Shown: positions 1 through 64,000 of the stretch, one piece after another | How the letters are laid out: each line of letters begins with the position of its first letter | How positions within the stretch are numbered: position 1 is the first letter of the stretch | DNA from: Obelidium mucronatum | Taxonomy: Eukaryota; Chytridiomycota; Chytridiomycetes; Chytridiales; Chytriomycetaceae | Direction of reading: 5' to 3' | Assembly: GCA_025765595.1 (NCBI GenBank) | Contig: JAIVFH010000051.1 | Coordinates: 62,001-126,000 of the forward strand | Length of the DNA: 64,000 nt | Notes under the pieces: model-generated | The model's input: only the letters and a program-made list of their open reading frames with translations | Databases searched by the model: none | Told to the model about the DNA's origin: nothing | Program-made: the position numbers and the translations under genes

Positions 1-93
1 CCGTTGTTGGACGTGTATGGCGGGGACGTTTGTGGAACATTCCATTACTTATTAAAACTCCGAAAAAGTGAATTACAATAAACAATAACTTTA

Positions 94-608
94 TTATCCA
101 GAATTCCCGTTTGACATCTCAACCAGATTCGGCGGTGGCCGCTGCTGGTTTGCATTTGGACGCACGCGAATGTGGGGGCGGATCCCTGCGGGCCGCACGG
201 AATTGCTGCTACCAACCCCTTGGCTTTGACTTTGTGCATTTTGCGATGGGGAAATTACTGGACGCAATCCTCGAGGCCGGATATTCATTCCTTGCTGCTG
301 CAGCATCCGCGCTGCGCTGCCGCCTTGGGTAGATGTATTAGCAGCGCCACTCGGACTCGCCTGAGGACGCACTTGCTGAGGGGACTGTCCAGGGGGTCGT
401 TGAAGAGCTGGTCGCGTTGGCAGTGGCTTGATAAAACGTCCCGTTGGCGTTCCAGGCGGGGCTTGTGCGGCTGCGCCTGAGTGTTCTGTGTTGATTTTCC
501 TTGTTAACAACAGTGTGGCAAAGAAGCAAATATAGGGTTATCACGTACGCGCTGGGATGGGTGCCGTCGCTGCTGGACTGCTGATACTGAGGTCGAAGAT
601 ACCAGAGG
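94..608 (-). pseudogene. TPR/Mlp1 3'-end fragment, copy 1
   Basis: Reads on the minus strand as the Pro/Gln/Ala-rich C-terminal tail of the TPR gene at 11151-18328. It keeps the intron and its splice sites but carries substitutions and a small deletion before the intron that breaks the frame. Its end differs from native TPR: instead of stopping after the PNQ-type end it runs on about 11 residues to a new stop, followed by an AATAAA-like signal. Homology starts at 608, exactly where a TIR element abuts. There is no promoter and no coiled coil, so this is a gene fragment rather than a gene. Confidence 0.85.
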
Positions 609-888
609 CATCAGGAAACAGGGGTTTTTGCCGAAATAAATTTTGATGCATTTGTTGTATTTCAAGGATCTCAAATGCAACGCGATGCATTTCAAATGAA
701 AGAAATGATTTCCTTGCATTTTAGATACAATTAGATGCATTTTAAATATAAGGAATAATTGCTTCTATTTCAGAGACAGTAAGATGCATTTCAAATACTC
801 ACAGATATTTTGATGAATTTGAGATGATTTAGATGAGTTGAGATTTCTGGACATAGACTATGTGAAACTGAATTTCTGCAAGGAGTTG

Positions 889-1030
889 ACTTCCTAGGGA
901 TTGATCCCAGGCACATAAGGCAAAGCTAGGGGTTGATCCCAGGGATTCTAAGGGACTTCCTAGGGATTGATCCCAGGCACATAAGGCTAACCTAGGGGTT
1001 GATCCCAGAGACTCTAAGGGACTACCTAGG
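889..1030. repeat. 66-bp tandem repeat with internal inverted halves
   Basis: Units begin at 889 and 955, and a third starts at 1021 but breaks off after about 10 bp. Each unit contains two CTAGGG-TTGATCCC words. The same unit pair occurs at 9125-9266 in repeat copy 2. Confidence 0.85.
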
Positions 1031-1525
1031 GCTTTGTCGGTCCCTTACCATCACCAACCCATCATTAACTCACTGTTGGCTTCAGGTAAGGTTGGTGGTT
1101 GATAGCCTGCTGCACACACCAACGCTGTTTTTGCAAAATCAACACCCACCCCTCTCCCAACTGGATTGCCTTGCGCGCATAATTATTTTCTTTAAAATTT
1201 TGAGTTGTACATCCTGTCTCCTCAATCAATAAACATTTGGAGGTGGTTCTTGGGCTTGCAGTGTCACCATTGGCTCTCCCACTCCCCATTTTACACCCAA
1301 AAGAGACTTGAAAACGTCGATTCGAGGTTACGGACTTTGATTCCCAGCACTCTCTTGTCGATCGCAGCAAGAAAGTCTATCATTTTGTACTAACGAGTGA
1401 TTTGATTTTCTACGTGTTGGTTTGCTCTTGTTGCGTGACCTGTTGGGGATGCTTTTGTAGTTGCATTGGGGTGCTTTTGTCATTACACTACGCAGGGGTG
1501 CTTTAAGCTGGAAATCGAAAAGAGC

Positions 1526-1878
1526 TAAGGTGAGAACGGGCGGGGGGGTCACCGGCCACCCCTGCCCCGATGTGCTGGGGTTCGGGGCAGGGTCAGCTCA
1601 AACCCTGCCCCGAAAACCCTGCACACCCCCAAACCCTGCCTCAAACCCCAGCACACCCCCAAGGGAAGAGAAAACATCTATTAAAAGCCAATTTAGCTGG
1701 CAATTTAGTGGAATTTTCGCCGCTTACATGGTTTCGGACAGCAGTTTGGCTGAGTTTGGCCAAAACCCGCACAACTCCAGAGGTAAGCCACAGCCCCGGG
1801 GGTTGCTCCGGGGGTTGCGGTGCGGGGAAATCCTGGCCCCGACCCCCAAAGATGTGGGGAAACGCCGTTCTCACCTTA
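1526..1878. mobile_element. hAT-like MITE, 353 bp
   Basis: The terminal inverted repeats are TAAGGTGAGAACGG at 1526-1539 and its exact complement at 1865-1878. They are flanked by the 8-bp direct duplication AAAAGAGC at 1518-1525 and 1879-1886. An 8-bp duplication is the hallmark of hAT-superfamily insertions. The interior is C-rich, with palindromic gccccg/cggggc words, and has no convincing ORF, so it is non-autonomous. It is nested inside the larger TIR element. Confidence 0.85.
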
Positions 1879-2396
1879 AAAAGAGCATACTAACAACTGT
1901 ACACTGGGAAAGAATCCCTTCTTCTCCAAGCGGAGCTCCCGGAATTCCCAATACTGAAACAGGAGTCAAACCTGAAGTGACCGTAGGTGTTATCAGGTTG
2001 ACTGCAACCTGGGTTCTCAACTCAAAATGAAGGAGAGATAAAATAACTTTTAAATAAAGTAAATAAGAAGAATAACTGGACTACCAGGATATACCCAGGT
2101 TTCGAATTGTGCCTTGGGAATTTTGACTTGTGTAGGGGTGGACGGTCAGGGTTCGTGTGTCTTTTGGGATTGCTCATCAATTGGAATAAATATATCTTCT
2201 TCAATACGTGTATAATACGCGTTCAAGGGTTAGCTGTGTCGGGAGTGTCGGTTCTCACATTACTGAACATAGTGATTTTATTGGTACAAAACGTTTAGAC
2301 ACAAAGATCACGTGTCCATTTTTGCACGTGTTTATAAAAATGAGATGTTTTTTTCATTGTTAATTTGTTCCGAAGAGCCACGCAATCTCAACATGC

Positions 2397-3622
2397 AACC
2401 AGGCCGACAATGCCGCCACCACCTCCCAGACTCTGACCGAAAATATGAGATCCATGGCACCAGCGCTTTCGGGCCCTTTGTTTGATGGTACGCTTTGTTT
2501 GATGGTCTGAGTGAGTACCCTACCTTAAACCTTCCATTAGACTAACACCTGCCACCTGACCCCAATCCTACCAATCAACAGACACAAATCAGCGATCTTC
2601 AACCTGTATTCATCGCGAAAATTCGGGCTATTTGAATTTGTGAGTTGCATTATTTATTTGGGTCTTTGCTCACCACGCACATGAAAAAAACACAGAAATC
2701 GCAGCAACGTGCTGCACAATGCTGCCAACTTCCTCGACTTCCATGCAGTCTTCCAGAAGAGTTGTCGCTGCCGATGGTCTGATGACATCCGACTCCATGT
2801 AAGTACAACTACTAACCCAAAATTCATCTAAAACGCTCCTCGGACGCTCGGTCCCTGAAACCCAAGTCTTGTATTCGTCTCAAAAACTGGCTCTTTTTAA
2901 ATATGTGAGTTTTGTGCTTTATTGGAATTTTCACTCACGCAACGCCAGCCAGCACCTAAAAAAGGTACAGAAGTATCGAAGTGATGTTCTGTTCGCCGCT
3001 GCATCATTTTCCAGTCCAACAACCCGTACAAGCTTCCTGATGGCTCCGACGCCGCATCTGCAGCTGCTGCCGAATTGATTACATCAGACAGCAGGTACGT
3101 TGTGTGTTAAGTTCTCTTAAATTCGTCTAATATTGCCAATTTATTCCATCAGGTACCTATTCATTTCGAAACAGTCGGATACTGGCCGGTTGAAACTGCA
3201 GTCTCAATTCCTCAATCCTGCGTTTCTCCAAGTTGCAATAGAAATCACAAGAGATAGTTCCGTCAGCAAAATCTGCAACTTTCGGGAGCTTTCGAAACGG
3301 CCGGAATACATGTTTGCCTGTGCCGTGATTGTGAGTGCTTATTCTTGTGTTTTTCATCGCAACCAATCCCTCTTAACTCATCCTTGGCCAGACGAGACAC
3401 CTCTTGGAGCGTATTGCCTTGCAAAGAACAGGAAATTTCAATGAAAGTTGTTCGTCTGCTTTGGTTTATTCAGAATACATGGAGATGCTGGCTAATCCAT
3501 TAACAAAAGAACGTATGGAAGCGAAAGCAAGACGATTTTATTCGGAATTGGAGACAAAAATCAAGAATACCGCAGTGGAAAAGCAAAAGTGCGAGAGTGA
3601 TGTGGATAGTGGAAGAGAGTAG
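2397..3622 (+). CDS. Multi-exon gene inside the TIR element, function unknown
   Basis: Well-supported 3' exons are 3153-3330 and 3392-3622 (77 codons to the stop). An exon ending at 3094 joins in frame through the GTACGT..CAG intron. The translated C-terminal half is basic and helical, with a phrase around FACAV-TRHLLERIALQRTG and a Lys/Glu-rich tail. Its layout vaguely recalls fungal DUF6532 proteins, but I would not rely on that. Upstream (2570-3000) two stretches with parallel intron positions resemble each other, suggesting exon duplication, and I could not fix a start codon. An AATAAA-like signal follows near 3635. It probably belongs to the element rather than to the host. Confidence 0.45.
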
Positions 3623-3970
3623 TTTTTTTTTTTAAATAAACACGGCCTTAAAATATATTCTCTGTTATTTATTACGGATTTAATTTGGATTTGCTGTGGA
3701 TTTTCGCCCATTTCGAAACAATTTAAGTTGATTCGGAATTGACACCGATAATTTTAAAATACAAACTAAATATTAGCTATTATTTCGTGATGCAACAAAT
3801 GATTTCAGATTGTGCGAAATCATTTCCCTATATTTGAAATCATTTGAGAAATTTTGCATATTTGAAATGCATTGTGAAATCCCGGCCGAATGATTTCAGT
3901 CATTTGGAAGATTTTGATGCATTTCGATTAATTTCGTTGCAACAAATCGCATTCCACAGTTTTCCTGATG

Positions 3971-4310
3971 GGGTTTCCAGGAGTTACCACTCCCGAGGTG
4001 CTCTTTGGGCCTTGACATCCGAAGGCATGATCCAACTGCTGAACTTCTTGTAGAAAACGGGGAATGTTTGGTTGCGCCTTTCTTGGTCCGGCGGAAAAAA
4101 AAGCATTGTTTGATTTCTGCAGGTAATGAAAAAGTTTGCTGAGGAGAAGTATATATAAGATTATGGAATATGGGGCTTTTCTGGGGGTTTTCAGTTGTCT
4201 CGATGGTGTTGACATAACCTGAAAAGAAGAAGCAGTTATGTTTAGTTTGAGCTGGGTCTTTCTCTCATTAAGATGGAGTATTGAGAAAAAGAAAACATAT
4301 ATTTAGAATC
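3971..4310 (-). other. Chimeric joint: TPR scrap plus mS37-like gene start
   Basis: Bases 3971-3992 are the right flank of the TIR insertion and match native TPR. The part at about 4205-4300 resembles the start of the mS37 gene near 50640-50720: a similar upstream segment, ATGAGA, a similar first intron and a similar acceptor. Between them is a short open stretch with no recognised product. I read this as debris from rearrangement. Similarity was judged by eye and is incomplete. Confidence 0.4.
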
Positions 4311-4397
4311 ACAGAAATCCCATCGGAAATCCAATCATATCCTTGCGCCTATCTCCAGCAACATTTCAATTGATAAGCATGGGCATTGCTCACAACC

Positions 4398-5914
4398 TCA
4401 CTGATTCAAAACTTCCGATGCAAAATCCAGAGACACCCGTAAGCAATCAACCAAAGCAGTATCCCTAATTTTCTCAATGCAACTGATCAATTCTTCAACT
4501 TCAAATCCATTCCCAACATCCAGCCGCGCTAATTTTTCCAACACTGTCACAACCAACAACAAATGATCCAATCCTGCCGATCCAACTTGAGGAAATCCAA
4601 CTTTCTTTGGAACGTAGTTGACACTACCTTCGAAAAGGTTTGCCCCAATCCTGACGCATGCTCCAAAGTCACCAAGGAAATAACGACCTTTTTTTAAAGG
4701 ATCAATTAAAAAACAGTTTGTAAATTGAACATAGAGGTTCCATATTACCATCAGCGTCAATAAATATATTGGCGGGCTTTATGTCAGCATGGCAAAAGCC
4801 AAGTTGATGAATATGATTCAATGCGATCAACATGTCTTTGTATACTTTCAATGCTAAGGCCTCTTTCATCGGTTTCGGAACTTGTTCCAAGGCTGCAAGA
4901 TAAATTGGCATCAAAATCCCAGAACGAAGCGCATGGGTCAGTTGAGTTTGAAGCGAAAAAGGTACTAACTCGCCGCCGCTTGATGAAAAGTTGACAAGTT
5001 CCAGAGGTCCGACGAGGTGAAAGGAGTTTTCTTGGTATGGATTTGGAAACAAGGACTCCCAAATTAAAATCTCTTGCTCGGGTTGTGACGAAATCTTCAA
5101 CAGCATGGGCCTTCCTGATTTAAACGCCGTCAAAAGGGTTGCGCGCGAAGGATTCCCAGAACTGAAAACCCCGTTGATTTCAAGGTCGTTCTCGCGCAGC
5201 AAATTTCTTGTCTGTGAATGGGGAATTCTGTGGACTTCCTCCATCAGCGATACCGCGTCATCCACACACCTTATCAGCTGAGCTCGAGAAGCAAAGTACT
5301 TGAGAATCAACTCTTCATCTGCTCGTTTGATTTTCGTGTCTAAGAGGCGTTCAACATTCGCAAGACCGACACCTTGGATTTGGCACAAGTATCAGCAAAG
5401 TAAAAAAAATAAGTTGACGAGATAAACTGCCAGATCCAACAGAACTAAACTGGAAAGCTGTTTGTACGCCTCTTCAGCAGTTACATTGGGCAGTAACTGA
5501 GGCTTTGCTGCAGTTTCCGCAACTGTCTCAAATACTGCTGCTTTAAAGCCCTGCGTTTAGTAAAAATCAGCAGACCAAAGAGACTTTCCACTTACGCTTC
5601 TCCACTTTGATGACCAAAGCCATATCGTCGTCGAGACCAATTCCCGCATCAGTCAGGATACTCAAAAGAACACCAGACTTAAGCGACCCATTCTTGTTGA
5701 GTCTGCACTGGGCAGGAGGCGTCACACCCGCAGGGAGGTGAAGAGACAGTTTGATGAGAGAGACACTGTCCAGGTCAGGCGCAACTGCAATCTTGTACGC
5801 AGCCACGATGTCCGCAACAGCGGGTTCGATGCTCGCAATCACGGCGGGAAGACTCTCCTGCGGAATCGCGATCGTGTTTTTTCCGTTGGAAACCCAAACA
5901 CGAGGTTTCATCAT
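4398..5914 (-). CDS. Crinkler (CRN) family protein with protein-kinase-like C-terminus
   Basis: Proposed exons are 5914-5596, 5540-5451, 5372-4749 and 4687-4398, which sum to 441 codons and join in one frame. Residues 1-106 are a CRN header: a ubiquitin-like fold region with LSLHLPAG in the middle and ending ALVIKVEK just before intron 1, as in its two neighbours. A linker (about 107-137) is shared with CRN3. The remainder looks like a protein kinase: a candidate ATP-lysine (MLLKI), the catalytic-loop motif HADIKPAN (331-338) and DFGA (351-354). The HRD arginine is replaced by Ala. CRN proteins are known as translocated or nucleus-acting effectors in oomycetes and chytrids, and kinase-bearing CRNs are documented. 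No classical signal peptide is visible. The second intron's donor is weak, so that junction is tentative. Confidence 0.75.
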
Positions 5915-5984
5915 TTGTGAAATAAAAAAAAGAAACATTGGTTCAACATTTCATTCATTTCAAACACCCAACAGACACTACTGA

Positions 5985-6152
5985 TTCGGCGGTGGTCGCT
6001 GCTGGTTTGCATTTGGACGCACGCGAATGTGGGGGCGGATCCCTGGGGGGCGCACGGAATTGCTGCTAACAACCCCTTGGCTTTGACTTTGTGCATTTTG
6101 CGATGGGGAAATTACTGGACGCGGTCCTCGAGGCCGGATATTCATTCCTTGC
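5985..6152 (-). pseudogene. TPR/Mlp1 3'-end fragment upstream of CRN1
   Basis: This is about 170 bp of the last TPR coding exon with the native stop context, followed by the same roughly 70-bp spacer that separates intact TPR from CRN3 at 11075-11150. Homology breaks at about 6152, where a foreign 3' exon begins on the other strand. Together with the CRN header it shows that the TPR-end/CRN-start pair was duplicated as one unit. Confidence 0.8.
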
Positions 6153-6278
6153 TACTACGTTTGCTTATTTGTTCCCAGGGAGAGAGACGATCATGTGATT
6201 TGCAGCAAGAAATACGGAGATACCTGGGTTGAATACTGCAAGCGTGTTCCTTACCGGATCGTTCCTTTTATATACTAA
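6153..6278 (+). pseudogene. Stranded last exon of a sterol reductase (ERG24/ERG4/DHCR7 family)
   Basis: After an intron-like tail and acceptor (about 6153-6179), the plus strand reads 32 codons from 6180 to a stop at 6276-6278. They carry the family's C-terminal signature: RDDHVICSKKYGDTW followed by EYCKRVPYRIVPFIY and the stop. AATAAA follows at about 6286. Delta-14/Delta-7/C-24(28) sterol reductases of ergosterol synthesis end in this way. No other exon of the gene is present, so it is a 3' fragment placed tail-to-tail with the TPR fragment. It probably marks the former neighbour of one breakpoint. Confidence 0.75.
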
Positions 6279-6422
6279 ACTTTCGAATAAAGAGGTTGCG
6301 TAACATTTTTTTTTGGTTTATTTGTCTCGTTGAATCTTCTTGTTATCAAACATCAACAAAGATGAAATATAAAATAAAATAAAAATAAAAATAAAGAGAA
6401 ATTCAGGTAGCATCACCTTTTC

Positions 6423-8094
6423 TCAGTTTGTTTTGGATACTTGTACCTCAGAATCTACCAATATTTCACAACTACACTTGTCAGCTCTGACGACCAGCGC
6501 GCAGTTGGAGTCCACACCCAAAGCCTGTGCAGTCAGAGCAGCCAACGGACAGCCAGGGTCAAGCATCGAGTCTACGTCATTTGTAAGGAAACAGTCGTTA
6601 CTGAGGCCAGAAGTACTGCGCGCAAACCCCTCAGGGAGGTGCAGTGACAGTTTCGTGAGGACGACACTATCGAGGTCAGGCGCAACTGCTGTCTTGAACG
6701 CAGCCAAGAGATTTCCAACAACGGGGTCAATACCGGCAAGCACAGCAGGAAGCGTCTGCAAGACAATCGCGATCATATTGCTGTCATGGGAAATATGGAG
6801 CAGTGGCATTTCCCTTTCTTCGTCATCCTTCCTATTGAGAGTTTTGAAAGACATTTCCGCCCAGCGTTGCTCGTGTTCACTCACGACGCTCGTGAGAGAA
6901 AAAACTGCTGGGATGACACATGAATAACTGACAATATCATGAATATTCCCATCGCTTGTACCCGCACAAAGACAAACGGGTCTTTGATGGGTGTCCAATC
7001 GAACCATAAGGATAGAAAGGCCCGTATGAAAAAAAGTAATTTTTTCACGGAATTTGGACGGAATTTCAGTAGATTTGCACAGAGTCTGAACTTCATCAAA
7101 CAGAAACACCAGGGGCGCGTCAGATCTGACCCCAAACGCAAGGTCTGTCAGTCGCATAAATTCTTTCATAACATGGTCAGTTGAAGACACCCACACAGAA
7201 TCAAGCCATTCCTTGAACTTATGTTGGCCAGTCTCAACCTGTGCATTACATGGAAACTCTCGGAATTGAAAATGAATTCCATCCACTTCGCACCCTGCAA
7301 ACATCCGACACAGAAAAAAAACCATGAGCTGTTTCAGAAAGGAGTCTGCCTCAAATACACTTGTAATCTGAATCAAATGCTTCGAGAAATCAAAGGACAG
7401 CACACGGCCAATAGCGGCGGCCTTTACAAGATCAGGGCATTTCAGAGAAAGTCCAAGCCGCTGGGATCCAACGCACTTCAAAAAAAATGTTTTCCCGGTT
7501 CCTTGACTCGAACAGACAATCAAAGGACGATACTTCTGCCAGCGACGTCGCTCGCTGAGGATGTCATTCATTTCCTGAATAGTAATCCTATCTCGACCCA
7601 GCAATGAAATGTTCTCATTGAACTCATATTCAGAAGAACCAGTGAAGAACGGAAATTCCAATTTGTAGCTGGCAGGATCAAACGGCGGCCCAGAATCTGC
7701 TGCTTTGAAGCCCTGTGTTTAGTAAAAATCAGCAGACCAAAGAGACTTTCCACTTACGCTTCTCCACTTTGATGACCAGTGCGCACTTTGACTTGACACC
7801 GAGTCCCAGCGCAGTCAGAGGACAGCCAGGGTCCAGCATTGAGTCCGCCTCATCGACCGTAAAGAAACAGTCTTCGCTGAGGCCACAGTTGCTGCGCGAA
7901 ACACCCGCAGGGAGATGAAGAGAGAGTGGTGTGTTCGTGGGAAGCCCAAGCAGCCCTTGCGAAGGCTGCACCGCACACGCAGCCACGATGTCCGCAACAG
8001 CGGGTTCGATGCTCGCAATCACGGCGGGAAGACTCTCCTGCGGAATCGCGATCGTGTTTTTTCCGTTGGAAACCCAAACACGAGGTTTCATCAT
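6423..8094 (-). CDS. Crinkler with P-loop NTPase and a second, C-terminal header
   Basis: Exons 8094-7758 and 7702-6423 (538 codons plus stop) join at the same intron position as the other CRNs. Residues 1-112 are the CRN header ending ALVIKVEK. Residues of about 127-400 form a P-loop NTPase: Walker A SSQGTGKT (177-184) and Walker B LVFLFDE (310-316), in the style of the NTPase modules known from CRN effectors. Residues of about 412-522 repeat the header: LAAFKTAVAPDLDSV resembles CRN1, and LSLHLPEG, SMLDPGCPL and CALVVRADK correspond to the first header. Header-NTPase-header is not the usual order. It may be a fusion with the header of a lost downstream CRN. The start is the first ATG of the conserved MMKPRVW block; an in-frame upstream ATG exists. 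Confidence 0.8.
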
Positions 8095-8329
8095 TTGTGA
8101 AATAAAAAAAGAAATGTTCAACATTTCATTCATTTCAAACACCCAACAGACACTACTGATTCTGTTTGATCCGCTGACTAGAACGCCAATAGTCCAGCTA
8201 TCACGATCACGGACAACTCAAGGATACGTCAGGATTCCGTTGTTGGACGTGTATGGCGGGGACGTTTGTGGAACATTCCATTACTTATTAAAACTCCGAA
8301 AAAGTGAATTACAATAAACAATAACTTTA

Positions 8330-8844
8330 TTATCCAGAATTCCCGTTTGACATCTCAACCAGATTCGGCGGTGGCCGCTGCTGGTTTGCATTTGGACGCA
8401 CGCGAATGTGGGGGCGGATCCCTGCGGGCCGCACGGAATTGCTGCTACCAACCCCTTGGCTTTGACTTTGTGCATTTTGCGATGGGGAAATTACTGGACG
8501 CAATCCTCGAGGCCGGATATTCATTCCTTGCTGCTGCAGCATCCGCGCTGCGCTGCCGCCTTGGGTAGATGTATTAGCAGCGCCACTCGGACTCGCCTGA
8601 GGACGCACTTGCTGAGGGGACTGTCCAGGGGGTCGTTGAAGAGCTGGTCGCGTTGGCAGTGGCTTGATAAAACGTCCCGTTGGCGTTCCAGGCGGGGCTT
8701 GTGCGGCTGCGCCTGAGTGTTCTGTGTTGATTTTCCTTGTTAACAACAGTGTGGCAAAGAAGCAAATATAGGGTTATCACGTACGCGCTGGGATGGGTGC
8801 CGTCGCTGCTGGACTGCTGATACTGAGGTCGAAGATACCAGAGG
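8330..8844 (-). pseudogene. TPR/Mlp1 3'-end fragment, copy 2
   Basis: Same content as the fragment at 94-608, including the altered C-terminus and the frame break before the intron. It is followed leftward, after about 200 bp with no homology to native TPR, by the usual TPR-to-CRN spacer and the CRN2 start. It is therefore again a TPR end upstream of a CRN. Confidence 0.85.
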
Positions 8845-9854
8845 CATCAGGAAACAGGGGTTTTTGCCGAAATAAATTTTGATGCATTTGTTGTATTTCA
8901 AGGATCTCAAATGCAACGCGATGCATTTCAAATGAAAGAAATGATTTCCTTGCATTTTAGATACAATTAGATGCATTTTAAATATAAGGAATAATTGCTT
9001 CTATTTCAGAGACAGTAAGATGCATTTCAAATACTCACAGATATTTTGATGAATTTGAGATGATTTAGATGAGTTGAGATTTCTGGACATAGACTATGTG
9101 AAACTGAATTTCTGCAAGGAGTTGACTTCCTAGGGATTGATCCCAGGCACATAAGGCAAAGCTAGGGGTTGATCCCAGGGATTCTAAGGGACTTCCTAGG
9201 GATTGATCCCAGGCACATAAGGCTAACCTAGGGGTTGATCCCAGAGACTCTAAGGGACTACCTAGGGCTTTGTCGGTCCCTTACCATCACCAACCCATCA
9301 TTAACTCACTGTTGGCTTCAGGTAAGGTTGGTGGTTGATAGCCTGCTGCACACACCAACGCTGTTTTTGCAAAATCAACACCCACCCCTCTCCCAACTGG
9401 ATTGCCTTGCGCGCATAATTATTTTCTTTAAAATTTTGAGTTGTACATCCTGTCTCCTCAATCAATAAACATTTGGAGGTGGTTCTTGGGCTTGCAGTGT
9501 CACCATTGGCTCTCCCACTCCCCATTTTACACCCAAAAGAGACTTGAAAACGTCGATTCGAGGTTACGGACTTTGATTCCCAGCACTCTCTTGTCGATCG
9601 CAGCAAGAAAGTCTATCATTTTGTACTAACGAGTGATTTGATTTTCTACGTGTTGGTTTGCTCTTGTTGCGTGACCTGTTGGGGATGCTTTTGTAGTTGC
9701 ATTGGGGTGCTTTTGTCATTACACTACGCAGGGGTGCTTTAAGCTGGAAATCGAAAAGAGCTAAGGTGAGAACGGGCGGGGGGGTCACCGGCCACCCCTG
9801 CCCCGATGTGCTGGGGTTCGGGGCAGGGTCAGCTCAAACCCTGCCCCGAAAACC
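8845..9854. mobile_element. Truncated second copy of the TIR element (left 1,010 bp)
   Basis: Starts with the same CATCAGGAAAC terminus at 8845 and contains the 66-bp repeats (9125-9266) and the left 93 bp of the MITE (9762-9854). The right part of the element and its terminus are missing. Confidence 0.85.
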
Positions 9855-11074
9855 GAAACCGAAGTAGACTATACATGCTGCCATGAACGAAAAAAAAGAC
9901 CTTGGATCTTTCAGCTTGTTGCATCTGATACCGCGCTGTTCCGGTTTTGACGAGCGATAGTCCAACTCAAGAACGGTGAGGAGACGTTGTGATTCGTCGA
10001 ACATCACACGGCCGTCAAAATTTTCCTTTGAGTCTATAAATATTTTTCCCGATACCGCTGGAGGCAATGACACGAGTTGAAGGAATAGTGTGTTGAATAA
10101 TATTCGTGAACGTCGACTCCTCTGCATGCAAAACCATTCAAATGGCTTAAAATTTGGATTTTGGACAAACGACCGAATACACGCTTTTGAATACTCTTCA
10201 AACTCATGCTGGCTTTCTTCAGTCTTGGCACGCGGGTTTCGCCCTTCCAACAAGTTGATCATCGTAATGAAGTCAATATCTTTAGTGCAGTCAAAGTAAT
10301 AGCACCAGCGATGGCGACCGTAGTCGTAGCAAGTTCTTGTCTTCCCACACCCACTGACACCAATAAGAACAATTGTGTCTTGCTTGATCTTCAGTAACTC
10401 ATCCACCGGCATATTGATTCCGATAGCTTTCTCATCGTCATAGATCTGACTGGAATAAAGGAGGTCGGGAATCCCATCAACTCCTTTGATTTCAAAGTTT
10501 AGGACGTCTGCAGGCTTGAGCAATGGTTTCCATTGAGTCTTGGGCAGCGAAAACACTTCGGTTTTCGGACTCCGTGTCCAACAGAACTAAACTGGAAAGC
10601 TGTTTGTACGCCTCTTCAGCAGTTATATTGGGCAGTAACTGAGGCTTTGCTGCAGTTTCCGCAACTGTATCAAATACTGCTGCTTTAAAGCCCTGCGTTT
10701 AGTAAAAATCAGCAGACCAAAGAGACTTTCCACTTACGCTTCTCCACTTTGATGACCAGTGCGCACTTTGACTTGACACCGAGTCCCAGCGCAGTCAGAG
10801 GACAGCCAGGGTCCAGCATTGAGTCCGCCTCATCGACCGTAAAGAAACAGTCTTCGCTGAGGCCACAGTTGCTGCGCGAAACACCCGCAGGGAGATGAAG
10901 AGAGAGTGGTGTGTTCGTGGGAAGCCCAAGCAGCCCTTGCGAAGGCTGCACCGCACACGCAGCCACGATGTCCGCAACAGCGGGTTCGATGCTCGCAATC
11001 ACAGCGGGAAGATTCTCCTGCGGAATCGCGATCGTGCTTTTTCCGTCGGAAACCCAAACACGAGGTTTCATCAT
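9834..11074 (-). pseudogene. 3'-truncated Crinkler with P-loop NTPase
   Basis: The header exon 11074-10738 is nearly identical to CRN2's (MMKPRVWVSDGKS.., ending ALVIKVEK). Exon 10682-10593 carries the linker shared with CRN1. The body 10555-9834 has Walker A GVSGCGKT and a Walker-B-like VMFDES. The exons sum to 383 codons, but the second intron would be only 37 nt, so that joint is doubtful and may instead be a frame break. The last seven codons and the stop (9834-9854) come from the duplicated MITE sequence, so the original C-terminus was lost at the repeat junction. The product, if made, lacks the part that follows Walker B in CRN2. It starts only 77 bp after the TPR stop codon, on the same strand. 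Confidence 0.7.
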
Positions 11075-11150
11075 TTGTAGAAATTGTTTGTGAAATAAAA
11101 AAAAGAAACATTGGTTCAACATTTCATTAATTTCAAACACCCAACAGACA

Positions 11151-14100
11151 CTACTGATTCGGCGTTGGTCGCTGCTGGTTTGCATTTGGACGCACGCGAA
11201 TGTGGGGGCGGATCCCTGGGGGCCGCACGGAATTGCTGCTAACAACCCCTTGGCTTTGACTTTGTGCATTTTGCGATGGGGAAATTACTGGACGCGGTCC
11301 TCGAGGCCGGATATTCATTCCTTGCTGCTGCAGCATCCGTGCTGCGCTGCCGCCTTGGCCAGAAGTAGCAGCAGCGCCACTCGGACTCGCTTGAGGACGC
11401 ACTTGCTGAGGGGACTGTCCAGGGGGTCGTTGAAGAGCTGGTCGCGTTGGCAGTGGCTTGATAAAACGTCCCGTTGGCGTTCCAGGCGGGGCTTGTGCGG
11501 CTGCGCCTGGGTGTTCTGTGTTGATTTTCCTTGTTAAAAATAATGTGGCAAGGAAACAAATATAGGTTTATCACGTACGGGCTGGGATGGGGGCCGTCGC
11601 TACTGGACTGGGAGCAACTGATACTGAGGTCGAAGATACCAGAGGGTTTCCAGGAGTTACCACTCCAGCCGCCGTTTGTTTTTGATTTTTCATTGCCTGC
11701 AGCTTCTGCTTGAGCAAAGTCGTTTTATCGTTGGGTGGGGATGTGGCTGGAGCCGCCCTTGATCCTGTTTGTGCAGCTGGAGTCGTATTAGGCTTATTAA
11801 GAACTCCTGGTTTCGGTGTAGGAGTTGCAACAGCAGTAACTCGCGGCACAATATTAGTGGCTACTGTGGTGGGCGTTCGTTGAATCTTGATTACAACTGA
11901 CGGGGTTGGCACATCCACTTGCGCCTTTACTTCCAGTATTGACGCTTGAGCTTTAGTCTCTGATGGCACTGACAAAATTTGGCCAGACTCGGCTGTGTTT
12001 GGACCAAGCGGCAGTGATGTTGAAACAGACTTCACTTCGGTTGCATGAGACTCTGAAGCCGAAACATCTGCACTGGCGCCGTCCACTGACTCTTGTATCA
12101 CATTAGAAGCATCCTTAGTTGCATCATCCCCCAATTCCCCTTCCTCGGCAGTTTCGTCTGTTCCAGTAGTATCCATGGAAGCAGCATTGGATTGAGAAAT
12201 AAGTGGGCCGTCGTCATCAATCGACATTTGATTCGCGTCGCTGATACCCTCCGTGATGACTTCCCCAGCAGCAAGCACCACAGAAACAGCATCTGTCGTT
12301 TTGATCGCCGCTTCATCCATAACAGTATCTTCGCTGTTTTTTGCCACAATTTCGACTGCTGTATCCACGACTGCAGCCAAGGACTCGTCCATTTTGATTC
12401 GTTTCGGAGAAGAGGCAGCAATGATATCATTGGCAGGAAGTACCGCTGGTTGTTGCTCAAGATCAGAAGAGACAACCATAGTGTGTTCATCGTCTCCTTC
12501 ACGTTGGCGTTTTGGGCTCGGCACTGCAGCGTCTGCCAAGGGAAGAAGGATGGACTTCAAGACTGCAGGAGTTGCTGCAGGCAGCAGCGGTGAAGATACA
12601 GAATTGGATTCTTTATCCACGCCACCTTCTTCAAGATTTTCTGTCATTCCGAACGATACTGATGGCGCCTCTGTTGCTGATGTTGCTGGTGCCGCAGCTG
12701 GTGCTGTCGGAGTCAATGATGATAATGATGGCGTCTCAGCAGCCGCGACTGTGGACTCAGTAGTTGCTGTAATTGGCTGCATCCCTGCTTTTTGAAGCTC
12801 TTCAATCTTCAACTCCATAACGCGAACTGTTTCCGTCAAATCCTTGACTTTGGTGTTGGATTCTTTGAGGCGGTCAATCATTCCCTTCATTTTGGTGTTG
12901 GCAGTGGAGATGGTATCCTTGAGCTTTGCTCGCACTGACTCCAATTCGTTTGCAGTCTACCATAGCATTTTTTTGGAACAATCGAGTCTAAATCAGAAAA
13001 ATATTCGGTTCCATACTTTTTTTTTTACCTCAACAGACTGTCCCGCAGCAGAAGCCTTCAGTTCCGCATTTTCCGACGCCAGATTCGTCAGTGAAGCTTT
13101 CGCCTCATTCAATTCGAGCGAGAGAGTTGCGATTTTCTGTTCAAGTGTGTTTTGGCTTGCCACCAACTCGAGTTTCTCGGCTTCAAATACGCTCTGTACA
13201 GAATCGTATTTTACTGTCAGCGCAGAAATTTCGTCCTTCAACGCTTGATGTTCGAGTGGATCCACGCGCTATATATATAAATAATCAAACACACACCCCA
13301 TGTTGCTTTTTAGATTTTTTAAAAAAAGGGGATGCAACATTACACTATATTTTCCTAGAATTTGTGCAGCCCGATTCACAAGACGGCCATTTTCCTCTTC
13401 TAGCGCATGGATTCTCGTGGTAAGAGATTCAATTTGGGTAATCATAACTGTGTGCTGGTCTGCAAAAAAAAAAACGTCAGAACCAAAAAAAAAAAAAAAA
13501 AAAAGAATAAAAAAATAAGCAAACCTCTCAATGGCCCGACTTCAGAATCTTTGGTCTTGATTTGAGCTTCCAGCGATCGGATTTGGTTAGCCAAAGTGTT
13601 ATTTTGAGTTCTGAGACTCGTGTTGGATTCAGTCAACAAATTGACGCGATCGATTTTGCTCATCAACTCGGCATGGAGTGATGCGGATTCTGAATTGAGA
13701 TTCTTTTGACGCTCCTGATTTATTTGTTTTCCAGCCAAAGAAAATAATATCAGATTGGTTGGTTGTGTGAAACGAAAAAAAAACGAACCGCATTCAAAAC
13801 AGCCCGTGAATCATCCAGCGACTTTTGCAAATGATCCAACTGCGCTTGCATTCGATTCACTTTTTGCACAGATAACTCGTTTTCGCGTTCCAAAATGTCT
13901 TTTTCTCGGCGAAGATGTTGAATCAAAGAAGCTGCCCGTTCAGGCTCTTTCAAAGCCGGACTGGCCTCCTCAATGTCCCCCTTTTGGTGCTGATGCATGG
14001 ATTTGAGGCGTTGTGAAAGCGCTTCAAACTGTTCGTGCAATACGGCATTTTGGGAGACCAAATCACGATTGCTGTTGAAACTAGGCCATTTAGAAGAACG

Positions 14101-17100
14101 GAAACAGGACAGCAATTTTTTTGGTTACGTTTGCTGAGCCGCTTGGATATCATGTAGGGACTGATTCAATTTTGCTTCGTAGGTTTGTTTCTCCTGTACC
14201 AACTGTTGCTCGGCTGAATTCGCCTTGTGCTGAATAAAACACAACACACGGTTAGAAACTTTAAAAAACAGGCTTTAAAAAACAGAAACCTGCAGTTCCG
14301 CCGCAAGAGCATTCGCTTTTACAACATCTCCCCTCAAAGCCTCCAAACTCTTGATTCGCTCACTTTCCAGCAAAACAACTTTCTCATAATCGATTCTCGC
14401 CTCTGACAGCCGCTGTTTGTACTTTTTCACTTCATTGGAGATGGCTTTGTAGTTGTTTTGCATGGAGTTCTCAGAAGTCCGTAACCGTTGCATTTCATCC
14501 TCCAGACGGCTTCTCTCCAGCAAAAATTCGATCTGGTCCTTGTCAATCTGAGTACGCTGCTCGGATAATTCTTCGAGTGCTTGAGATAGTTTGCTTTCAG
14601 AATCAAGTCGGATTTTTTCAAGGCTGGAATTCATTCTCTTTGAGAGAAACCAAGTCAGGTAAATCATAATCCCAACGGCTTCCTTTTCTTTTCATTTACC
14701 TGCAAATTAGAAAGCTTTTCATCTGTTTCTTGGCGGTATTTGGCAAAGGTGTCGTCAAACTCTTGCATCTTTTCAGCCAGCTTATCTTCGGCAGCTTTGG
14801 CGATAGCTTTATACTGCTCAATGTGCTCTTTATGAGATTCCAGCGAGGACTGTGCAACTTGCAACTTGATCCTTTCAAACCCACAAGTCAACAAGCTGCT
14901 GAACTTCAAAAATTGTAATTAAAAAAATCAATTACTTGGTGCTCGCCAAATCGTCCCGCAGAGCTTGAACTGAACCAATGTCTCCGGAAGCACCACCCCC
15001 AGGCCCAGTTATTTGGCCGACTTCCCGACTTGTGTATCTCGCTAAACTCTCTTCTGATTCCGCAAGTTTCGCTTCAGTGTGCTCAATGGTTTTCGCAAGC
15101 TTTTGCTCCACGGCTTTTAGGTCGGTTACTTCGCTCGTCGCTTCTTGCAGTTGCGACGTCTTCGTACTCGTTTTTTTAACAACCATTTCCAAGAAATATG
15201 ACTTAAAAAAAACTCACAAGTCGTTCCATTTGAACTTGCAGCTCTTTCACTTCAGATTCAGCACGAAGCTTGAACATGTCAAACTCTTCACGGACAGTTA
15301 GGTTTTCTGACCGAATGGAGGCCCTGTTCAAGAAAAAAAACGTCAAAACATAATACTTTGGTAGTACGATGGGAAGGAAGAACTCACAATTGCGCTTCAT
15401 ATGCCTTTTGAATTTCTTTTCCCTTTTCCGCAGATTCCTTCATCCGCAACTCGCCATCTTCAAACATTCCTTGCAACCGCTTCAAATGCTCTGTCGCCAA
15501 ATCTCGTTGCACAATCAGTTCTTGATTTTCAGTCTGAAGCCTCAATTCGCTCGCTGCAATGACAGATTTTTCGCCATTTACATACTGGAGTTCGTTATTG
15601 GCGGTGTCCAGACGTTGTCTTATTTCCATGTATTGATTGGTTAGTTCCTGCATTCGGGCTTCTTGTGATGACTGAAGATCCATTAATGAATTGATTCGGT
15701 TGTGTAGCTCGTCTTTTTCCTTCTTTTGAAAATCAGAATGTTCATTGAGACTCTTGTACCTCTCTTCAGGCCAAAAAAAAAAAAACAGCTCCTGTAAACA
15801 AAAGTCCAAGACAAAAAAAAATTATAGCAATGCACCTTGCAAATGATCCAACGACGAGTCCAATTTTACAACATGTATCTCTAGCTCATTCTTGGACTTC
15901 ATCAATTCCTCATTTCTTTGTTTCAACGACTGCGTGTCGGTACCCGTCTCATTGCGGAATTCATCAAACTCAGTCTGAAGCCGTTTATACATGGACTCAT
16001 AGTCATTGCTGTTTGCAGGCTCGCCGTTCTCTGGTTTATCTGAAAGAGACACACCGTCACCAACCCCGCTAGCAGAACCAGAAACACTGTTTTCCTTATT
16101 ATTATAGTTGTCTAGCAGCCACTTGATTTGATCTCGTTCACGTTTATACGACCCAGCCTTTAATTCACTGACACGGAAATTCTCCTTCAGCTTCTGGCAT
16201 TCCGCGCGGATTTCTTGCAGCTCAACAGTAACAGATTTCATCCGAGAAAGCGCTTCCTTTTCTTGTGTCAGCTTTTCTATGGACTCCTGGGATGATTGAA
16301 GGGCACTTCGGAGGTGCACGTTTTGGGACTGAAGTTCTTGAATATTCGAAAAGAGGGTATCGTTTTCCAATGATGGAGCTGATGAATCCACCCAACCACT
16401 GCTGATGCGGCTGGTTTCTGATTGAAGCAAAAGATGTTGAATTTGCTTGCTCAGATTCTCAGTTTCAAGAACACTGGCATTATATTTGGATTCAAGACAT
16501 GAAAGAGATGTTTGAAGCGACGCGATCGTTGCTTGAGACTCCTTTTGTTCGGCATGGGATTTATCAAGCTGTGACGAGAGCCGCGCGACTTCCTTTGACA
16601 AGTTGCGCTTATCAGTTATTGCTTGTTTGATCAACGGAGCCTTTGGTTTTTGTTGTCATTTTTGAGTTTCTGCAGATTTATGTGTTCAAAACATCCACTA
16701 ACTCGTTCATTGATATCAGCCACGATCGAGTTCAGGTTTTCATTGAGACGGAAAGTCTCGCTTTTGAGCCGAAGGTTTTCTTCCTTGAGTTCGGAATACT
16801 CTGAATACTGAAGCCCAGTTATTAGCAAACGAACAGAAAAAATCGTAGAAGCTTACAATCTCAGTGAACGTTTTCCCAAACTTTTGACTAGACATTGCAG
16901 CCTGGGACGCTGGATTTAAGAGGGATAACTGATTTTTATGACGATAAGCCCAAGTCTTTTAAAAACATCAAACATTCGTTACCGTAGCATTTTCTCCTCC
17001 CCTTTGCCTTAAAGTCTCAACAGTGCTATTCAACTCATCAATCTTTTCGTCTCGGCTTTCCAAATCCCGTTTTAAATCTCTGACGGAAGACTCCAGTTCC

Positions 17101-18328
17101 AATCGTGCCTGAATTGCTTGACGAATCTCGTCCTGGGCTTTATGGGCGGTCTCCAAGCACTCTTGCATTCGTTGCGCATACTCTTCTGATTTCGATTTGT
17201 AAAGATTCGCCAGGGATTCTTGCATGTTGAGTTCGGTTTTGAAGGATTTTTCATGCTGAATGAGGCGCGACTCAGACTGGAGTTGAAAACGGATGATGAG
17301 TTATAAGGACAGGAGCAAATACAAACACTCACATGCTCCAGTTTTGAAATGAGTTCCGAAATTCGAGTTTCGTTTGCATTTGTTTTTTCAATCAAGGCCG
17401 CGGACTTTTGTTCAAGAGTATCTTTCTCCTGCGTCAAAGTTTCCACTGTTTTGGAAAGGAGGGCAACTTCTGCTGTCTGATTGAAGGTGTCAATAGAGGA
17501 GAAATATAGGAAAAGAGGGATCCCAACCTTACTTTCCCGAAAAGCAGAAGACTCTAGAGACTTTCTCTCTAACTCGGAATTCAACCAGTCTACATTCTTC
17601 TTCAATTCCACCCTCTCCTTTTCAAAAGCCACCATTTGAATTCGAAAACGAGTTTCCTCGGACTGGCTAGAATTGGCCAGAGCGGACGATGCATGCATAT
17701 CTGAATTCATTGTTTCCAATTCTTTTTGAAGCCTGGTTATTGTGTCTTTGAAGAGAAATGAGTTGAGGTGTTTGGCCAGAATCGACTGAAACCTTTCGCA
17801 TCGGATGCTTCCTTCTCCTTCAACTCGCGATTTCGCTTCAAAACCTCCGCTTCTTTTTCTTTTTCATCAATGATTCGTCTTGCTTCAGCCAGTTGAGCTG
17901 CACTGTGCTCCAACCCACTTCGAGCATTTGACACGGAAGCTCTCTCTGATTGGAGCTCAAGTTCTGTCACAAACCAATTAGAAACAAAAGAGTAAGAACA
18001 AGAGAAGAAAGCAGGACAAACCCAAGGAGGCAACTTTAGACTCTAGAGACTTTGCAGAATCCAGTTTCGACCTCAAGGCCCTTGCCTCCGCTTCCAGCAA
18101 ATGCGCTCTTGATTCTGAAGAAGAAATCAAAGCATTTTTTGATTTTCAGTTCCTGATGCAAGCCGCCATGTTGGATTTCAGTTTTGTACCGAGTTCATCT
18201 TCGTCGCTAACGAGAGGCTTCTGGAGCACTGGCTCTGCTTCTGAGGCTTCTTTCGCTTTTTGGGCTTCGAGCTCTGCTTTTCTTTTTGCCAGCAAAGCTG
18301 CAAGTCTGGAAACCGGGGGTGCTTCCAT
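11151..18328 (-). CDS. Nuclear pore basket protein TPR/Mlp1-like
   Basis: A gene of about 7.2 kb with many short introns, starting MEAPPVSRLAALLAKRK at 18328. After a short N-terminal segment, nearly all exons between 18.1 and 12.9 kb encode heptad-rich coiled coil (long Glu/Lys/Gln/Leu runs). The 15.4-15.8 kb exon fits the TPR/MLP1/MLP2-like region. The exon 12944-11571 is an acidic Thr/Ser/Ala-rich tail with a KR-rich patch (SPKRQ). The last exon is Pro/Gln-rich and ends at 11151. TPR/Mlp proteins form the nuclear basket filaments and act in mRNA export and surveillance. The final intron joins as PART-KINTEH when GTGATA is the donor. The exon at 14.7-14.9 kb and others have poly-T tracts at acceptors. 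Individual exon borders were not all resolved. Its 3' end is the source of the duplicated fragments to the left. Confidence 0.85.
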
Positions 18329-18384
18329 TTAATTCTGAAGTTAAAACTATTATTTATTATTTATTATTTAATTTTAAATCGAAA

Positions 18385-19203
18385 ATGGCATCTGACGACA
18401 ATTTCAACATTGACACGTATCTCCGGGTGGAGTCCACAAGCTTCACCCAGGACAAGGAAGCAGAACGCATCCTCGCTCTCGCAGATAAAGCCGCAAATCC
18501 CTTGGAAGTATTGGATCTAGACCACAAGCCATGGCTGCTTGGGAAGCTTGAGGAGAAGGACATCAAAGCCACTTACCGTAAAAAGTCGCTCTTGCTGCAC
18601 CCCGACAAGTGCAAGCATCCGCGTGCACAAGACGCATTTGAAATGCTCAAGAAGGCGGAAAATGAGCTGATGGAGGAGGGCAAACGGCAGTGGCTGCTGG
18701 GTCTTGTTGGTGCGTTTTCTCGTCTTATGAAACCCCTGTTTGGATGTACTTTTTTATTCATACTGCAACTGTTAGGTGAAGCTCGAATTGCTGTTTTCAA
18801 AAGGAAGAACCTCATCAAACAGAATGCCACCACTACCAACAACATACCACTTCCAGACCCCGAGAAGGCTTCTCAAGAATTCAATATTTTAGTTGCAGCT
18901 GTTAAAGTCGAGACGAGAAAGCTTTTGGTTGATCAGGGACAACGTGATTCAGTGCGACTGAAGAATGAAGTGGAGCGGAAGAAGGAAGAGGAAATCCGTG
19001 TTGCCGATGAACGCAAGCGAAAACTGGAAAACGATAAAACTTGGGAAGAGGTGAGCTGCATGTCATGGTATTGGGCCTCTTCCAACCGTTTTTATTTCCA
19101 GGGACGAGAAGTACGAGTGAATGACTGGCGCAAGTTTGTAAAGAAGGGCGATGCAGCGGCCAAAAAGAAGAGAAAAGGAAATGGACCGGAATTACTTGGA
19201 TAA
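18385..19203 (+). CDS. DNAJC8-like J-domain protein (spliceosome-associated)
   Basis: Exons 18385-18709, 18776-19050 and 19102-19203 give 233 codons plus stop. The J domain covers residues of about 40-90, with the hallmark HPDK in KSLLLHPDKCKHP. A charged helix follows, and the C-terminus has the DNAJC8-type signature around WEEGREVRVNDWRKF, then a Lys-rich tail. DNAJC8 associates with the spliceosome and SR-protein kinase; the assignment to this subfamily rests on the C-terminal motif. It is divergent from TPR across only 56 bp, so the two genes probably share a bidirectional promoter. Confidence 0.85.
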   Translation: MASDDNFNIDTYLRVESTSFTQDKEAERILALADKAANPLEVLDLDHKPWLLGKLEEKDIKATYRKKSLLLHPDKCKHPRAQDAFEMLKKAENELMEEGKRQWLLGLVGAFSRLMKPLFGCTFLFILQLLGEARIAVFKRKNLIKQNATTTNNIPLPDPEKASQEFNILVAAVKVETRKLLVDQGQRDSVRLKNEVERKKEEEIRVADERKRKLENDKTWEEVSCMSWYWASSNRFYFQGREVRVNDWRKFVKKGDAAAKKKRKGNGPELLG

Positions 19204-19267
19204 TAATAAAGCGTTTGAAGCTTGAAATCTTGTTACTATTTATTTTAAAGAAATAATAGTTAAAATA

Positions 19268-21201
19268 ATGTCTCAATATTATTCCGTTCAACTCAAGAAG
19301 AAAGACGGCCGCCTCTCTCTGACTCCAGCGGCAATTGTCTTTGCTGCAAACAATTCAGCAGCAGACTCAGTCTCGGTGCCAACCGCCAGAGTAAAGTCGC
19401 AAGCTGCCAATGTTGTTTCGGAAAAGAACCCAAGAGTTGTCCTCAAGATCACTCTGGTTGATGGCGAAGCACTCAACTTTGTCTTTGTGGGTCAAGGCGC
19501 TGAAGCGTCAAGGTGTGTTTTGCAAGTGGCCTTTGGCCCTTCCTACACGCTAAATATATTCAAACAGGACCCTCTTTTCAAACTCCCTCAAAGCCGCCCT
19601 GGCAATGAAACAACAGCAGCAACAGCAAGTATCTGATTCCAGGCCGAATTCAGCGTCCTCTGGTTCAATCACTGCCCACGATATCCAAATCAGACAGGCT
19701 CTCTTAATGAACCCAAAATACAAGGATCTCGCTCAACTCCATCGCGATCTTGTAATTGGCCAAATTATTTCGGAGCACGACTTTTGGCTGTCTCGAAAAG
19801 AACTGCTTGTGAATCAGGATTGGGTCTCGGGAATGAAGAAGGGCCAATCATCAGCTTCCCTTGTCGATGTCGTTCGCGCAGCTGCAGGGAGCTCATCGAA
19901 TTCTTCAGGAAGTGGTGATAATGGTGAGCACAGATTTGAACGCTTAATAGAACTCATATTCGTCATCAGAAGTGGAAAAGCAAGATCCTTCACAACCAAC
20001 AACGACAACAGTCAAATTCACACCCGAGATTATCCATTCTATTTTTGTGCAGTCTCCTGCCGTTCAAGTCGCCTATGAGAAGTATGTTCCAGAAAAAATG
20101 AGTGAACGCGAGTTTTGGACAAAGTATTACACGTCCAAAGCGTTCCACGCTCTGAAGGCTGGAAAATCATCTAGTGGCGATCGATCTGAAATTTTCAGTG
20201 AAGGAGAAGCTGAGATTGAAGATGGTTGGTTATTTATTATTTCATTTCTTGTGATGCTTGTGTTTACCCCTCTCCTCCAAAAAAAAAAAATATCCAAGAC
20301 TTGCTACCCATCCCGAAAAAACTCAAAAAAGATCCAACAAACAAACTTCTTGACCTGAGTGCAACAATGGAAGACCACTTGGATTATGGAAACGCGCCAG
20401 ATACAACAATGAAACCAGGATCTTTCCGGAATGCGCTTCCCATCATTCGAAGACTCAATCGCCACTCCACAATCGTTCTCAAGAGTGCTGGTGATGCTGT
20501 CGTTTCTCAGCCCACAAAGTTTTACGAACAAGAGACTGTTTTGGAAGATTTGATGCCTCCGCAAAAGTTGGAAACGCGGGAACTGCGTATTCTCCAAGCA
20601 TCAAGTTACTTTGGTGGTGTCGTGGACGGAAGTGCGGGGAAAGAAGGAGTCAACTCAGCTGGATTGGTTTCTGCGTCGTTGAATGGATGGCAACCAAAAC
20701 TAATGACTGTAAGGAGGTTCCTCACCTTCTCGATTGTTTTCCTTTTGCTCATCATTGTTATCCAAAATAGGTAGCTGTGAATCCGGTGGTCGGTGGTAAA
20801 GTATATGCCGCCTTGAATCGAGCATCTTTGAAGCGAAAAGTTGTCATTCCAACGTGCAAAGGTATATTTTGTATCGCATCATATTGAATGCATCGAAATC
20901 ACAAGTAATCCAAAAAAATATAATCAAATCAGAGACCTTGAACCGCTCAATACGTGATGACATTCATCAAATTCAAAACAGCGCGAGCGAACTACTTCGT
21001 CACTATTGGGCATTCAAGCAGAAAGCAGAGTCTGCAACTGGGGAAGCTGCTGTAATGATTGCTGGCAAGTTGGAGAAATTGAGAGTGGCCATCGTCAATG
21101 TTTATTCCCACATTGTCCAGTTTCAGCAGAGTTTTGAGGGAGGAGAAGACGCGAAGTTATTGGAAGGGATCAAGATTGCGATGGCATACGTTTCTCAGTA
21201 A
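19268..21201 (+). CDS. TFIIH core subunit p62/Tfb1-like
   Basis: Exons 19268-19512, 19568-19923, 19970-20224, 20299-20708, 20771-20861 and 20933-21201 give 541 codons plus stop in one frame. Residues of about 1-90 form the PH-like domain (KKKDGRLSLTPAAIVF, then VVLKITLVDGEALNFVF). Two BSD domains follow, each with the Phe-Trp pair (SEHDFWLSR and SEREFWTKYY). The C-terminal half, with LPIIRRLNRHS and a final helical segment, fits Tfb1. The protein scaffolds TFIIH for transcription initiation and nucleotide excision repair in the nucleus. A Gln run sits between the PH and first BSD domains. It starts 64 bp after the DNAJC8-like stop. Confidence 0.9.
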
Positions 21202-21364
21202 TTTCATTGTTTCATACTCTCTTCAATTTGCGACTCTTTTTTGAGATGGGAGAATTCAACGGAACGCCTCAGCTTTTCCAGTGTAAGGATTTTTTGGATG
21301 CAGGATAATGAATAAATTATTCGAAAAAGAACTCGAACTATTATAATAAATCACATTGGCATCT

Positions 21365-23023
21365 TTATTGACTATCCCCAAGTTCTTCTGATTCTCTCGA
21401 CCAATCCGTGCAGTTATACCGTGCTGGGAACACTCCAGCCGCATATCCGGGAAGATCCCCAACAATTCTGTGTGGATGGTCCTTCAAAAAACACAACTGC
21501 TTATCATATGCGAAATCCCACGCAACACAGTCGGCCTCTGCAAAACAAGCCTGTCGACATTTGTCTTCATGGTCCATTTGGATTTGTGTGAAATGTCCTC
21601 CGGGTATATACGCGTTTTTGACATGTCTCGGTTCAGAGGAAGCAAAGACTTGGTAAACGTCCCCCATCGTAACCAGTCTTCCGTCTGATTCTGTCGCTTT
21701 TTCCAGTTGGAATAACTTTTGCATCTTTTTATAAAAGCTTTTTAGTCAGGTTTCTACTGCCACTCAACCTTAAAATATAACAAACCTGTTTCGGAAGTGC
21801 GTGATGAAAACTGATTGGCAACTCACAAGGGTCCATGTTGTAACTAAACTGGAAAATGAATAAGTTGGTATTCAACGAAAGCCCAACAAAACCAACTTAC
21901 GTCCTTATTCGGCCTAAAAGATTTTATATGGGCGGGTTTAAGAGTTGAAAAAAAGCATGAATAGGGCAAGGAAAGCTCAACTTACGGCTCGCCATGAAAA
22001 CCTGGGAGAGTTTGAAGAAATATATTGGCATCGCGCAGACACAAACTAACTCTGATATCCCCTCCCCAGCATTCTCTGTAGTGAATGATACACTCATCAA
22101 CAAGATCCATCAGTTGAATCATTGCTCCCCTTGAAATCACAATTCCAGTACCACCTGTGCACAAGTTGAAATTCCTTTTAAGAAAGCTGACATCTCAAAT
22201 TCTTCACACACACCTTGGGCAAAGTTGGGACTATCCTCGAACTTGGTTATATCATCGCACCCAATAAACTTATTTGCTTGGCCAAAGTAATAAGGCTCCG
22301 AAGCGTTAAACTTTCTCAGGGAGAATGCAAGATTATCAATCATCAGATAGGAGTCGTCGTCCACCATCAAATACCAGTCCGCATTTGGAAACTGCTTGAA
22401 TAAGATTTTAAATCCTGGCAGATTCTGTTTTTTTTTCGCCAAGTGTCAGAAAGTGGTAACAATGAAATGTTACAAGCCCATGTTTTGTAAACTACCTTGT
22501 GCGCATCAGCAGCCCATCCTGCCGACCAAGTATCTTGTCCTCCCTCAACGCGCTCAGAGTCTCCTCTTCGTACCCTCCTCGGCCGCACCTCTTGTTTCGG
22601 TAAAAATCCCTCCAACACATCTGCACCACTCAACTCTTGAAACTTATGAATCAAAACTTTCCTAGAAGGTATCATATGCATCCGTATAGACATCAATCAT
22701 TTTCGTTTCTCCCACAGCTTGGTCGGGGCTATCTCCAATCAGCAGGACATTGACTACATCGCGTAGAAATGTGAGGAGTTGGATCGGGGTTCGAGAGAGG
22801 AGGGTTTCTCGACCAGTCTTAGCGCGATTGCAATATTATCGTGTTTGGTTTTTCTGTTGCTGTTGCTGTCGCTGTTGTTGATTGGTTTGACAGGACTAGT
22901 TTTGGACATGATTGCCTCTTTGGAATAAGTAGATGAAATGTTGATGGCGATAATGAATGACAGAATGCAGAATATGAGAAGAATGACGAGCCGTCGGGGA
23001 GGCGGTGCTAATATCTTGGCCAT
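21365..23023 (-). pseudogene. GT31-type glycosyltransferase with PAN domain, paralogue A, frame-broken
   Basis: Starts at 23023 with a basic tail and a single membrane helix (RLVILLIFCILSFIIAI), as in type II Golgi proteins. The stem leads to IAIAL, where a missing base breaks the expected continuation KTGRET. A second shift lies at about 22678, after the DVYTDAYDT block. Downstream exons are well formed and keep intron positions: DADWYLMVDDDSYLMID-type catalytic region with DDD, FAQG/GTGIVISRGA, the CWGGDIRVSLCLRDA block, then FHHALP. A PAN/Apple-like domain with paired cysteines (CRQACFAEADCVAW..) ends the protein at 21365. The family resembles C1GALT/Fringe beta-1,3-glycosyltransferases. 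Two frame breaks make it a probable pseudogene unless they are sequence errors. Confidence 0.7.
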
Positions 23024-23227
23024 GTGGTTTTGGAGGACGTCGATTCAATTGGGTTATTGATATTATGAACCCAGGCCTTTTCAATTTTTCCCGCCGATAA
23101 AGAGCAGGAGAGAAATTGTCTGATATTATCTGATATTATATAAAACCAAAAAAGAATTCAGCAGGTCAATTATCATTTCTAATAGATAGAAACAGAAAAA
23201 TAAACATAAATTAAGAGGATAATTTAA

Positions 23228-24863
23228 TCATGTCGATTCTCTAGCTACATTATGGCATTCATATTTCCCATTTATCACGCCACTTGCAACCCCCACTTTT
23301 GCGATTCCCAATCCAGGGAAAGCCATCAAGGAACATTCCCCGCTAGCGCGTTCGAAATTCCAAGAAATGCAAGATTTTTCGCTTTGACAAACAGAGAGAC
23401 ATGCTTTTGCACTCGGAGTGCCCAACAGGAGTTTGTAACCTTTCCCTAATCGCAACGTGTTATGCTCAATCTTGAGTTTCGACGATTTCAAGGAGAAGGA
23501 CGGGTGGAAATGAGGAATATGTATCTGCCATTGTTATCGGCTGCTTTTTTGACTGTTGAAGGTTATGGAGTTGTTGCATCTAGGTGTTTTGTTTTCGTTA
23601 GTCAACCACTTGATTCGAATTACACAAGAAAAAAGTTGAAATAACTCAACTTGACTTGGAAGAACATGGTGGAAAGCAATTGGTTGTAAGCATGGGTTAT
23701 CGGGGTATTCAATGTCCACTTCTGGGCTGTATTAGTAATAATTAGTTATTAGTAAACGGCCAAGGTTCGCGTTCAAACAAGAAACAAGAAGGGCAATAGG
23801 AAAACTGAAAAATTCAATACTCAACGAATGTGCATAGAATCCTTCTCCCCATGAAATGAGCACTCCTACATCTCGTAGACAAAGCGCCGTTCGAATATCG
23901 CCTGCCCAGCAATCATGGTATCTTAGAATGCAACTATCGACACCATTCATCATCAAGCTTCATGGCTCCTCGGGAAACAATGATTCCCACTTCCTCCTTG
24001 TGCAATGAATGGTCCAGGTTTTTTGGAATTCCAGAACTCCATCACAACCCTTTTGGTGCATCAGCTTGACACAAACAGACGCCAACAAAACTTAGCACGT
24101 ACTTTATAATAGTTATTTCTGCCGGTGAAATAAGGGATATCTGGATCTCGATCTTTTAGGAACGGCTTCCAGATTATCCAGGATCATGTATGTGTCATCG
24201 TCAATCATGATGTACCAAGCTAGCATCAGGATACGATTCATAGAGCACTCGAAACCCAGGCAAGTTCTTGTGGGCATCTTTTTTCCTATTGGCGCAGATG
24301 AGTAATCAGCTGACTTTTCCTTTGTGGTATCACAGTCCAATAAAGACGAAATAAGTAAAAGCAACGAACCATCCATCTGTTTTGAGATCTTGTCCGCTTG
24401 TTACTCTTCCTGAATTGACAGTATTGGCGGCAGCTCTTGTTGTTTGTACTTGTTTCGGAAGTTCTTGTGGTTTCTGTCCCACCGTCATGCCACCACCTTG
24501 GATGATCCCGAGCCTTTCCCTCGTCTTTTCATAGAGCCCCGAATAAACATCAACCACTTGTCGGTTTCCAATTTCCCCCTGCACATCATCTCCGATCAAA
24601 ACCAAGTTTTCAACGTCAGCGAGAAAGGTCATGAGTTGGATAGGCACTCGATCTGCGACTGTTTCTCCGCCTGTTTTGAGTGCTATGGCGAATTGGGGGA
24701 ACCCATGGCGATTGCGGGTTTGGTTGCGCTGGGATGATATTATATTGGTTGATGGAGATTTGGGTAAGGCGGTCTTGACAGACAGCGTCCGCAGTATTGC
24801 GCTTGTCAAGAGCAGGAAAGCTATGATACTGAGGGTCAAGAGTAAGATCTTTTGCGTTCGCAT
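23228..24863 (-). pseudogene. GT31-type glycosyltransferase with PAN domain, paralogue B, decayed
   Basis: The membrane anchor (KILLLTLSIIAFLLLTSAIL) and the FAIALKTGGETVADRVPIQL block are intact, but the catalytic part carries at least four single-base shifts. One lies before WYIMIDDDTYM, one after NLEA, one at the AQGGSG/IIVSRGA block and one within MKLMMNG. The last exon (23491-23228) still encodes an intact PAN-like domain (CLSVCQSEKSCISW). The density of breaks is higher than in its neighbours and argues for true decay. Confidence 0.75.
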
Positions 24864-25190
24864 TCGACTGCTTTGCGCTTTGATCCGTGCCAGGGCTTGA
24901 GTTTGGGGAAGGAAATGGATTCAATTTTATTGTTCATTTCTTGGCATTCGGCTGCCTTCTCATATCACTCAATCTACCAGAAGACGATCAATTTTTAAGC
25001 GGAAGCTGTCTTTGATCTATGCAAAACCCCAACAGGTGATAGACCATCGCTTCAATCATGAACCCCAAATTATCCCATAGAACAGTTGGGTAGAAAACGT
25101 TTATTGCGCTCAAGAACGTACTATTGACATTATTATACTATTACACCCGGTTACTAGCTGACATCATCCAGCGTTATCTGGAAACCATTA

Positions 25191-26753
25191 TCATCCAGAA
25201 AAACACTGGAACCGATCCATTAAAACTCCACTAAAAAAACCGTCTCGTGATTTCGCAATCTGTGGACCACCTCTTTTCAGAATACATTTCTTTGTATTGT
25301 CCAGAACCCAGGCTGTACAAGGCTCTTTTGAGTCCCTGACGCAGGCTTCTTGGCACTCTTGCGGGGTTAATGCTTGAGTTTTTTGGTAGATGCTTGTATT
25401 CTCCACCAATTCTATCCATATCTTGTTGAATTGAGGGCTGCGAAGAGTGGAAAAACTTGTAGATGGAGCCCATTGTGATTAATGGTTTGATTGTTTCGTC
25501 GTGCTGCTGGTGATGGGTTTGGTGGTATAATCGTTCTCGCTCTTGCTTGAAGTTCGCTAAACTGTTCCATTTCGTTCAGCGTAAGGTTTGTGAATGTTAT
25601 TGGACGAATACAAGGGGTCTGAACCATAAACAAAGTCGGGATATTGTCGGTCTGTATACATGCTTGAATCAATATCACACAAACGAGATCCCAAAAGAAA
25701 GAACGGATTCGAGACTCACGAATCCCCAGTGAACCCTTCTTGAGGTAATCCTATTCTGATCCCGGCATCTCGCAAACACAAAGCAACACGAATATCACCG
25801 CTCCAGCATGAATGGTACGTTACAATACACGAATCCATGATTTCGAGCATTGGTTTGATGGCGCCTTTAGAAAGAAGAATTCCTCCTGCATCGGTTGCCA
25901 TTGTGGGACCATGACCAAACTCGTCAATACCGCATCCTTTATAATTCACACTTTGCTTTCCAATGTAGTGAGGTTCTTCTGGATCCAAGTCTTCAAGCAG
26001 TCGCTCCAAGTTCTCCATGAGTACATAACTTTTGTCACTGACGATGAGAAACCAATCGGCATGAGGAAACTTTTCCGCGAGGAGTTTGAGTCCGGGAAGA
26101 TTTTTGTGAGGATCCAAATCCTGTTTCGTTTTTGCGGGTTGGGGCAGCTTTGGTTCTGGAATGATGAGGTTGTACTTCAACTTTGTCTGGTATTAGCGAT
26201 TCATCATCCTTGCTGGCACCGGTATTTGCAGAATCCAGAGAACTTCTCTTCCTCCTTCGCAGATTGGTTGTATCATCAAAGCCATCTGTAACCTTTCCTG
26301 GCTTCCTTCCTCGCTTAGTACCCCTCTTGCCACCATCGTAAACTTCATCAGCCAACTCCTTCTTCTTTTGTATCCGATTCAGCGCCTGATCATAAGCTCA
26401 GTAAACACATCATGGACTGGCCATTTGCCCACCACTGGCCCACCATCGTCCCCGTCATAATCATCACCCCCTAGGAACAGGAGCTCTTCCCGCCCCTTCA
26501 GAAACGTCAGCAGCTGAATGGGAACAAACGAATGCATTGTTTCGCCCGACGTCTTTACGCCAATCGCCACCACTTTCTTCTTTTTGCGGTTGACTTGGTG
26601 CGAGTCTTGCTCCAAGTTTGCCAGGTTTGGTCTGAGCATCACTGGCGCTGAGGAATCGTCTTCGGGAACATTTGTGCTCATTACGAAAGAGATCAAAACA
26701 AGCAGCGAGGCCATGACTAAAGCGACAAGCACAAGCAGCCGGAATTGTCGCAT
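25191..26753 (-). pseudogene. GT31-type glycosyltransferase with PAN domain, paralogue C, catalytic motif lost
   Basis: Starts at 26753 with a membrane helix (LLVLVALVMASLLVLISFV). One base is missing near 26400, after the HDVFTE block. A long Lys/Arg-rich insert (KRGTKRGRKPGK) sits in the stem region, and an intron at about 26170-26115 restores the frame to DLDPHKNLPG. The site where other members have DDDS reads VSDKSY, so the metal-binding DXD is gone. GGILLSKGA and CWSGDIRVALCLRDAG remain. The PAN-like C-terminus (CQEACVRDSKEPCTAW) follows after a further shift near 25410. It is either a pseudogene or a pseudo-enzyme. Confidence 0.65.
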
Positions 26754-26817
26754 GGTGAAAAATAAAACAAAAAAAGAATAAAGTTGTTCAATTTGTCAAG
26801 CTTTGTCTGTCCACACC

Positions 26818-28411
26818 ATGAAGCGCTGGATTCGATGCGCATCGACAGCGTTGGCTGTTGTTTTCATCGCGTCGTTGGCTCTTTTTGCCGCAATTGCAAA
26901 TACTCCCTTGGAGTCAAGTCAGGGAATCCACCCTGCCACCGACTCGGACAGGCAACAACAACCGCATAAAATACATCAACAAACTACAGCACCGATAAAG
27001 CACTTTAAAGCGGAAAACATTGCATTTGCTCTAAAAACTGGAAGCGAAACTGCTGCCTCTCGTGCTGCCATCCAACTGTTGACTTTCCTTAAACATGCAA
27101 AAAACGTGTTGGTGGTTGCGGAATCGGGTGGTTTTCGAGTGGGGGATAATGTCTTGGAAGATGTCTATACTGGCGTCTATGATGCTGCTGAGGAGCGGCT
27201 GAGGACGAATACTGATGATGGGTCGATACTGCGTGTTTTATCAAAACGTGGGTTAGTACCCGACCAAGTTATTCCTGGACAAAAAAGTAGAACTAGAGGA
27301 TGGTAAATACCCAAGTTGCGAGCATTTCCCTGTCTTAACTCTGTTTTGATTCCTATACCAGGACTTTGGATGCGCACAAAAACCTTCCCGCGTTTCAGCT
27401 GCTTAAAAAACGGTTCCCAGATGCGGAATGGTACGTCATGTTTGATGATGACTCTTTTGTATATCTGGATAACTTGCAAGAGTTCTTGAGCACCCTAGAT
27501 CCGGGTAAAGTCATTACTCGAACCCCTTGACACAAGTTATTTCGCGATTTTACTTAGTTTATCTCTACAGATAAACCACATTACTTGGGACAAGCGAATC
27601 GTTTCAAAGGATGTGATGGAGTCACTGTGATTGGTCAAGGCCCTAAATTCGCTCAAGGAGGAGCAGGTATTGTAATTTCGCGTGGCGCAATGAATGCCAT
27701 GAGTCCGATACTTGACAAGTGCATTTTAAAATATCGTACTTGCTGGGGTAAGGAACTTTGGTATTTAACTGTCATTTTCTTGCCTCTTATTCCTTTTTCT
27801 ATCTCGTATACAGCCGGAGATATACGTGTAGGACTTTGCATGCGAGACGCGGGAATTTTGGCGAAAGACACACAAGGGTTCTATGGAATTCCGTACGTCT
27901 AAAGTATCAAAAAATACTCTTTCGATATTTAATCTTATTTCCCCTTTTTTCCCTTTTCTATTTTTTTTGCAGACCAAACGCAAACTTTTACTTTCCAAAT
28001 GATCCTTGTGTCAAGCCATTCATTTTCCATCACGCCCTTCCTCATCAAATCCAATCCCTCTATGATATTCAAATTTCAAAACAAGCTCAAGCAAACAACA
28101 CTCAGAGTTCTCCTCACGTTACGATGGCGGATGTATTCCACTACACACATTTCATTGATCCGCGGTCGACAAGGAGTACCCTGCCAGAATTACGAATGCA
28201 GAATAATACGGATATACGTGGTCGAGCTGTGAAATACAAGGAAGTGGGAACTCCAAAAGAGTGTTTAGAGATTTGCGAGTACATCAAAGAGTGCGTGGGA
28301 TGGACATGGGACGGAAAAGTGTGTTGGACAAAGAACGGGGCGGGGAAAATGGAGACAAAAGAGGGAATGTGGGGCGGAGTGTTGGCAGAGAGGTATCGCT
28401 GTAGCAAATAA
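26818..28411 (+). CDS. GT31-type glycosyltransferase with PAN domain, paralogue D, intact
   Basis: Exons 26818-27302, 27362-27504, 27571-27747, 27814-27892 and 27973-28411 give 440 codons plus stop, with every junction in frame. It is a type II membrane protein: basic N-terminus, anchor helix of about 8-27, stem, then a catalytic domain of about 65-330. The metal-binding triplet DDD is at 190-192 (WYVMFDDDSFVYLD), with FAQGGAGIVISRGAM (237-250) and CWAGDIRVGLCMRDAG (267-282). Residues of about 375-438 form a PAN/Apple-like module with cysteines at 392, 396, 402, 412 and 438. The nearest known families are C1GALT1/Fringe-like beta-1,3-glycosyltransferases of the Golgi. The acceptor is unknown, and the PAN module may bind glycan or protein. 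It is divergent from paralogue C across 64 bp. It is the only member of the cluster without a frame break. Confidence 0.8.
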
Positions 28412-28519
28412 GCGCACTAAGGGACAATCAACACGTCATTCTCAATATACATTCGGTTTTTAATAAAAAAACGACAAAAGAAATAATAACGAACTCCAGT
28501 TTAAAAAGGATTATCCCGT

Positions 28520-30109
28520 TTACAGCCAAGTTGGTGGACATACATATCGATTTGGCATGACGCCACTCCAAGCGCCTTTCATCTCATCTTTACCTCCAGG
28601 TGTCTTTTTCAGCCAACACCGTTTGTTGAGATCATGGAACCATGCAACGCAGGGCCCGTAATAAATACACCGTGCTTCACACTGCTCCCATGTATCGATC
28701 CTGAAATTCATCCACGGTTTTCCTTTCCGTTCGACATTTTCATCGCGAATCATGAAAGTCTTGGCACTCGTCTTTGCAGAAGGTGACTCCATGGTAGTGT
28801 AGTTTTTGATTGGATTCAAGAACGTGTGATACATGTGTGAACTAGTGAGGCGAGTTTTCGAAGTTGTTGCTGATTCTTCGATTTGACGCAGTTTGTACAT
28901 TTGAGCGGGCAGTACGTGGTGGTACGTGAGAGGAGTTTCGCAAGGGTTTGGACTGAATACAAAGTTCTCCTGTGGCCTTAAATGTACTTTCAAAAAAAAT
29001 GTAAGGAAAAAAGAGTATGGGCACTTACGGCCATCCATTAAATCCTGGAATATGCTTGAGCTTGATTTTCACATCTCTTAAGCAGAGCCCCACCCGAACG
29101 TCTCCAGCTGTTGGAAGGCTTTTGTTACGGACAGATTTATGACTGCAAAAAAAAACTCACCCCAACAATCTTCATATTGAACTATACATTGATCCACAAT
29201 TTCCATCATTGTTTTGATGGCGCCTCTTGATAAAAGAATACCAGTCCCACCTTGAGCAATAGGAGGACCATCTCCCATTTCAGTGACATCGTCGCATCCT
29301 CTGAATTTATTGGCTTGACCGAAATAGTAATTCCGATTTGGATTGTATCGCTTTGTGAATTGGTGTAATCCGTCCAAGAATAAATAGGAATCATCGTCAA
29401 TCATCATGAACCAATCTGCATCTGGAAATGTGTTGTACAAAAGCGCAAATCCAGGAAGATTCTGGATATACAGTTTTCAGACTCCTTATTTCAGACATTG
29501 CTTCTCGATTTACCTTGTGAGCATCAACACGCCAACCCTCATTTGAAAACCACCCAGCTTGAACCGTATCGTTTCCGCTCTTGCCGTCTGTACTCTTACC
29601 GCCGTTACCTGCTCCCATTTCTCCCGAAGTATCCAAGACCAATTTTCCCTTCCTTGCCTCTGCCAGCTGGACTTTCCTGGGCCCGAGCCGCTTCTTTGCA
29701 TCCTCCAATGCTCCGTGATAAACATCGACCATTCTTCGGCCAATTTCGCTGTTGTTTCTGTTCGCTTCTCCAATCACCAGAACATTTGCGACTCTATTCA
29801 AGAAAGTGTCAAATTGCGCTTTGGTTCGAACGGGAAATGTTTCGCTTCCACTCTTTAGCGCAATTGCAAAGTTGTTGTATTTTGATTCACCCTTTTGGAA
29901 AGAGTTTCTTGGATCGATGCGTTTGTAAAGAGACTGGGTATTGATACTGGTTTTGTTGGTGGTCTGACTGATGTCGTTGTGACTAGGTTCTTTGATCCAA
30001 ACGTGTTTGAGGCAATCAAGAGGCCAATCAGAACCAAGAACAAGAATGCAATAAGTCTTCGTCGCCGAGGAAGTGAAGGAACTGAGAAGCGACGGAAGAG
30101 TCGCTCCAT
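28520..30109 (-). pseudogene. GT31-type glycosyltransferase with PAN domain, paralogue E, one frame break
   Basis: The N-terminus has a basic tail (FRRFSVPSLPRRRR) and anchor helix. Between about 30040 and 29890 two frames are open side by side, and a one-base shift is needed to reach YNNFAIALKSGSET. Beyond that everything is intact: DAHK, the DADWFMMIDDDSYLF catalytic motif, AQGGTGILLSRGA, CW and GDVRVGLCLRD after the next intron, TYHHVLP, and a PAN-like end (CEARCIYYGPCVAW). One isolated shift in the low-constraint stem could be a sequencing error, so this copy may be functional. Confidence 0.65.
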
Positions 30110-30487
30110 ATTTTAATTTATGGTTTTTCTATTTTTAGATTGGTTATCGCTCATTATTGTTCTTATTTCTTCTGATTTTATACAATTAATTATGTAAAAT
30201 CGACAACTAGGTTTAAATCTTTTACAGGTCGTTTTTCGGATTGTTTTTTTGTGACTGTTTTTTGTTGTTCTTTTCTTGGACTTTTTCTGCGGTGTCAACA
30301 ACTTACAGTTGTTCCCATTGTAGACGATGATCCTTTTATTGATACGTTCATATCTTCAAGGTTTCCAGTGGATGCAATTGGGAAAATTCCTATCTTAGTC
30401 TTCCTATTGAATGGTTTTATGTGAACTTTTATGCTTTTCTTTTGAGCGCAGCACAAAGTATATTTTATTGATTATAATCTTAAGACA
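30110..30487. other. Gene-free AT-rich spacer
   Basis: Lies between glycosyltransferase E and the tRNA. I see poly-T tracts on the plus strand but no ORF, repeat or RNA structure I can support. Confidence 0.6.
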
Positions 30488-30570
30488 AGTCCCGTTGGCG
30501 GAGTGGTTAACGCGGCGCCCTGCTAAGGCGTTTCCCTTTGGGAGCGCAGGTTCGAATCCTGTGCGGGACG
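30488..30570 (+). tRNA. tRNA-Ser(GCU)
   Basis: Acceptor stem GTCCCGT pairs with GCGGGAC (one G-U). The anticodon loop CTGCTAA gives anticodon GCT and is closed by GCGCC/GGCGT. The TTCGAAT T-loop is present, as is a long variable arm typical of serine tRNAs. No intron. Confidence 0.93.
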
Positions 30571-30666
30571 AGTTTTGCTCCGCACTATTATTAATATTGT
30601 TTATCTGTAAAAATCGACGAATTTATGCTGACACCAGCACTGTTCAAATATTAATGATAGTATCAT

Positions 30667-31146
30667 TCATTTCTTCTTGTTTCTACTGATATCGCGATGA
30701 TCCAAAACAACTTGGACATCTTTATCCCACGTCCACACCGCCAACCGTTCACAGATTGCAACACTACGATGTCTACCCATTTCGCAACAAACTGCCACAT
30801 GAATGGGTCCATCTTCAATGTCTAATGCCCTTACAATCACCTCGACAGCATGTGTGAAAAAAACTTGAACCTCCGGGATGGCAAAGAAACTTTCCTGAAG
30901 CGACTTGTTCTGCCCAGTGCATTTTAGTCGTATATTTTTTGGTGGATTTGGCAGTGTTCGAGCATTGAAGTGGAGTGATGCAGATGATGATTCAGACGGA
31001 GGAGGTGTCACCGCAAGAGGTCCAAAGCGGTGTCCAAAAGATTGTATCTTGAGGATTCTCGATTTACTTTGGAACGGAAAAGAGTTGTTTGATACGTGGT
31101 TGCGATTCAGTGGAATTGGGGGAAGGTCATCTTCAGAGTCAGACAT
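30667..31146 (-). CDS. RapZ C-terminal-domain-like protein
   Basis: A single exon of 159 codons. Residues of about 31-140 match the C-terminal domain of bacterial RapZ/YvcJ: KIQSFGHRFGPL, the FNARTLPNP block, KCTGQNKSLQE, then VAVCCEMGRHRSVAICERLA with the CxxGxHRSV signature at 121-129. In bacteria this domain binds GlcN6P and the small RNA GlmZ; the N-terminal P-loop kinase domain of RapZ is absent here. Stand-alone RapZ-C proteins exist in fungi, but I know of no established role for them. It lies head-on to the tRNA gene. Confidence 0.8.
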   Translation of the reverse strand: MSDSEDDLPPIPLNRNHVSNNSFPFQSKSRILKIQSFGHRFGPLAVTPPPSESSSASLHFNARTLPNPPKNIRLKCTGQNKSLQESFFAIPEVQVFFTHAVEVIVRALDIEDGPIHVAVCCEMGRHRSVAICERLAVWTWDKDVQVVLDHRDISRNKKK

Positions 31147-31179
31147 GTGGATAAGTTTCTTAACAATATTAACATCGTT

Positions 31180-31937
31180 TCATTGCAACTGCCTCACATC
31201 AGCAAATGAGCCAAACACGATTATGCTTTGACAAATCGTCTGTAACTCTGCCAGAGCCTCCCGTACATTGCAATCTTCAATATGACCCACCACTTCGACG
31301 AAAAAGAAATAATTCCAAAGTGCAACTTTGCTGGGCCGAGAATCCACTTTAATCAAGTCTATGCCGTTCTTTTCTAGAGCTTGAAACGCGGCCGTAAGGG
31401 AACCAGACTGGCGATTGTCGATGGTCAATCCTAGAATTGTCTTATTCCTTTGTTCGTCACGTCGTCCCGTATGGTTTCCAAAAATTAAAAAACGCGTTGT
31501 ATTATCTATGAGAGATATTAAGTAAGGTTTGTTAGGGATTATTGAGAAAGCAAAACGCACTTTTCATGTCCTCGATATTTCGCTCCAACAAGTTTAAGGA
31601 ATACAAATCAGCACATAGCTCTCCAGCAATCGCTGCAGCTCCCAATTCTTTTGATGCAAGAAGAGCCGCTGCACTATTGCTTGGTACTGCAATTCTTTCG
31701 ACTCCTTTCAACTGGACAGCACACCAGCTCGCTGTCTGCCCCAGAGACTAGTTTTTGACAAAATAAAAACAAGACGTCAAGCTATCGAGTAAATCATGGA
31801 TATGTATTATATTACCTGTATGTGTAAACCCTTTTGATTTTAGACTTGTGTGGCGACTTGAGAAGTGTATGAGCCAGAAGGGCCCAAGAATGCAACACGA
31901 CTCTTGATCAAAGGTTCATCAACGTTGGTCATTCTAG
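31180..31937 (-). pseudogene. Prephenate dehydratase copy with a large internal deletion
   Basis: Exons match the intact gene at 46596-48014. The start region reads MTNVDEPLIKSRVAFLGPSGSYTSQVAT, then jumps to the segment equivalent to IKKVYSH. About 110 residues of the catalytic domain, including the part with VPIENST, are missing. The chorismate mutase part is absent too. The downstream block with ERIAVPSNSAAALLASKE, the TTRF motif and a full ACT domain (KTILGLTIDNRQSGSL.. SRPS) remain readable. It cannot be an active dehydratase. It might persist as an ACT-only protein, but pseudogene is the simpler reading. Confidence 0.75.
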
Positions 31938-31986
31938 GTTTTTAACAAACAGTGATTGTGTTTTGCGTTATCTTTTTTTGTTTTGT

Positions 31987-33145
31987 TCAATTTCTCAAAC
32001 ACTCTTCACAAGCCGCTTCGCTCAAGTCCCATAGTTGTTTAGCGAGAGCTGTATCGGATCCTTTCGGGTGATAGTCTTTGGAAACAGCACCGAAAGGAAT
32101 AATGTACTTTCCCCGAATATCAGTCTGAGTTGTTGTTGCAGCAAACAAGGCAGAATAAGCTCCCTTTTCAACCGACAAGAGCTTCCCCATCGACAAGAGC
32201 GTGAAAAACGATTTCGGGATCCATGAAGTAAGTAGCCACAAAATACTGAAGCGTGGTGGGCGTAAAAGGTCGGAAGCAACTGCACCAGGATGAACTGCGT
32301 TCACAATAATTTGGGATCCATGGAGTTCATGAAGGCGGTTCGAAAAAAGGAGATTCGCGAGTTTTGATTGGCCGTAATAGTGGAAAGGGACAAAATCACA
32401 GCGTTTCTCCTTCAAGCTGTCAAAATCGATACCACATAAAGGGGCACGCCACGTAGCTGAAGAGGACAAAACAATTATCCGCGGTATTCCTGGAGAATGC
32501 AGAAGCACTGGGAGAAGTTGTTTGGTGAACATAAAGTGACCCAAGTGGTTTGTTGCAAACATATTCTCCCAACCGTCCTACCACATATTTTTAACCGTCT
32601 TATCAAAGCCCAAGACAAATGATTTTTTAGCTTTTTACCTTTGAAAGAGAAAACGAGTCCTTTGCTAAAATATCCATCACTCCGGCATTGTTTACCAGAA
32701 TATCGATCCTGTCAATCCGTTGAGCTAGTTTAATGGCAGCTTCTTTTGTCTGCTTCAAATCTGCCAAATCCACACGAACAAATTCCACACTGATGGATCT
32801 GTTGGCTTTTTTTGCTTCCTTCTCGAGTTGAGAAATGGCCTTGTCAGCCCTTTCTTTTGATCGTGCTGCCAGAAACACTTTGGCGCCATTAAGCGCCAAG
32901 TTCTTCACAATTTGGTATCCTATGCCGGTGTTTCCGCCAGTGACAATGGCAGTTTTTCCTTTGAGAGACGGGATTGAAGTCAGGGAGAATGGTGAAGGTA
33001 AATAAGTTGTAGTGGCCGAGGGACCCTTCCGAAAGTCGAGGGCGCTTGCTGCGAGCTTTGCTTTTGCTCTTGGTTGTTTGAGTCTAAATGCAACTGCTGC
33101 TACAAAGACAGCGGTGGCCAAAGAGGCTGCGATGGTGGAGTCCAT
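31987..33145 (-). CDS. Short-chain dehydrogenase/reductase (retinol-dehydrogenase-like)
   Basis: Exons 33145-32639 and 32577-31987 give 365 codons plus stop. The N-terminus has a membrane-anchor-like helix (IAASLATAVFVAAVAF). The Rossmann fold carries TGGNTGIG, then NNAG, and the catalytic YxxxK is in YYGQSKLANLLF, with the catalytic Ser in VLSSSA. HPGAV follows as in classical SDRs. Overall it resembles NADP-dependent retinol dehydrogenase/WWOX-type SDRs. The substrate cannot be told from sequence. Confidence 0.9.
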
Positions 33146-33469
33146 GTCTGATTGATGTTTTTTTCTTATATTATTATGTAAATAATTATAGATTGTCTTC
33201 TATCATCTTCTTTAAGTTCATAATCTACATTTATTATAGATAGTTTGCCGAGTCATAAGTCGCGTGAATGAACATTGAACAGAGTGTCAAGAACTTGGAA
33301 TCCTCCTTTTGCTCTCGTCCAAACCACAGAAGACAACAACGAGATAACAGTTCACAAGTTAAAATCATCGATCGACAAATGCAAGTCTTGATGGATCTCG
33401 CCGTTAATTTTATCAATTTGAAAAATCGGCTGAGAAAAGTTACAACTTACAAGCTTGAAATCATCAACT

Positions 33470-35130
33470 ATGAAGGTCTTCGATCGCGCACGGAACGGAC
33501 TCCATGACGCCAAAACTCAGGTGAACTTTAGAAGTTGTGAACACACCTCCCCGACAATGACTTATCAGTCATCATCCATTCCTTTGGACCCTCCGTACAG
33601 GTCATCATTGTCGCTATTGTATGCTTCCTCTGTCCTGGGATGTTCAATGCGTTAAACTCAATCCAAGGCGAAAGCAATGAAGTCGAACGTATCAAAAGTC
33701 TTCAGACTGCTGTCTTATACCTTGCCTTCTCGGTGTTCAGTTTATTGGCGGGTGGTCTCAACAACCTGGTTGGACCCCGGGCTCTGCTAGTATTTGCCGG
33801 ATCAACTTATTCACTCTTTGTTGCGTCAAAGTTTGCGATTCATTTGCAAGACATGGCAGACAAAGCCCAGAGCGCAAATATCACTGGGGTCAAGAATACA
33901 TCCAACACAAACACTATTGGAGTTACTGGGGGTCTTGCGTATGGCGCTGGCGCTTTACTTGGAATGGGTGCAGCTTGTCTGTGGGCTGCGCAAGGTGCCA
34001 TCGTGATGACTTATCCAACCGACAACCAAAGGGGAACATACTTTGCCTATTTTTGGTATAGTTACCCTATTTTATGGGTGCTTATTAACTGTGTTGGTTT
34101 TAATAGGATTATCTTCAATATGGGTGCTGTCATATGCTCCGTAATTGCATTTGGCCAATCGGTTCAAGACACTGATTCCGTCTCAACAATGACTTATGTT
34201 ACATTTATTGCCCTTCCAGCTTTGGGATCTCTGCTTGCCCTTTTCGTTGCCACACCCAACTCTGTGATTCGCGAAGACAAATCTAAAGTCAAACAGAATG
34301 AGACAAGTGTTCTGAAGGAGGCAAAATCAATCATGGGGCTCTTTACAAACCCGGCGATGCTCGTCTTGGTAACTATACCCTACAGCTGTCATAAATATGC
34401 GCGTCTCAGCTGAATGAACCCAACTGTAAAGATAATTCCATTCGCGTCCTCCAACTGGTTCTACCAATACCAATTCACAAGCTTCCAAGCCTATTTCAAC
34501 ACTAGAAGCCAAACTCTCAACAATATATTCTTTTGGGGCTCACAAATGGCTGCCAGTTGGGTGATGGGGAATGCGTTCTTGGATAAACTCGAATACGGAG
34601 GTCGTAATCGTCGTGCATGGATCGGATTCTCAATTATTTCGACTAGCACGCTTGCAGTGTGGGGTTTCGGGGCTGTGTTCCAGTCCTGCATTGATCCACA
34701 CGATAATGGCTATCTTTTGGAGTTTACGAATCGGACGACCCGAATTGATTTCCTGGAGACCGCGAATCCAATGTGGCCATTATGGTTCTTGGGACTCGGT
34801 CTCTACATGTCTTATGGTGTCTATGATGCATTTTTTCAAGCCTACACTTACTGGCTTCTTGGTTCGCTTTCACATGACGCTGCAATTAATTCTCGATATG
34901 CTGGATTTTATAAAGCCGTTCAGTCGCTGTTTGCTGCAATATCATGGGTGTTGGGAGATAAGACTCTTCACGCGTCTTTCCCCAATATATTCCCTTCAAT
35001 GAATATATCACCGATGCAAATGTTTTTGATCACAATGACTCCCATGGTTGCATCTTGTTTCTGCTTTGCTGTTTTTGTAAAAAAGTTTGTCATTGATATC
35101 GATGAAGAGGAGGAAGTGGGTGGAGTATGA
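33470..35130 (+). CDS. UNC-93-like major facilitator transporter
   Basis: Exons 33470-33520, 33601-34055, 34107-34368 and 34432-35130 give 488 codons plus stop. It starts MKVFDRARNGL with a short cytosolic tail, then VCFLCPGMFNALNSI, the UNC-93 hallmark of the first helix. Later come TYPTDNQRGTYFAYFW, FASNWFY-like ASSNWFYQYQF, FNTRSQTLNN, and about 11-12 hydrophobic helices, ending in a short acidic tail. UNC-93-like proteins in fungi are plasma-membrane or ER transporters of unknown substrate. It is divergent from the SDR gene across 324 bp. Confidence 0.88.
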
Positions 35131-35260
35131 GGAGGAGTAAGGGTAGACGTGTGTTCTCCTTTTTGTTTTCGATTTCCTTCTTCGTTTGTCTATATTGTTG
35201 TATGATTTGCATTCACATGTATTGTCTCCAGCATTCGTAAATAAATTAAAAAGTAGTAGT

Positions 35261-37746
35261 TCATGGTGGGGGCAACTCTTTTCGACAGACAGGGCACTGT
35301 TAAGTTAAAGTTGTTCAATAGACATCAGGACGTACAAAAAGGACACATAGAATCACCTCCATTTTCATTTCCATCCACCTCAGCAAACAATCCGAATGAA
35401 AAACGTGTAAAGCAAGGGCGTCACCATGTACCGTTTCCTTTCAACAGCCAAGGCATTACCATTGAATCCGCTTGGTCTTCCTTTTTTACTGCTTTTGCTT
35501 GATTCCCTGCCATCTTCAACGAACAAATCGCTGAAACAGATGGAGCATTCCCTGGATTCCACGCGGACATATGAATCCCGTCGTCTTCCGAATCTTTTCA
35601 TCGGAGATGAATCTGGCGATGTGGCTGCAGATTCACGGCGATCAGGAAATACTGATGGCGGGCCAAACTCCAGAATTGGATGATAATCATATCGGGCGGG
35701 ATAAAGCTGTGATAAAAGAAGTAAGGTCATCGTGCTAATGCTTTGAGGATGGAATATTTACCAAATCGGGAATAAACGCACGGGCGCCAATTCGATCCTG
35801 TATGAATAAAACTGCAGCCTGGAAAAAAATCCAGGAAATAAGACTTGCAGCAAGCCAATAGTTTGGGCCATCCAGCAATAGCTGTTGTTGTCAAGATATT
35901 TTTTGGACACGCCAGAAAGTAGATGGGCAGAATCAAGCGAGCTCCGGAATTCAATATAATATAATTTGGATGCAGAGCGTCAATCGTATTTCGATGAATA
36001 TTCCTTTTGGAAACAAAAAACTGAAGTTCAGCCAGGATGCTCAATAAATTCAAGATGTCACAAACACAAAGATCTGAGGAACCCATAAAGAACTCATGAC
36101 GACTCCCGTCACTGTCGCAATAAAAGGAGACGATGACCCAAACTGGTAAAAGAAGAAGATACCGCCAATCAAATATGTGCAGAACCGCGAATAGAAAATC
36201 CCAATCCCAGAATCTGCACTATTTCCGGGACCTCTTGATTTGCACAGATCCAGAAGGTAACGGATGCCAAACACAGCAAATCCGAGAAACTTTATGAAGG
36301 AAGCGCCTGCAAATGCCAAGAATGCATCCCCACCAAGAACGCCGCCAAGAATAAAGTGCAGCATAGCTAGGTATGCATCATAGCAAATCATGATTACGAT
36401 TGTGGTTTGGGAGACTTTGGATCGTTTGCTGGGCGTGCTTGAATATGCCATTTGAGTGAAGAGGGCATAGAGCTCAACGCCAGATGATAGCCACACCAGG
36501 ACAGCGTAGTTTATCATTTTTCGCCGGTATATTTCAATTTTCGTCCCTACAGCTGTGGAAGTGAGGAGCAGCTGGCAATCGGGTGAGTGAATGCTGATAT
36601 TTGTCATGATAGGGCCCGGCTGGACGTTTGATTCAGGAAGACCTCTGGTATCAATGAGTTCTATCTCCATAGAAAATTGGCATTCTTTCTCTTTAATTGT
36701 AGGTACCGTACCTTGCTCATATTCCTGAAGTTCCGAATTGAGAGTACTTTTTTGATGCTCCTCATTTGAAGAACCATGTTGAACCTGACATTTGACATCA
36801 GACACGAAAGCCGGAACTAATAACCGGGACGTTTAGAACATTCCATGCCCAATTTTCTGGAGATACCAATGTCATCAGCATCTTCCATTTCTTCAGATAT
36901 ATATCGCAGTCTTTCTAATGCCTTCTCGTAAAATGAAACAACAAGGCCTTTGGCCATGGTATATTCGTGCGGCGAAGGAATTATGGACAGAATTTTATCA
37001 AGGTTTGCCGTCGCTGAAGTGTTTCTGAAGAATAAGAATCAGTTCCACGATCAAAAAGGAAGAAGCTGAAAAAATAGAGATAACGACACCCGTGTGCAAT
37101 TCCCGTCAGATAAAGTCGTCCATTCTCAAGAATGTGAACTCCAGCCACTGAAACAGCGAGAACGCGCGACCTTCGTGCATTCAAAACCCGCCTTCCACTC
37201 GCAGCTACTTTGTACTCAATTCCCTGACCAGGAACTTTAATGCGTACGATTCCATCGACAAATGACGCTTTTTCATTGAAGCTGTGATCGTCAAACAGAT
37301 GGAATGATATTGCTCCTGGTGTCGACCAATCAAAACTGCCGCGGCGGAGTCCTGATTCGGCGGATTTATTTTCAGTTTGAACGACGGGTGAGTATTTTCC
37401 TGGCGTTGCGTTTCATTTAGTTGGTGTTGACTTGAAATAGATAAGTTGACCAACCTTTGAATAATGCTGTTGTATTCATAAAGAAAGTCGTCTCTCCTGA
37501 ATTAGATGCATCTTCAAAACGATGCTTCGTTTGCTGGTATGATTGGTTTCTAAGCTGTAGTGTTTGTGCTTCTAGTTCCGACAGAGCAACTTCAACTGGG
37601 GTTGTTGTTGGACTCTTTGATGTATCAAACAGCTCCTGCAAGTGAAGCGCATCAAATTTACAAATATTGTTATTGGTTGGGGACAGACCAGCGCGAGGTA
37701 CAGCACCAAAAGAGCAAACACTGTTCTTGAAGACATTTGGATGCAT
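35261..37746 (-). CDS. Tul1/FLY2-type transmembrane RING E3 ubiquitin ligase, with frame breaks
   Basis: The lumenal part is spread over several exons (FFMNTTALFKG, a GSFDW block, ENGRLYLTGIAHG, the NISIHSPDC block). About seven helices follow, with the family motifs MICYDAYLAMLHF, FFKFLGF-like FIKFLGFAVFGIRYLL, YSRF, SLWVPQIF, DALHPNYII and ACPKN. The C-terminus is a C3HC4 RING: CSICFSDL at the start and CPVCRKELPPP at the end (stop 35261). In yeast Tul1 is the RING subunit of the Golgi/endosome Dsc complex. Frame changes are needed near 35885 (after CPKN) and near 35420 (inside the RING). At 37740 a second ATG in another frame encodes a good signal peptide (MSSRTVFALLVLYLALV) that would need a 26-nt removal to join. 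These may be indel errors or signs of decay. Confidence 0.7.
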
Positions 37747-37749
37747 TAC

Positions 37750-39050
37750 TCAAATAGAATAACGAATAATTGTATGCATATTATTGCATGCATTAAAAAT
37801 ATATCGATATTTGTTCAACAAATCCACGACATCTGTAAAATTCTCCTTGATGGCCCAATGCATTGCGTATTCTCTACAGCTTTCTAAATCCACGCGTTTG
37901 TCTTTCAACAGTAATTCTACAGTAGCTGTGTGACCATGTGCCGCTGCAGCCTTCAGAGCGAAGTTATTCTGCGCCGAAGGATCCACATTCCCATCTTTCA
38001 GCAATAGTCTCACGACTTTAGTGTACCCGTGCCTCGAAGCCCATCGAATCGCGTAATTATCATCAGCAGATGCGTCTACTTTCCCAGTTTTGAGCAAGAA
38101 ATCCACCACCTCAACATGTCCTTCTGCTGCAGCGTGACGAATGGCACAATTATCTTTCATATCCACACTGACCAACTCCTTTTCAACCAAAAACTTGATA
38201 AATTCAAGGCGCGAATTCCACGCCGACCAAAGAAACAAGGAGCCTTGTGGATCTGGATCATATTCCTGGCTGGGGCGATCTCGCTCCTTCCCAAGATGTG
38301 TGTGGTTCAGGAGGAACCAGATCATACGCTCCCTATTCCGTTCCAGAGAATATTTCATATGGGAAGAAAGTTTCATCCCTTCTAATGAAATGCGACCTGT
38401 TGCCATTAGAGCTTCGGCTACCGCTGCATCTGCCTTCTCAAACGCCCACTCGATGGCCTTGTTATTCTGATCACACGGATTCACACGGGAATCTTCCAAG
38501 AGACAATTGATGACATCTACATGCCCTTCACGAGACGCCCCCACTATAGCTGCGTTGTGGTTATCTGCTGGATTGACTCGATCATCTTGCATCAACAAGG
38601 GCACGATATCCAAATGCCCTTCCGTTGCTGCCCTTCGTATTGCCAAATTATTGGAAGCTGTAGGATCAAATCCAGCATCCAACAAGAGTTTAACTGCATC
38701 AGCACCGAAGCCAACTGTACAGGCCCAGTCCAGTAATTGCAGCCTTCCAACTCTTCGAAACCAGCAAAAATTTGTTTAATTAAGACAAGGGCACTTTTTG
38801 GACTGGTTGGACAGAGTCTCGGATACATGTACTTCGTTTGTTGGTGGTTCTGGAGTATGAACTCGAATATGACTGTCCGGTAAGTCAACGGCAAAGCCGC
38901 CCAGTCAATTTCCTCTCCAAAAAAGTCCCGGCAATGTATGTTCTTCTTCTTCAGCGCAATGTGAGTGTGAGCCGCAGTTAAATCGTGGAGGATCAAAGTG
39001 GAAAAAGCAGACTTTGTTGCCAGGGCAAGGTTGTGCAGGTCACTTCTAAG
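37750..39050 (-). pseudogene. Ankyrin-repeat protein, copy 1, 5'-truncated
   Basis: The block 38685-37750 encodes about nine ankyrin repeats (units like NNLAIRRAATEGHLDIVPLL). Upstream, about 39030-38770 matches the N-terminal part of the intact paralogue at 45065-46525 (SDLHNLALATKSAFSTLIL), but in another frame and without an initiator Met. In-frame stops appear at 39070, next to the left border of the retroelement. The C-terminal C2HC finger of the paralogue is missing. It is probably a damaged copy, although the repeat block is clean. Confidence 0.65.
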
Positions 39051-39305
39051 TGTGTTACACCCTTGCCGGAAGCGGTTTTATTATTAGTATTAGTTTACTT
39101 TCTTCACATTTATTAAATTTCGTGATTTTTCACACTCTTATTTTTCCCCTTGTTCTAAATTGCTTGGTTATTTGGGGTGGAATTTGGTGAATCCTATTTT
39201 CTCCATGCTTGGCTCCTTTTCTTTTTTTTATCCCAAAACTACCTGTTGTTAAAACTCCCATCCTTCTCCTCTGTCGATTGTGACGCTATCAAATTGCTCT
39301 CATTA

Positions 39306-39606
39306 GGTACTACCACCGCTTCCTCGACCCTTGATTTGCCTTGCCGCGCGTGGAACGAATTATTGACGCGCTGTTTGAAGGTACTTTGAATCGTTGGTGG
39401 CTTGTGCTTGGCTTGACTTGGGTTCTGACACTTGTTTATCCTTGTCTTTGAACCTAAAGGTACTACCACCGCTTCCTCGACCCTTGATTTGCCTTGCCGC
39501 GCGTGGAACGAATTATTGACGCGCTGTTTGAAGGTACTACCACCGCTTCCTCGACCCTTGATTTGCCTTGCCGCGCGTGGAACAAATTATTGACGCGCTG
39601 TTTGAA
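39306..39606. repeat. 74-bp repeats upstream of the retroelement
   Basis: Three nearly identical 74-bp units beginning GGTACTACCACCGC lie at 39306-39379, 39459-39532 and 39533-39606. The last two are directly adjacent, and a 79-bp spacer follows the first. They sit immediately 5' of the first retroelement ORF, like the promoter monomers of some LINEs. Confidence 0.9.
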
Positions 39607-39620
39607 GGTTTAATTAGGAT

Positions 39621-40916
39621 TTGTCGACTGCCCATAATTCAACACCGGCTGCCTGTCGTCACACACGCCGTCGGTATACTGTCGTAGTCGAACCAGTTAT
39701 TCTTCTACACACACACACATCTACCTATCATCTATCCTGTGCAACGGCAACGACGAAGACTCTTAATCTAATCCGAATCGGAGCCTTCGTATCTTGTTTC
39801 GGTTGTACTTGTAACAGTGGCGAGCGTACCAATCTACTACTACAGTCAGTTAAATTATGGGATGTCAGTGTCTTTTTGGAGTATTGTCGGAAAGAGATCG
39901 GTCGGAAGGGTCATGATACAGAAGCCAGAAAGATTGGATTTGTGGTTGGTCGACTCTCGCGAGCTATCTTCAGCCAGTTCCAGCTATGGGACAAGCTGAA
40001 GCATGACGCATCAGCTGATTTTGAGCTCACATGTAATGCTGTCGTTGAATGGCTCCAGAAGGAGTTTGCCGATCAGGACGAAATCATAACATTGGAGACC
40101 TTGACAAAGCTAGCGAAGAGTCAAAAGAGAACGGAAAAATATTCCCTTGCCGAATATCTCGGAGAATTCAACCGACTGCTCGTTGCTATTGACGAAATTG
40201 CCGCTCCGGATGATTCTCTGAAGGTGTCAATATTCCTGAAGGGTTGCTCAAGAAGGGTTGCTGAGAAGGCTATTGACTCCATTGTTGGGCTGGATGGGAA
40301 GCAAAATTCGGAGTGGAAGGGCTTTTGTCGAATGATCCTAAGTCTCGACAAAAAGCTACGGAAAGTTAAAGCGGTTTCATCGAAGAAGAAAAAGAAGCGG
40401 GTGACGACTGACTCTGAAGATTCATCCGAGGATTCTCCAAGTTCCACTTCGGATTCATCGAGTAGTTCTGATTCTGATACTGATTCCGAGGACGAGCAGA
40501 AGCGGCGAAAAGATCGGAAGGGGAAATCTGTGGCAAAGAATCCTGTCCCAGATGTGCCAGCATCAACATCAACTGAGGATTTACGACAGCAGTTTGAGGC
40601 TATGAGGTTGAATCAAGCCAGTATGATGGAATTATTGAAGTCTTTGCAGCCGGGAGTTGGTGGTCATCCTGTTGTCGAAGTTAATCAAGCTGTCGGACAA
40701 CAGTCTGGGGCGAAGTCGACCCCTTTCCTGTGCATGTACTGTGATAATGCATGTGGAGTACCAGGTCATGAGTCTCGGGATGTGAGAAATTGCAACCAGT
40801 TCAACTTGGATAAAAAGAATGGTTGGCCTGTGGATGTTGGTGAACGGTTTGGGAAGTTGTTCATTACCTTCAGGGGTGAGAAAGTACCACCTGCTATCAG
40901 GAAAGGCGGGTGTTGA
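39621..40916 (+). CDS. Gag-like protein of the retroelement
   Basis: The open frame spans 431 codons. No ATG occurs in frame until about codon 240, so the real start is by splicing, frameshift or a non-AUG codon. The central region (about 75-230) has the layout of retroelement gag (WDVSVFLEY.., EYLGEFNRLL, IFLKGCSRRV). A Ser/Asp-rich low-complexity stretch follows with a basic KKKKKR patch. Near the C-terminus is a Cys/His cluster, CMYCDNACGVPGHESRDVRNC in part, resembling a zinc knuckle. It likely packages element RNA. Confidence 0.65.
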   Translation: MSTAHNSTPAACRHTRRRYTVVVEPVILLHTHTSTYHLSCATATTKTLNLIRIGAFVSCFGCTCNSGERTNLLLQSVKLWDVSVFLEYCRKEIGRKGHDTEARKIGFVVGRLSRAIFSQFQLWDKLKHDASADFELTCNAVVEWLQKEFADQDEIITLETLTKLAKSQKRTEKYSLAEYLGEFNRLLVAIDEIAAPDDSLKVSIFLKGCSRRVAEKAIDSIVGLDGKQNSEWKGFCRMILSLDKKLRKVKAVSSKKKKKRVTTDSEDSSEDSPSSTSDSSSSSDSDTDSEDEQKRRKDRKGKSVAKNPVPDVPASTSTEDLRQQFEAMRLNQASMMELLKSLQPGVGGHPVVEVNQAVGQQSGAKSTPFLCMYCDNACGVPGHESRDVRNCNQFNLDKKNGWPVDVGERFGKLFITFRGEKVPPAIRKGGC

Positions 40917-41006
40917 AAGTTAATCACAAGTGAGAAGGGTGGCGGATCAGGTGTTGCTTCAGGTTCCAATCTGGTCGATGGTATTATTGACTATGACGAC
41001 TACGAT

Positions 41007-42671
41007 TTGTCGGAATCCGAGTTTGGGGACAATGACGAGGAAACTTATTCGTCATTGAGGATGGCAAACACTTTGATAGACGAACTTTGGGTCGAACCAC
41101 GTCAAGTCTGTCCCACTTTGAAGGATGAGCCTTGGGTCGAGGAAACGCCATCAGTTCGGGTATTTCTGAATGAAGTGCATGTTGCTGCCGATGTTGCGGG
41201 CGTTGTCTACGTTCCATTAGTTGACCCCAGTCTTGAAGATTCACCAATCTACTTGGAATTGAAAGAGGATGGTGACATCTATCCGGCATCGAAGTTGTTC
41301 TCCCAAATGTGTGGGGTTGAAGTCTCGGATAGTGAGATACGCGACACTCATGATTCACTGGTTGCGCGTTTTGGTGATGATGGTTTGTTTACTGTCGAAC
41401 AAATGGCTGCCGAAGTATTGGAAACACGAGCTTTCATCAAGAGACGTGCTGAGGATGCTGCCGCTGGCGATGAACTTCAACGTCGTACCCGCTCTTCTAC
41501 CCGTGAGTTTGTCGAGGAGCCCCCAAAACCTGTCTCGAGGCCTGTTGCGGAGCCTGCAAAACCTACCTTGAAGAAGGTGTTTGGTGGTAGCAATGGTACA
41601 AGTCAGCCAGCTCCTCAAACTCCTGTTGCTCAGGCGCCGCCAAAGAAGTTTGTCAAGTTTGATCCGCAGTCTCAAGTTCCAAAAAGACCTTACAAGCTTG
41701 TCAGGAAGGGGCCTTCCGGCGTTCTGGACCCTGAAGCTGTTGCAGCTGATATCCTGAAGTCAATGAACACCAGCGGCTGTGTTGTTAAGTTGGAGCAGTT
41801 GCTGGCCTTCGAACCGGTCAGGAAGGTCTTGAATTCTTGGACGGGACTGACTCGGGAGTATACGGATGCAGCTCCGATTTCACAGCTGAATATGGCAATG
41901 ACGGAGGATGTCGAACGTCACATTACTCAACGTTTCATGGATGTGCCAGTTGATCCGGAGCACCTACCAACTTCAGTGGTGAACTTATTCCAACGGAACT
42001 ATGACGATGTCTCTCGGCTGGACGACTTTGCGGGATTTGTGAGGTCGAAGGATCGTGTTTTGAATCAGTCTTATCAGACAGTTCCTGTTGGGCGCGAATT
42101 TGTATCGACGCATTTTTCAGCGCGTGGAAGGACTGATGATGATATCGAACGACTGCGGGATCATCGAACTCAGTTTGCTTTATTTCCTGCCCCTCACCTA
42201 CGCAATGTGAAGTACCAGAATGCAATCATGCTTGACTTGGTCCCAAAAGACAATGGTTCAGAGTCGAATTTTATCCAACATGCCGTCGCTACTTCGTTGT
42301 CGAAAGCTGGGGACATCAAGCGTATTGTTCGTCTGTTTATGGTCACAGCCGATAGTGGAAGGAAGAGGGTGTTTGGTATTACACTCGGTGCTGTCTGGGA
42401 GGTTGCTGAAGGTGTTTCCGCCCCTCAGACTACTTGGATCCTTCCTCCACTGCCTCCAGGAGTGACTGCTAGTTTTCCTGCCCTTGCTGGGATGCCTCTG
42501 ATCCGTGCTTTCCGCCTCAAGTCTGAGTGGGATTCTGAAGGAAACTACTGGGGAAATGCTACCTCCTTGGATGGAAAGCGGTCTGTGAAAATCCTGATGA
42601 CTAGCGTTCGAAATCCTCGTGTCCTTATCGATGTACCACTAGTTAGAGAAGAAGCGGCGGATTTTCAGTAG
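41007..42671 (+). CDS. Second ORF of the retroelement, unknown function
   Basis: 554 codons from the ATG at 41007. It has an acidic N-terminus, a Pro/Lys-rich middle (QTPVAQAPPKKFVKFD) and an ordered C-terminal half with no motif I recognise. I see no protease, reverse transcriptase or RNase H signature. It begins 91 bp after the gag-like stop and ends next to the endonuclease fragment, so it belongs to the element. Codon use resembles the gag-like ORF. Confidence 0.6.
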   Translation: MSESEFGDNDEETYSSLRMANTLIDELWVEPRQVCPTLKDEPWVEETPSVRVFLNEVHVAADVAGVVYVPLVDPSLEDSPIYLELKEDGDIYPASKLFSQMCGVEVSDSEIRDTHDSLVARFGDDGLFTVEQMAAEVLETRAFIKRRAEDAAAGDELQRRTRSSTREFVEEPPKPVSRPVAEPAKPTLKKVFGGSNGTSQPAPQTPVAQAPPKKFVKFDPQSQVPKRPYKLVRKGPSGVLDPEAVAADILKSMNTSGCVVKLEQLLAFEPVRKVLNSWTGLTREYTDAAPISQLNMAMTEDVERHITQRFMDVPVDPEHLPTSVVNLFQRNYDDVSRLDDFAGFVRSKDRVLNQSYQTVPVGREFVSTHFSARGRTDDDIERLRDHRTQFALFPAPHLRNVKYQNAIMLDLVPKDNGSESNFIQHAVATSLSKAGDIKRIVRLFMVTADSGRKRVFGITLGAVWEVAEGVSAPQTTWILPPLPPGVTASFPALAGMPLIRAFRLKSEWDSEGNYWGNATSLDGKRSVKILMTSVRNPRVLIDVPLVREEAADFQ

Positions 42672-42724
42672 TGGCTAGATCGCAACTGGCCGTAAAATAT
42701 CAAATGCATACTATTACTACTGCG

Positions 42725-42964
42725 ATGTCTGCTGGGTTGGAGCATGAACAGGGTCTGGCGCTAAACTTGCGTGTTGCTTGCTGGAACCCCAACTCAGTTC
42801 GGAACGCTGTTAAACATATGAAGCGGGAGAGCTTATTGGAGCTCCTGTCTTATGATGTTGTCCTTCTACAAGAGTCGAAAATTGACAGTGAAGCCTGTTT
42901 CGGTTGTACTTGTAACAAGTGGAAGCTGTTGGATAATGACTGTAGCAACTTCTGGAAGAACTGA
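42725..42964 (+). pseudogene. N-terminal fragment of a LINE-type AP endonuclease domain
   Basis: From the ATG at 42725 the frame reads LRVACWNPNSVRN followed by YDVVLLQESKID. This is the beginning of the exonuclease/endonuclease/phosphatase fold used by non-LTR retrotransposons: the WN-N strand and the LQE catalytic glutamate. It then runs into the 22-bp repeat and stops. The rest of the endonuclease and the reverse transcriptase are gone. Confidence 0.7.
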
Positions 42965-43106
42965 TTTGAGTGACATTATTACTGTTTCTTTAGGTATTTG
43001 TCTGTTAATTTGTTATCTGTTGGAGTCCACCCAAGTCCGCCACTGCGAAACAGTTACACCTCCACTCACACAGCAACACTCGAACCAAAATCAAAGCAAA
43101 TTAGCA

Positions 43107-44074
43107 ATGAACCGCTGGATTACCGAAGAAGCAAGATGGACAGTTGTCGATATCCCGTTCGAATCCAATCAAGGCTTTCGCTATTACCCGCTGACCCGAT
43201 CGCTTGTCTTTGTGCATGGCATTGGATCTGACTTCTTGAGGCTTCCAACGAAAGACAGTTTTGCAGTCATCAAAGCAACATTCAATGATGGCGATGAAGG
43301 CCAAACCCTCAACTTGTCACTGCCACTCAGGGACACAGACCGTATCCAACTGATTCATTTCGACAAGGACTCCAGAACTCTGCAGATTCTTTTGGATGAT
43401 TTTGACTCGGAAGGAAGAGCCAAAGTGAAAAAATTCAACCTTGTAGTTCCTGAGGCGGACTCTTATGCTGGAATTCACTTTGAGTTTATCCCAGAAGAAC
43501 CAGTCCGCCGTATTGCGTACAAAGTCTCAAGAAATCCTACTTTTATAAAAGACTTGTATTTCGTGTGGGATAATAGTGATGCGAAATGTGCGGCCGAAAA
43601 GCTGTTGATGGCTGAATTCGAAACACTACCACCAGCACCCGTACCGCTGGCGAAACCAAGCGACGGAAGTTACAGAAGATATGCCAAGAATGCGCAAGGC
43701 TTTATTGCGGAGCAGATTATTCCTCGAAATTGGACTGACGGGACTTCAGATTCTATGCACCAGATGATCCAAAGACGGTCATTTCCGAGATTCCAGTGAA
43801 TCACCACAGCAACCACAGCATTCAAGCTTTCGATGGGAATTATGTGCTGTTACCCAATGGGCGGAATGAGGATTTCATGATGGACGTGATGCATTTGCAC
43901 AATTGGCGAACGAGGGAGTATTTGAAAACGATTCCACTCCCAGAGACTCATACATTTCTTTACAATGGCTGGGGAGAATTAATGCCCGGTGCTCCATATA
44001 TATTTGTGGGATTAACAAATGATGTGATTTGCTTTTACGGTGTTGGTCATCTGCAAGAAGAAAGCATCGAATAA
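43107..44074 (+). CDS. Unknown protein, tandem paralogue 1, with one frame break
   Basis: Starts MNRWITEEARW at 43107. The first frame ends at 43799, but near 43741 the text continues in another frame (DFRFYAPDD, then NHHSNHSIQAFDG) to 44074. This suggests one protein of about 320 residues interrupted by a single-base shift. The core LLDDFDSEGRAKVKKFNLVVP matches LLDDFDANGACEFQEHKLVIP of the next gene. It is beta-rich, with no signal peptide or membrane helix. I do not recognise the family. Confidence 0.55.
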
Positions 44075-44203
44075 ACAGGGACTGATGATTTTTGATAATC
44101 ATTGCTTTATTTGGGGTTTCGTGGTCTCACAAGTCTGACCAAGTGCGAATGCTGAATGGTTTTTAAATCTCAAGCTTGACCACTTGACGGAACAACGACA
44201 GAA

Positions 44204-45013
44204 ATGCCGTGGACTTCAGTCACAATACCACTCTGCCACCAGAAGGAAGAGCATGTGCCAGTGCATCCAGTATCGCGATCTCTGGTCCTTATCCGTGCAA
44301 GCTCCCAATTCGATAGGAAATTCACGAGCTGCCTGCCCTCAAAAAGCGACTTTTGGCTTGTTTGCGCAAACACCTCTTCTGGGCATAATTCCCTCAACTT
44401 GCCGCTTTCTGGCTTGTGTGACACCGACGGCCTCCAAGTGGTTCTCTTTGACGAGGAAACGCTGTTGCTGAAAGTGCTTCTGGACGACTTTGATGCCAAT
44501 GGCGCTTGTGAGTTCCAAGAACACAAACTGGTTATTCCAGACGAGAATTCGGTCACTGGTGCCCACTTTCAGCAACTCCCTTCGCCCGAGCCGCAACGAA
44601 TAGTGTACAAGGCGACATTGCATCCCGATTTTATACAGACGTTGAGTGGATATTGGTACCTTCCGACGGATCAGGAAAAACAAGACTATGATCAAACAGT
44701 TATTCTGATGGGCGGTGCGTTGCCGGCTCTTTTCTCTGGGCAAAAGAGTCACCCATACAAACTGAAGCTTAATCATTCATGGGAGAACCCTGAAAGAAGC
44801 TCGTACATTGTCCATCACTCAGATGATCCCGATCAGGTTGTTTTTGAGCTTGATTTGGTTGCTCTGGATGGTGTGGACCGGAGAGATGGATTACCCATAG
44901 CACACGACTACGGAGCCAGAAGACTGCTCCCGGAATCCAACATTATTTGTATTTTTATTGGAACCGATTATGACGCGCGGTCCGAAAGCATTATATGTTT
45001 TGGGCAACAATAA
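44204..45013 (+). CDS. Unknown protein, tandem paralogue 2
   Basis: 269 codons from the ATG at 44204, one exon, no breaks. Similarity to the preceding gene runs through the region around LLDDFDANG, HFQQLPSPEPQRIVYK and the end. No motif, signal or membrane segment was recognised. The pair probably arose by tandem duplication. AATAAA overlaps the stop region. Confidence 0.65.
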   Translation: MPWTSVTIPLCHQKEEHVPVHPVSRSLVLIRASSQFDRKFTSCLPSKSDFWLVCANTSSGHNSLNLPLSGLCDTDGLQVVLFDEETLLLKVLLDDFDANGACEFQEHKLVIPDENSVTGAHFQQLPSPEPQRIVYKATLHPDFIQTLSGYWYLPTDQEKQDYDQTVILMGGALPALFSGQKSHPYKLKLNHSWENPERSSYIVHHSDDPDQVVFELDLVALDGVDRRDGLPIAHDYGARRLLPESNIICIFIGTDYDARSESIICFGQQ

Positions 45014-45064
45014 AGACTGGAATACCAATAACGCCTTCAAGCCTCTTCAAAGCAAAGCTTTATT

Positions 45065-46525
45065 CTATTTCAATTTACACTTCATCTCATGAGTTTTCAG
45101 CCCCCCAACTGTTCCAAACCGTTTTCCACATATGCTACAAAGATCAAGAGACTTTTGGTACTCCTTCAAAATCCGAATGACACGTGTATATCCGCGCTTA
45201 GTAGCCCACTGCATTGCATAGCAATCGGGTGTCACCTTGTAATAATTGTGCCAAAGCCGACAGTCCTTTAACAGAACTTGAAGGGTTTCAGAATGACCAT
45301 GTGCGGCAGCAGCTTTCACGGCAAAAAAGTCCATAGCACATGGATTGACTCCAGGGACCTCTAGTAAGATGCCGACAGTTTCTGTGTGGCCGCCGCGACA
45401 TGCCATTCGTATTGCATAATTATCGTCTGCCGAGGCGTCAACTGTGGGGCATTTCAATAACAACCGAACAATTCCCAAGAAACCACCAGCAGACGCGTGT
45501 CGTATCGCAATGTTGTCTCGAATAGAAGGATCAGCAACCAATTTCTTTTTCAAGAGTATATCCACAAACTCTTCATGACCATGCCAACAGGACCACAAGA
45601 GAAGAGACTCTTGGGGATCATCAAAGTTTTCATTCGGATAATCCAAGAGAAAACGCCGTCTGATGGAAGGGTCCGATGGATGGAATCCCAACTTGGTTTT
45701 CGCCAACAAAAAGCGAATGACTTCCAAATTGCCTTGTGACATGGCGTGAAACAAGACTCCATCATAGGCGATGGACACTAGATTCATTCGATTCCCCAAC
45801 AGATTGGCTATTTCTAGAAATCCCCCATACAACGCTCCCTCTATAGCCCTTCTCGTTCCATCTGTTATCGGAAGCGGTGTATTCGGTAAAAGTAGCCGCA
45901 CAATCTCCAATTGTCCATGCTCGGCTGCAACTGCCAGTGCAAGATTTTGTTGAGCCAATGGATCAACTCGCGGATCTTCAAGGAGAAGCTGTACAGTTTC
46001 CACATTTCCAGTTCTGCATGCCAAAACAAATGAATTTGATTCCCCTGCAGCAGGATCAATAGATGGGTGTCGCAGCAATTGTCGGATTGTTTCTGTATTC
46101 CACTTTGATACACAAGCCCACTGAAGAAGAGCGCTGTTATTGACTGCTGCATCAAACATTGGATTACTCAAAAGATCTTGAACAAAGAAAGCCCCTGTTG
46201 CCGGACTGCTTGGCCAATTTTTGATGTTGTAGATGACGTTGGTAAAATCGGCGTACTTTGCAACTTGGAGGATTAGCTGAAGAAAATGCCTCCGATAGAT
46301 ATAGGAGACAGAACGCCAGCAATAGAAGTTGTAGCAATAGTCTATAGGCGATAGCTGAGAAGTTTTCAACTTGTGGTTGATGTGTCGCACTGCAAACGAG
46401 GCATTGTCCAAGATCAAGTATGTGAAGGCAGACTTGGTTGCCAGCGCAAGACTTTTCAAATCGGATGTTTCCAACTGAAGTGTAATCAGTGCTGCAATCT
46501 CAGGTAGAACGGTTTTCAGTGACAT
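45065..46525 (-). CDS. Ankyrin-repeat protein with C-terminal zinc finger, copy 2 (intact)
   Basis: 486 codons, single exon. The N-terminal 60 residues resemble an F-box-like helix set (LPEIAALITLQLETSDLKSLALATK). About eight ankyrin repeats of roughly 33 residues follow (units with LLQWAC, NSFVLACRTGNVETVQLL, NLALAVAAEHGQLEIVRLL, NYAIRMACRGGHTETVGILL). The last 24 residues are a C2HC finger, CSICGKRFGTVGGLKTHEMKC. It could act as a substrate adaptor or a DNA/RNA-associated scaffold; the sequence does not decide. It is a paralogue of the damaged gene at 37750-39050. Confidence 0.8.
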   Translation of the reverse strand: MSLKTVLPEIAALITLQLETSDLKSLALATKSAFTYLILDNASFAVRHINHKLKTSQLSPIDYCYNFYCWRSVSYIYRRHFLQLILQVAKYADFTNVIYNIKNWPSSPATGAFFVQDLLSNPMFDAAVNNSALLQWACVSKWNTETIRQLLRHPSIDPAAGESNSFVLACRTGNVETVQLLLEDPRVDPLAQQNLALAVAAEHGQLEIVRLLLPNTPLPITDGTRRAIEGALYGGFLEIANLLGNRMNLVSIAYDGVLFHAMSQGNLEVIRFLLAKTKLGFHPSDPSIRRRFLLDYPNENFDDPQESLLLWSCWHGHEEFVDILLKKKLVADPSIRDNIAIRHASAGGFLGIVRLLLKCPTVDASADDNYAIRMACRGGHTETVGILLEVPGVNPCAMDFFAVKAAAAHGHSETLQVLLKDCRLWHNYYKVTPDCYAMQWATKRGYTRVIRILKEYQKSLDLCSICGKRFGTVGGLKTHEMKCKLK

Positions 46526-46595
46526 TTAATTTCACCACAACATAAAAGGAGAGTGATGGATTTTTATCATCTTGAAACACACACCGCGGACATCC

Positions 46596-48014
46596 TCAGC
46601 TCTGAGAAGGCCTTTGATCAGGATAAGATCCCAAAACATGAACCTCCAAACAAAAAGCCTTTATCTCCTCCAAAGCAACCCGAACATTCTTGTCCTCCCA
46701 ATGGCCCGAAAATTCAATAAAGAAAAAGTAATTCCACGGAGACGCGCCGCTCGGCCGTGAATCGATCTTAGTTAAGTTGATTTTACGCACTTTCAAGACA
46801 TTGAGTGCATCGACGAGAGATCCTGGTTGACGATGGTCTACTGTGAAGTACAGAATGGTTTTGTCAGATCCGGTTGGAGGTTCACACTTGTCTCCCAAGA
46901 TGAAGAAACGGGTCGTGTTGTCTGTTGTCAGTTTTTTTTTGGTTTGTTGAGAGTTACACTTTCCAGACGATGATGCTATTAAACATACTCTTCTTGTCTT
47001 CAATGTTTCTTTCGAGCACATTCAGTCCATACATTTCGGCACACTGTTCACCACAAATGGCAGCACTTCCTGGTTCTTTGCTGGCGAGAACGGCAGCAGC
47101 ACTGTTGCTGGAAACAGCGATTCGTTCAACTCCCTTCATGTTGGATTCATACCATTGTGAAGTTTGGCCGATGGACTGGAAATAATGATTCAATCGGGAT
47201 TAATTCCTCAACACTCAAACAACGCAAAACACACCTGTGCATGGCTATATACTTTCTTAATTGCAGATTTGTCGGTTGCGGTACTCAAAAGACAATGATG
47301 GATTGGCAAGTAATGCTCAGCACGAATCTGAACCTTATTTTCTTCAGTCGCGTCCTGAGTGGCCTTCACAAGAGCATCCAGAGTAGCATCCACATTTCCC
47401 CTTTAAAATTTATGAATCGAAACGTGTCGTTTAGTTGTGGGTTGAATCTCATGGCCAGGGAATTTACATTGTGGAATTCTCGATGGGAACCACACCATAA
47501 GTCACAGTCTTTGCCAATACAGCTTTGATAACATCGCCAATCGTTGGCATGTCACTGTAGGCAACAGAATCTCCAAAGCGATTACTTGCCACTTGGGCAG
47601 TGTAAGAGCCACGGGGACCCAGGAAGGCAACGGTGATTTGGCGCTGGAGCGAGATGGAAGCACTCATGATTTCTCTGAAACACAGCAAAGAGCATCAGAA
47701 GGGGCTCGTTTGAGTTGTTGAGTCGACGTCACAAAACACCTGTATATCGCCTCGATTGCATTGTCCTTCAGCGGCCCGTGGTTAAGCTTCTTGACCCGTT
47801 CGTATACTTTGAGCTCCCTTGCGGGTTGGTGGATGTGGTCCTGCTGGATCTTTCGCTTCGTTGATCTTTCTTCAGGCGTTCCGCCAGTTGGTTCACTCGA
47901 AGCTGAGCCCTTTGCCAGGCCAATGTTGATTGACACTTGCGCTCTTTCGTTGAGAAGCTCAACAAGCTGCGAATCCAAAGAGTCGATTTTCGTACGGAGA
48001 ACGTTGAGGTCCAT
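46596..48014 (-). CDS. Bifunctional chorismate mutase-prephenate dehydratase (P-protein)
   Basis: Exons 48014-47740, 47674-47468, 47400-47235, 47175-46989 and 46921-46596 give 386 codons plus stop. Residues of about 1-90 are an AroQ-type chorismate mutase (LRTKIDSLDSQLVELLNERAQ). The prephenate dehydratase domain starts ITVAFLGPRGSYT and includes VPIENSTMGNVD, HHCLL and the TTRF motif. The C-terminal ACT domain (ILYFTVDHRQPGSL, SRPSG) is the expected phenylalanine-sensing module. It catalyses chorismate to phenylpyruvate, the committed step to phenylalanine. The CM-PDT fusion is typical of bacteria; yeasts use separate enzymes. The introns show that the gene is resident in a eukaryotic genome. 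I see no transit peptide. Confidence 0.88.
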
Positions 48015-48069
48015 TATTATTGGTTAAAATAAAAATAAAATAAGATATTTAACATTAATAATTCAGTTA

Positions 48070-50251
48070 ATGGATATCGTCTCTTGGAACGTTAACGTAC
48101 TGTTGAATGCCTTCTTACTTTGAAAACTTTGAAATCGCTGAAACTGACTCTAGGGGTTCATGGCTCTGAAGGTTTGGCTGTTGTCGTTGATTTCTTCAAC
48201 ATCATCGATTTGACAGAACAGAGAAACCTTCCAATCCAGAAACTCTTTCCCAAAGAATCAAACAAAGATCTTTTGGATAAACTGGTTCCGTCAAAAACAA
48301 GCATCGCAAACACAGTCTACTGCTTACAGGAATTCAAATGCACCAAAGATCGAATCATTCGCGAAGGCTTTGCTGCAATCGACGGATTTCACTCGTTTCA
48401 TGCATACAGTAAAGTATGTGATTGCTCCTCTACCAATAGTGACCTAATCTAAAAATGCATACATATTTTAGCACAAGACGGGATACAGTGGCGTTTCAAC
48501 AATTACTCCCAAAACATTACTGGCAACTCCTTTCTCGTCGCAGCAAGGATTCCTTGGCGGATGTACCGTTTCTCCACTCAATGGCACCTTATCCGGATTC
48601 TCCTGTCCTGAACTTAAAATCGCGGTCAATTCCATTCTTTCAGCTTCAAAAGGAGATACGTTTACAATCAAAGAGTTGAAAGATATGGATGAAGAAGGAC
48701 GGTTAGTTATTTCCGATCATGGATTATTCATCCTGGTGAATGTGAGAGAAAAGAGTATATCTCCAAGCTTCTCCTTTGTTAACTGCCAAAAAAGGGATAC
48801 TTTCCCCGAGCATGTCCGGACGAAGAAGCTCGCTTTCATTTCAAAACGCGATTCCAAAGGGCCATTTCCCTTCTCATCAAATCCCTCACTCAAACCTCCA
48901 AACGCAACGTCATTCTATTGGGCGATCTCAATGTGTGCCACAAACCAATCGATCACTGTGATCCTGGAAACAATGTACGCGAAAACAAGCTGGATGAGTT
49001 TGGGGATACAGCTGGTCGGAAGTGGATGGATGAGTTGATGGAGCCAACAACTCAGGGAAGGGAAGAGTCTTCTGAATCCATGCTTGTGGATTTATTCCGA
49101 TGGTTTCAGCCAGATCGAAAAGGGGCTTTTACTTGTTGGAATACATTAATTGATGCAAGGTAAAACGAAATCCTCCTTCTTGAATCGATCGTTTTTTTCA
49201 CTCACAATCATCACGTCAGACGAGCCAATTTTGGAACGCGTCTTGATTACATTCTGGTTTCTCCGAAGCTATTACCTTGGTTCGAAGGTTGCGATATCCG
49301 ACCTGACGTGATGGGTTCGGACCATTGTCCTGTCGTTGCAAGGCTGGCTGCAAAGAATCCAGAAACACATCAACTACTGAGCGACGTTATGGGACATTCT
49401 GTTTCGAATCTCTCAGCCCCTACTCCAGCACCTCCAGGATGTGCAGAGTTGTGGGATGAAGTATCTGGAAAAGGCCGCCAAACTAGTTTAAAGGGATGGT
49501 TCGGGTATACGACGACTGCAGTATACAATAGCCATACCGGCAGCCATGGTGTGCAATCTAGTGGCCTGAAAAGGAAAGCCGAGGACGAAAGCATAATCCA
49601 AGGCCAAATTGCAAGTGACTTTACCGCTCCCGCGACGATTGCAAGCAAACCAACTACAAATCCTACCAAGAAACCAGCGACAGCTGTAAAACAACCATCC
49701 ATCTCCGCATTTTTCAAAAAGGGACCGTCAACCTGCAAGGAGCCACCGCCTATCCAACCAGCAAAATCCGCTTCTTTACCTGACAATGAATTCGAAGAAT
49801 ATTCCTCTCACCAATTCACCTCTGCTGCTACCTTGCCCTCCTCTTCTTCTTCATCAGCAACTACCAAACTGGAAAGTGTCAACGCATGGAAATCCCTTTT
49901 GAAAAAACCAGAGAATCCGAAATGCTACCACGGAGAAGAAACGAAAGAATTTCGGGTACGATACAATCTCTCAGCTTGAACACAGTTTGTTTGGATTTCT
50001 AAAAGCAGTTTTTGCGTTTGAAGGTGAACAAAAGTGGACCGAATCAAGGACGCATGTTTTATCTCTGCGCTCGAGCTGTTGGTCCATCAGATGCAAAGCC
50101 GTTATCGTTTCCGGAGAATACAGTCGCCGGTGTCAGTGGCGAGGAACAACGCCTAATGCGAGACTCAAAATGGAGCAAAACAGTGACTGAATTTCGATGC
50201 AACTATTTTCAATGGAAAAAGACGGCTGGAGGCAGTGGATCCAAGGCATAA
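48070..50251 (+). CDS. AP endonuclease 2 (Apn2/APEX2-like)
   Basis: Exons are about 48070-48096, 48154-48413, 48472-48741, 48795-49159, 49220-49955 and 50024-50251. The EEP nuclease fold is complete: SWNVNG, CLQEFKCTKDRI with the catalytic Glu, GYSGVSTITP, NGYFPRACPDEEARFHF, LLGDLNVCHKPIDHCDP, RLDYILVS and GSDHCPV. A PCNA-binding PIP box, QPSISAFF, follows the nuclease. The C-terminus is a GRF zinc finger (CYHGEE, KSGPNQGRMFYLC, then C..F.W). The protein removes 3' blocks and cuts abasic sites in the nucleus. Exon 2 is one base short of a clean frame near 48200, where GFMALKVWLLSL must shift to reach LPIQKLFP, so an indel is likely. Confidence 0.88.
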
Positions 50252-50336
50252 AGAAGTGATGAATAGACTTGGTGTATATTATTCCGTTTTCCCCCATCAT
50301 CAAAAAAAACGGTTCCGAGTCATTTCCATGATAAAA

Positions 50337-50698
50337 TTAAAGAGTTTTTCCAAGTCGTAGTTTCGCCAGCTTCTTGTTGATATCTGAAACTGAAGATGTT
50401 TTTGCTGTTTTCATCTGCAAACACAGTCAAAACTCGGTCACAGCGAGTGAAAAAGAATAAAACTCAACTGGAGCCGCCATACACACAGCCAAAGCCTTTG
50501 CTGATTCAGTGCATCCTTTTGCATCCACATCGAGAGCTCTCCAGCAGTTGAAGAGTGTTGAGATTTCAGGAGCACAAGGAGCAGCCTTCATTGTCTTTGC
50601 TGGCCGCATGGTCAGTGGTCTGTTGATCTTTTCGATAACCTAAAAAGAGGAGCAGTTATTAGGTTGGGCCAGCGTTGGCTGGGTCTACTCACTCTCAT
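50337..50698 (-). CDS. Mitochondrial small-subunit ribosomal protein mS37 (Mrp10/CHCHD1-like)
   Basis: Exons 50698-50693 (only ATGAGA), 50639-50469 and 50414-50337 give 84 codons plus stop. The core has a twin CX9C CHCH fold, CAPEISTLFNC and CTESAKALAVC, followed by the family's basic SDINKKLAKLRLGK end. Proteins of this type are imported by the Mia40 pathway and sit in the mitoribosome small subunit. The gene is too small and split to show as one long ORF. A relic of its start region seems to lie at about 4205-4300. Confidence 0.82.
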
Positions 50699-50866
50699 AA
50701 CGGCGATAGAACTTAAATACTGAGAAAAAGAGAATAAAAACATTTCAAAAGATTTACTTAATTATCTTTTATGAATACGATTTTATACATTCCTCTTGTG
50801 ATTAATCTATTGGATATCTCAGCGCAGCAAAAAAGATAGGGCTTATCCCTTCTCAAGTCTCTCAAC

Positions 50867-52381
50867 TCAACTGACAGACTTCATACTCGGTAATGTCAGC
50901 CGCACAGCACGAATTGTCACTCCCTGAACAAGAAACTCAGCCGATGTGATCCCATTCCCCAAATACCCACAACCCAACTGCGATGAACACTTGTTTTTAC
51001 AAATACACAAATCATGCCCACTCCCAAACGCGGGCCCATACCCATGCAACCCAGCCATCTGAAACTCCTTGACTTCCGGGTTAAGCGCATGTATATCCAA
51101 CACCATCACGCCTTGATTCTTGAACTTGATTGAAAACAAAAACGCCTCCTTGACTGGAATGTCTTCTTCCTCCGAAGACCACGCGGAATCGCCATACCCA
51201 CCAACCAACTTCCCATTCGCCAACTTGATCAACGTGACGGTATTCACTTTCCCATCACAAGCCTCGTGGAACGCGCGGGCCGAGAACCCAGACCCCGAGC
51301 CACGAAACAAGAGTTCAGCTTCCAACGACTTTTGCTGCAATCTGGGCTGGATTCCATTGATTTCTGCGGTCAGGCAAGTCAACAACTTTTGAATGTTTTT
51401 CCGGCACAATATTTTGGATTCCCAGAGTGGGGGCGCGTTTGCAATCGATTCAAAGTGATCACGGATGAAATCGCGGAGGTATTCGGGGAGGAGAAAGTGG
51501 TATGGAGTTACAAGTGATTGGTATTCCTGGAGAGAGAGGGAACATAACCCGACGAGTGAGAGAATGGGTTTTGTATCTTTTTGCGCGGTTTCGATATTAA
51601 AGTCGGCTGTTATACCGGACCCAACGGAAATATATTCGGTTTCTTGTAAGGATTTGGACCATGCAATCAAGACTTCCCAGCGATGTGCGGCTGTGAAGGA
51701 AGGAGTGTTTTGGAAAAACTCCTTCACGTTTTCAGCATTCATTCCTGCGAGCCATTCGCGGCCGGCTACCAATGATTCCAGGAGGTTGGCTTTCATGATG
51801 GAGGCGGCGTGTTCCTGAGGATGAGGCATGTTTAACCGTCCACAAAAATGGTACAACTCGAGAGCATTTGAAGCCGTGAGTCCTCCTCCGTTTCCTCCTT
51901 CTTGTTGTGAGAACATATGATCAACGCATTGAATTTTGAAATCCTCAAGGAGGATCTGGTCTGCAAACACAGCAGCCTCCATCACCAAGTCAGACTGAAT
52001 CTCAACTGAATCTGAATATAAATACTCGAGAATGCTATCCATCACTTGCACATGAACATCAGGGTGTTTGAGCACCGCTCGGATATACATGAATTCACTG
52101 CTTGTTTTGAAATCGGCGAGGACGGACTTTGGGATTTCCAACTTTGATTTTGACTTCCAACGAGACGAGAGAGCGCTCTTGAAATATTCGGACTTTGAGG
52201 CGAGAATGTTTGCGTGGGTGTAGAAGGGAGTTTGGGACTTTCCAACGAGGAGGAGGACATCGGCAAATTGCTTATCGTTTCGCAGTGATTTAAGTGTTTT
52301 TGATGCATTTGAAGTTTGGTTTGTGATGCGGAGGCAAGGGAGAGGTGTGGGACTTTGAAGGGGTGCGTTTGGACCAAGCAT
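50867..52381 (-). CDS. BTB/POZ and TLDc domain protein
   Basis: 504 codons, one exon. Residues of about 30-140 form a BTB domain (FADVLLLVG, FYTHANILASKSEYFKSAL). A BACK-like helical stretch follows. The C-terminal 160 residues form a TLDc domain (LLFRGSGSGFSARAFHEACDG in part, VTLIKLANGKLVGGYGDSAW, FGSGHDLCI, and the Tyr-Leu near YLGNG). BTB-TLDc proteins occur in fungi and amoebae. The BTB may link to a Cullin-3 ligase, and TLDc modules bind V-ATPase or protect against oxidative stress in other proteins. The function here is inferred. Confidence 0.85.
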   Translation of the reverse strand: MLGPNAPLQSPTPLPCLRITNQTSNASKTLKSLRNDKQFADVLLLVGKSQTPFYTHANILASKSEYFKSALSSRWKSKSKLEIPKSVLADFKTSSEFMYIRAVLKHPDVHVQVMDSILEYLYSDSVEIQSDLVMEAAVFADQILLEDFKIQCVDHMFSQQEGGNGGGLTASNALELYHFCGRLNMPHPQEHAASIMKANLLESLVAGREWLAGMNAENVKEFFQNTPSFTAAHRWEVLIAWSKSLQETEYISVGSGITADFNIETAQKDTKPILSLVGLCSLSLQEYQSLVTPYHFLLPEYLRDFIRDHFESIANAPPLWESKILCRKNIQKLLTCLTAEINGIQPRLQQKSLEAELLFRGSGSGFSARAFHEACDGKVNTVTLIKLANGKLVGGYGDSAWSSEEEDIPVKEAFLFSIKFKNQGVMVLDIHALNPEVKEFQMAGLHGYGPAFGSGHDLCICKNKCSSQLGCGYLGNGITSAEFLVQGVTIRAVRLTLPSMKSVS

Positions 52382-52452
52382 TTCAAAACAAGTTTTTATT
52401 CTTCTCTGTACAAACGAACGAAAGGGACTGATTCCATATCCAAAAAGAAAAT

Positions 52453-54242
52453 CTACTTCTTGACTTCCCGAATCACCGCATCAGACGGTTTATCTGCATC
52501 AATGCCGTACACACACAAACGAGGGAAACCGCGGGATCCCATCATTCGTCAATTCCTGAAACCGATACGTAACAATAGCCCCAATCTTGGGTGGATCCTG
52601 CCTCTCCTTATCACTCAACCCAGTCCCAATTTTAAACTCTTTCCCACTCGCCATTTTGCATTTGAGACTTCCAGTTACAGTTTGCGTTCCTCCCCTTTCC
52701 CGGCTCGTAACCCACCACGATCGCTTCTGCGTCGTAGAAGCTCTTGACTTTGAGTAACGTGGTGCTGCGTTTCCCAATGTAGAGAGATTTGGGTTCTCGA
52801 AGCATGAGGCCTTCGCCGCCTTTGGATTCGACTTGTTTGAGGGCTGTGAGAATGTGGTCGGCGTTTTTGCATTTTTCGTGGTGGACGATTTTGACGTGGC
52901 TTGCTTTTGTTGATGTTGAGGAGGAGGAAGCAGAGTCTGTTGTAGAGTCGGTGTTGGGATATAACGCCTTGAGTTTTTCGATTCGCGTTTCGAATGGGAG
53001 ATCTGCCAGAGTCGGAGAATCAAAAACTTGATAATCAACCTTTTTCCAGTGTGGAGAATTGATGGTCTGGAAAAAAAACATGAGTTCGTGAAGAGCCAAC
53101 TCGAAAAAAAAAACCAACCTTGACGACAGATATCGTTTCACTGAACTTTCCCCTACCTCCGAATAACTCTCCATCCAAACTCAAATCTTTAGGCATAGCG
53201 TCCTTGAACCAATCTGGAGCAGTAAAAGGGTTCCCCAACCGAGATACAAATTCCCGCCTCTCATGATCCCAAAACGCGCGAACTCCATCGAGCTTTTCGC
53301 TAATCCACCATCCAGTCGGATCAAGTGATCCCGGTTCGTATTTCTGAGCGAGGAGGAGTGCTGGTTGTTTGAGTTTGATTTCATCACGCTTTGCTCGGTT
53401 CTTTGCGGTGAATTTCTCTGCGGCATCTTCATCGTCATCTTCTGGGTCGGATTTTTTAGAAGTCTTCTTCTTTGATGCGGCTTTTTTCAATCCGGATGGT
53501 GCATCGCCGTCTCCATCTGAATCGGACGATTCGGCTTTTCTCTTCTTGGGTTGCGGAGCTGTCGCCTGAAGTCCAGGGCGCAAGAGTCCTTGAGGGTTCT
53601 TGAATTTCAACCGCGCGTTTTCGTATGCATCTCCAAGAACGATTTTCAAATGTTTACAGGAACGAGCTATATTTTTGTGAGCGGATGTTGTGATTAAGGA
53701 ATGAGTCATCTCTTTTTACACAAACGCTTTTTCTTACCATCGATGGGAAGTTTGTTCATTCTCCATCCCTGGCAAGTACAATAATAATGGTCGTGTGTTC
53801 GTTTGATTGTGTAGTTTCCCTCTTGGATCTTTTCACCGTCCGCCAAGAGAGTTTTGGGTTTGATTCCATTAATATTTGTGATATCTGTTGTGGGAGAATC
53901 TGAATCATCATTCGATGTTGAAGTTGAAGGGTCTGCCACAGGTGAACTTTGTGGTTTTAATATTGAGGGGCTGGGTGGAGACACGGCATTATTGACTGGT
54001 GGAGGGGCAAGAGTAGAGACAGGTGGAGCAGGTGTGATTTTCTTTTTTGCAGCTACTGTGGATGAGCTTGTAGAGAGTTGTGCTGGGTGGCTAAAGTCCA
54101 GCAAGTGTTGCGGGTTCTTCTGTAAACTCAAGCGGATCAGTCACAAATACAACTTACAAATATGCTGTATAGCATATTATTCATCGATGCTTACTCTGAA
54201 GCAACTGGCTCCGTATTTGCAAGGCTGGATGGACAAGGACAT
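52453..54242 (-). CDS. ATP-dependent DNA ligase with PBZ and SWIM zinc fingers
   Basis: Exons are about 54242-54195, 54119-53738, 53666-53119 and 53066-52453. The first two exons join to PCKYGASCFRKNPQHLLDFSHP-type sequence (residues 7-28): two Cys, NP.H and HP, a PBZ poly(ADP-ribose)-binding finger. Exons 2 and 3 join to a SWIM finger (YYCTCQGWRMN then RSCKHLK, residues of about 124-150). A Lys/Ser-rich linker follows, then the nucleotidyltransferase domain: motif I EKLDGVRAFW with the adenylated Lys, DGELFGGRGKF, GGEGLMLREP, LLKVK and GYEPGKGR, then a short OB fold ending GIPRFPSF. Shifts are needed in the AAAGGGGAGG run near 52700 and possibly the GT-repeat near 52510. It is probably a nuclear repair ligase recruited to PAR. 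Confidence 0.8.
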
Positions 54243-54605
54243 GGCAAGAACTGTTGGGCGAATCAGATTCAACGAAACTGAACGAAATCTGTTTTGAAGA
54301 GAAAACATTTCCTTTCAAACATTCTCAATTTCGCTTTATACTTTCGGACTTGCTTTGCCACACTTGAACTTTTCTGGACGTTGCTAACCCACAATCTTGA
54401 GTTATTTCCAGATTTATGAATTATTTATTCGAGTTCACTCGATAAGATCACAAGTCAGAGCGATGACTGCCAGTCAAGTCTCAACATCCACCGGAAGCTT
54501 CCGATGTTTTCCGCTGTTCAATTTTCTTTTCTTTTTCCCCAAATCACTAGTCTCGAACCCGACCCTCTTTTTTTCTCGTTCCTCCCAAATCACTTTCAAC
54601 GCAAA

Positions 54606-55179
54606 ATGTTTGCCCGCATTGTCACCCGCTCCCTGCGTGTCCGTCCAAGCAGCATCATCACCCTGCGCGGCTATGCCACCAAGCGCTTCACAAAGGACCA
54701 CGAGTGGATCTCAGTCTCTGACGGCATTGGCACTTTTGGCATTTCCGACTATGCGCAAAAGGCGCTGGGCGATGTTGTGTTTATCGAACTGCCAGCGGTG
54801 GGAAACACTTACGCCAAGAAGGGTGGGTGATAATTGTCTGCTTTTTGAGTGTTGCGAGTGTGTGTGTGTGTGGTTGACAACCAAGAAAAACAACAGACAA
54901 CATTTCTGCTGTTGAATCCGTCAAGGCGGCTTCTGACATTTACGCTCCAGTCTCTGGAGAAGTCGTTGCCGTCAACACTGAACTCGCTGATGAACCATCC
55001 CTGATCAACTCGAGCCCAGAAGAGAACGGTAAAAAAAAGCGTGATTTTTGAGTCATTTTCATGATACTGACCCACCCTTTGAAATCACAGCATGGATTGC
55101 AAAGATCAAATTGTCAAACCCAGAAGAACTCGAATCTCTGTTGGACGAAGCTGCCTATGCAAAGCACATTGACGAATAA
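54606..55179 (+). CDS. Glycine cleavage system H protein, mitochondrial
   Basis: Exons of about 54606-54822, 54897-55028 and 55091-55179 give 145 codons plus stop. Residues 1-25 are Arg/Ser-rich, fitting a mitochondrial presequence. The mature part starts [10 protein letters not shown] and contains [19 protein letters not shown]. The lipoylation lysine is in [19 protein letters not shown], and the end is [16 protein letters not shown]. It shuttles the aminomethyl group of glycine between the P, T and L proteins. The gene is divergent from the DNA ligase across about 360 bp. Confidence 0.93.
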
Positions 55180-55242
55180 ATCAAACTTTATTCAAAAAAA
55201 TAAATTTAAAAAGTTGTTATTAACAAAAAAAAAACCAAACAT

Positions 55243-56573
55243 ATGACTTCCGCCGACTGGTTCAGTCTCGAACAAGACATTAAATCGATGCTCAGGAATC
55301 CTCAGTGGGATGATGGTTCAATTGGACCAGTCCTTGGTTAGCTTTTCCTTTCCTTGTTTCTTGTAAAAGGTATTTCGTCAAGTAATTACCAACCACAGTC
55401 AGACTCGCCTGGCATGCATCAGGAACATATTCCAAGAAGGATAATACGGGTGGATCCGACGGGGCTACAATGAGATACAGCCCAGAGTCAACTGATGGAG
55501 CGAATGCAGGTTTACTTTATCTCTCTGTCTGTTCCTTCTTCCCAAAACCGATTCGAACAAAAAAAAAATCAGGTCTCGAGAAGGCTCGCGCTATGCTGGA
55601 GCCTCTCAAGAAGAAATATCCGTCTGTTTCTCGTGCTGATTTGTGGACTTTGGCTGGCGTTGTTGCAATTGAAGCTATGGGCGGACCACGAACACCTTGG
55701 TTTCCAGGTAGGAATTTTTTTGTTTTCCTTTCGAATCGATAGCATTGTTGTATGGCTGGGAGGAGAGGATGTGTTGGGTGTTTCTGGAAATCCAACGTAT
55801 AGGACTCATGGGATGCTCATGGGTCACGTCAGAAATTCCATGATACACTCCACATCCCTTTTTTTTTCGACCTATACGCGTCTCTCGTTTTTTTTTTTAA
55901 CTCGTTCTTTTGTTGGGTGGGGAAAACAAACAGGGCGAACCGATAAGGAAAAGCCAAAAACAAATGAAATCCCACCAAACGGAAGACTTCCTGACGCGTC
56001 TCAAGGCGCCTCCCACATTCGCGAAGTGTTTTACCGAATGGGATTCAACGACCGCGATATTGTTGCTCTTTCAGGTGCTCATACTTTGGGTCGCTGTCAC
56101 ACGGATCGGTCGGGATATACTGGTCCTTGGACAAATACTCCGACTCGTTTTAGTAACCAGTATTTTAAGGTATGTATTCTTTTTTTTTGGTGTTGTTGTT
56201 GTTGTTGTTGCCTGTTTTTAAGTTGCAGTTGGGTTACTTGTCTCTTTTCTCACGACCGGTTTTTCCTCAGCTCTTGGTCAACGAAACATGGACCAAGAAG
56301 GTCTGGAACGGACCAGAGCAATACGAAGACTCTTCAAAAGAGTTGATGATGCTTCCGACCTGATTTGGCGCTAATCAAGGACTCTAAATTTAAACCCATC
56401 GTTGAAGAGTACGCAGCTGACAAGGAAGTGTTTTTTAAAGGTACACTACACGGTTGCGGACCGCCTCGAAAAGTTGTTATGTCGTCGTTTTCTTACCTCT
56501 TTTTTTTTTTGTAGACTTTGCTGCCGCTTTTGGAAAACTGTTGGAGTTGGGAGTGAGACGATCCAAATTGTAG
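55243..56573 (+). CDS. Cytochrome c peroxidase-like class I haem peroxidase
   Basis: Exons are about 55243-55336, 55399-55509, 55573-55707, 55934-56169, 56271-56440 and 56515-56573. The distal side is [11 protein letters not shown] (Arg, Trp, His) and the proximal His is in [29 protein letters not shown], the WNGPEQYED block and [13 protein letters not shown] match yeast Ccp1. The start lacks a mitochondrial presequence, so it may be cytosolic or the first exon may be missing. An extra T near 56362 (ACC-T-GAT) breaks the frame after MMLPT and is probably an indel. The intron 55708-55933 is unusually long for this window and poly-T-rich. Confidence 0.85.
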
Positions 56574-57007
56574 GGACCTGCTTTTGTGTATTCGCTCAAA
56601 AAGATTGAATCAATGAAATAAACCTCCCCTGTTTCCTTTTTTTTTTTTTGACCCCGGCCGGAAGGAACACGGAACGGAAGCGAATATCCATGTCATGGGG
56701 CCATCACAAGAATGGAATTCAAAGCGTGTCTCGCCACCCTTGGGAATGGCCTTCCAAGAGAAAAAAAGGTATGACTGTATTCCATAAGACTCCGCTTGTC
56801 CTGTAGCTATTGCGCAATGTAGTTCCGGATAGGTCTTGGCGAGCTATTTTTACGGTGATTGAAAACCAATCGCCACCTCAACCACCCCATGACCATTTTT
56901 TCACGTGCCTGCAGTGATCACACAGAATTTAGGTATAAATGCAAGGGTCTGCCCCACCATTCCCCATCCAAGCCACTCACAAGCGAAAAAAAAAGACTGC
57001 CTTCTAA
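56574..57007. other. Gene-free spacer and likely promoter of the next gene
   Basis: Poly-T tract at 56638-56650. A TATA-like tataaatg lies at about 56934, roughly 75 bp before the next start codon. Nothing else is supported. Confidence 0.45.
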
Positions 57008-58184
57008 ATGATAGCCAACATCCTCTCCCTCACTCTTGCCGCCCAAGCAGTCCTTGCTTTCGCTCCAGTCAACGACGGCCACAACAAAGCCGCGTACGGA
57101 GGTCCCTTAGTCTACGGCGGCGGCCGCCTCCTCCCAAACGCCAAAATCTACCCAGTCTACGTCGGAAACGCCCGCGACCAAGCCAAAACCAACGCCTTCT
57201 ACGCCAGCATCGGGGGCTCAACCCACTACTCCATGCTCACCGAATACAACACCAACGGCTACCAATTCGGCCCCTCCCAATTCGTAAAATCCTTCACAGG
57301 CAGCGTTTCGGGAGGAACCGATCCAGCCGCCGTCGTCAAGACCCTCTTGGCGTCCGGCGTGGTTGGGCCGATCCCTGCAGATGCTTACTTCCCTGTTCAC
57401 TATGGTCCTGAATACGATGCCACTGTAGCAAGCAGTTGTTCCTCGTACTGTGCGTATCACGCGTCGTTTACTTATAATGGACAGAAGGTTGCGTATGCGA
57501 TGATGCCGGATTGTTCTGCGACGACGTGTCATAATGGGTATCCGGGGCCTACTCAGTTTGATTCCATGACTTGTATTGCGGCTCATGAGTTGTTGGAGGC
57601 GGTTACTGACCCGGATCCTACGTCGGGGTGGAATGGGAATGGTGAGATTGGGGATATTTGTTATGGACAATGTGGTGGTGTTGTTGGTAAGGGGGTTACA
57701 GTTCTTTTGCATGTACAGTTATAGTAGACTGATCTTTTTTTTTTTTTTTTTTTTTTTAATATTTATTAGGTGGAGACGGTGCGACCATCAATGTTCAATA
57801 CGAATACTCTAACCGTGAAAAGAAGTGTATTCTTAACCCAAGCGGTGTGGTAACCAAGACCACAACAACAACTACAACCACAACCAAGGCCGCTACCACC
57901 ACCACTACCACCACCACCAAAGCCGGTACTACTACAACCACCACCACTACAAAGCCTGTCACAAAGACTACCACCAAGGCCGCTACCACCACCACCACTG
58001 GCTCTTCTGGTGGTGGCCCAGTTGTTGGTGGTGCTTGTACCCAAGGTGTTTCAGCAGTGCTCTGCTGGGACAATGTACTACTGCCAAGGAAGCAAGTGGA
58101 TTGTTTGGTACGTTGGCTGTTGAAAAAAGATTCGTCAAACAGAGTTGGAGGGGGGGGTTTGTTTTTTTTAGGAGCCATCTATGA
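57008..58184 (+). CDS. Secreted protein with HE-x-x-E motif, Thr-rich linker and Cys-rich C-terminus
   Basis: Exons are about 57008-57686, 57770-58107 and 58172-58184. A clear signal peptide (MIANILSLTLAAQAVLAFA) precedes a 220-residue domain with paired cysteines (SSCSSYCAYH) and AAHELLEAVTDPDP..EIGDICYGQCGG. This segment resembles EXORDIUM/PHI-1-type secreted proteins and could bind metal. Next is a linker of about 60 residues built of Thr runs separated by KA and KP, surely O-glycosylated. The end has the pattern of a small carbohydrate-binding module (CTQGVS, then CSAGTMYYCQGSKWIVW), which needs a one-base shift near 58051. The 57 kb half is strikingly C-rich in third positions. Confidence 0.7.
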
Positions 58185-59019
58185 CCTTTTGAGAGAATAA
58201 AAAGACAAAGTAGTATTAAATAACTTTTGGATTTTATTAAAACTTGAATATAACAACTCAAGTTCACACCCTTTATTTAGTCGCAGGCGGAAGAAATTTC
58301 ACTGTAATCCGGTATATTATTTACGAATAAAATTCTTGAGGGATTGTTTTTTTTTTTCTTAGAGACACTGTTTAGGTTTTGGGCTTTGACAAAATTTTTC
58401 AAACTCCGCGATGATGGAGCGGCAAGGCGACCGCTGAACGAGAAATCAAAGATTTTTTTTTTTCGACTTGCAGTTTGAAGAACTTAGGGTAAGTTCGTAA
58501 AAAAATTTTTTTTAAATGTAATCAACGATTAATTTCTGTTTATGCTTTGCGCTGTCCCTCTTCCGCGATTTTGTATTCCTGAATCACTACTGCATCACAA
58601 AGAGAAAGAGTATTTTTGATGACCCTTGACCCACGCGTCGGAAACTTCAAACAGATATCGTTGTGGTATTAGAACCAGTACACTTACTCTTGATGCCTTC
58701 GCCAGGCTGAGAGACGTCGGCGCCAGTGAAAATCATGTTCACAGCAAGACAAAAAGGAGGGAGGCATGGAATTGGCAAAACGAAGTAAAGAAGCATTCAC
58801 TGGAACGATGGATAAGACAGCGGCAATTGACGTGACGGCAGGGAAATCCCAAGATCTGCCCCGCATAGTGAAACTTTCGCTGCCGCATCGGGCGGGCGGT
58901 CAATCAAATCATTGAAATCAAGGATTTTTTTTTGCACAGGAACTTTGGTTAGACACCAACACTCTCAAATTCTCAAACAACAAGCACAGTATTATTGAGA
59001 TAAAAGACACATCAAGAAC
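58185..59019. other. Gene-poor spacer
   Basis: Poly-T and AT-rich patches (58340-58520) and scattered short frames with no recognisable product. Polyadenylation-type AATAAA lies at 58196, just after the upstream gene. Confidence 0.5.
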
Positions 59020-59706
59020 TTAAACTCTGAATGCACTCAAAATAGTACTGCACTGTTCGCCAAAAGCGGCCGCATTTGACTTGAACCACTTGTTACCAGC
59101 GGCAATTTGATCCTCGGCACAGCCCTTCTCCACACACAAGCCGTCGCCTTCCCCGGCACCCTCGGACATGTTGTTCACGTGCATGCAGATGGACGCCAGA
59201 GACGACTTGTCCAGCAGCGCGTCGCTCACCAGACACGAGGCGAAGCACGGCGGCGTGTTTGCGAGCATGCCGTAGGCGGCCAGGATGGCGACGGTGTTTC
59301 CGAACAAGTGGTACTTTTCGCCGTCGACGGGGCGCGCGGCGTCGTAGACGCGCGCAGCCAGCTGCTCTTCCGACACGCCGAAGCACGCGGACGCGACGCC
59401 CTTCGCGAACGCCGCGTCGAGCAGCGCCGCCGCCGCGCGCGGAAGCTCAGCGGCGCCGCACGCCGTCTGCAGACACGTCGCCACGAAGCCGACGCTGCGG
59501 CCCGTCGTGCCGCCGATCAGGTAGCACACTTCGGGGATGCCCGCCAGTGGCTTCGGCGCGTGCTGAGCCCCGAGGGTAATGAGGCACTGCGTGAGGCACG
59601 CGGGTGCCGCGGCGAGCGCCGCAGTGGCGGCATCGGACGCGGGCGTTGGTTCGGCGACGGGCGCCGCGAGTACACTGGCGGCGAGGAGAAGGAGCAGAGT
59701 TTTCAT
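59020..59706 (-). CDS. Secreted cysteine-rich protein with two six-Cys repeats, CFEM-like
   Basis: 228 codons, single exon, with signal peptide MKTLLLLLAASVLAAPVA. Two repeats have nearly equal cysteine spacing: Cys 37, 41, 61, 78, 83, 108 (x3, x19, x16, x4, x24) and Cys 154, 158, 174, 191, 196, 219 (x3, x15, x16, x4, x22). The C-x3-C and C-x4-C pairs recall CFEM domains of fungal surface proteins, though the CFEM CxC is absent. The reading frame is far richer in G+C (many GCG, GCC, CGC codons) than any neighbour. TATA-like sequence is not obvious. The function is unknown; secretion is well supported. Confidence 0.75.
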   Translation of the reverse strand: MKTLLLLLAASVLAAPVAEPTPASDAATAALAAAPACLTQCLITLGAQHAPKPLAGIPEVCYLIGGTTGRSVGFVATCLQTACGAAELPRAAAALLDAAFAKGVASACFGVSEEQLAARVYDAARPVDGEKYHLFGNTVAILAAYGMLANTPPCFASCLVSDALLDKSSLASICMHVNNMSEGAGEGDGLCVEKGCAEDQIAAGNKWFKSNAAAFGEQCSTILSAFRV

Positions 59707-60148
59707 GGTCTGGTAATATTACATCAGTGCTATTACTTTGCGGCTTATACTTCTTGGTACTAAGTGCTTACATTGTTGTGTTGGTTGAAGGATGATTTTA
59801 TCCGACGCGTTTGTTTGTTTGTTTGTTTGTTTGGAGAATTGTCAGATAGTACTAAGGTTCAATACCACAACTGAAACGAATGCAAATCAGCTAATATATT
59901 ATTAATAAAGCAATCTTTATTTCGCTTTGTATGATACCAAAAATTATTATTGAGCTGGAGCTGATTTTGGGGATCATGGGATCTTATTAGTGCCCGCGAA
60001 GGGTTCACTGAATCATCACTTACGCAGTACCAGAAAGAATGCCGCACACTGAATGACTGTCGGTGAAATAAGTTTGAAGGTATGTGGTAGACTTTCTGAA
60101 GTGTTCAACGGGTTGACAGAGTTTTGCAGTTTCTCGTAAAAACAATGC

Positions 60149-60619
60149 TTGGTAGGCCCCAAACCAGTCCAAATCCTCTTTGCTCCTCTGCGACGCCACA
60201 AGTCCCGTGTCGATTCTCGCCGCGAAAAAACTTTTGCCAATGTTGTTCTTTTGATTGGTCCAGACAAGGAGCCAGTCTTTGCCCAATGCCGCAGTGCTCT
60301 TCAGCTCGGTCTGACTACTATAAACACGCTCTGCCGCCTCACGCTGGAGCTCAGATACAAAACTTGAATTCGCGGCTGGGGTGTCAACGAGGCCGTGGAG
60401 GATGTTGATGCTGACGTTGTTTCAATGCATGATCTTGAAAAATGCCCTCACAGCGAACGAAAACGTCACTATTGCAGAAAACAATTGAGATCAGACTTCT
60501 TTAAGCCTCTCGTGGATGTTCTTGTGGGAAGAGTACAATTGTGGGAAATAACTCAAGCCGCGATGTATCAAAAGTTGGGCGCTGAGTTGAAGAGGAAGAT
60601 TCCGACAATTTTACACTGA
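60149..60619 (+). pseudogene. Unknown ORF interrupted by one in-frame TGA
   Basis: The same frame is open on both sides of a single TGA at about 60365: 72 codons before it (LLIGPDKEPVFAQ) and about 84 after it (DVVSMHDLEKCPHSERKRHYC, LWEITQAAMYQKLGAELKRK). The His/Cys cluster could be a metal site. No family recognised. It may be a relic, or the TGA may be a substitution in a recently lost gene. Confidence 0.4.
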
Positions 60620-62080
60620 CTTGAAGGACTCATCGCAAAAAAATTGGCCATCTCCCAGGTGATCGGGAGATGTGAAATGTTTATGTTGGATTGATATTGG
60701 TTTGGACAAATACCCTATGCAAAATTGATGTAACAGTGTAAGCCTGTCCGCAGGTGATGTGAGTCAAACATGACTAAGTTGTGTGTTACGGATGGCAGAA
60801 GGGATTGTCGGAAGGGCAGCAAGGTATGGTATTGGAAGAATAATTTCAAATGGTGTATTACTGATATATACTGAATGTATAGTATGGGTATTTTTAATTG
60901 ACATTAGTTGGATATCGGCTGGGATATCGGAAGCATGCAACAAAAATATATCACTTGGATGTCCCATCTGATTTCCTAAGCTAATCCAGAAAGAATGTTA
61001 AATCTGTGTCATATTTAACAATGACCCTATACAGGAGCAATGGTACGTCCGCCTGGTGTTGAGTCAAGCCTTCCTGGCCACGTTCTGTACGATTACTAGA
61101 TTTATTTTTGCTACATACACCAAATCGACATTTACCATAGGTATCCAACGTCCATAGGCTCCAATGCAGTTTCTGTGCTCTGATAGAATGTCTGCAGGTT
61201 AGTCTTTGGTGACATACGCAGTGTATAGATAATCAGTATGCCACTTGCGTTTGGATTAGACTTGAAAATCATACTCTCAAAAGATACAGCCTTTCTACTG
61301 GTTACGGAAACATAGGGAATTCCTTTAAGCAATATAAATTACAAGTAGACACAAGTTTATTTGGAAATAGAAAATCAACATGAAAGTGGGGCAAACAAGC
61401 AAAAGCCAACACAACTTGCGCACGCAGAGCAGGAGTGAAAAAATTGTTGGTGTGTTTATTCTCCATGAGTACTTGCAGCTGCCAGTATTGTTGATTGGAT
61501 TGAGGCAAGGGATAGGAAACAGTTTGCTTCTTCAACGAGGATCTATTTAATGTGTTGCATTAAAGCAGAGAAGCTATTTTCATAAAACCATACAAATAAC
61601 AGCACACCTTATACGTTGAGTCTCCGCCCGATCCCAGTTCTGCGTGAAATATAAGAAGCGAGTTTAGTCAATCACAGCACAAAGAGTGAAAGCAAGCCTG
61701 GTTATTGACTGAAACAAACCCACAGTAAGCAATCGAACCATCGCCGTCGTGGTTAGTCTTAACAGCACTGGCGACAGTCGTGCTATTTCTACATATTTTG
61801 ATTAGCCTGTGCAGACACACAATGCAAGACTGTAAGACAATCCTTACCATGTACTGATAGTGGTTGTTAGGAACTTGATAGTGGTTGTTAGGAACTTTTT
61901 TTCCCTTTTTATCTGTATTTTTTGGGCATTGAAAGGCAGAGAATAATGACCCGAGTCCGCATTTTCCTAAGTTTACACACATCCTCAGTTGCAAGAAAGA
62001 ATAGCAATTGGGAATTGAAGGAACAATATATACATTATATATACAACAGCTGCAAAACCCCTTGAAAAACTATTGAAAAC
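60620..62080. other. Gene-free AT-rich region
   Basis: No convincing ORF on either strand. It contains the 21-bp tandem duplication listed separately and short AT palindromes near 62030. Nothing else is supported. Confidence 0.5.
61856..61897. repeat. Tandem duplication of a 21-bp unit
   Basis: GATAGTGGTTGTTAGGAACT plus one base occurs twice in direct succession. Confidence 0.9.
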
Positions 62081-62092
62081 CCATATAAAAAT

Positions 62093-62166
62093 TGTCAATG
62101 ACGGGCTTCGAACCGGTAACCTTCTCTCTTGATCTCACGCTCAAACCAACTGAGCCAGATTCGTAA
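62093..62166 (-). other. Degenerate tRNA or tRNA-derived SINE head
   Basis: On the minus strand an A-box-like TGGCTCAGTTGG and, 40 bases later, a B-box-like GGTTCGAAGCC are spaced as in a tRNA. The D stem (GCTC/GAGC) pairs and the T stem pairs four of five. The anticodon and acceptor stems do not pair. It is therefore a decayed tRNA or the head of a tRNA-derived short element; no poly-A tail was found. Confidence 0.4.
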
Positions 62167-62905
62167 TATACTGTTCTCTTTTTAAAAACATATAACGGAT
62201 GTATCCCGTTCAGCGTTCTGGCTCTGAAACAAAAATCAGAAGCCAGATGACAAGGGGAAGGAGGCGCCAATTTCCGCCACGCATTGACAGACTTGGACAG
62301 ACAAGTTGTACCGATGCCACCACAAACGGACTTGAACGCAACCGTTAGAAACCCCGATAGCAATGAGACCGCCGTATTTAAATTCAGCCCCGAGCGGCTT
62401 GGAGACGAACTGCAACAAGCAACCGACGCTATTCAAGTTGTCGGACGGATCAAGCGACGCAACAGCTGAGACCAACTTGAAGTGAACTGGCTTGAGCGCG
62501 GTCGATAGAACTTGATTAGCTTGTAGCAAGGTTGTTGGTTTGAAATTGGGCCAAAGGACTAGAGATCGACGCAATTGCATGGCATCGATCGATCCAGCGC
62601 GGAACCAGCACCGACCGGAGCACTGCATTCCCAAGCACGTAAGCTAATCGAAGAGAAGAAATACAAAGTAAAGGACTCACCTGCCGAGGATCAAGATTGA
62701 TGAGGTCGAGAGTGGGAGGCAACTCTGGGACCAGCAGCGGACTGCTGCTGCTCATAGCATCATCCCTCATTGTCACGAATCTCTAGAAATCGGTTATGGG
62801 CTGCAGTCCCAGTCCCCAGGTATGTCGAGATGCCGTGACAAGAGGGATTGATAACTGAGGATCACTGATTTCTAACTGAATTTTAACTGTAAAAACGAAA
62901 AAGCC

Positions 62906-64000
62906 ATGACCACCACAGTACAGGCAGCCCCGCCTCCAAGACTCACCCGCGAACAGAGGAATCGAGGCGTCGCTCACTGGAGAGATAGGGCCATCGCCGC
63001 CAATGCTAGGGGTGCCGCTGGATGGGTTCAAGAGTATAACCGTCGCCTTCAGCTGTGGCGAAACACCCCTGCTAACCGCAGGGAACAACAAGCTGATGGA
63101 TTGAGTGCCAAAGAGCGCCAACAACGTGGAATGAGAGACTTGAAACAGCGTCAGCGCCGTGTTAGGCAGGTTCTAATTGCCATTTGTGAAAATCTAATGT
63201 TCTGTTTTAAGGGAGGGGCAATACATCGAGTTTATACAGCAATTGAAAAGGAAAACTTTGATGTCATTCATATTGGAGATACGCAGCCAAAAGAAGTCGA
63301 ATCCTTTTGGGGGAAAAAGCCGCTGGTGTTGATGTTCTATGAAAATCAACTTGTCGGTTACACCCTCAATCACAAAAACACACGAATTGACCCGCACACA
63401 CTTGCTGATTACTACCAGAGTTTGAAGGACTTCTGTTATTCTTACCGGTGAGTATGCATTGGTGCTATGGTGCTAAGAGACTTACTTGATTGACAACGTC
63501 GCCTGCATAGACAACTCCCTCCACCGGAGAGTGACTCCCACAGTAATTGCTATCCAGATCGCGTCAATCAAAGCAAATCGGGAATGTTCAATTTCTCTAT
63601 TCGCTATGGAATCGGCCAGTGGGGTGCAGAGAATGCCAAACTTGCCGTATCTGTGTCGTCGTTTCGAGCCACCTTTGTCCCAAAAACCAAGCCACCCAGC
63701 AATTCAGCAAATAATGTAACAAGCGCCAGTCTTGGAAATACATTTGGATATTCCCAAAGGACGCAGCATGTGAGCAACTTGTCCTGTCCTCCAGCAATTC
63801 CTCACAACACCAACAGATTGTCCGCCTTGTAGATAAATTGAATCTCTTATTTTTCCCTGAAGGCATTAAGCGAAAGAACAGAGTCGCCGCCCTTATCAAA
63901 AGACAAGAACATGAAGTACTTTGGCGTCTCAAAGAAAACGGGAACTATCCGCTACGATACATAGCTTCTGGGATATTAAATCCAAACCATGCTGATACAA
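62906..64000 (+). CDS. Unknown protein, runs off the window
   Basis: Exon 62906-63447 starts MTTTVQAAPPPRL, rich in Arg/Ala/Gln (RQRRVRQVL). It continues with an ordered part (VYTAIEKENFDVIHIGDTQPKE, SFWGKKPLVLMFYENQLVGYTL). A GTGAGT..CATAG intron leads in frame to 63511 and on to about 63717 (MFNFSIRYGIGQWG). From about 63735 a different frame is open to the window end (LLFFPEGIKRKN, GNYPLRYIASG), so at least one more intron or shift is present. No family is recognised. It may be element-derived. Confidence 0.5.

Follow-up and report, generated by a model that had tools for sequence, protein, structure and literature searches.

The window analyzed here (64,000 nt, positions 62,001 to 126,000 of the forward strand of Obelidium mucronatum contig JAIVFH010000051.1, hereafter C51) contains a TPR/Mlp-like gene and, downstream of it, a series of Crinkler-like (CRN-like) genes that extends left of the window as far as C51:57,256 and is thus larger than first reported. 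The organism is a saprobe and, to our knowledge, not a known pathogen. Below, T denotes a TPR tail, H a header exon, and N1, N2, N3, and K (kinase) the bodies; coordinates are those of the window unless prefixed with C51, and all gene segments placed within the window lie on the minus strand. Reading away from TPR, the order is T0-H0-N1 (cut short), an element fragment, T1-H1-N2, T2-H2-kinase, a terminal inverted repeat (TIR) element, T3-H3-N1', and H4-N2'. In all, C51 has five headers, the end of TPR and three further pieces of its tail, N1 and N2 twice each, and a single kinase body. Self-BLAST covered window positions 1-18000 and C51 1-126000, and the lengths and identities of the repeated segments exclude chance as their source. 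As the original prediction held, self-BLAST and header/body comparisons show a tandem array in which similar front ends precede unlike bodies, and a further CRN lies left of base 1: the leftward extension proposed as a check reached H3, which starts approximately 143 bp before the window, and also the fifth header, H4.

T0, at 11151..11645, is where the intact TPR/Mlp-like gene has its 3' end; from there the gene continues rightwards (stop codon 11151-11153; copied span 11156-11645). The gene's putative assignment draws on PF07926 (TPR_MLP1_2; E 9.5e-8 on the frame at 14275-14691, under the curated cut-off) and PF25785 (E 6.6e-4 on the frame at 15822-16655, also under its cut-off), the latter being outscored on the same frame by another coiled-coil family, APG6_N (1e-5, likewise under its cut-off). 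Between the stop codon and the CRN start at 11074 (second Met 11071) we measure 76-77 bp, in agreement with the 77 bp reported originally. Tail copies were placed by alignment at 8362..8844 (T1), 5983..6153 (T2, the shortest, joined to the N2 3' flank), and 126..608 (T3), and junction comparison places a 23-bp TPR remnant at 3971..3993, on the far side of the TIR element. T1 and T3 show no difference over 483 bp; compared with T0, 23 of 483 sites differ in T1 and 2 of 171 in T2. The two TPR versions differ mutually at 12 of 512 sites and are thus closer to one another than T1 is to either (22 of 483 sites differ from that on contig C150), so some of the array may predate the C51/C150 split.

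Header exons in the window lie at 10738..11074 (H0, adjoining TPR), 7758..8094 (H1; second Met 8091), and 5596..5914 (H2; second Met 5911), with introns, on a 45-bp reading, at about 10693-10737, 7713-7757, and 5551-5595, respectively; the NCBI protein BDR26DRAFT_865614 (P0001) begins with H1. To the left, H3 and its body N1' run from about C51:61858 to 59322, and H4 lies at C51:58840-59187. Of the bodies, N1 (9855..10586, from its frame and comparison with N1') is P-loop NTPase-like and truncated: it is cut at 9854/9855, lacks 36 bp that N1' has, and leaves an open frame of 250 aa, against 683 aa for N1', that stops approximately 6 codons beyond the junction. The NTPase gene predicted beside the intact TPR is thus present but not whole. 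N2 (6423..7718), also P-loop NTPase-like, has a frame whose last part, at about 6468-6785, is a second domain resembling the header, and a fold search with the P0001 model, the N2 protein (mean pLDDT 54.3), gave 664 matches at E <=10 and none at E <=0.001, the best being an ORC subunit (3.7e-3). K (4398..5550) comprises kinase frames at 4702-5391, which matches PF00069 above its cut-off (E 1.2e-8), and 4398-4778; ahead of these, its first approximately 115 bp (5435-5550) are N1-type linker. BLASTP finds no mutual similarity below E 0.9 among N1', N2, K, and N3.

Two mobile-element-like sequences interrupt the array. The "insertion" originally noted in a TPR/CRN spacer is indeed there, at 8163..8361, and is now read as a dispersed 199-bp LTR-like repeat (TG...CA between GATTC repeats), of which a second copy ends at window position 125 and for which 18 of 20 genome matches fall outside the array. 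The TIR element (609..3970; 3,362 bp) has short terminal inverted repeats (CATCAGGAAA) and dispersed copies elsewhere; a 1,010-bp end fragment of it, recognized by self-BLAST, lies at 8845..9854, joined to N1. The 23-bp remnant on its far side indicates that the element inserted into a pre-existing TPR-tail copy.

"Crinkler-like" is the safer name, because the headers fail to match the Pfam Crinkler model PF20147. This model is not listed for the array proteins P0001, P0002, and P0023, or for P0024 (C2), in a scan with a limit of E 10, although HMMER filters discard most matches above 0.1, and a genome search gave eight matches, none of them on C51 or C150, and matches in 0 of 14 control genomes. 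In the earlier label "effector factory", the word effector is accordingly unproven, the fungus moreover being a saprobe. One header type does stand, through recombination, before several unlike bodies (N1, N2, and K in the array, N3 on C165 and C655), one of the traits by which CRN effectors are recognized. Furthermore, the Chytriomyces confervae protein CcCBS67573_g03309 (P0048) has an N1-type body (46% identical over 96%) behind a header that, unlike those of the array proteins, matches PF20147 (E 3.7e-8), and P0073, with a precomputed PF20147 assignment, matches the N1 body over 49%; N1 is thus of a kind present behind PF20147 headers. LSLHLPA and ALVIKVE in the array headers bear no more than a loose, by-eye resemblance to LxLFLAK and HVLVxxP, the motifs given for CRN headers. 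A structural model of the header (mean pLDDT 44.5) and the header part of the P0001 model (below 50) are too poor for comparison with the ubiquitin-like fold. A literature search returned no paper mentioning both Crinkler and Obelidium; for Crinkler genes in connection with unequal crossing and copy number, a single paper came up, on an oomycete.

Other contigs carry related sequences. C150 aligns with C51 end to end, in blocks separated by gaps, and holds a single T-H-N2 unit, the sequence on either side of which aligns with C51; the anticipated copy-number change appears as two versions of the locus in one assembly, with five headers and one. C150 could be the ancestral form or a contraction; either direction would fit. 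C165 and C655 have the same header-intron module ahead of N3, and on C26 a kinase relative follows a header missed by the header profile.

Window positions 1..1618 are an exact copy of 8237-9854, and with its leftward extension the identity spans 2,138 bp, the other copy of the whole block lying at 7717-9854. The block contains an element fragment, a tail, the LTR-like repeat, a spacer, a header, and an intron; H1 and H3 both lie inside it, and identity stops within the intron. Past its end, 20 of 25 bp are alike and then 9 of the next 25, with N2 behind one copy and N1' behind the other. The H1 unit shows a corresponding conflict: its header is 99.1% like H3 and 81.1% like H4, whereas its body is 99.1% like that of H4 (N2 and N2' alone; 96% by BLAST including header sequence). 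Re-pairing of headers with bodies is well supported by these comparisons, and of the proposed body swapping at a conserved intron with TPR as the handle, the intron part stands, the H1/H3 identity ending there, while the handle probably does not. Counting against the rearrangement model set out below, H0 and H3 show no conflict (headers 98.3% and bodies, N1 and N1', 98.5% alike), and the switch between N1 and K lies approximately 115 bp past the intron.

Judged by its diagnostic sites, the header itself is a mosaic. A 59-bp stretch of header end and intron is identical in all six C51 and C150 headers, whose aligned header regions differ by at most 25% overall. Switches between likenesses number 14 in 90 sites for the C150 header (38.6 in shuffles), 12 in 85 for H2 (41.5), 7 in 72 for C165b (35.5), and 7 in 85 for H1 (12.8), with 0 of 10,000 shuffles as low in the first three cases and 3 of 10,000 for H1, a test that overstates clustering because it treats neighboring sites as independent, which is untrue inside the approximately 60-bp header-end/intron block. 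The C150 header is H0-like on its TPR side and mostly H4-like on its body side; several switches are needed, so a single crossover fails to explain it.

We consider it probable that, downstream of a TPR/Mlp-like nuclear-pore gene, Crinkler-like genes form a tandem array that has been rearranged recently and more than once, in the following way. Each new unit would come from a recombination event that is homologous on one side, within the header exon or its short intron, and end-joined on the other, in TPR, a body, or a transposon; the outcome would be a single front end (5' flank, header, intron) set before different bodies. Conversion-like exchange would additionally shuffle pieces within the header. 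The TPR tail would travel along because the CRN 5' flank lies inside it, with only approximately 76 bp between the genes; we infer that it probably brings the CRN promoter, and it would not itself be the main recombination site.

A transposon-driven origin, in which one of the two mobile-element-like sequences, TIR or LTR-like, moved units or bridged them and their headers were homogenized later, seems unlikely. The TIR element does split T3, its end fragment does form the N1/T1 junction, and the LTR-like repeat does sit in two spacers, but the T2/N2-flank and N1'/H4 joins are direct, with neither element there, and the interrupted tail copy existed before the TIR element arrived. Homologous recombination between TPR tails, making and re-pairing units, is more doubtful still. 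A tail precedes four of the five headers on C51 and also the sole header of C150, and T1 and T3 fall within the identical block; against this, the outer ends of the tail copies, two of them independent, fall at unlike TPR positions (11326 for T2; 11667 for T3 before the element split it, T1 being a copy of T3 and hence not independent), the T2 join has, by eye, approximately 1 bp of microhomology, and H4, both C165 headers, and the C655 header (a copy of C165's) have no tail. The observed switch points, moreover, lie in the header, the intron, or just beyond. Contrary to the claim of a constant duplication handle, the tail is thus probably not the main recombination handle and is better read as 5' flank that travels with the gene, perhaps with the CRN promoter in it; a possible role in the H1/H3 exchange stays, since a tail sits within the identical block. 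No more probable is an assembly artefact, with haplotypes or repeats strung together and a true locus that is single, like C150. The array is read from one assembly, a one-unit contig exists, and the identical block could mislead an assembler; yet K and N1 occur at high identity in C51 only (next best 50-67% and 54%, respectively) and so do not come from C150, C51 1-146000 contains no N, and both borders of the element within TPR are clean. Plain tandem duplication of whole TPR-end/CRN units is ruled out by the conflict between header and body at H1. H0 and H3, taken alone, would suit such duplication.

Phytophthora CRN genes recombine between header and body at HVLVxxP (Haas 2009, as cited in PMC5289972; Shen 2013, PMC3726527) and share with the array similar N-terminal headers on unrelated C-terminal bodies, tandem duplicates, and nearby transposons. 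The array differs in that identity ends in an intron just past the header, the header is mosaic, the tail of a neighboring nuclear-pore-like gene accompanies most units, and the host is a chytrid fungus. In chytrids, CRN-like genes, few with signal peptides, are known from Batrachochytrium, Homolaphlyctis, and Spizellomyces, some with kinase bodies and non-pathogens included; the part of that account used here describes no such array or allele comparison (PMC5364385). In the papers considered here, reshuffling of CRN headers and bodies is deduced from comparisons among family members (PMC3726527, PMC5289972); one assembly with five-header and one-header versions of a locus offers a snapshot of it.

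Tentatively, and at well short of even odds, the header-intron module may be a preferred exchange site that is still making header-body pairs; each copy would bring the TPR-end flank, so that new genes would be born with a working promoter, and in fungi with two unlike versions, arrays that differ in length would coexist and recombine. The H1/H3 exchange appears so recent that 2.1 kb are still identical ahead of different bodies. With such an exchange and two locus versions in one assembly, breakpoints, direction, and rate would be measurable, making the reshuffling of a gene family accessible to measurement in a saprobic fungus that is not, as far as we know, a pathogen.

In this array, bodies have very probably been re-paired behind like front ends, and one exchange looks recent. 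All array genes of interest lie on the minus strand of C51, a 248,776-bp contig in an assembly of 48.3 Mb in 694 contigs; the window covers C51:62001-126000. Reading leftwards from the intact TPR/Mlp-like nuclear-pore gene, the order begins with that gene's 3' end (T0), the Crinkler-like header exon H0, a truncated N1 body, a 1,010-bp TIR-element fragment, the tail copy T1, a 199-bp LTR-like repeat (window 8163-8361), H1, and the N2 body. It continues with T2, H2, the kinase body K, 23 bp of TPR, a full TIR element (3,362 bp, window 609-3970), T3, and a second LTR-like repeat, and ends with H3, N1', H4, and N2' (primes marking left copies) before a flank common to C51 and the contig C150. Deposited Obelidium mucronatum proteins represent the genes H1-N2, inside the window (P0001), H4-N2' (P0002), and H3-N1' (P0023). 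Farther left, outside the window, C51:15569-16885 and 30523-31820 form an inverted repeat of approximately 1.3 kb at 90% identity.

The recent exchange is apparent at H1 and H3, which share 2,138 identical bases comprising an element fragment, the TPR tail, the LTR-like repeat, the spacer, and the header, and running into the intron. Identity stops 4 bp short of the splice site (on a 45-bp intron reading); 20 of 25 bp are alike past this end, and then 9 of 25, with N2 behind one copy and N1' behind the other. The N2 pair has diverged by 0.9% (14/1,565), at which level zero differences in 2,138 bp has a probability of 4.5e-9, assuming a constant rate. Because the NCBI gene models (read from proteins) put the acceptor at different places in different copies, the intron limits carry an uncertainty of roughly 15 bp. 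K and N1, in turn, agree at 180/182 bp across the header end, the intron, and an N1-type linker of about 115 bp, after which K becomes kinase sequence, placing this switch beyond the intron. BLASTP among the bodies N1', N2, K, and N3 gave no mutual match below E 0.9.

Counting aligned pieces of 300 bp or more, C51:55037-140580 is matched end to end by C150 (68,456 bp), in blocks mostly of 91-98% identity with several unaligned stretches. C150 carries a single header between TPR and the N2 body, and the C51 surplus of about 13.4 kb falls between H4 and H0. The two differ at 91/5,328 sites in the TPR gene and at 9/2,211 in the left flank. We read C150 as the other haplotype of the C51 locus; it may instead be a paralogous segment. 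Further insertions distinguish the two versions, as judged from stretches lacking an aligned piece, one among several being window 38858-42917 (C51:100858-104917). Window 39305-39538 holds an exact repeat of an 81-bp stretch, with starts 153 bp apart.

A DNA search with a tail-containing query found the TPR tail at five or more genomic places, at least 4 on C51 and 1 on C150; it precedes 4 of the 5 C51 headers, H4 being preceded by the N1' end instead. Because the tail-less headers (H4, C165a on contig C165, and C165b/C655) begin to match those linked to TPR only at a T-rich tract ~25-45 bp upstream of the start codon, we take the tail to be an add-on of the C51 locus, carried with the 5' flank. 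The two independent outer ends of the tails fall at separate positions in TPR; by eye, the join at T2 has about 1 bp of microhomology.

The headers themselves are mosaic. Across nine aligned headers (H0-H4, C150, C165a, C165b, and C655, the last on a contig that duplicates part of C165 at 99%), a ~60-bp block takes one form in H0, H1, H3, C150, and C165a and another in H2, H4, C165b, and C655. Runs of H0-like and H4-like sites were much less numerous than after shuffling in C150, H2, and C165b (each 0/10,000 shuffles as low), and few in H1 (3/10,000), which is support rather than a clean test, since sites inside one block are non-independent. A profile search gave at least 34 header matches in the genome, including 9 on C51 and C150; outside these contigs, DNA was inspected on C165, C655, C96, C384, C519, and C2. 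At C96:115201-119200 (L042), two same-orientation headers match over 158 bp (96%) and, farther on, over 50 bp (94%), but are unlike between and beyond these stretches, which suggests shuffling inside the header. C384:7801-11500 (L041) is another header cluster duplicated recently: three Crinkler-like header matches lie within 3.7 kb, one header region contains an exact head-to-tail repeat of 263 bp, and a 455-bp stretch is copied at 99%. C165 has two copies of a header with yet another dissimilar body, N3, at 17930-20358 and 55430-58011, separated by 37 kb.

Both N1 and N2 resemble P-loop NTPases (AAA matches in Pfam, below cut-off; N2 body model with pLDDT mostly 60-95), and K has a kinase match above the Pfam cut-off. 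The array headers gave no match to PF20147, Pfam's Crinkler model, which matches 8 other places in the Obelidium genome; in Chytriomyces, PF20147 headers precede N1 bodies. The array genes are thus Crinkler-like by architecture, and N1 also by body, rather than being established as Crinklers by header. The N2 protein has a header at each end: a second header-like domain closes it C-terminally (window 6468-6785) in both C51 copies and C150, accounting for two of the C51 header matches and one on C150, and may be a relic of an old in-frame fusion to the next unit's former header.

The reshuffling principle is already known: CRNs recombine header and body at HVLVxxP and have ubiquitin-like headers (PMC5289972); P. 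sojae shows recombination patterns along with tandem duplicates and transposons close by (PMC3726527); and CRN-like genes occur in chytrids both with and without a pathogenic lifestyle (PMC5364385). As far as our searches show, in literature with few subscription papers, what is new here is the paired versions of the locus, an exchange this recent, and the flank formed by the TPR tail.
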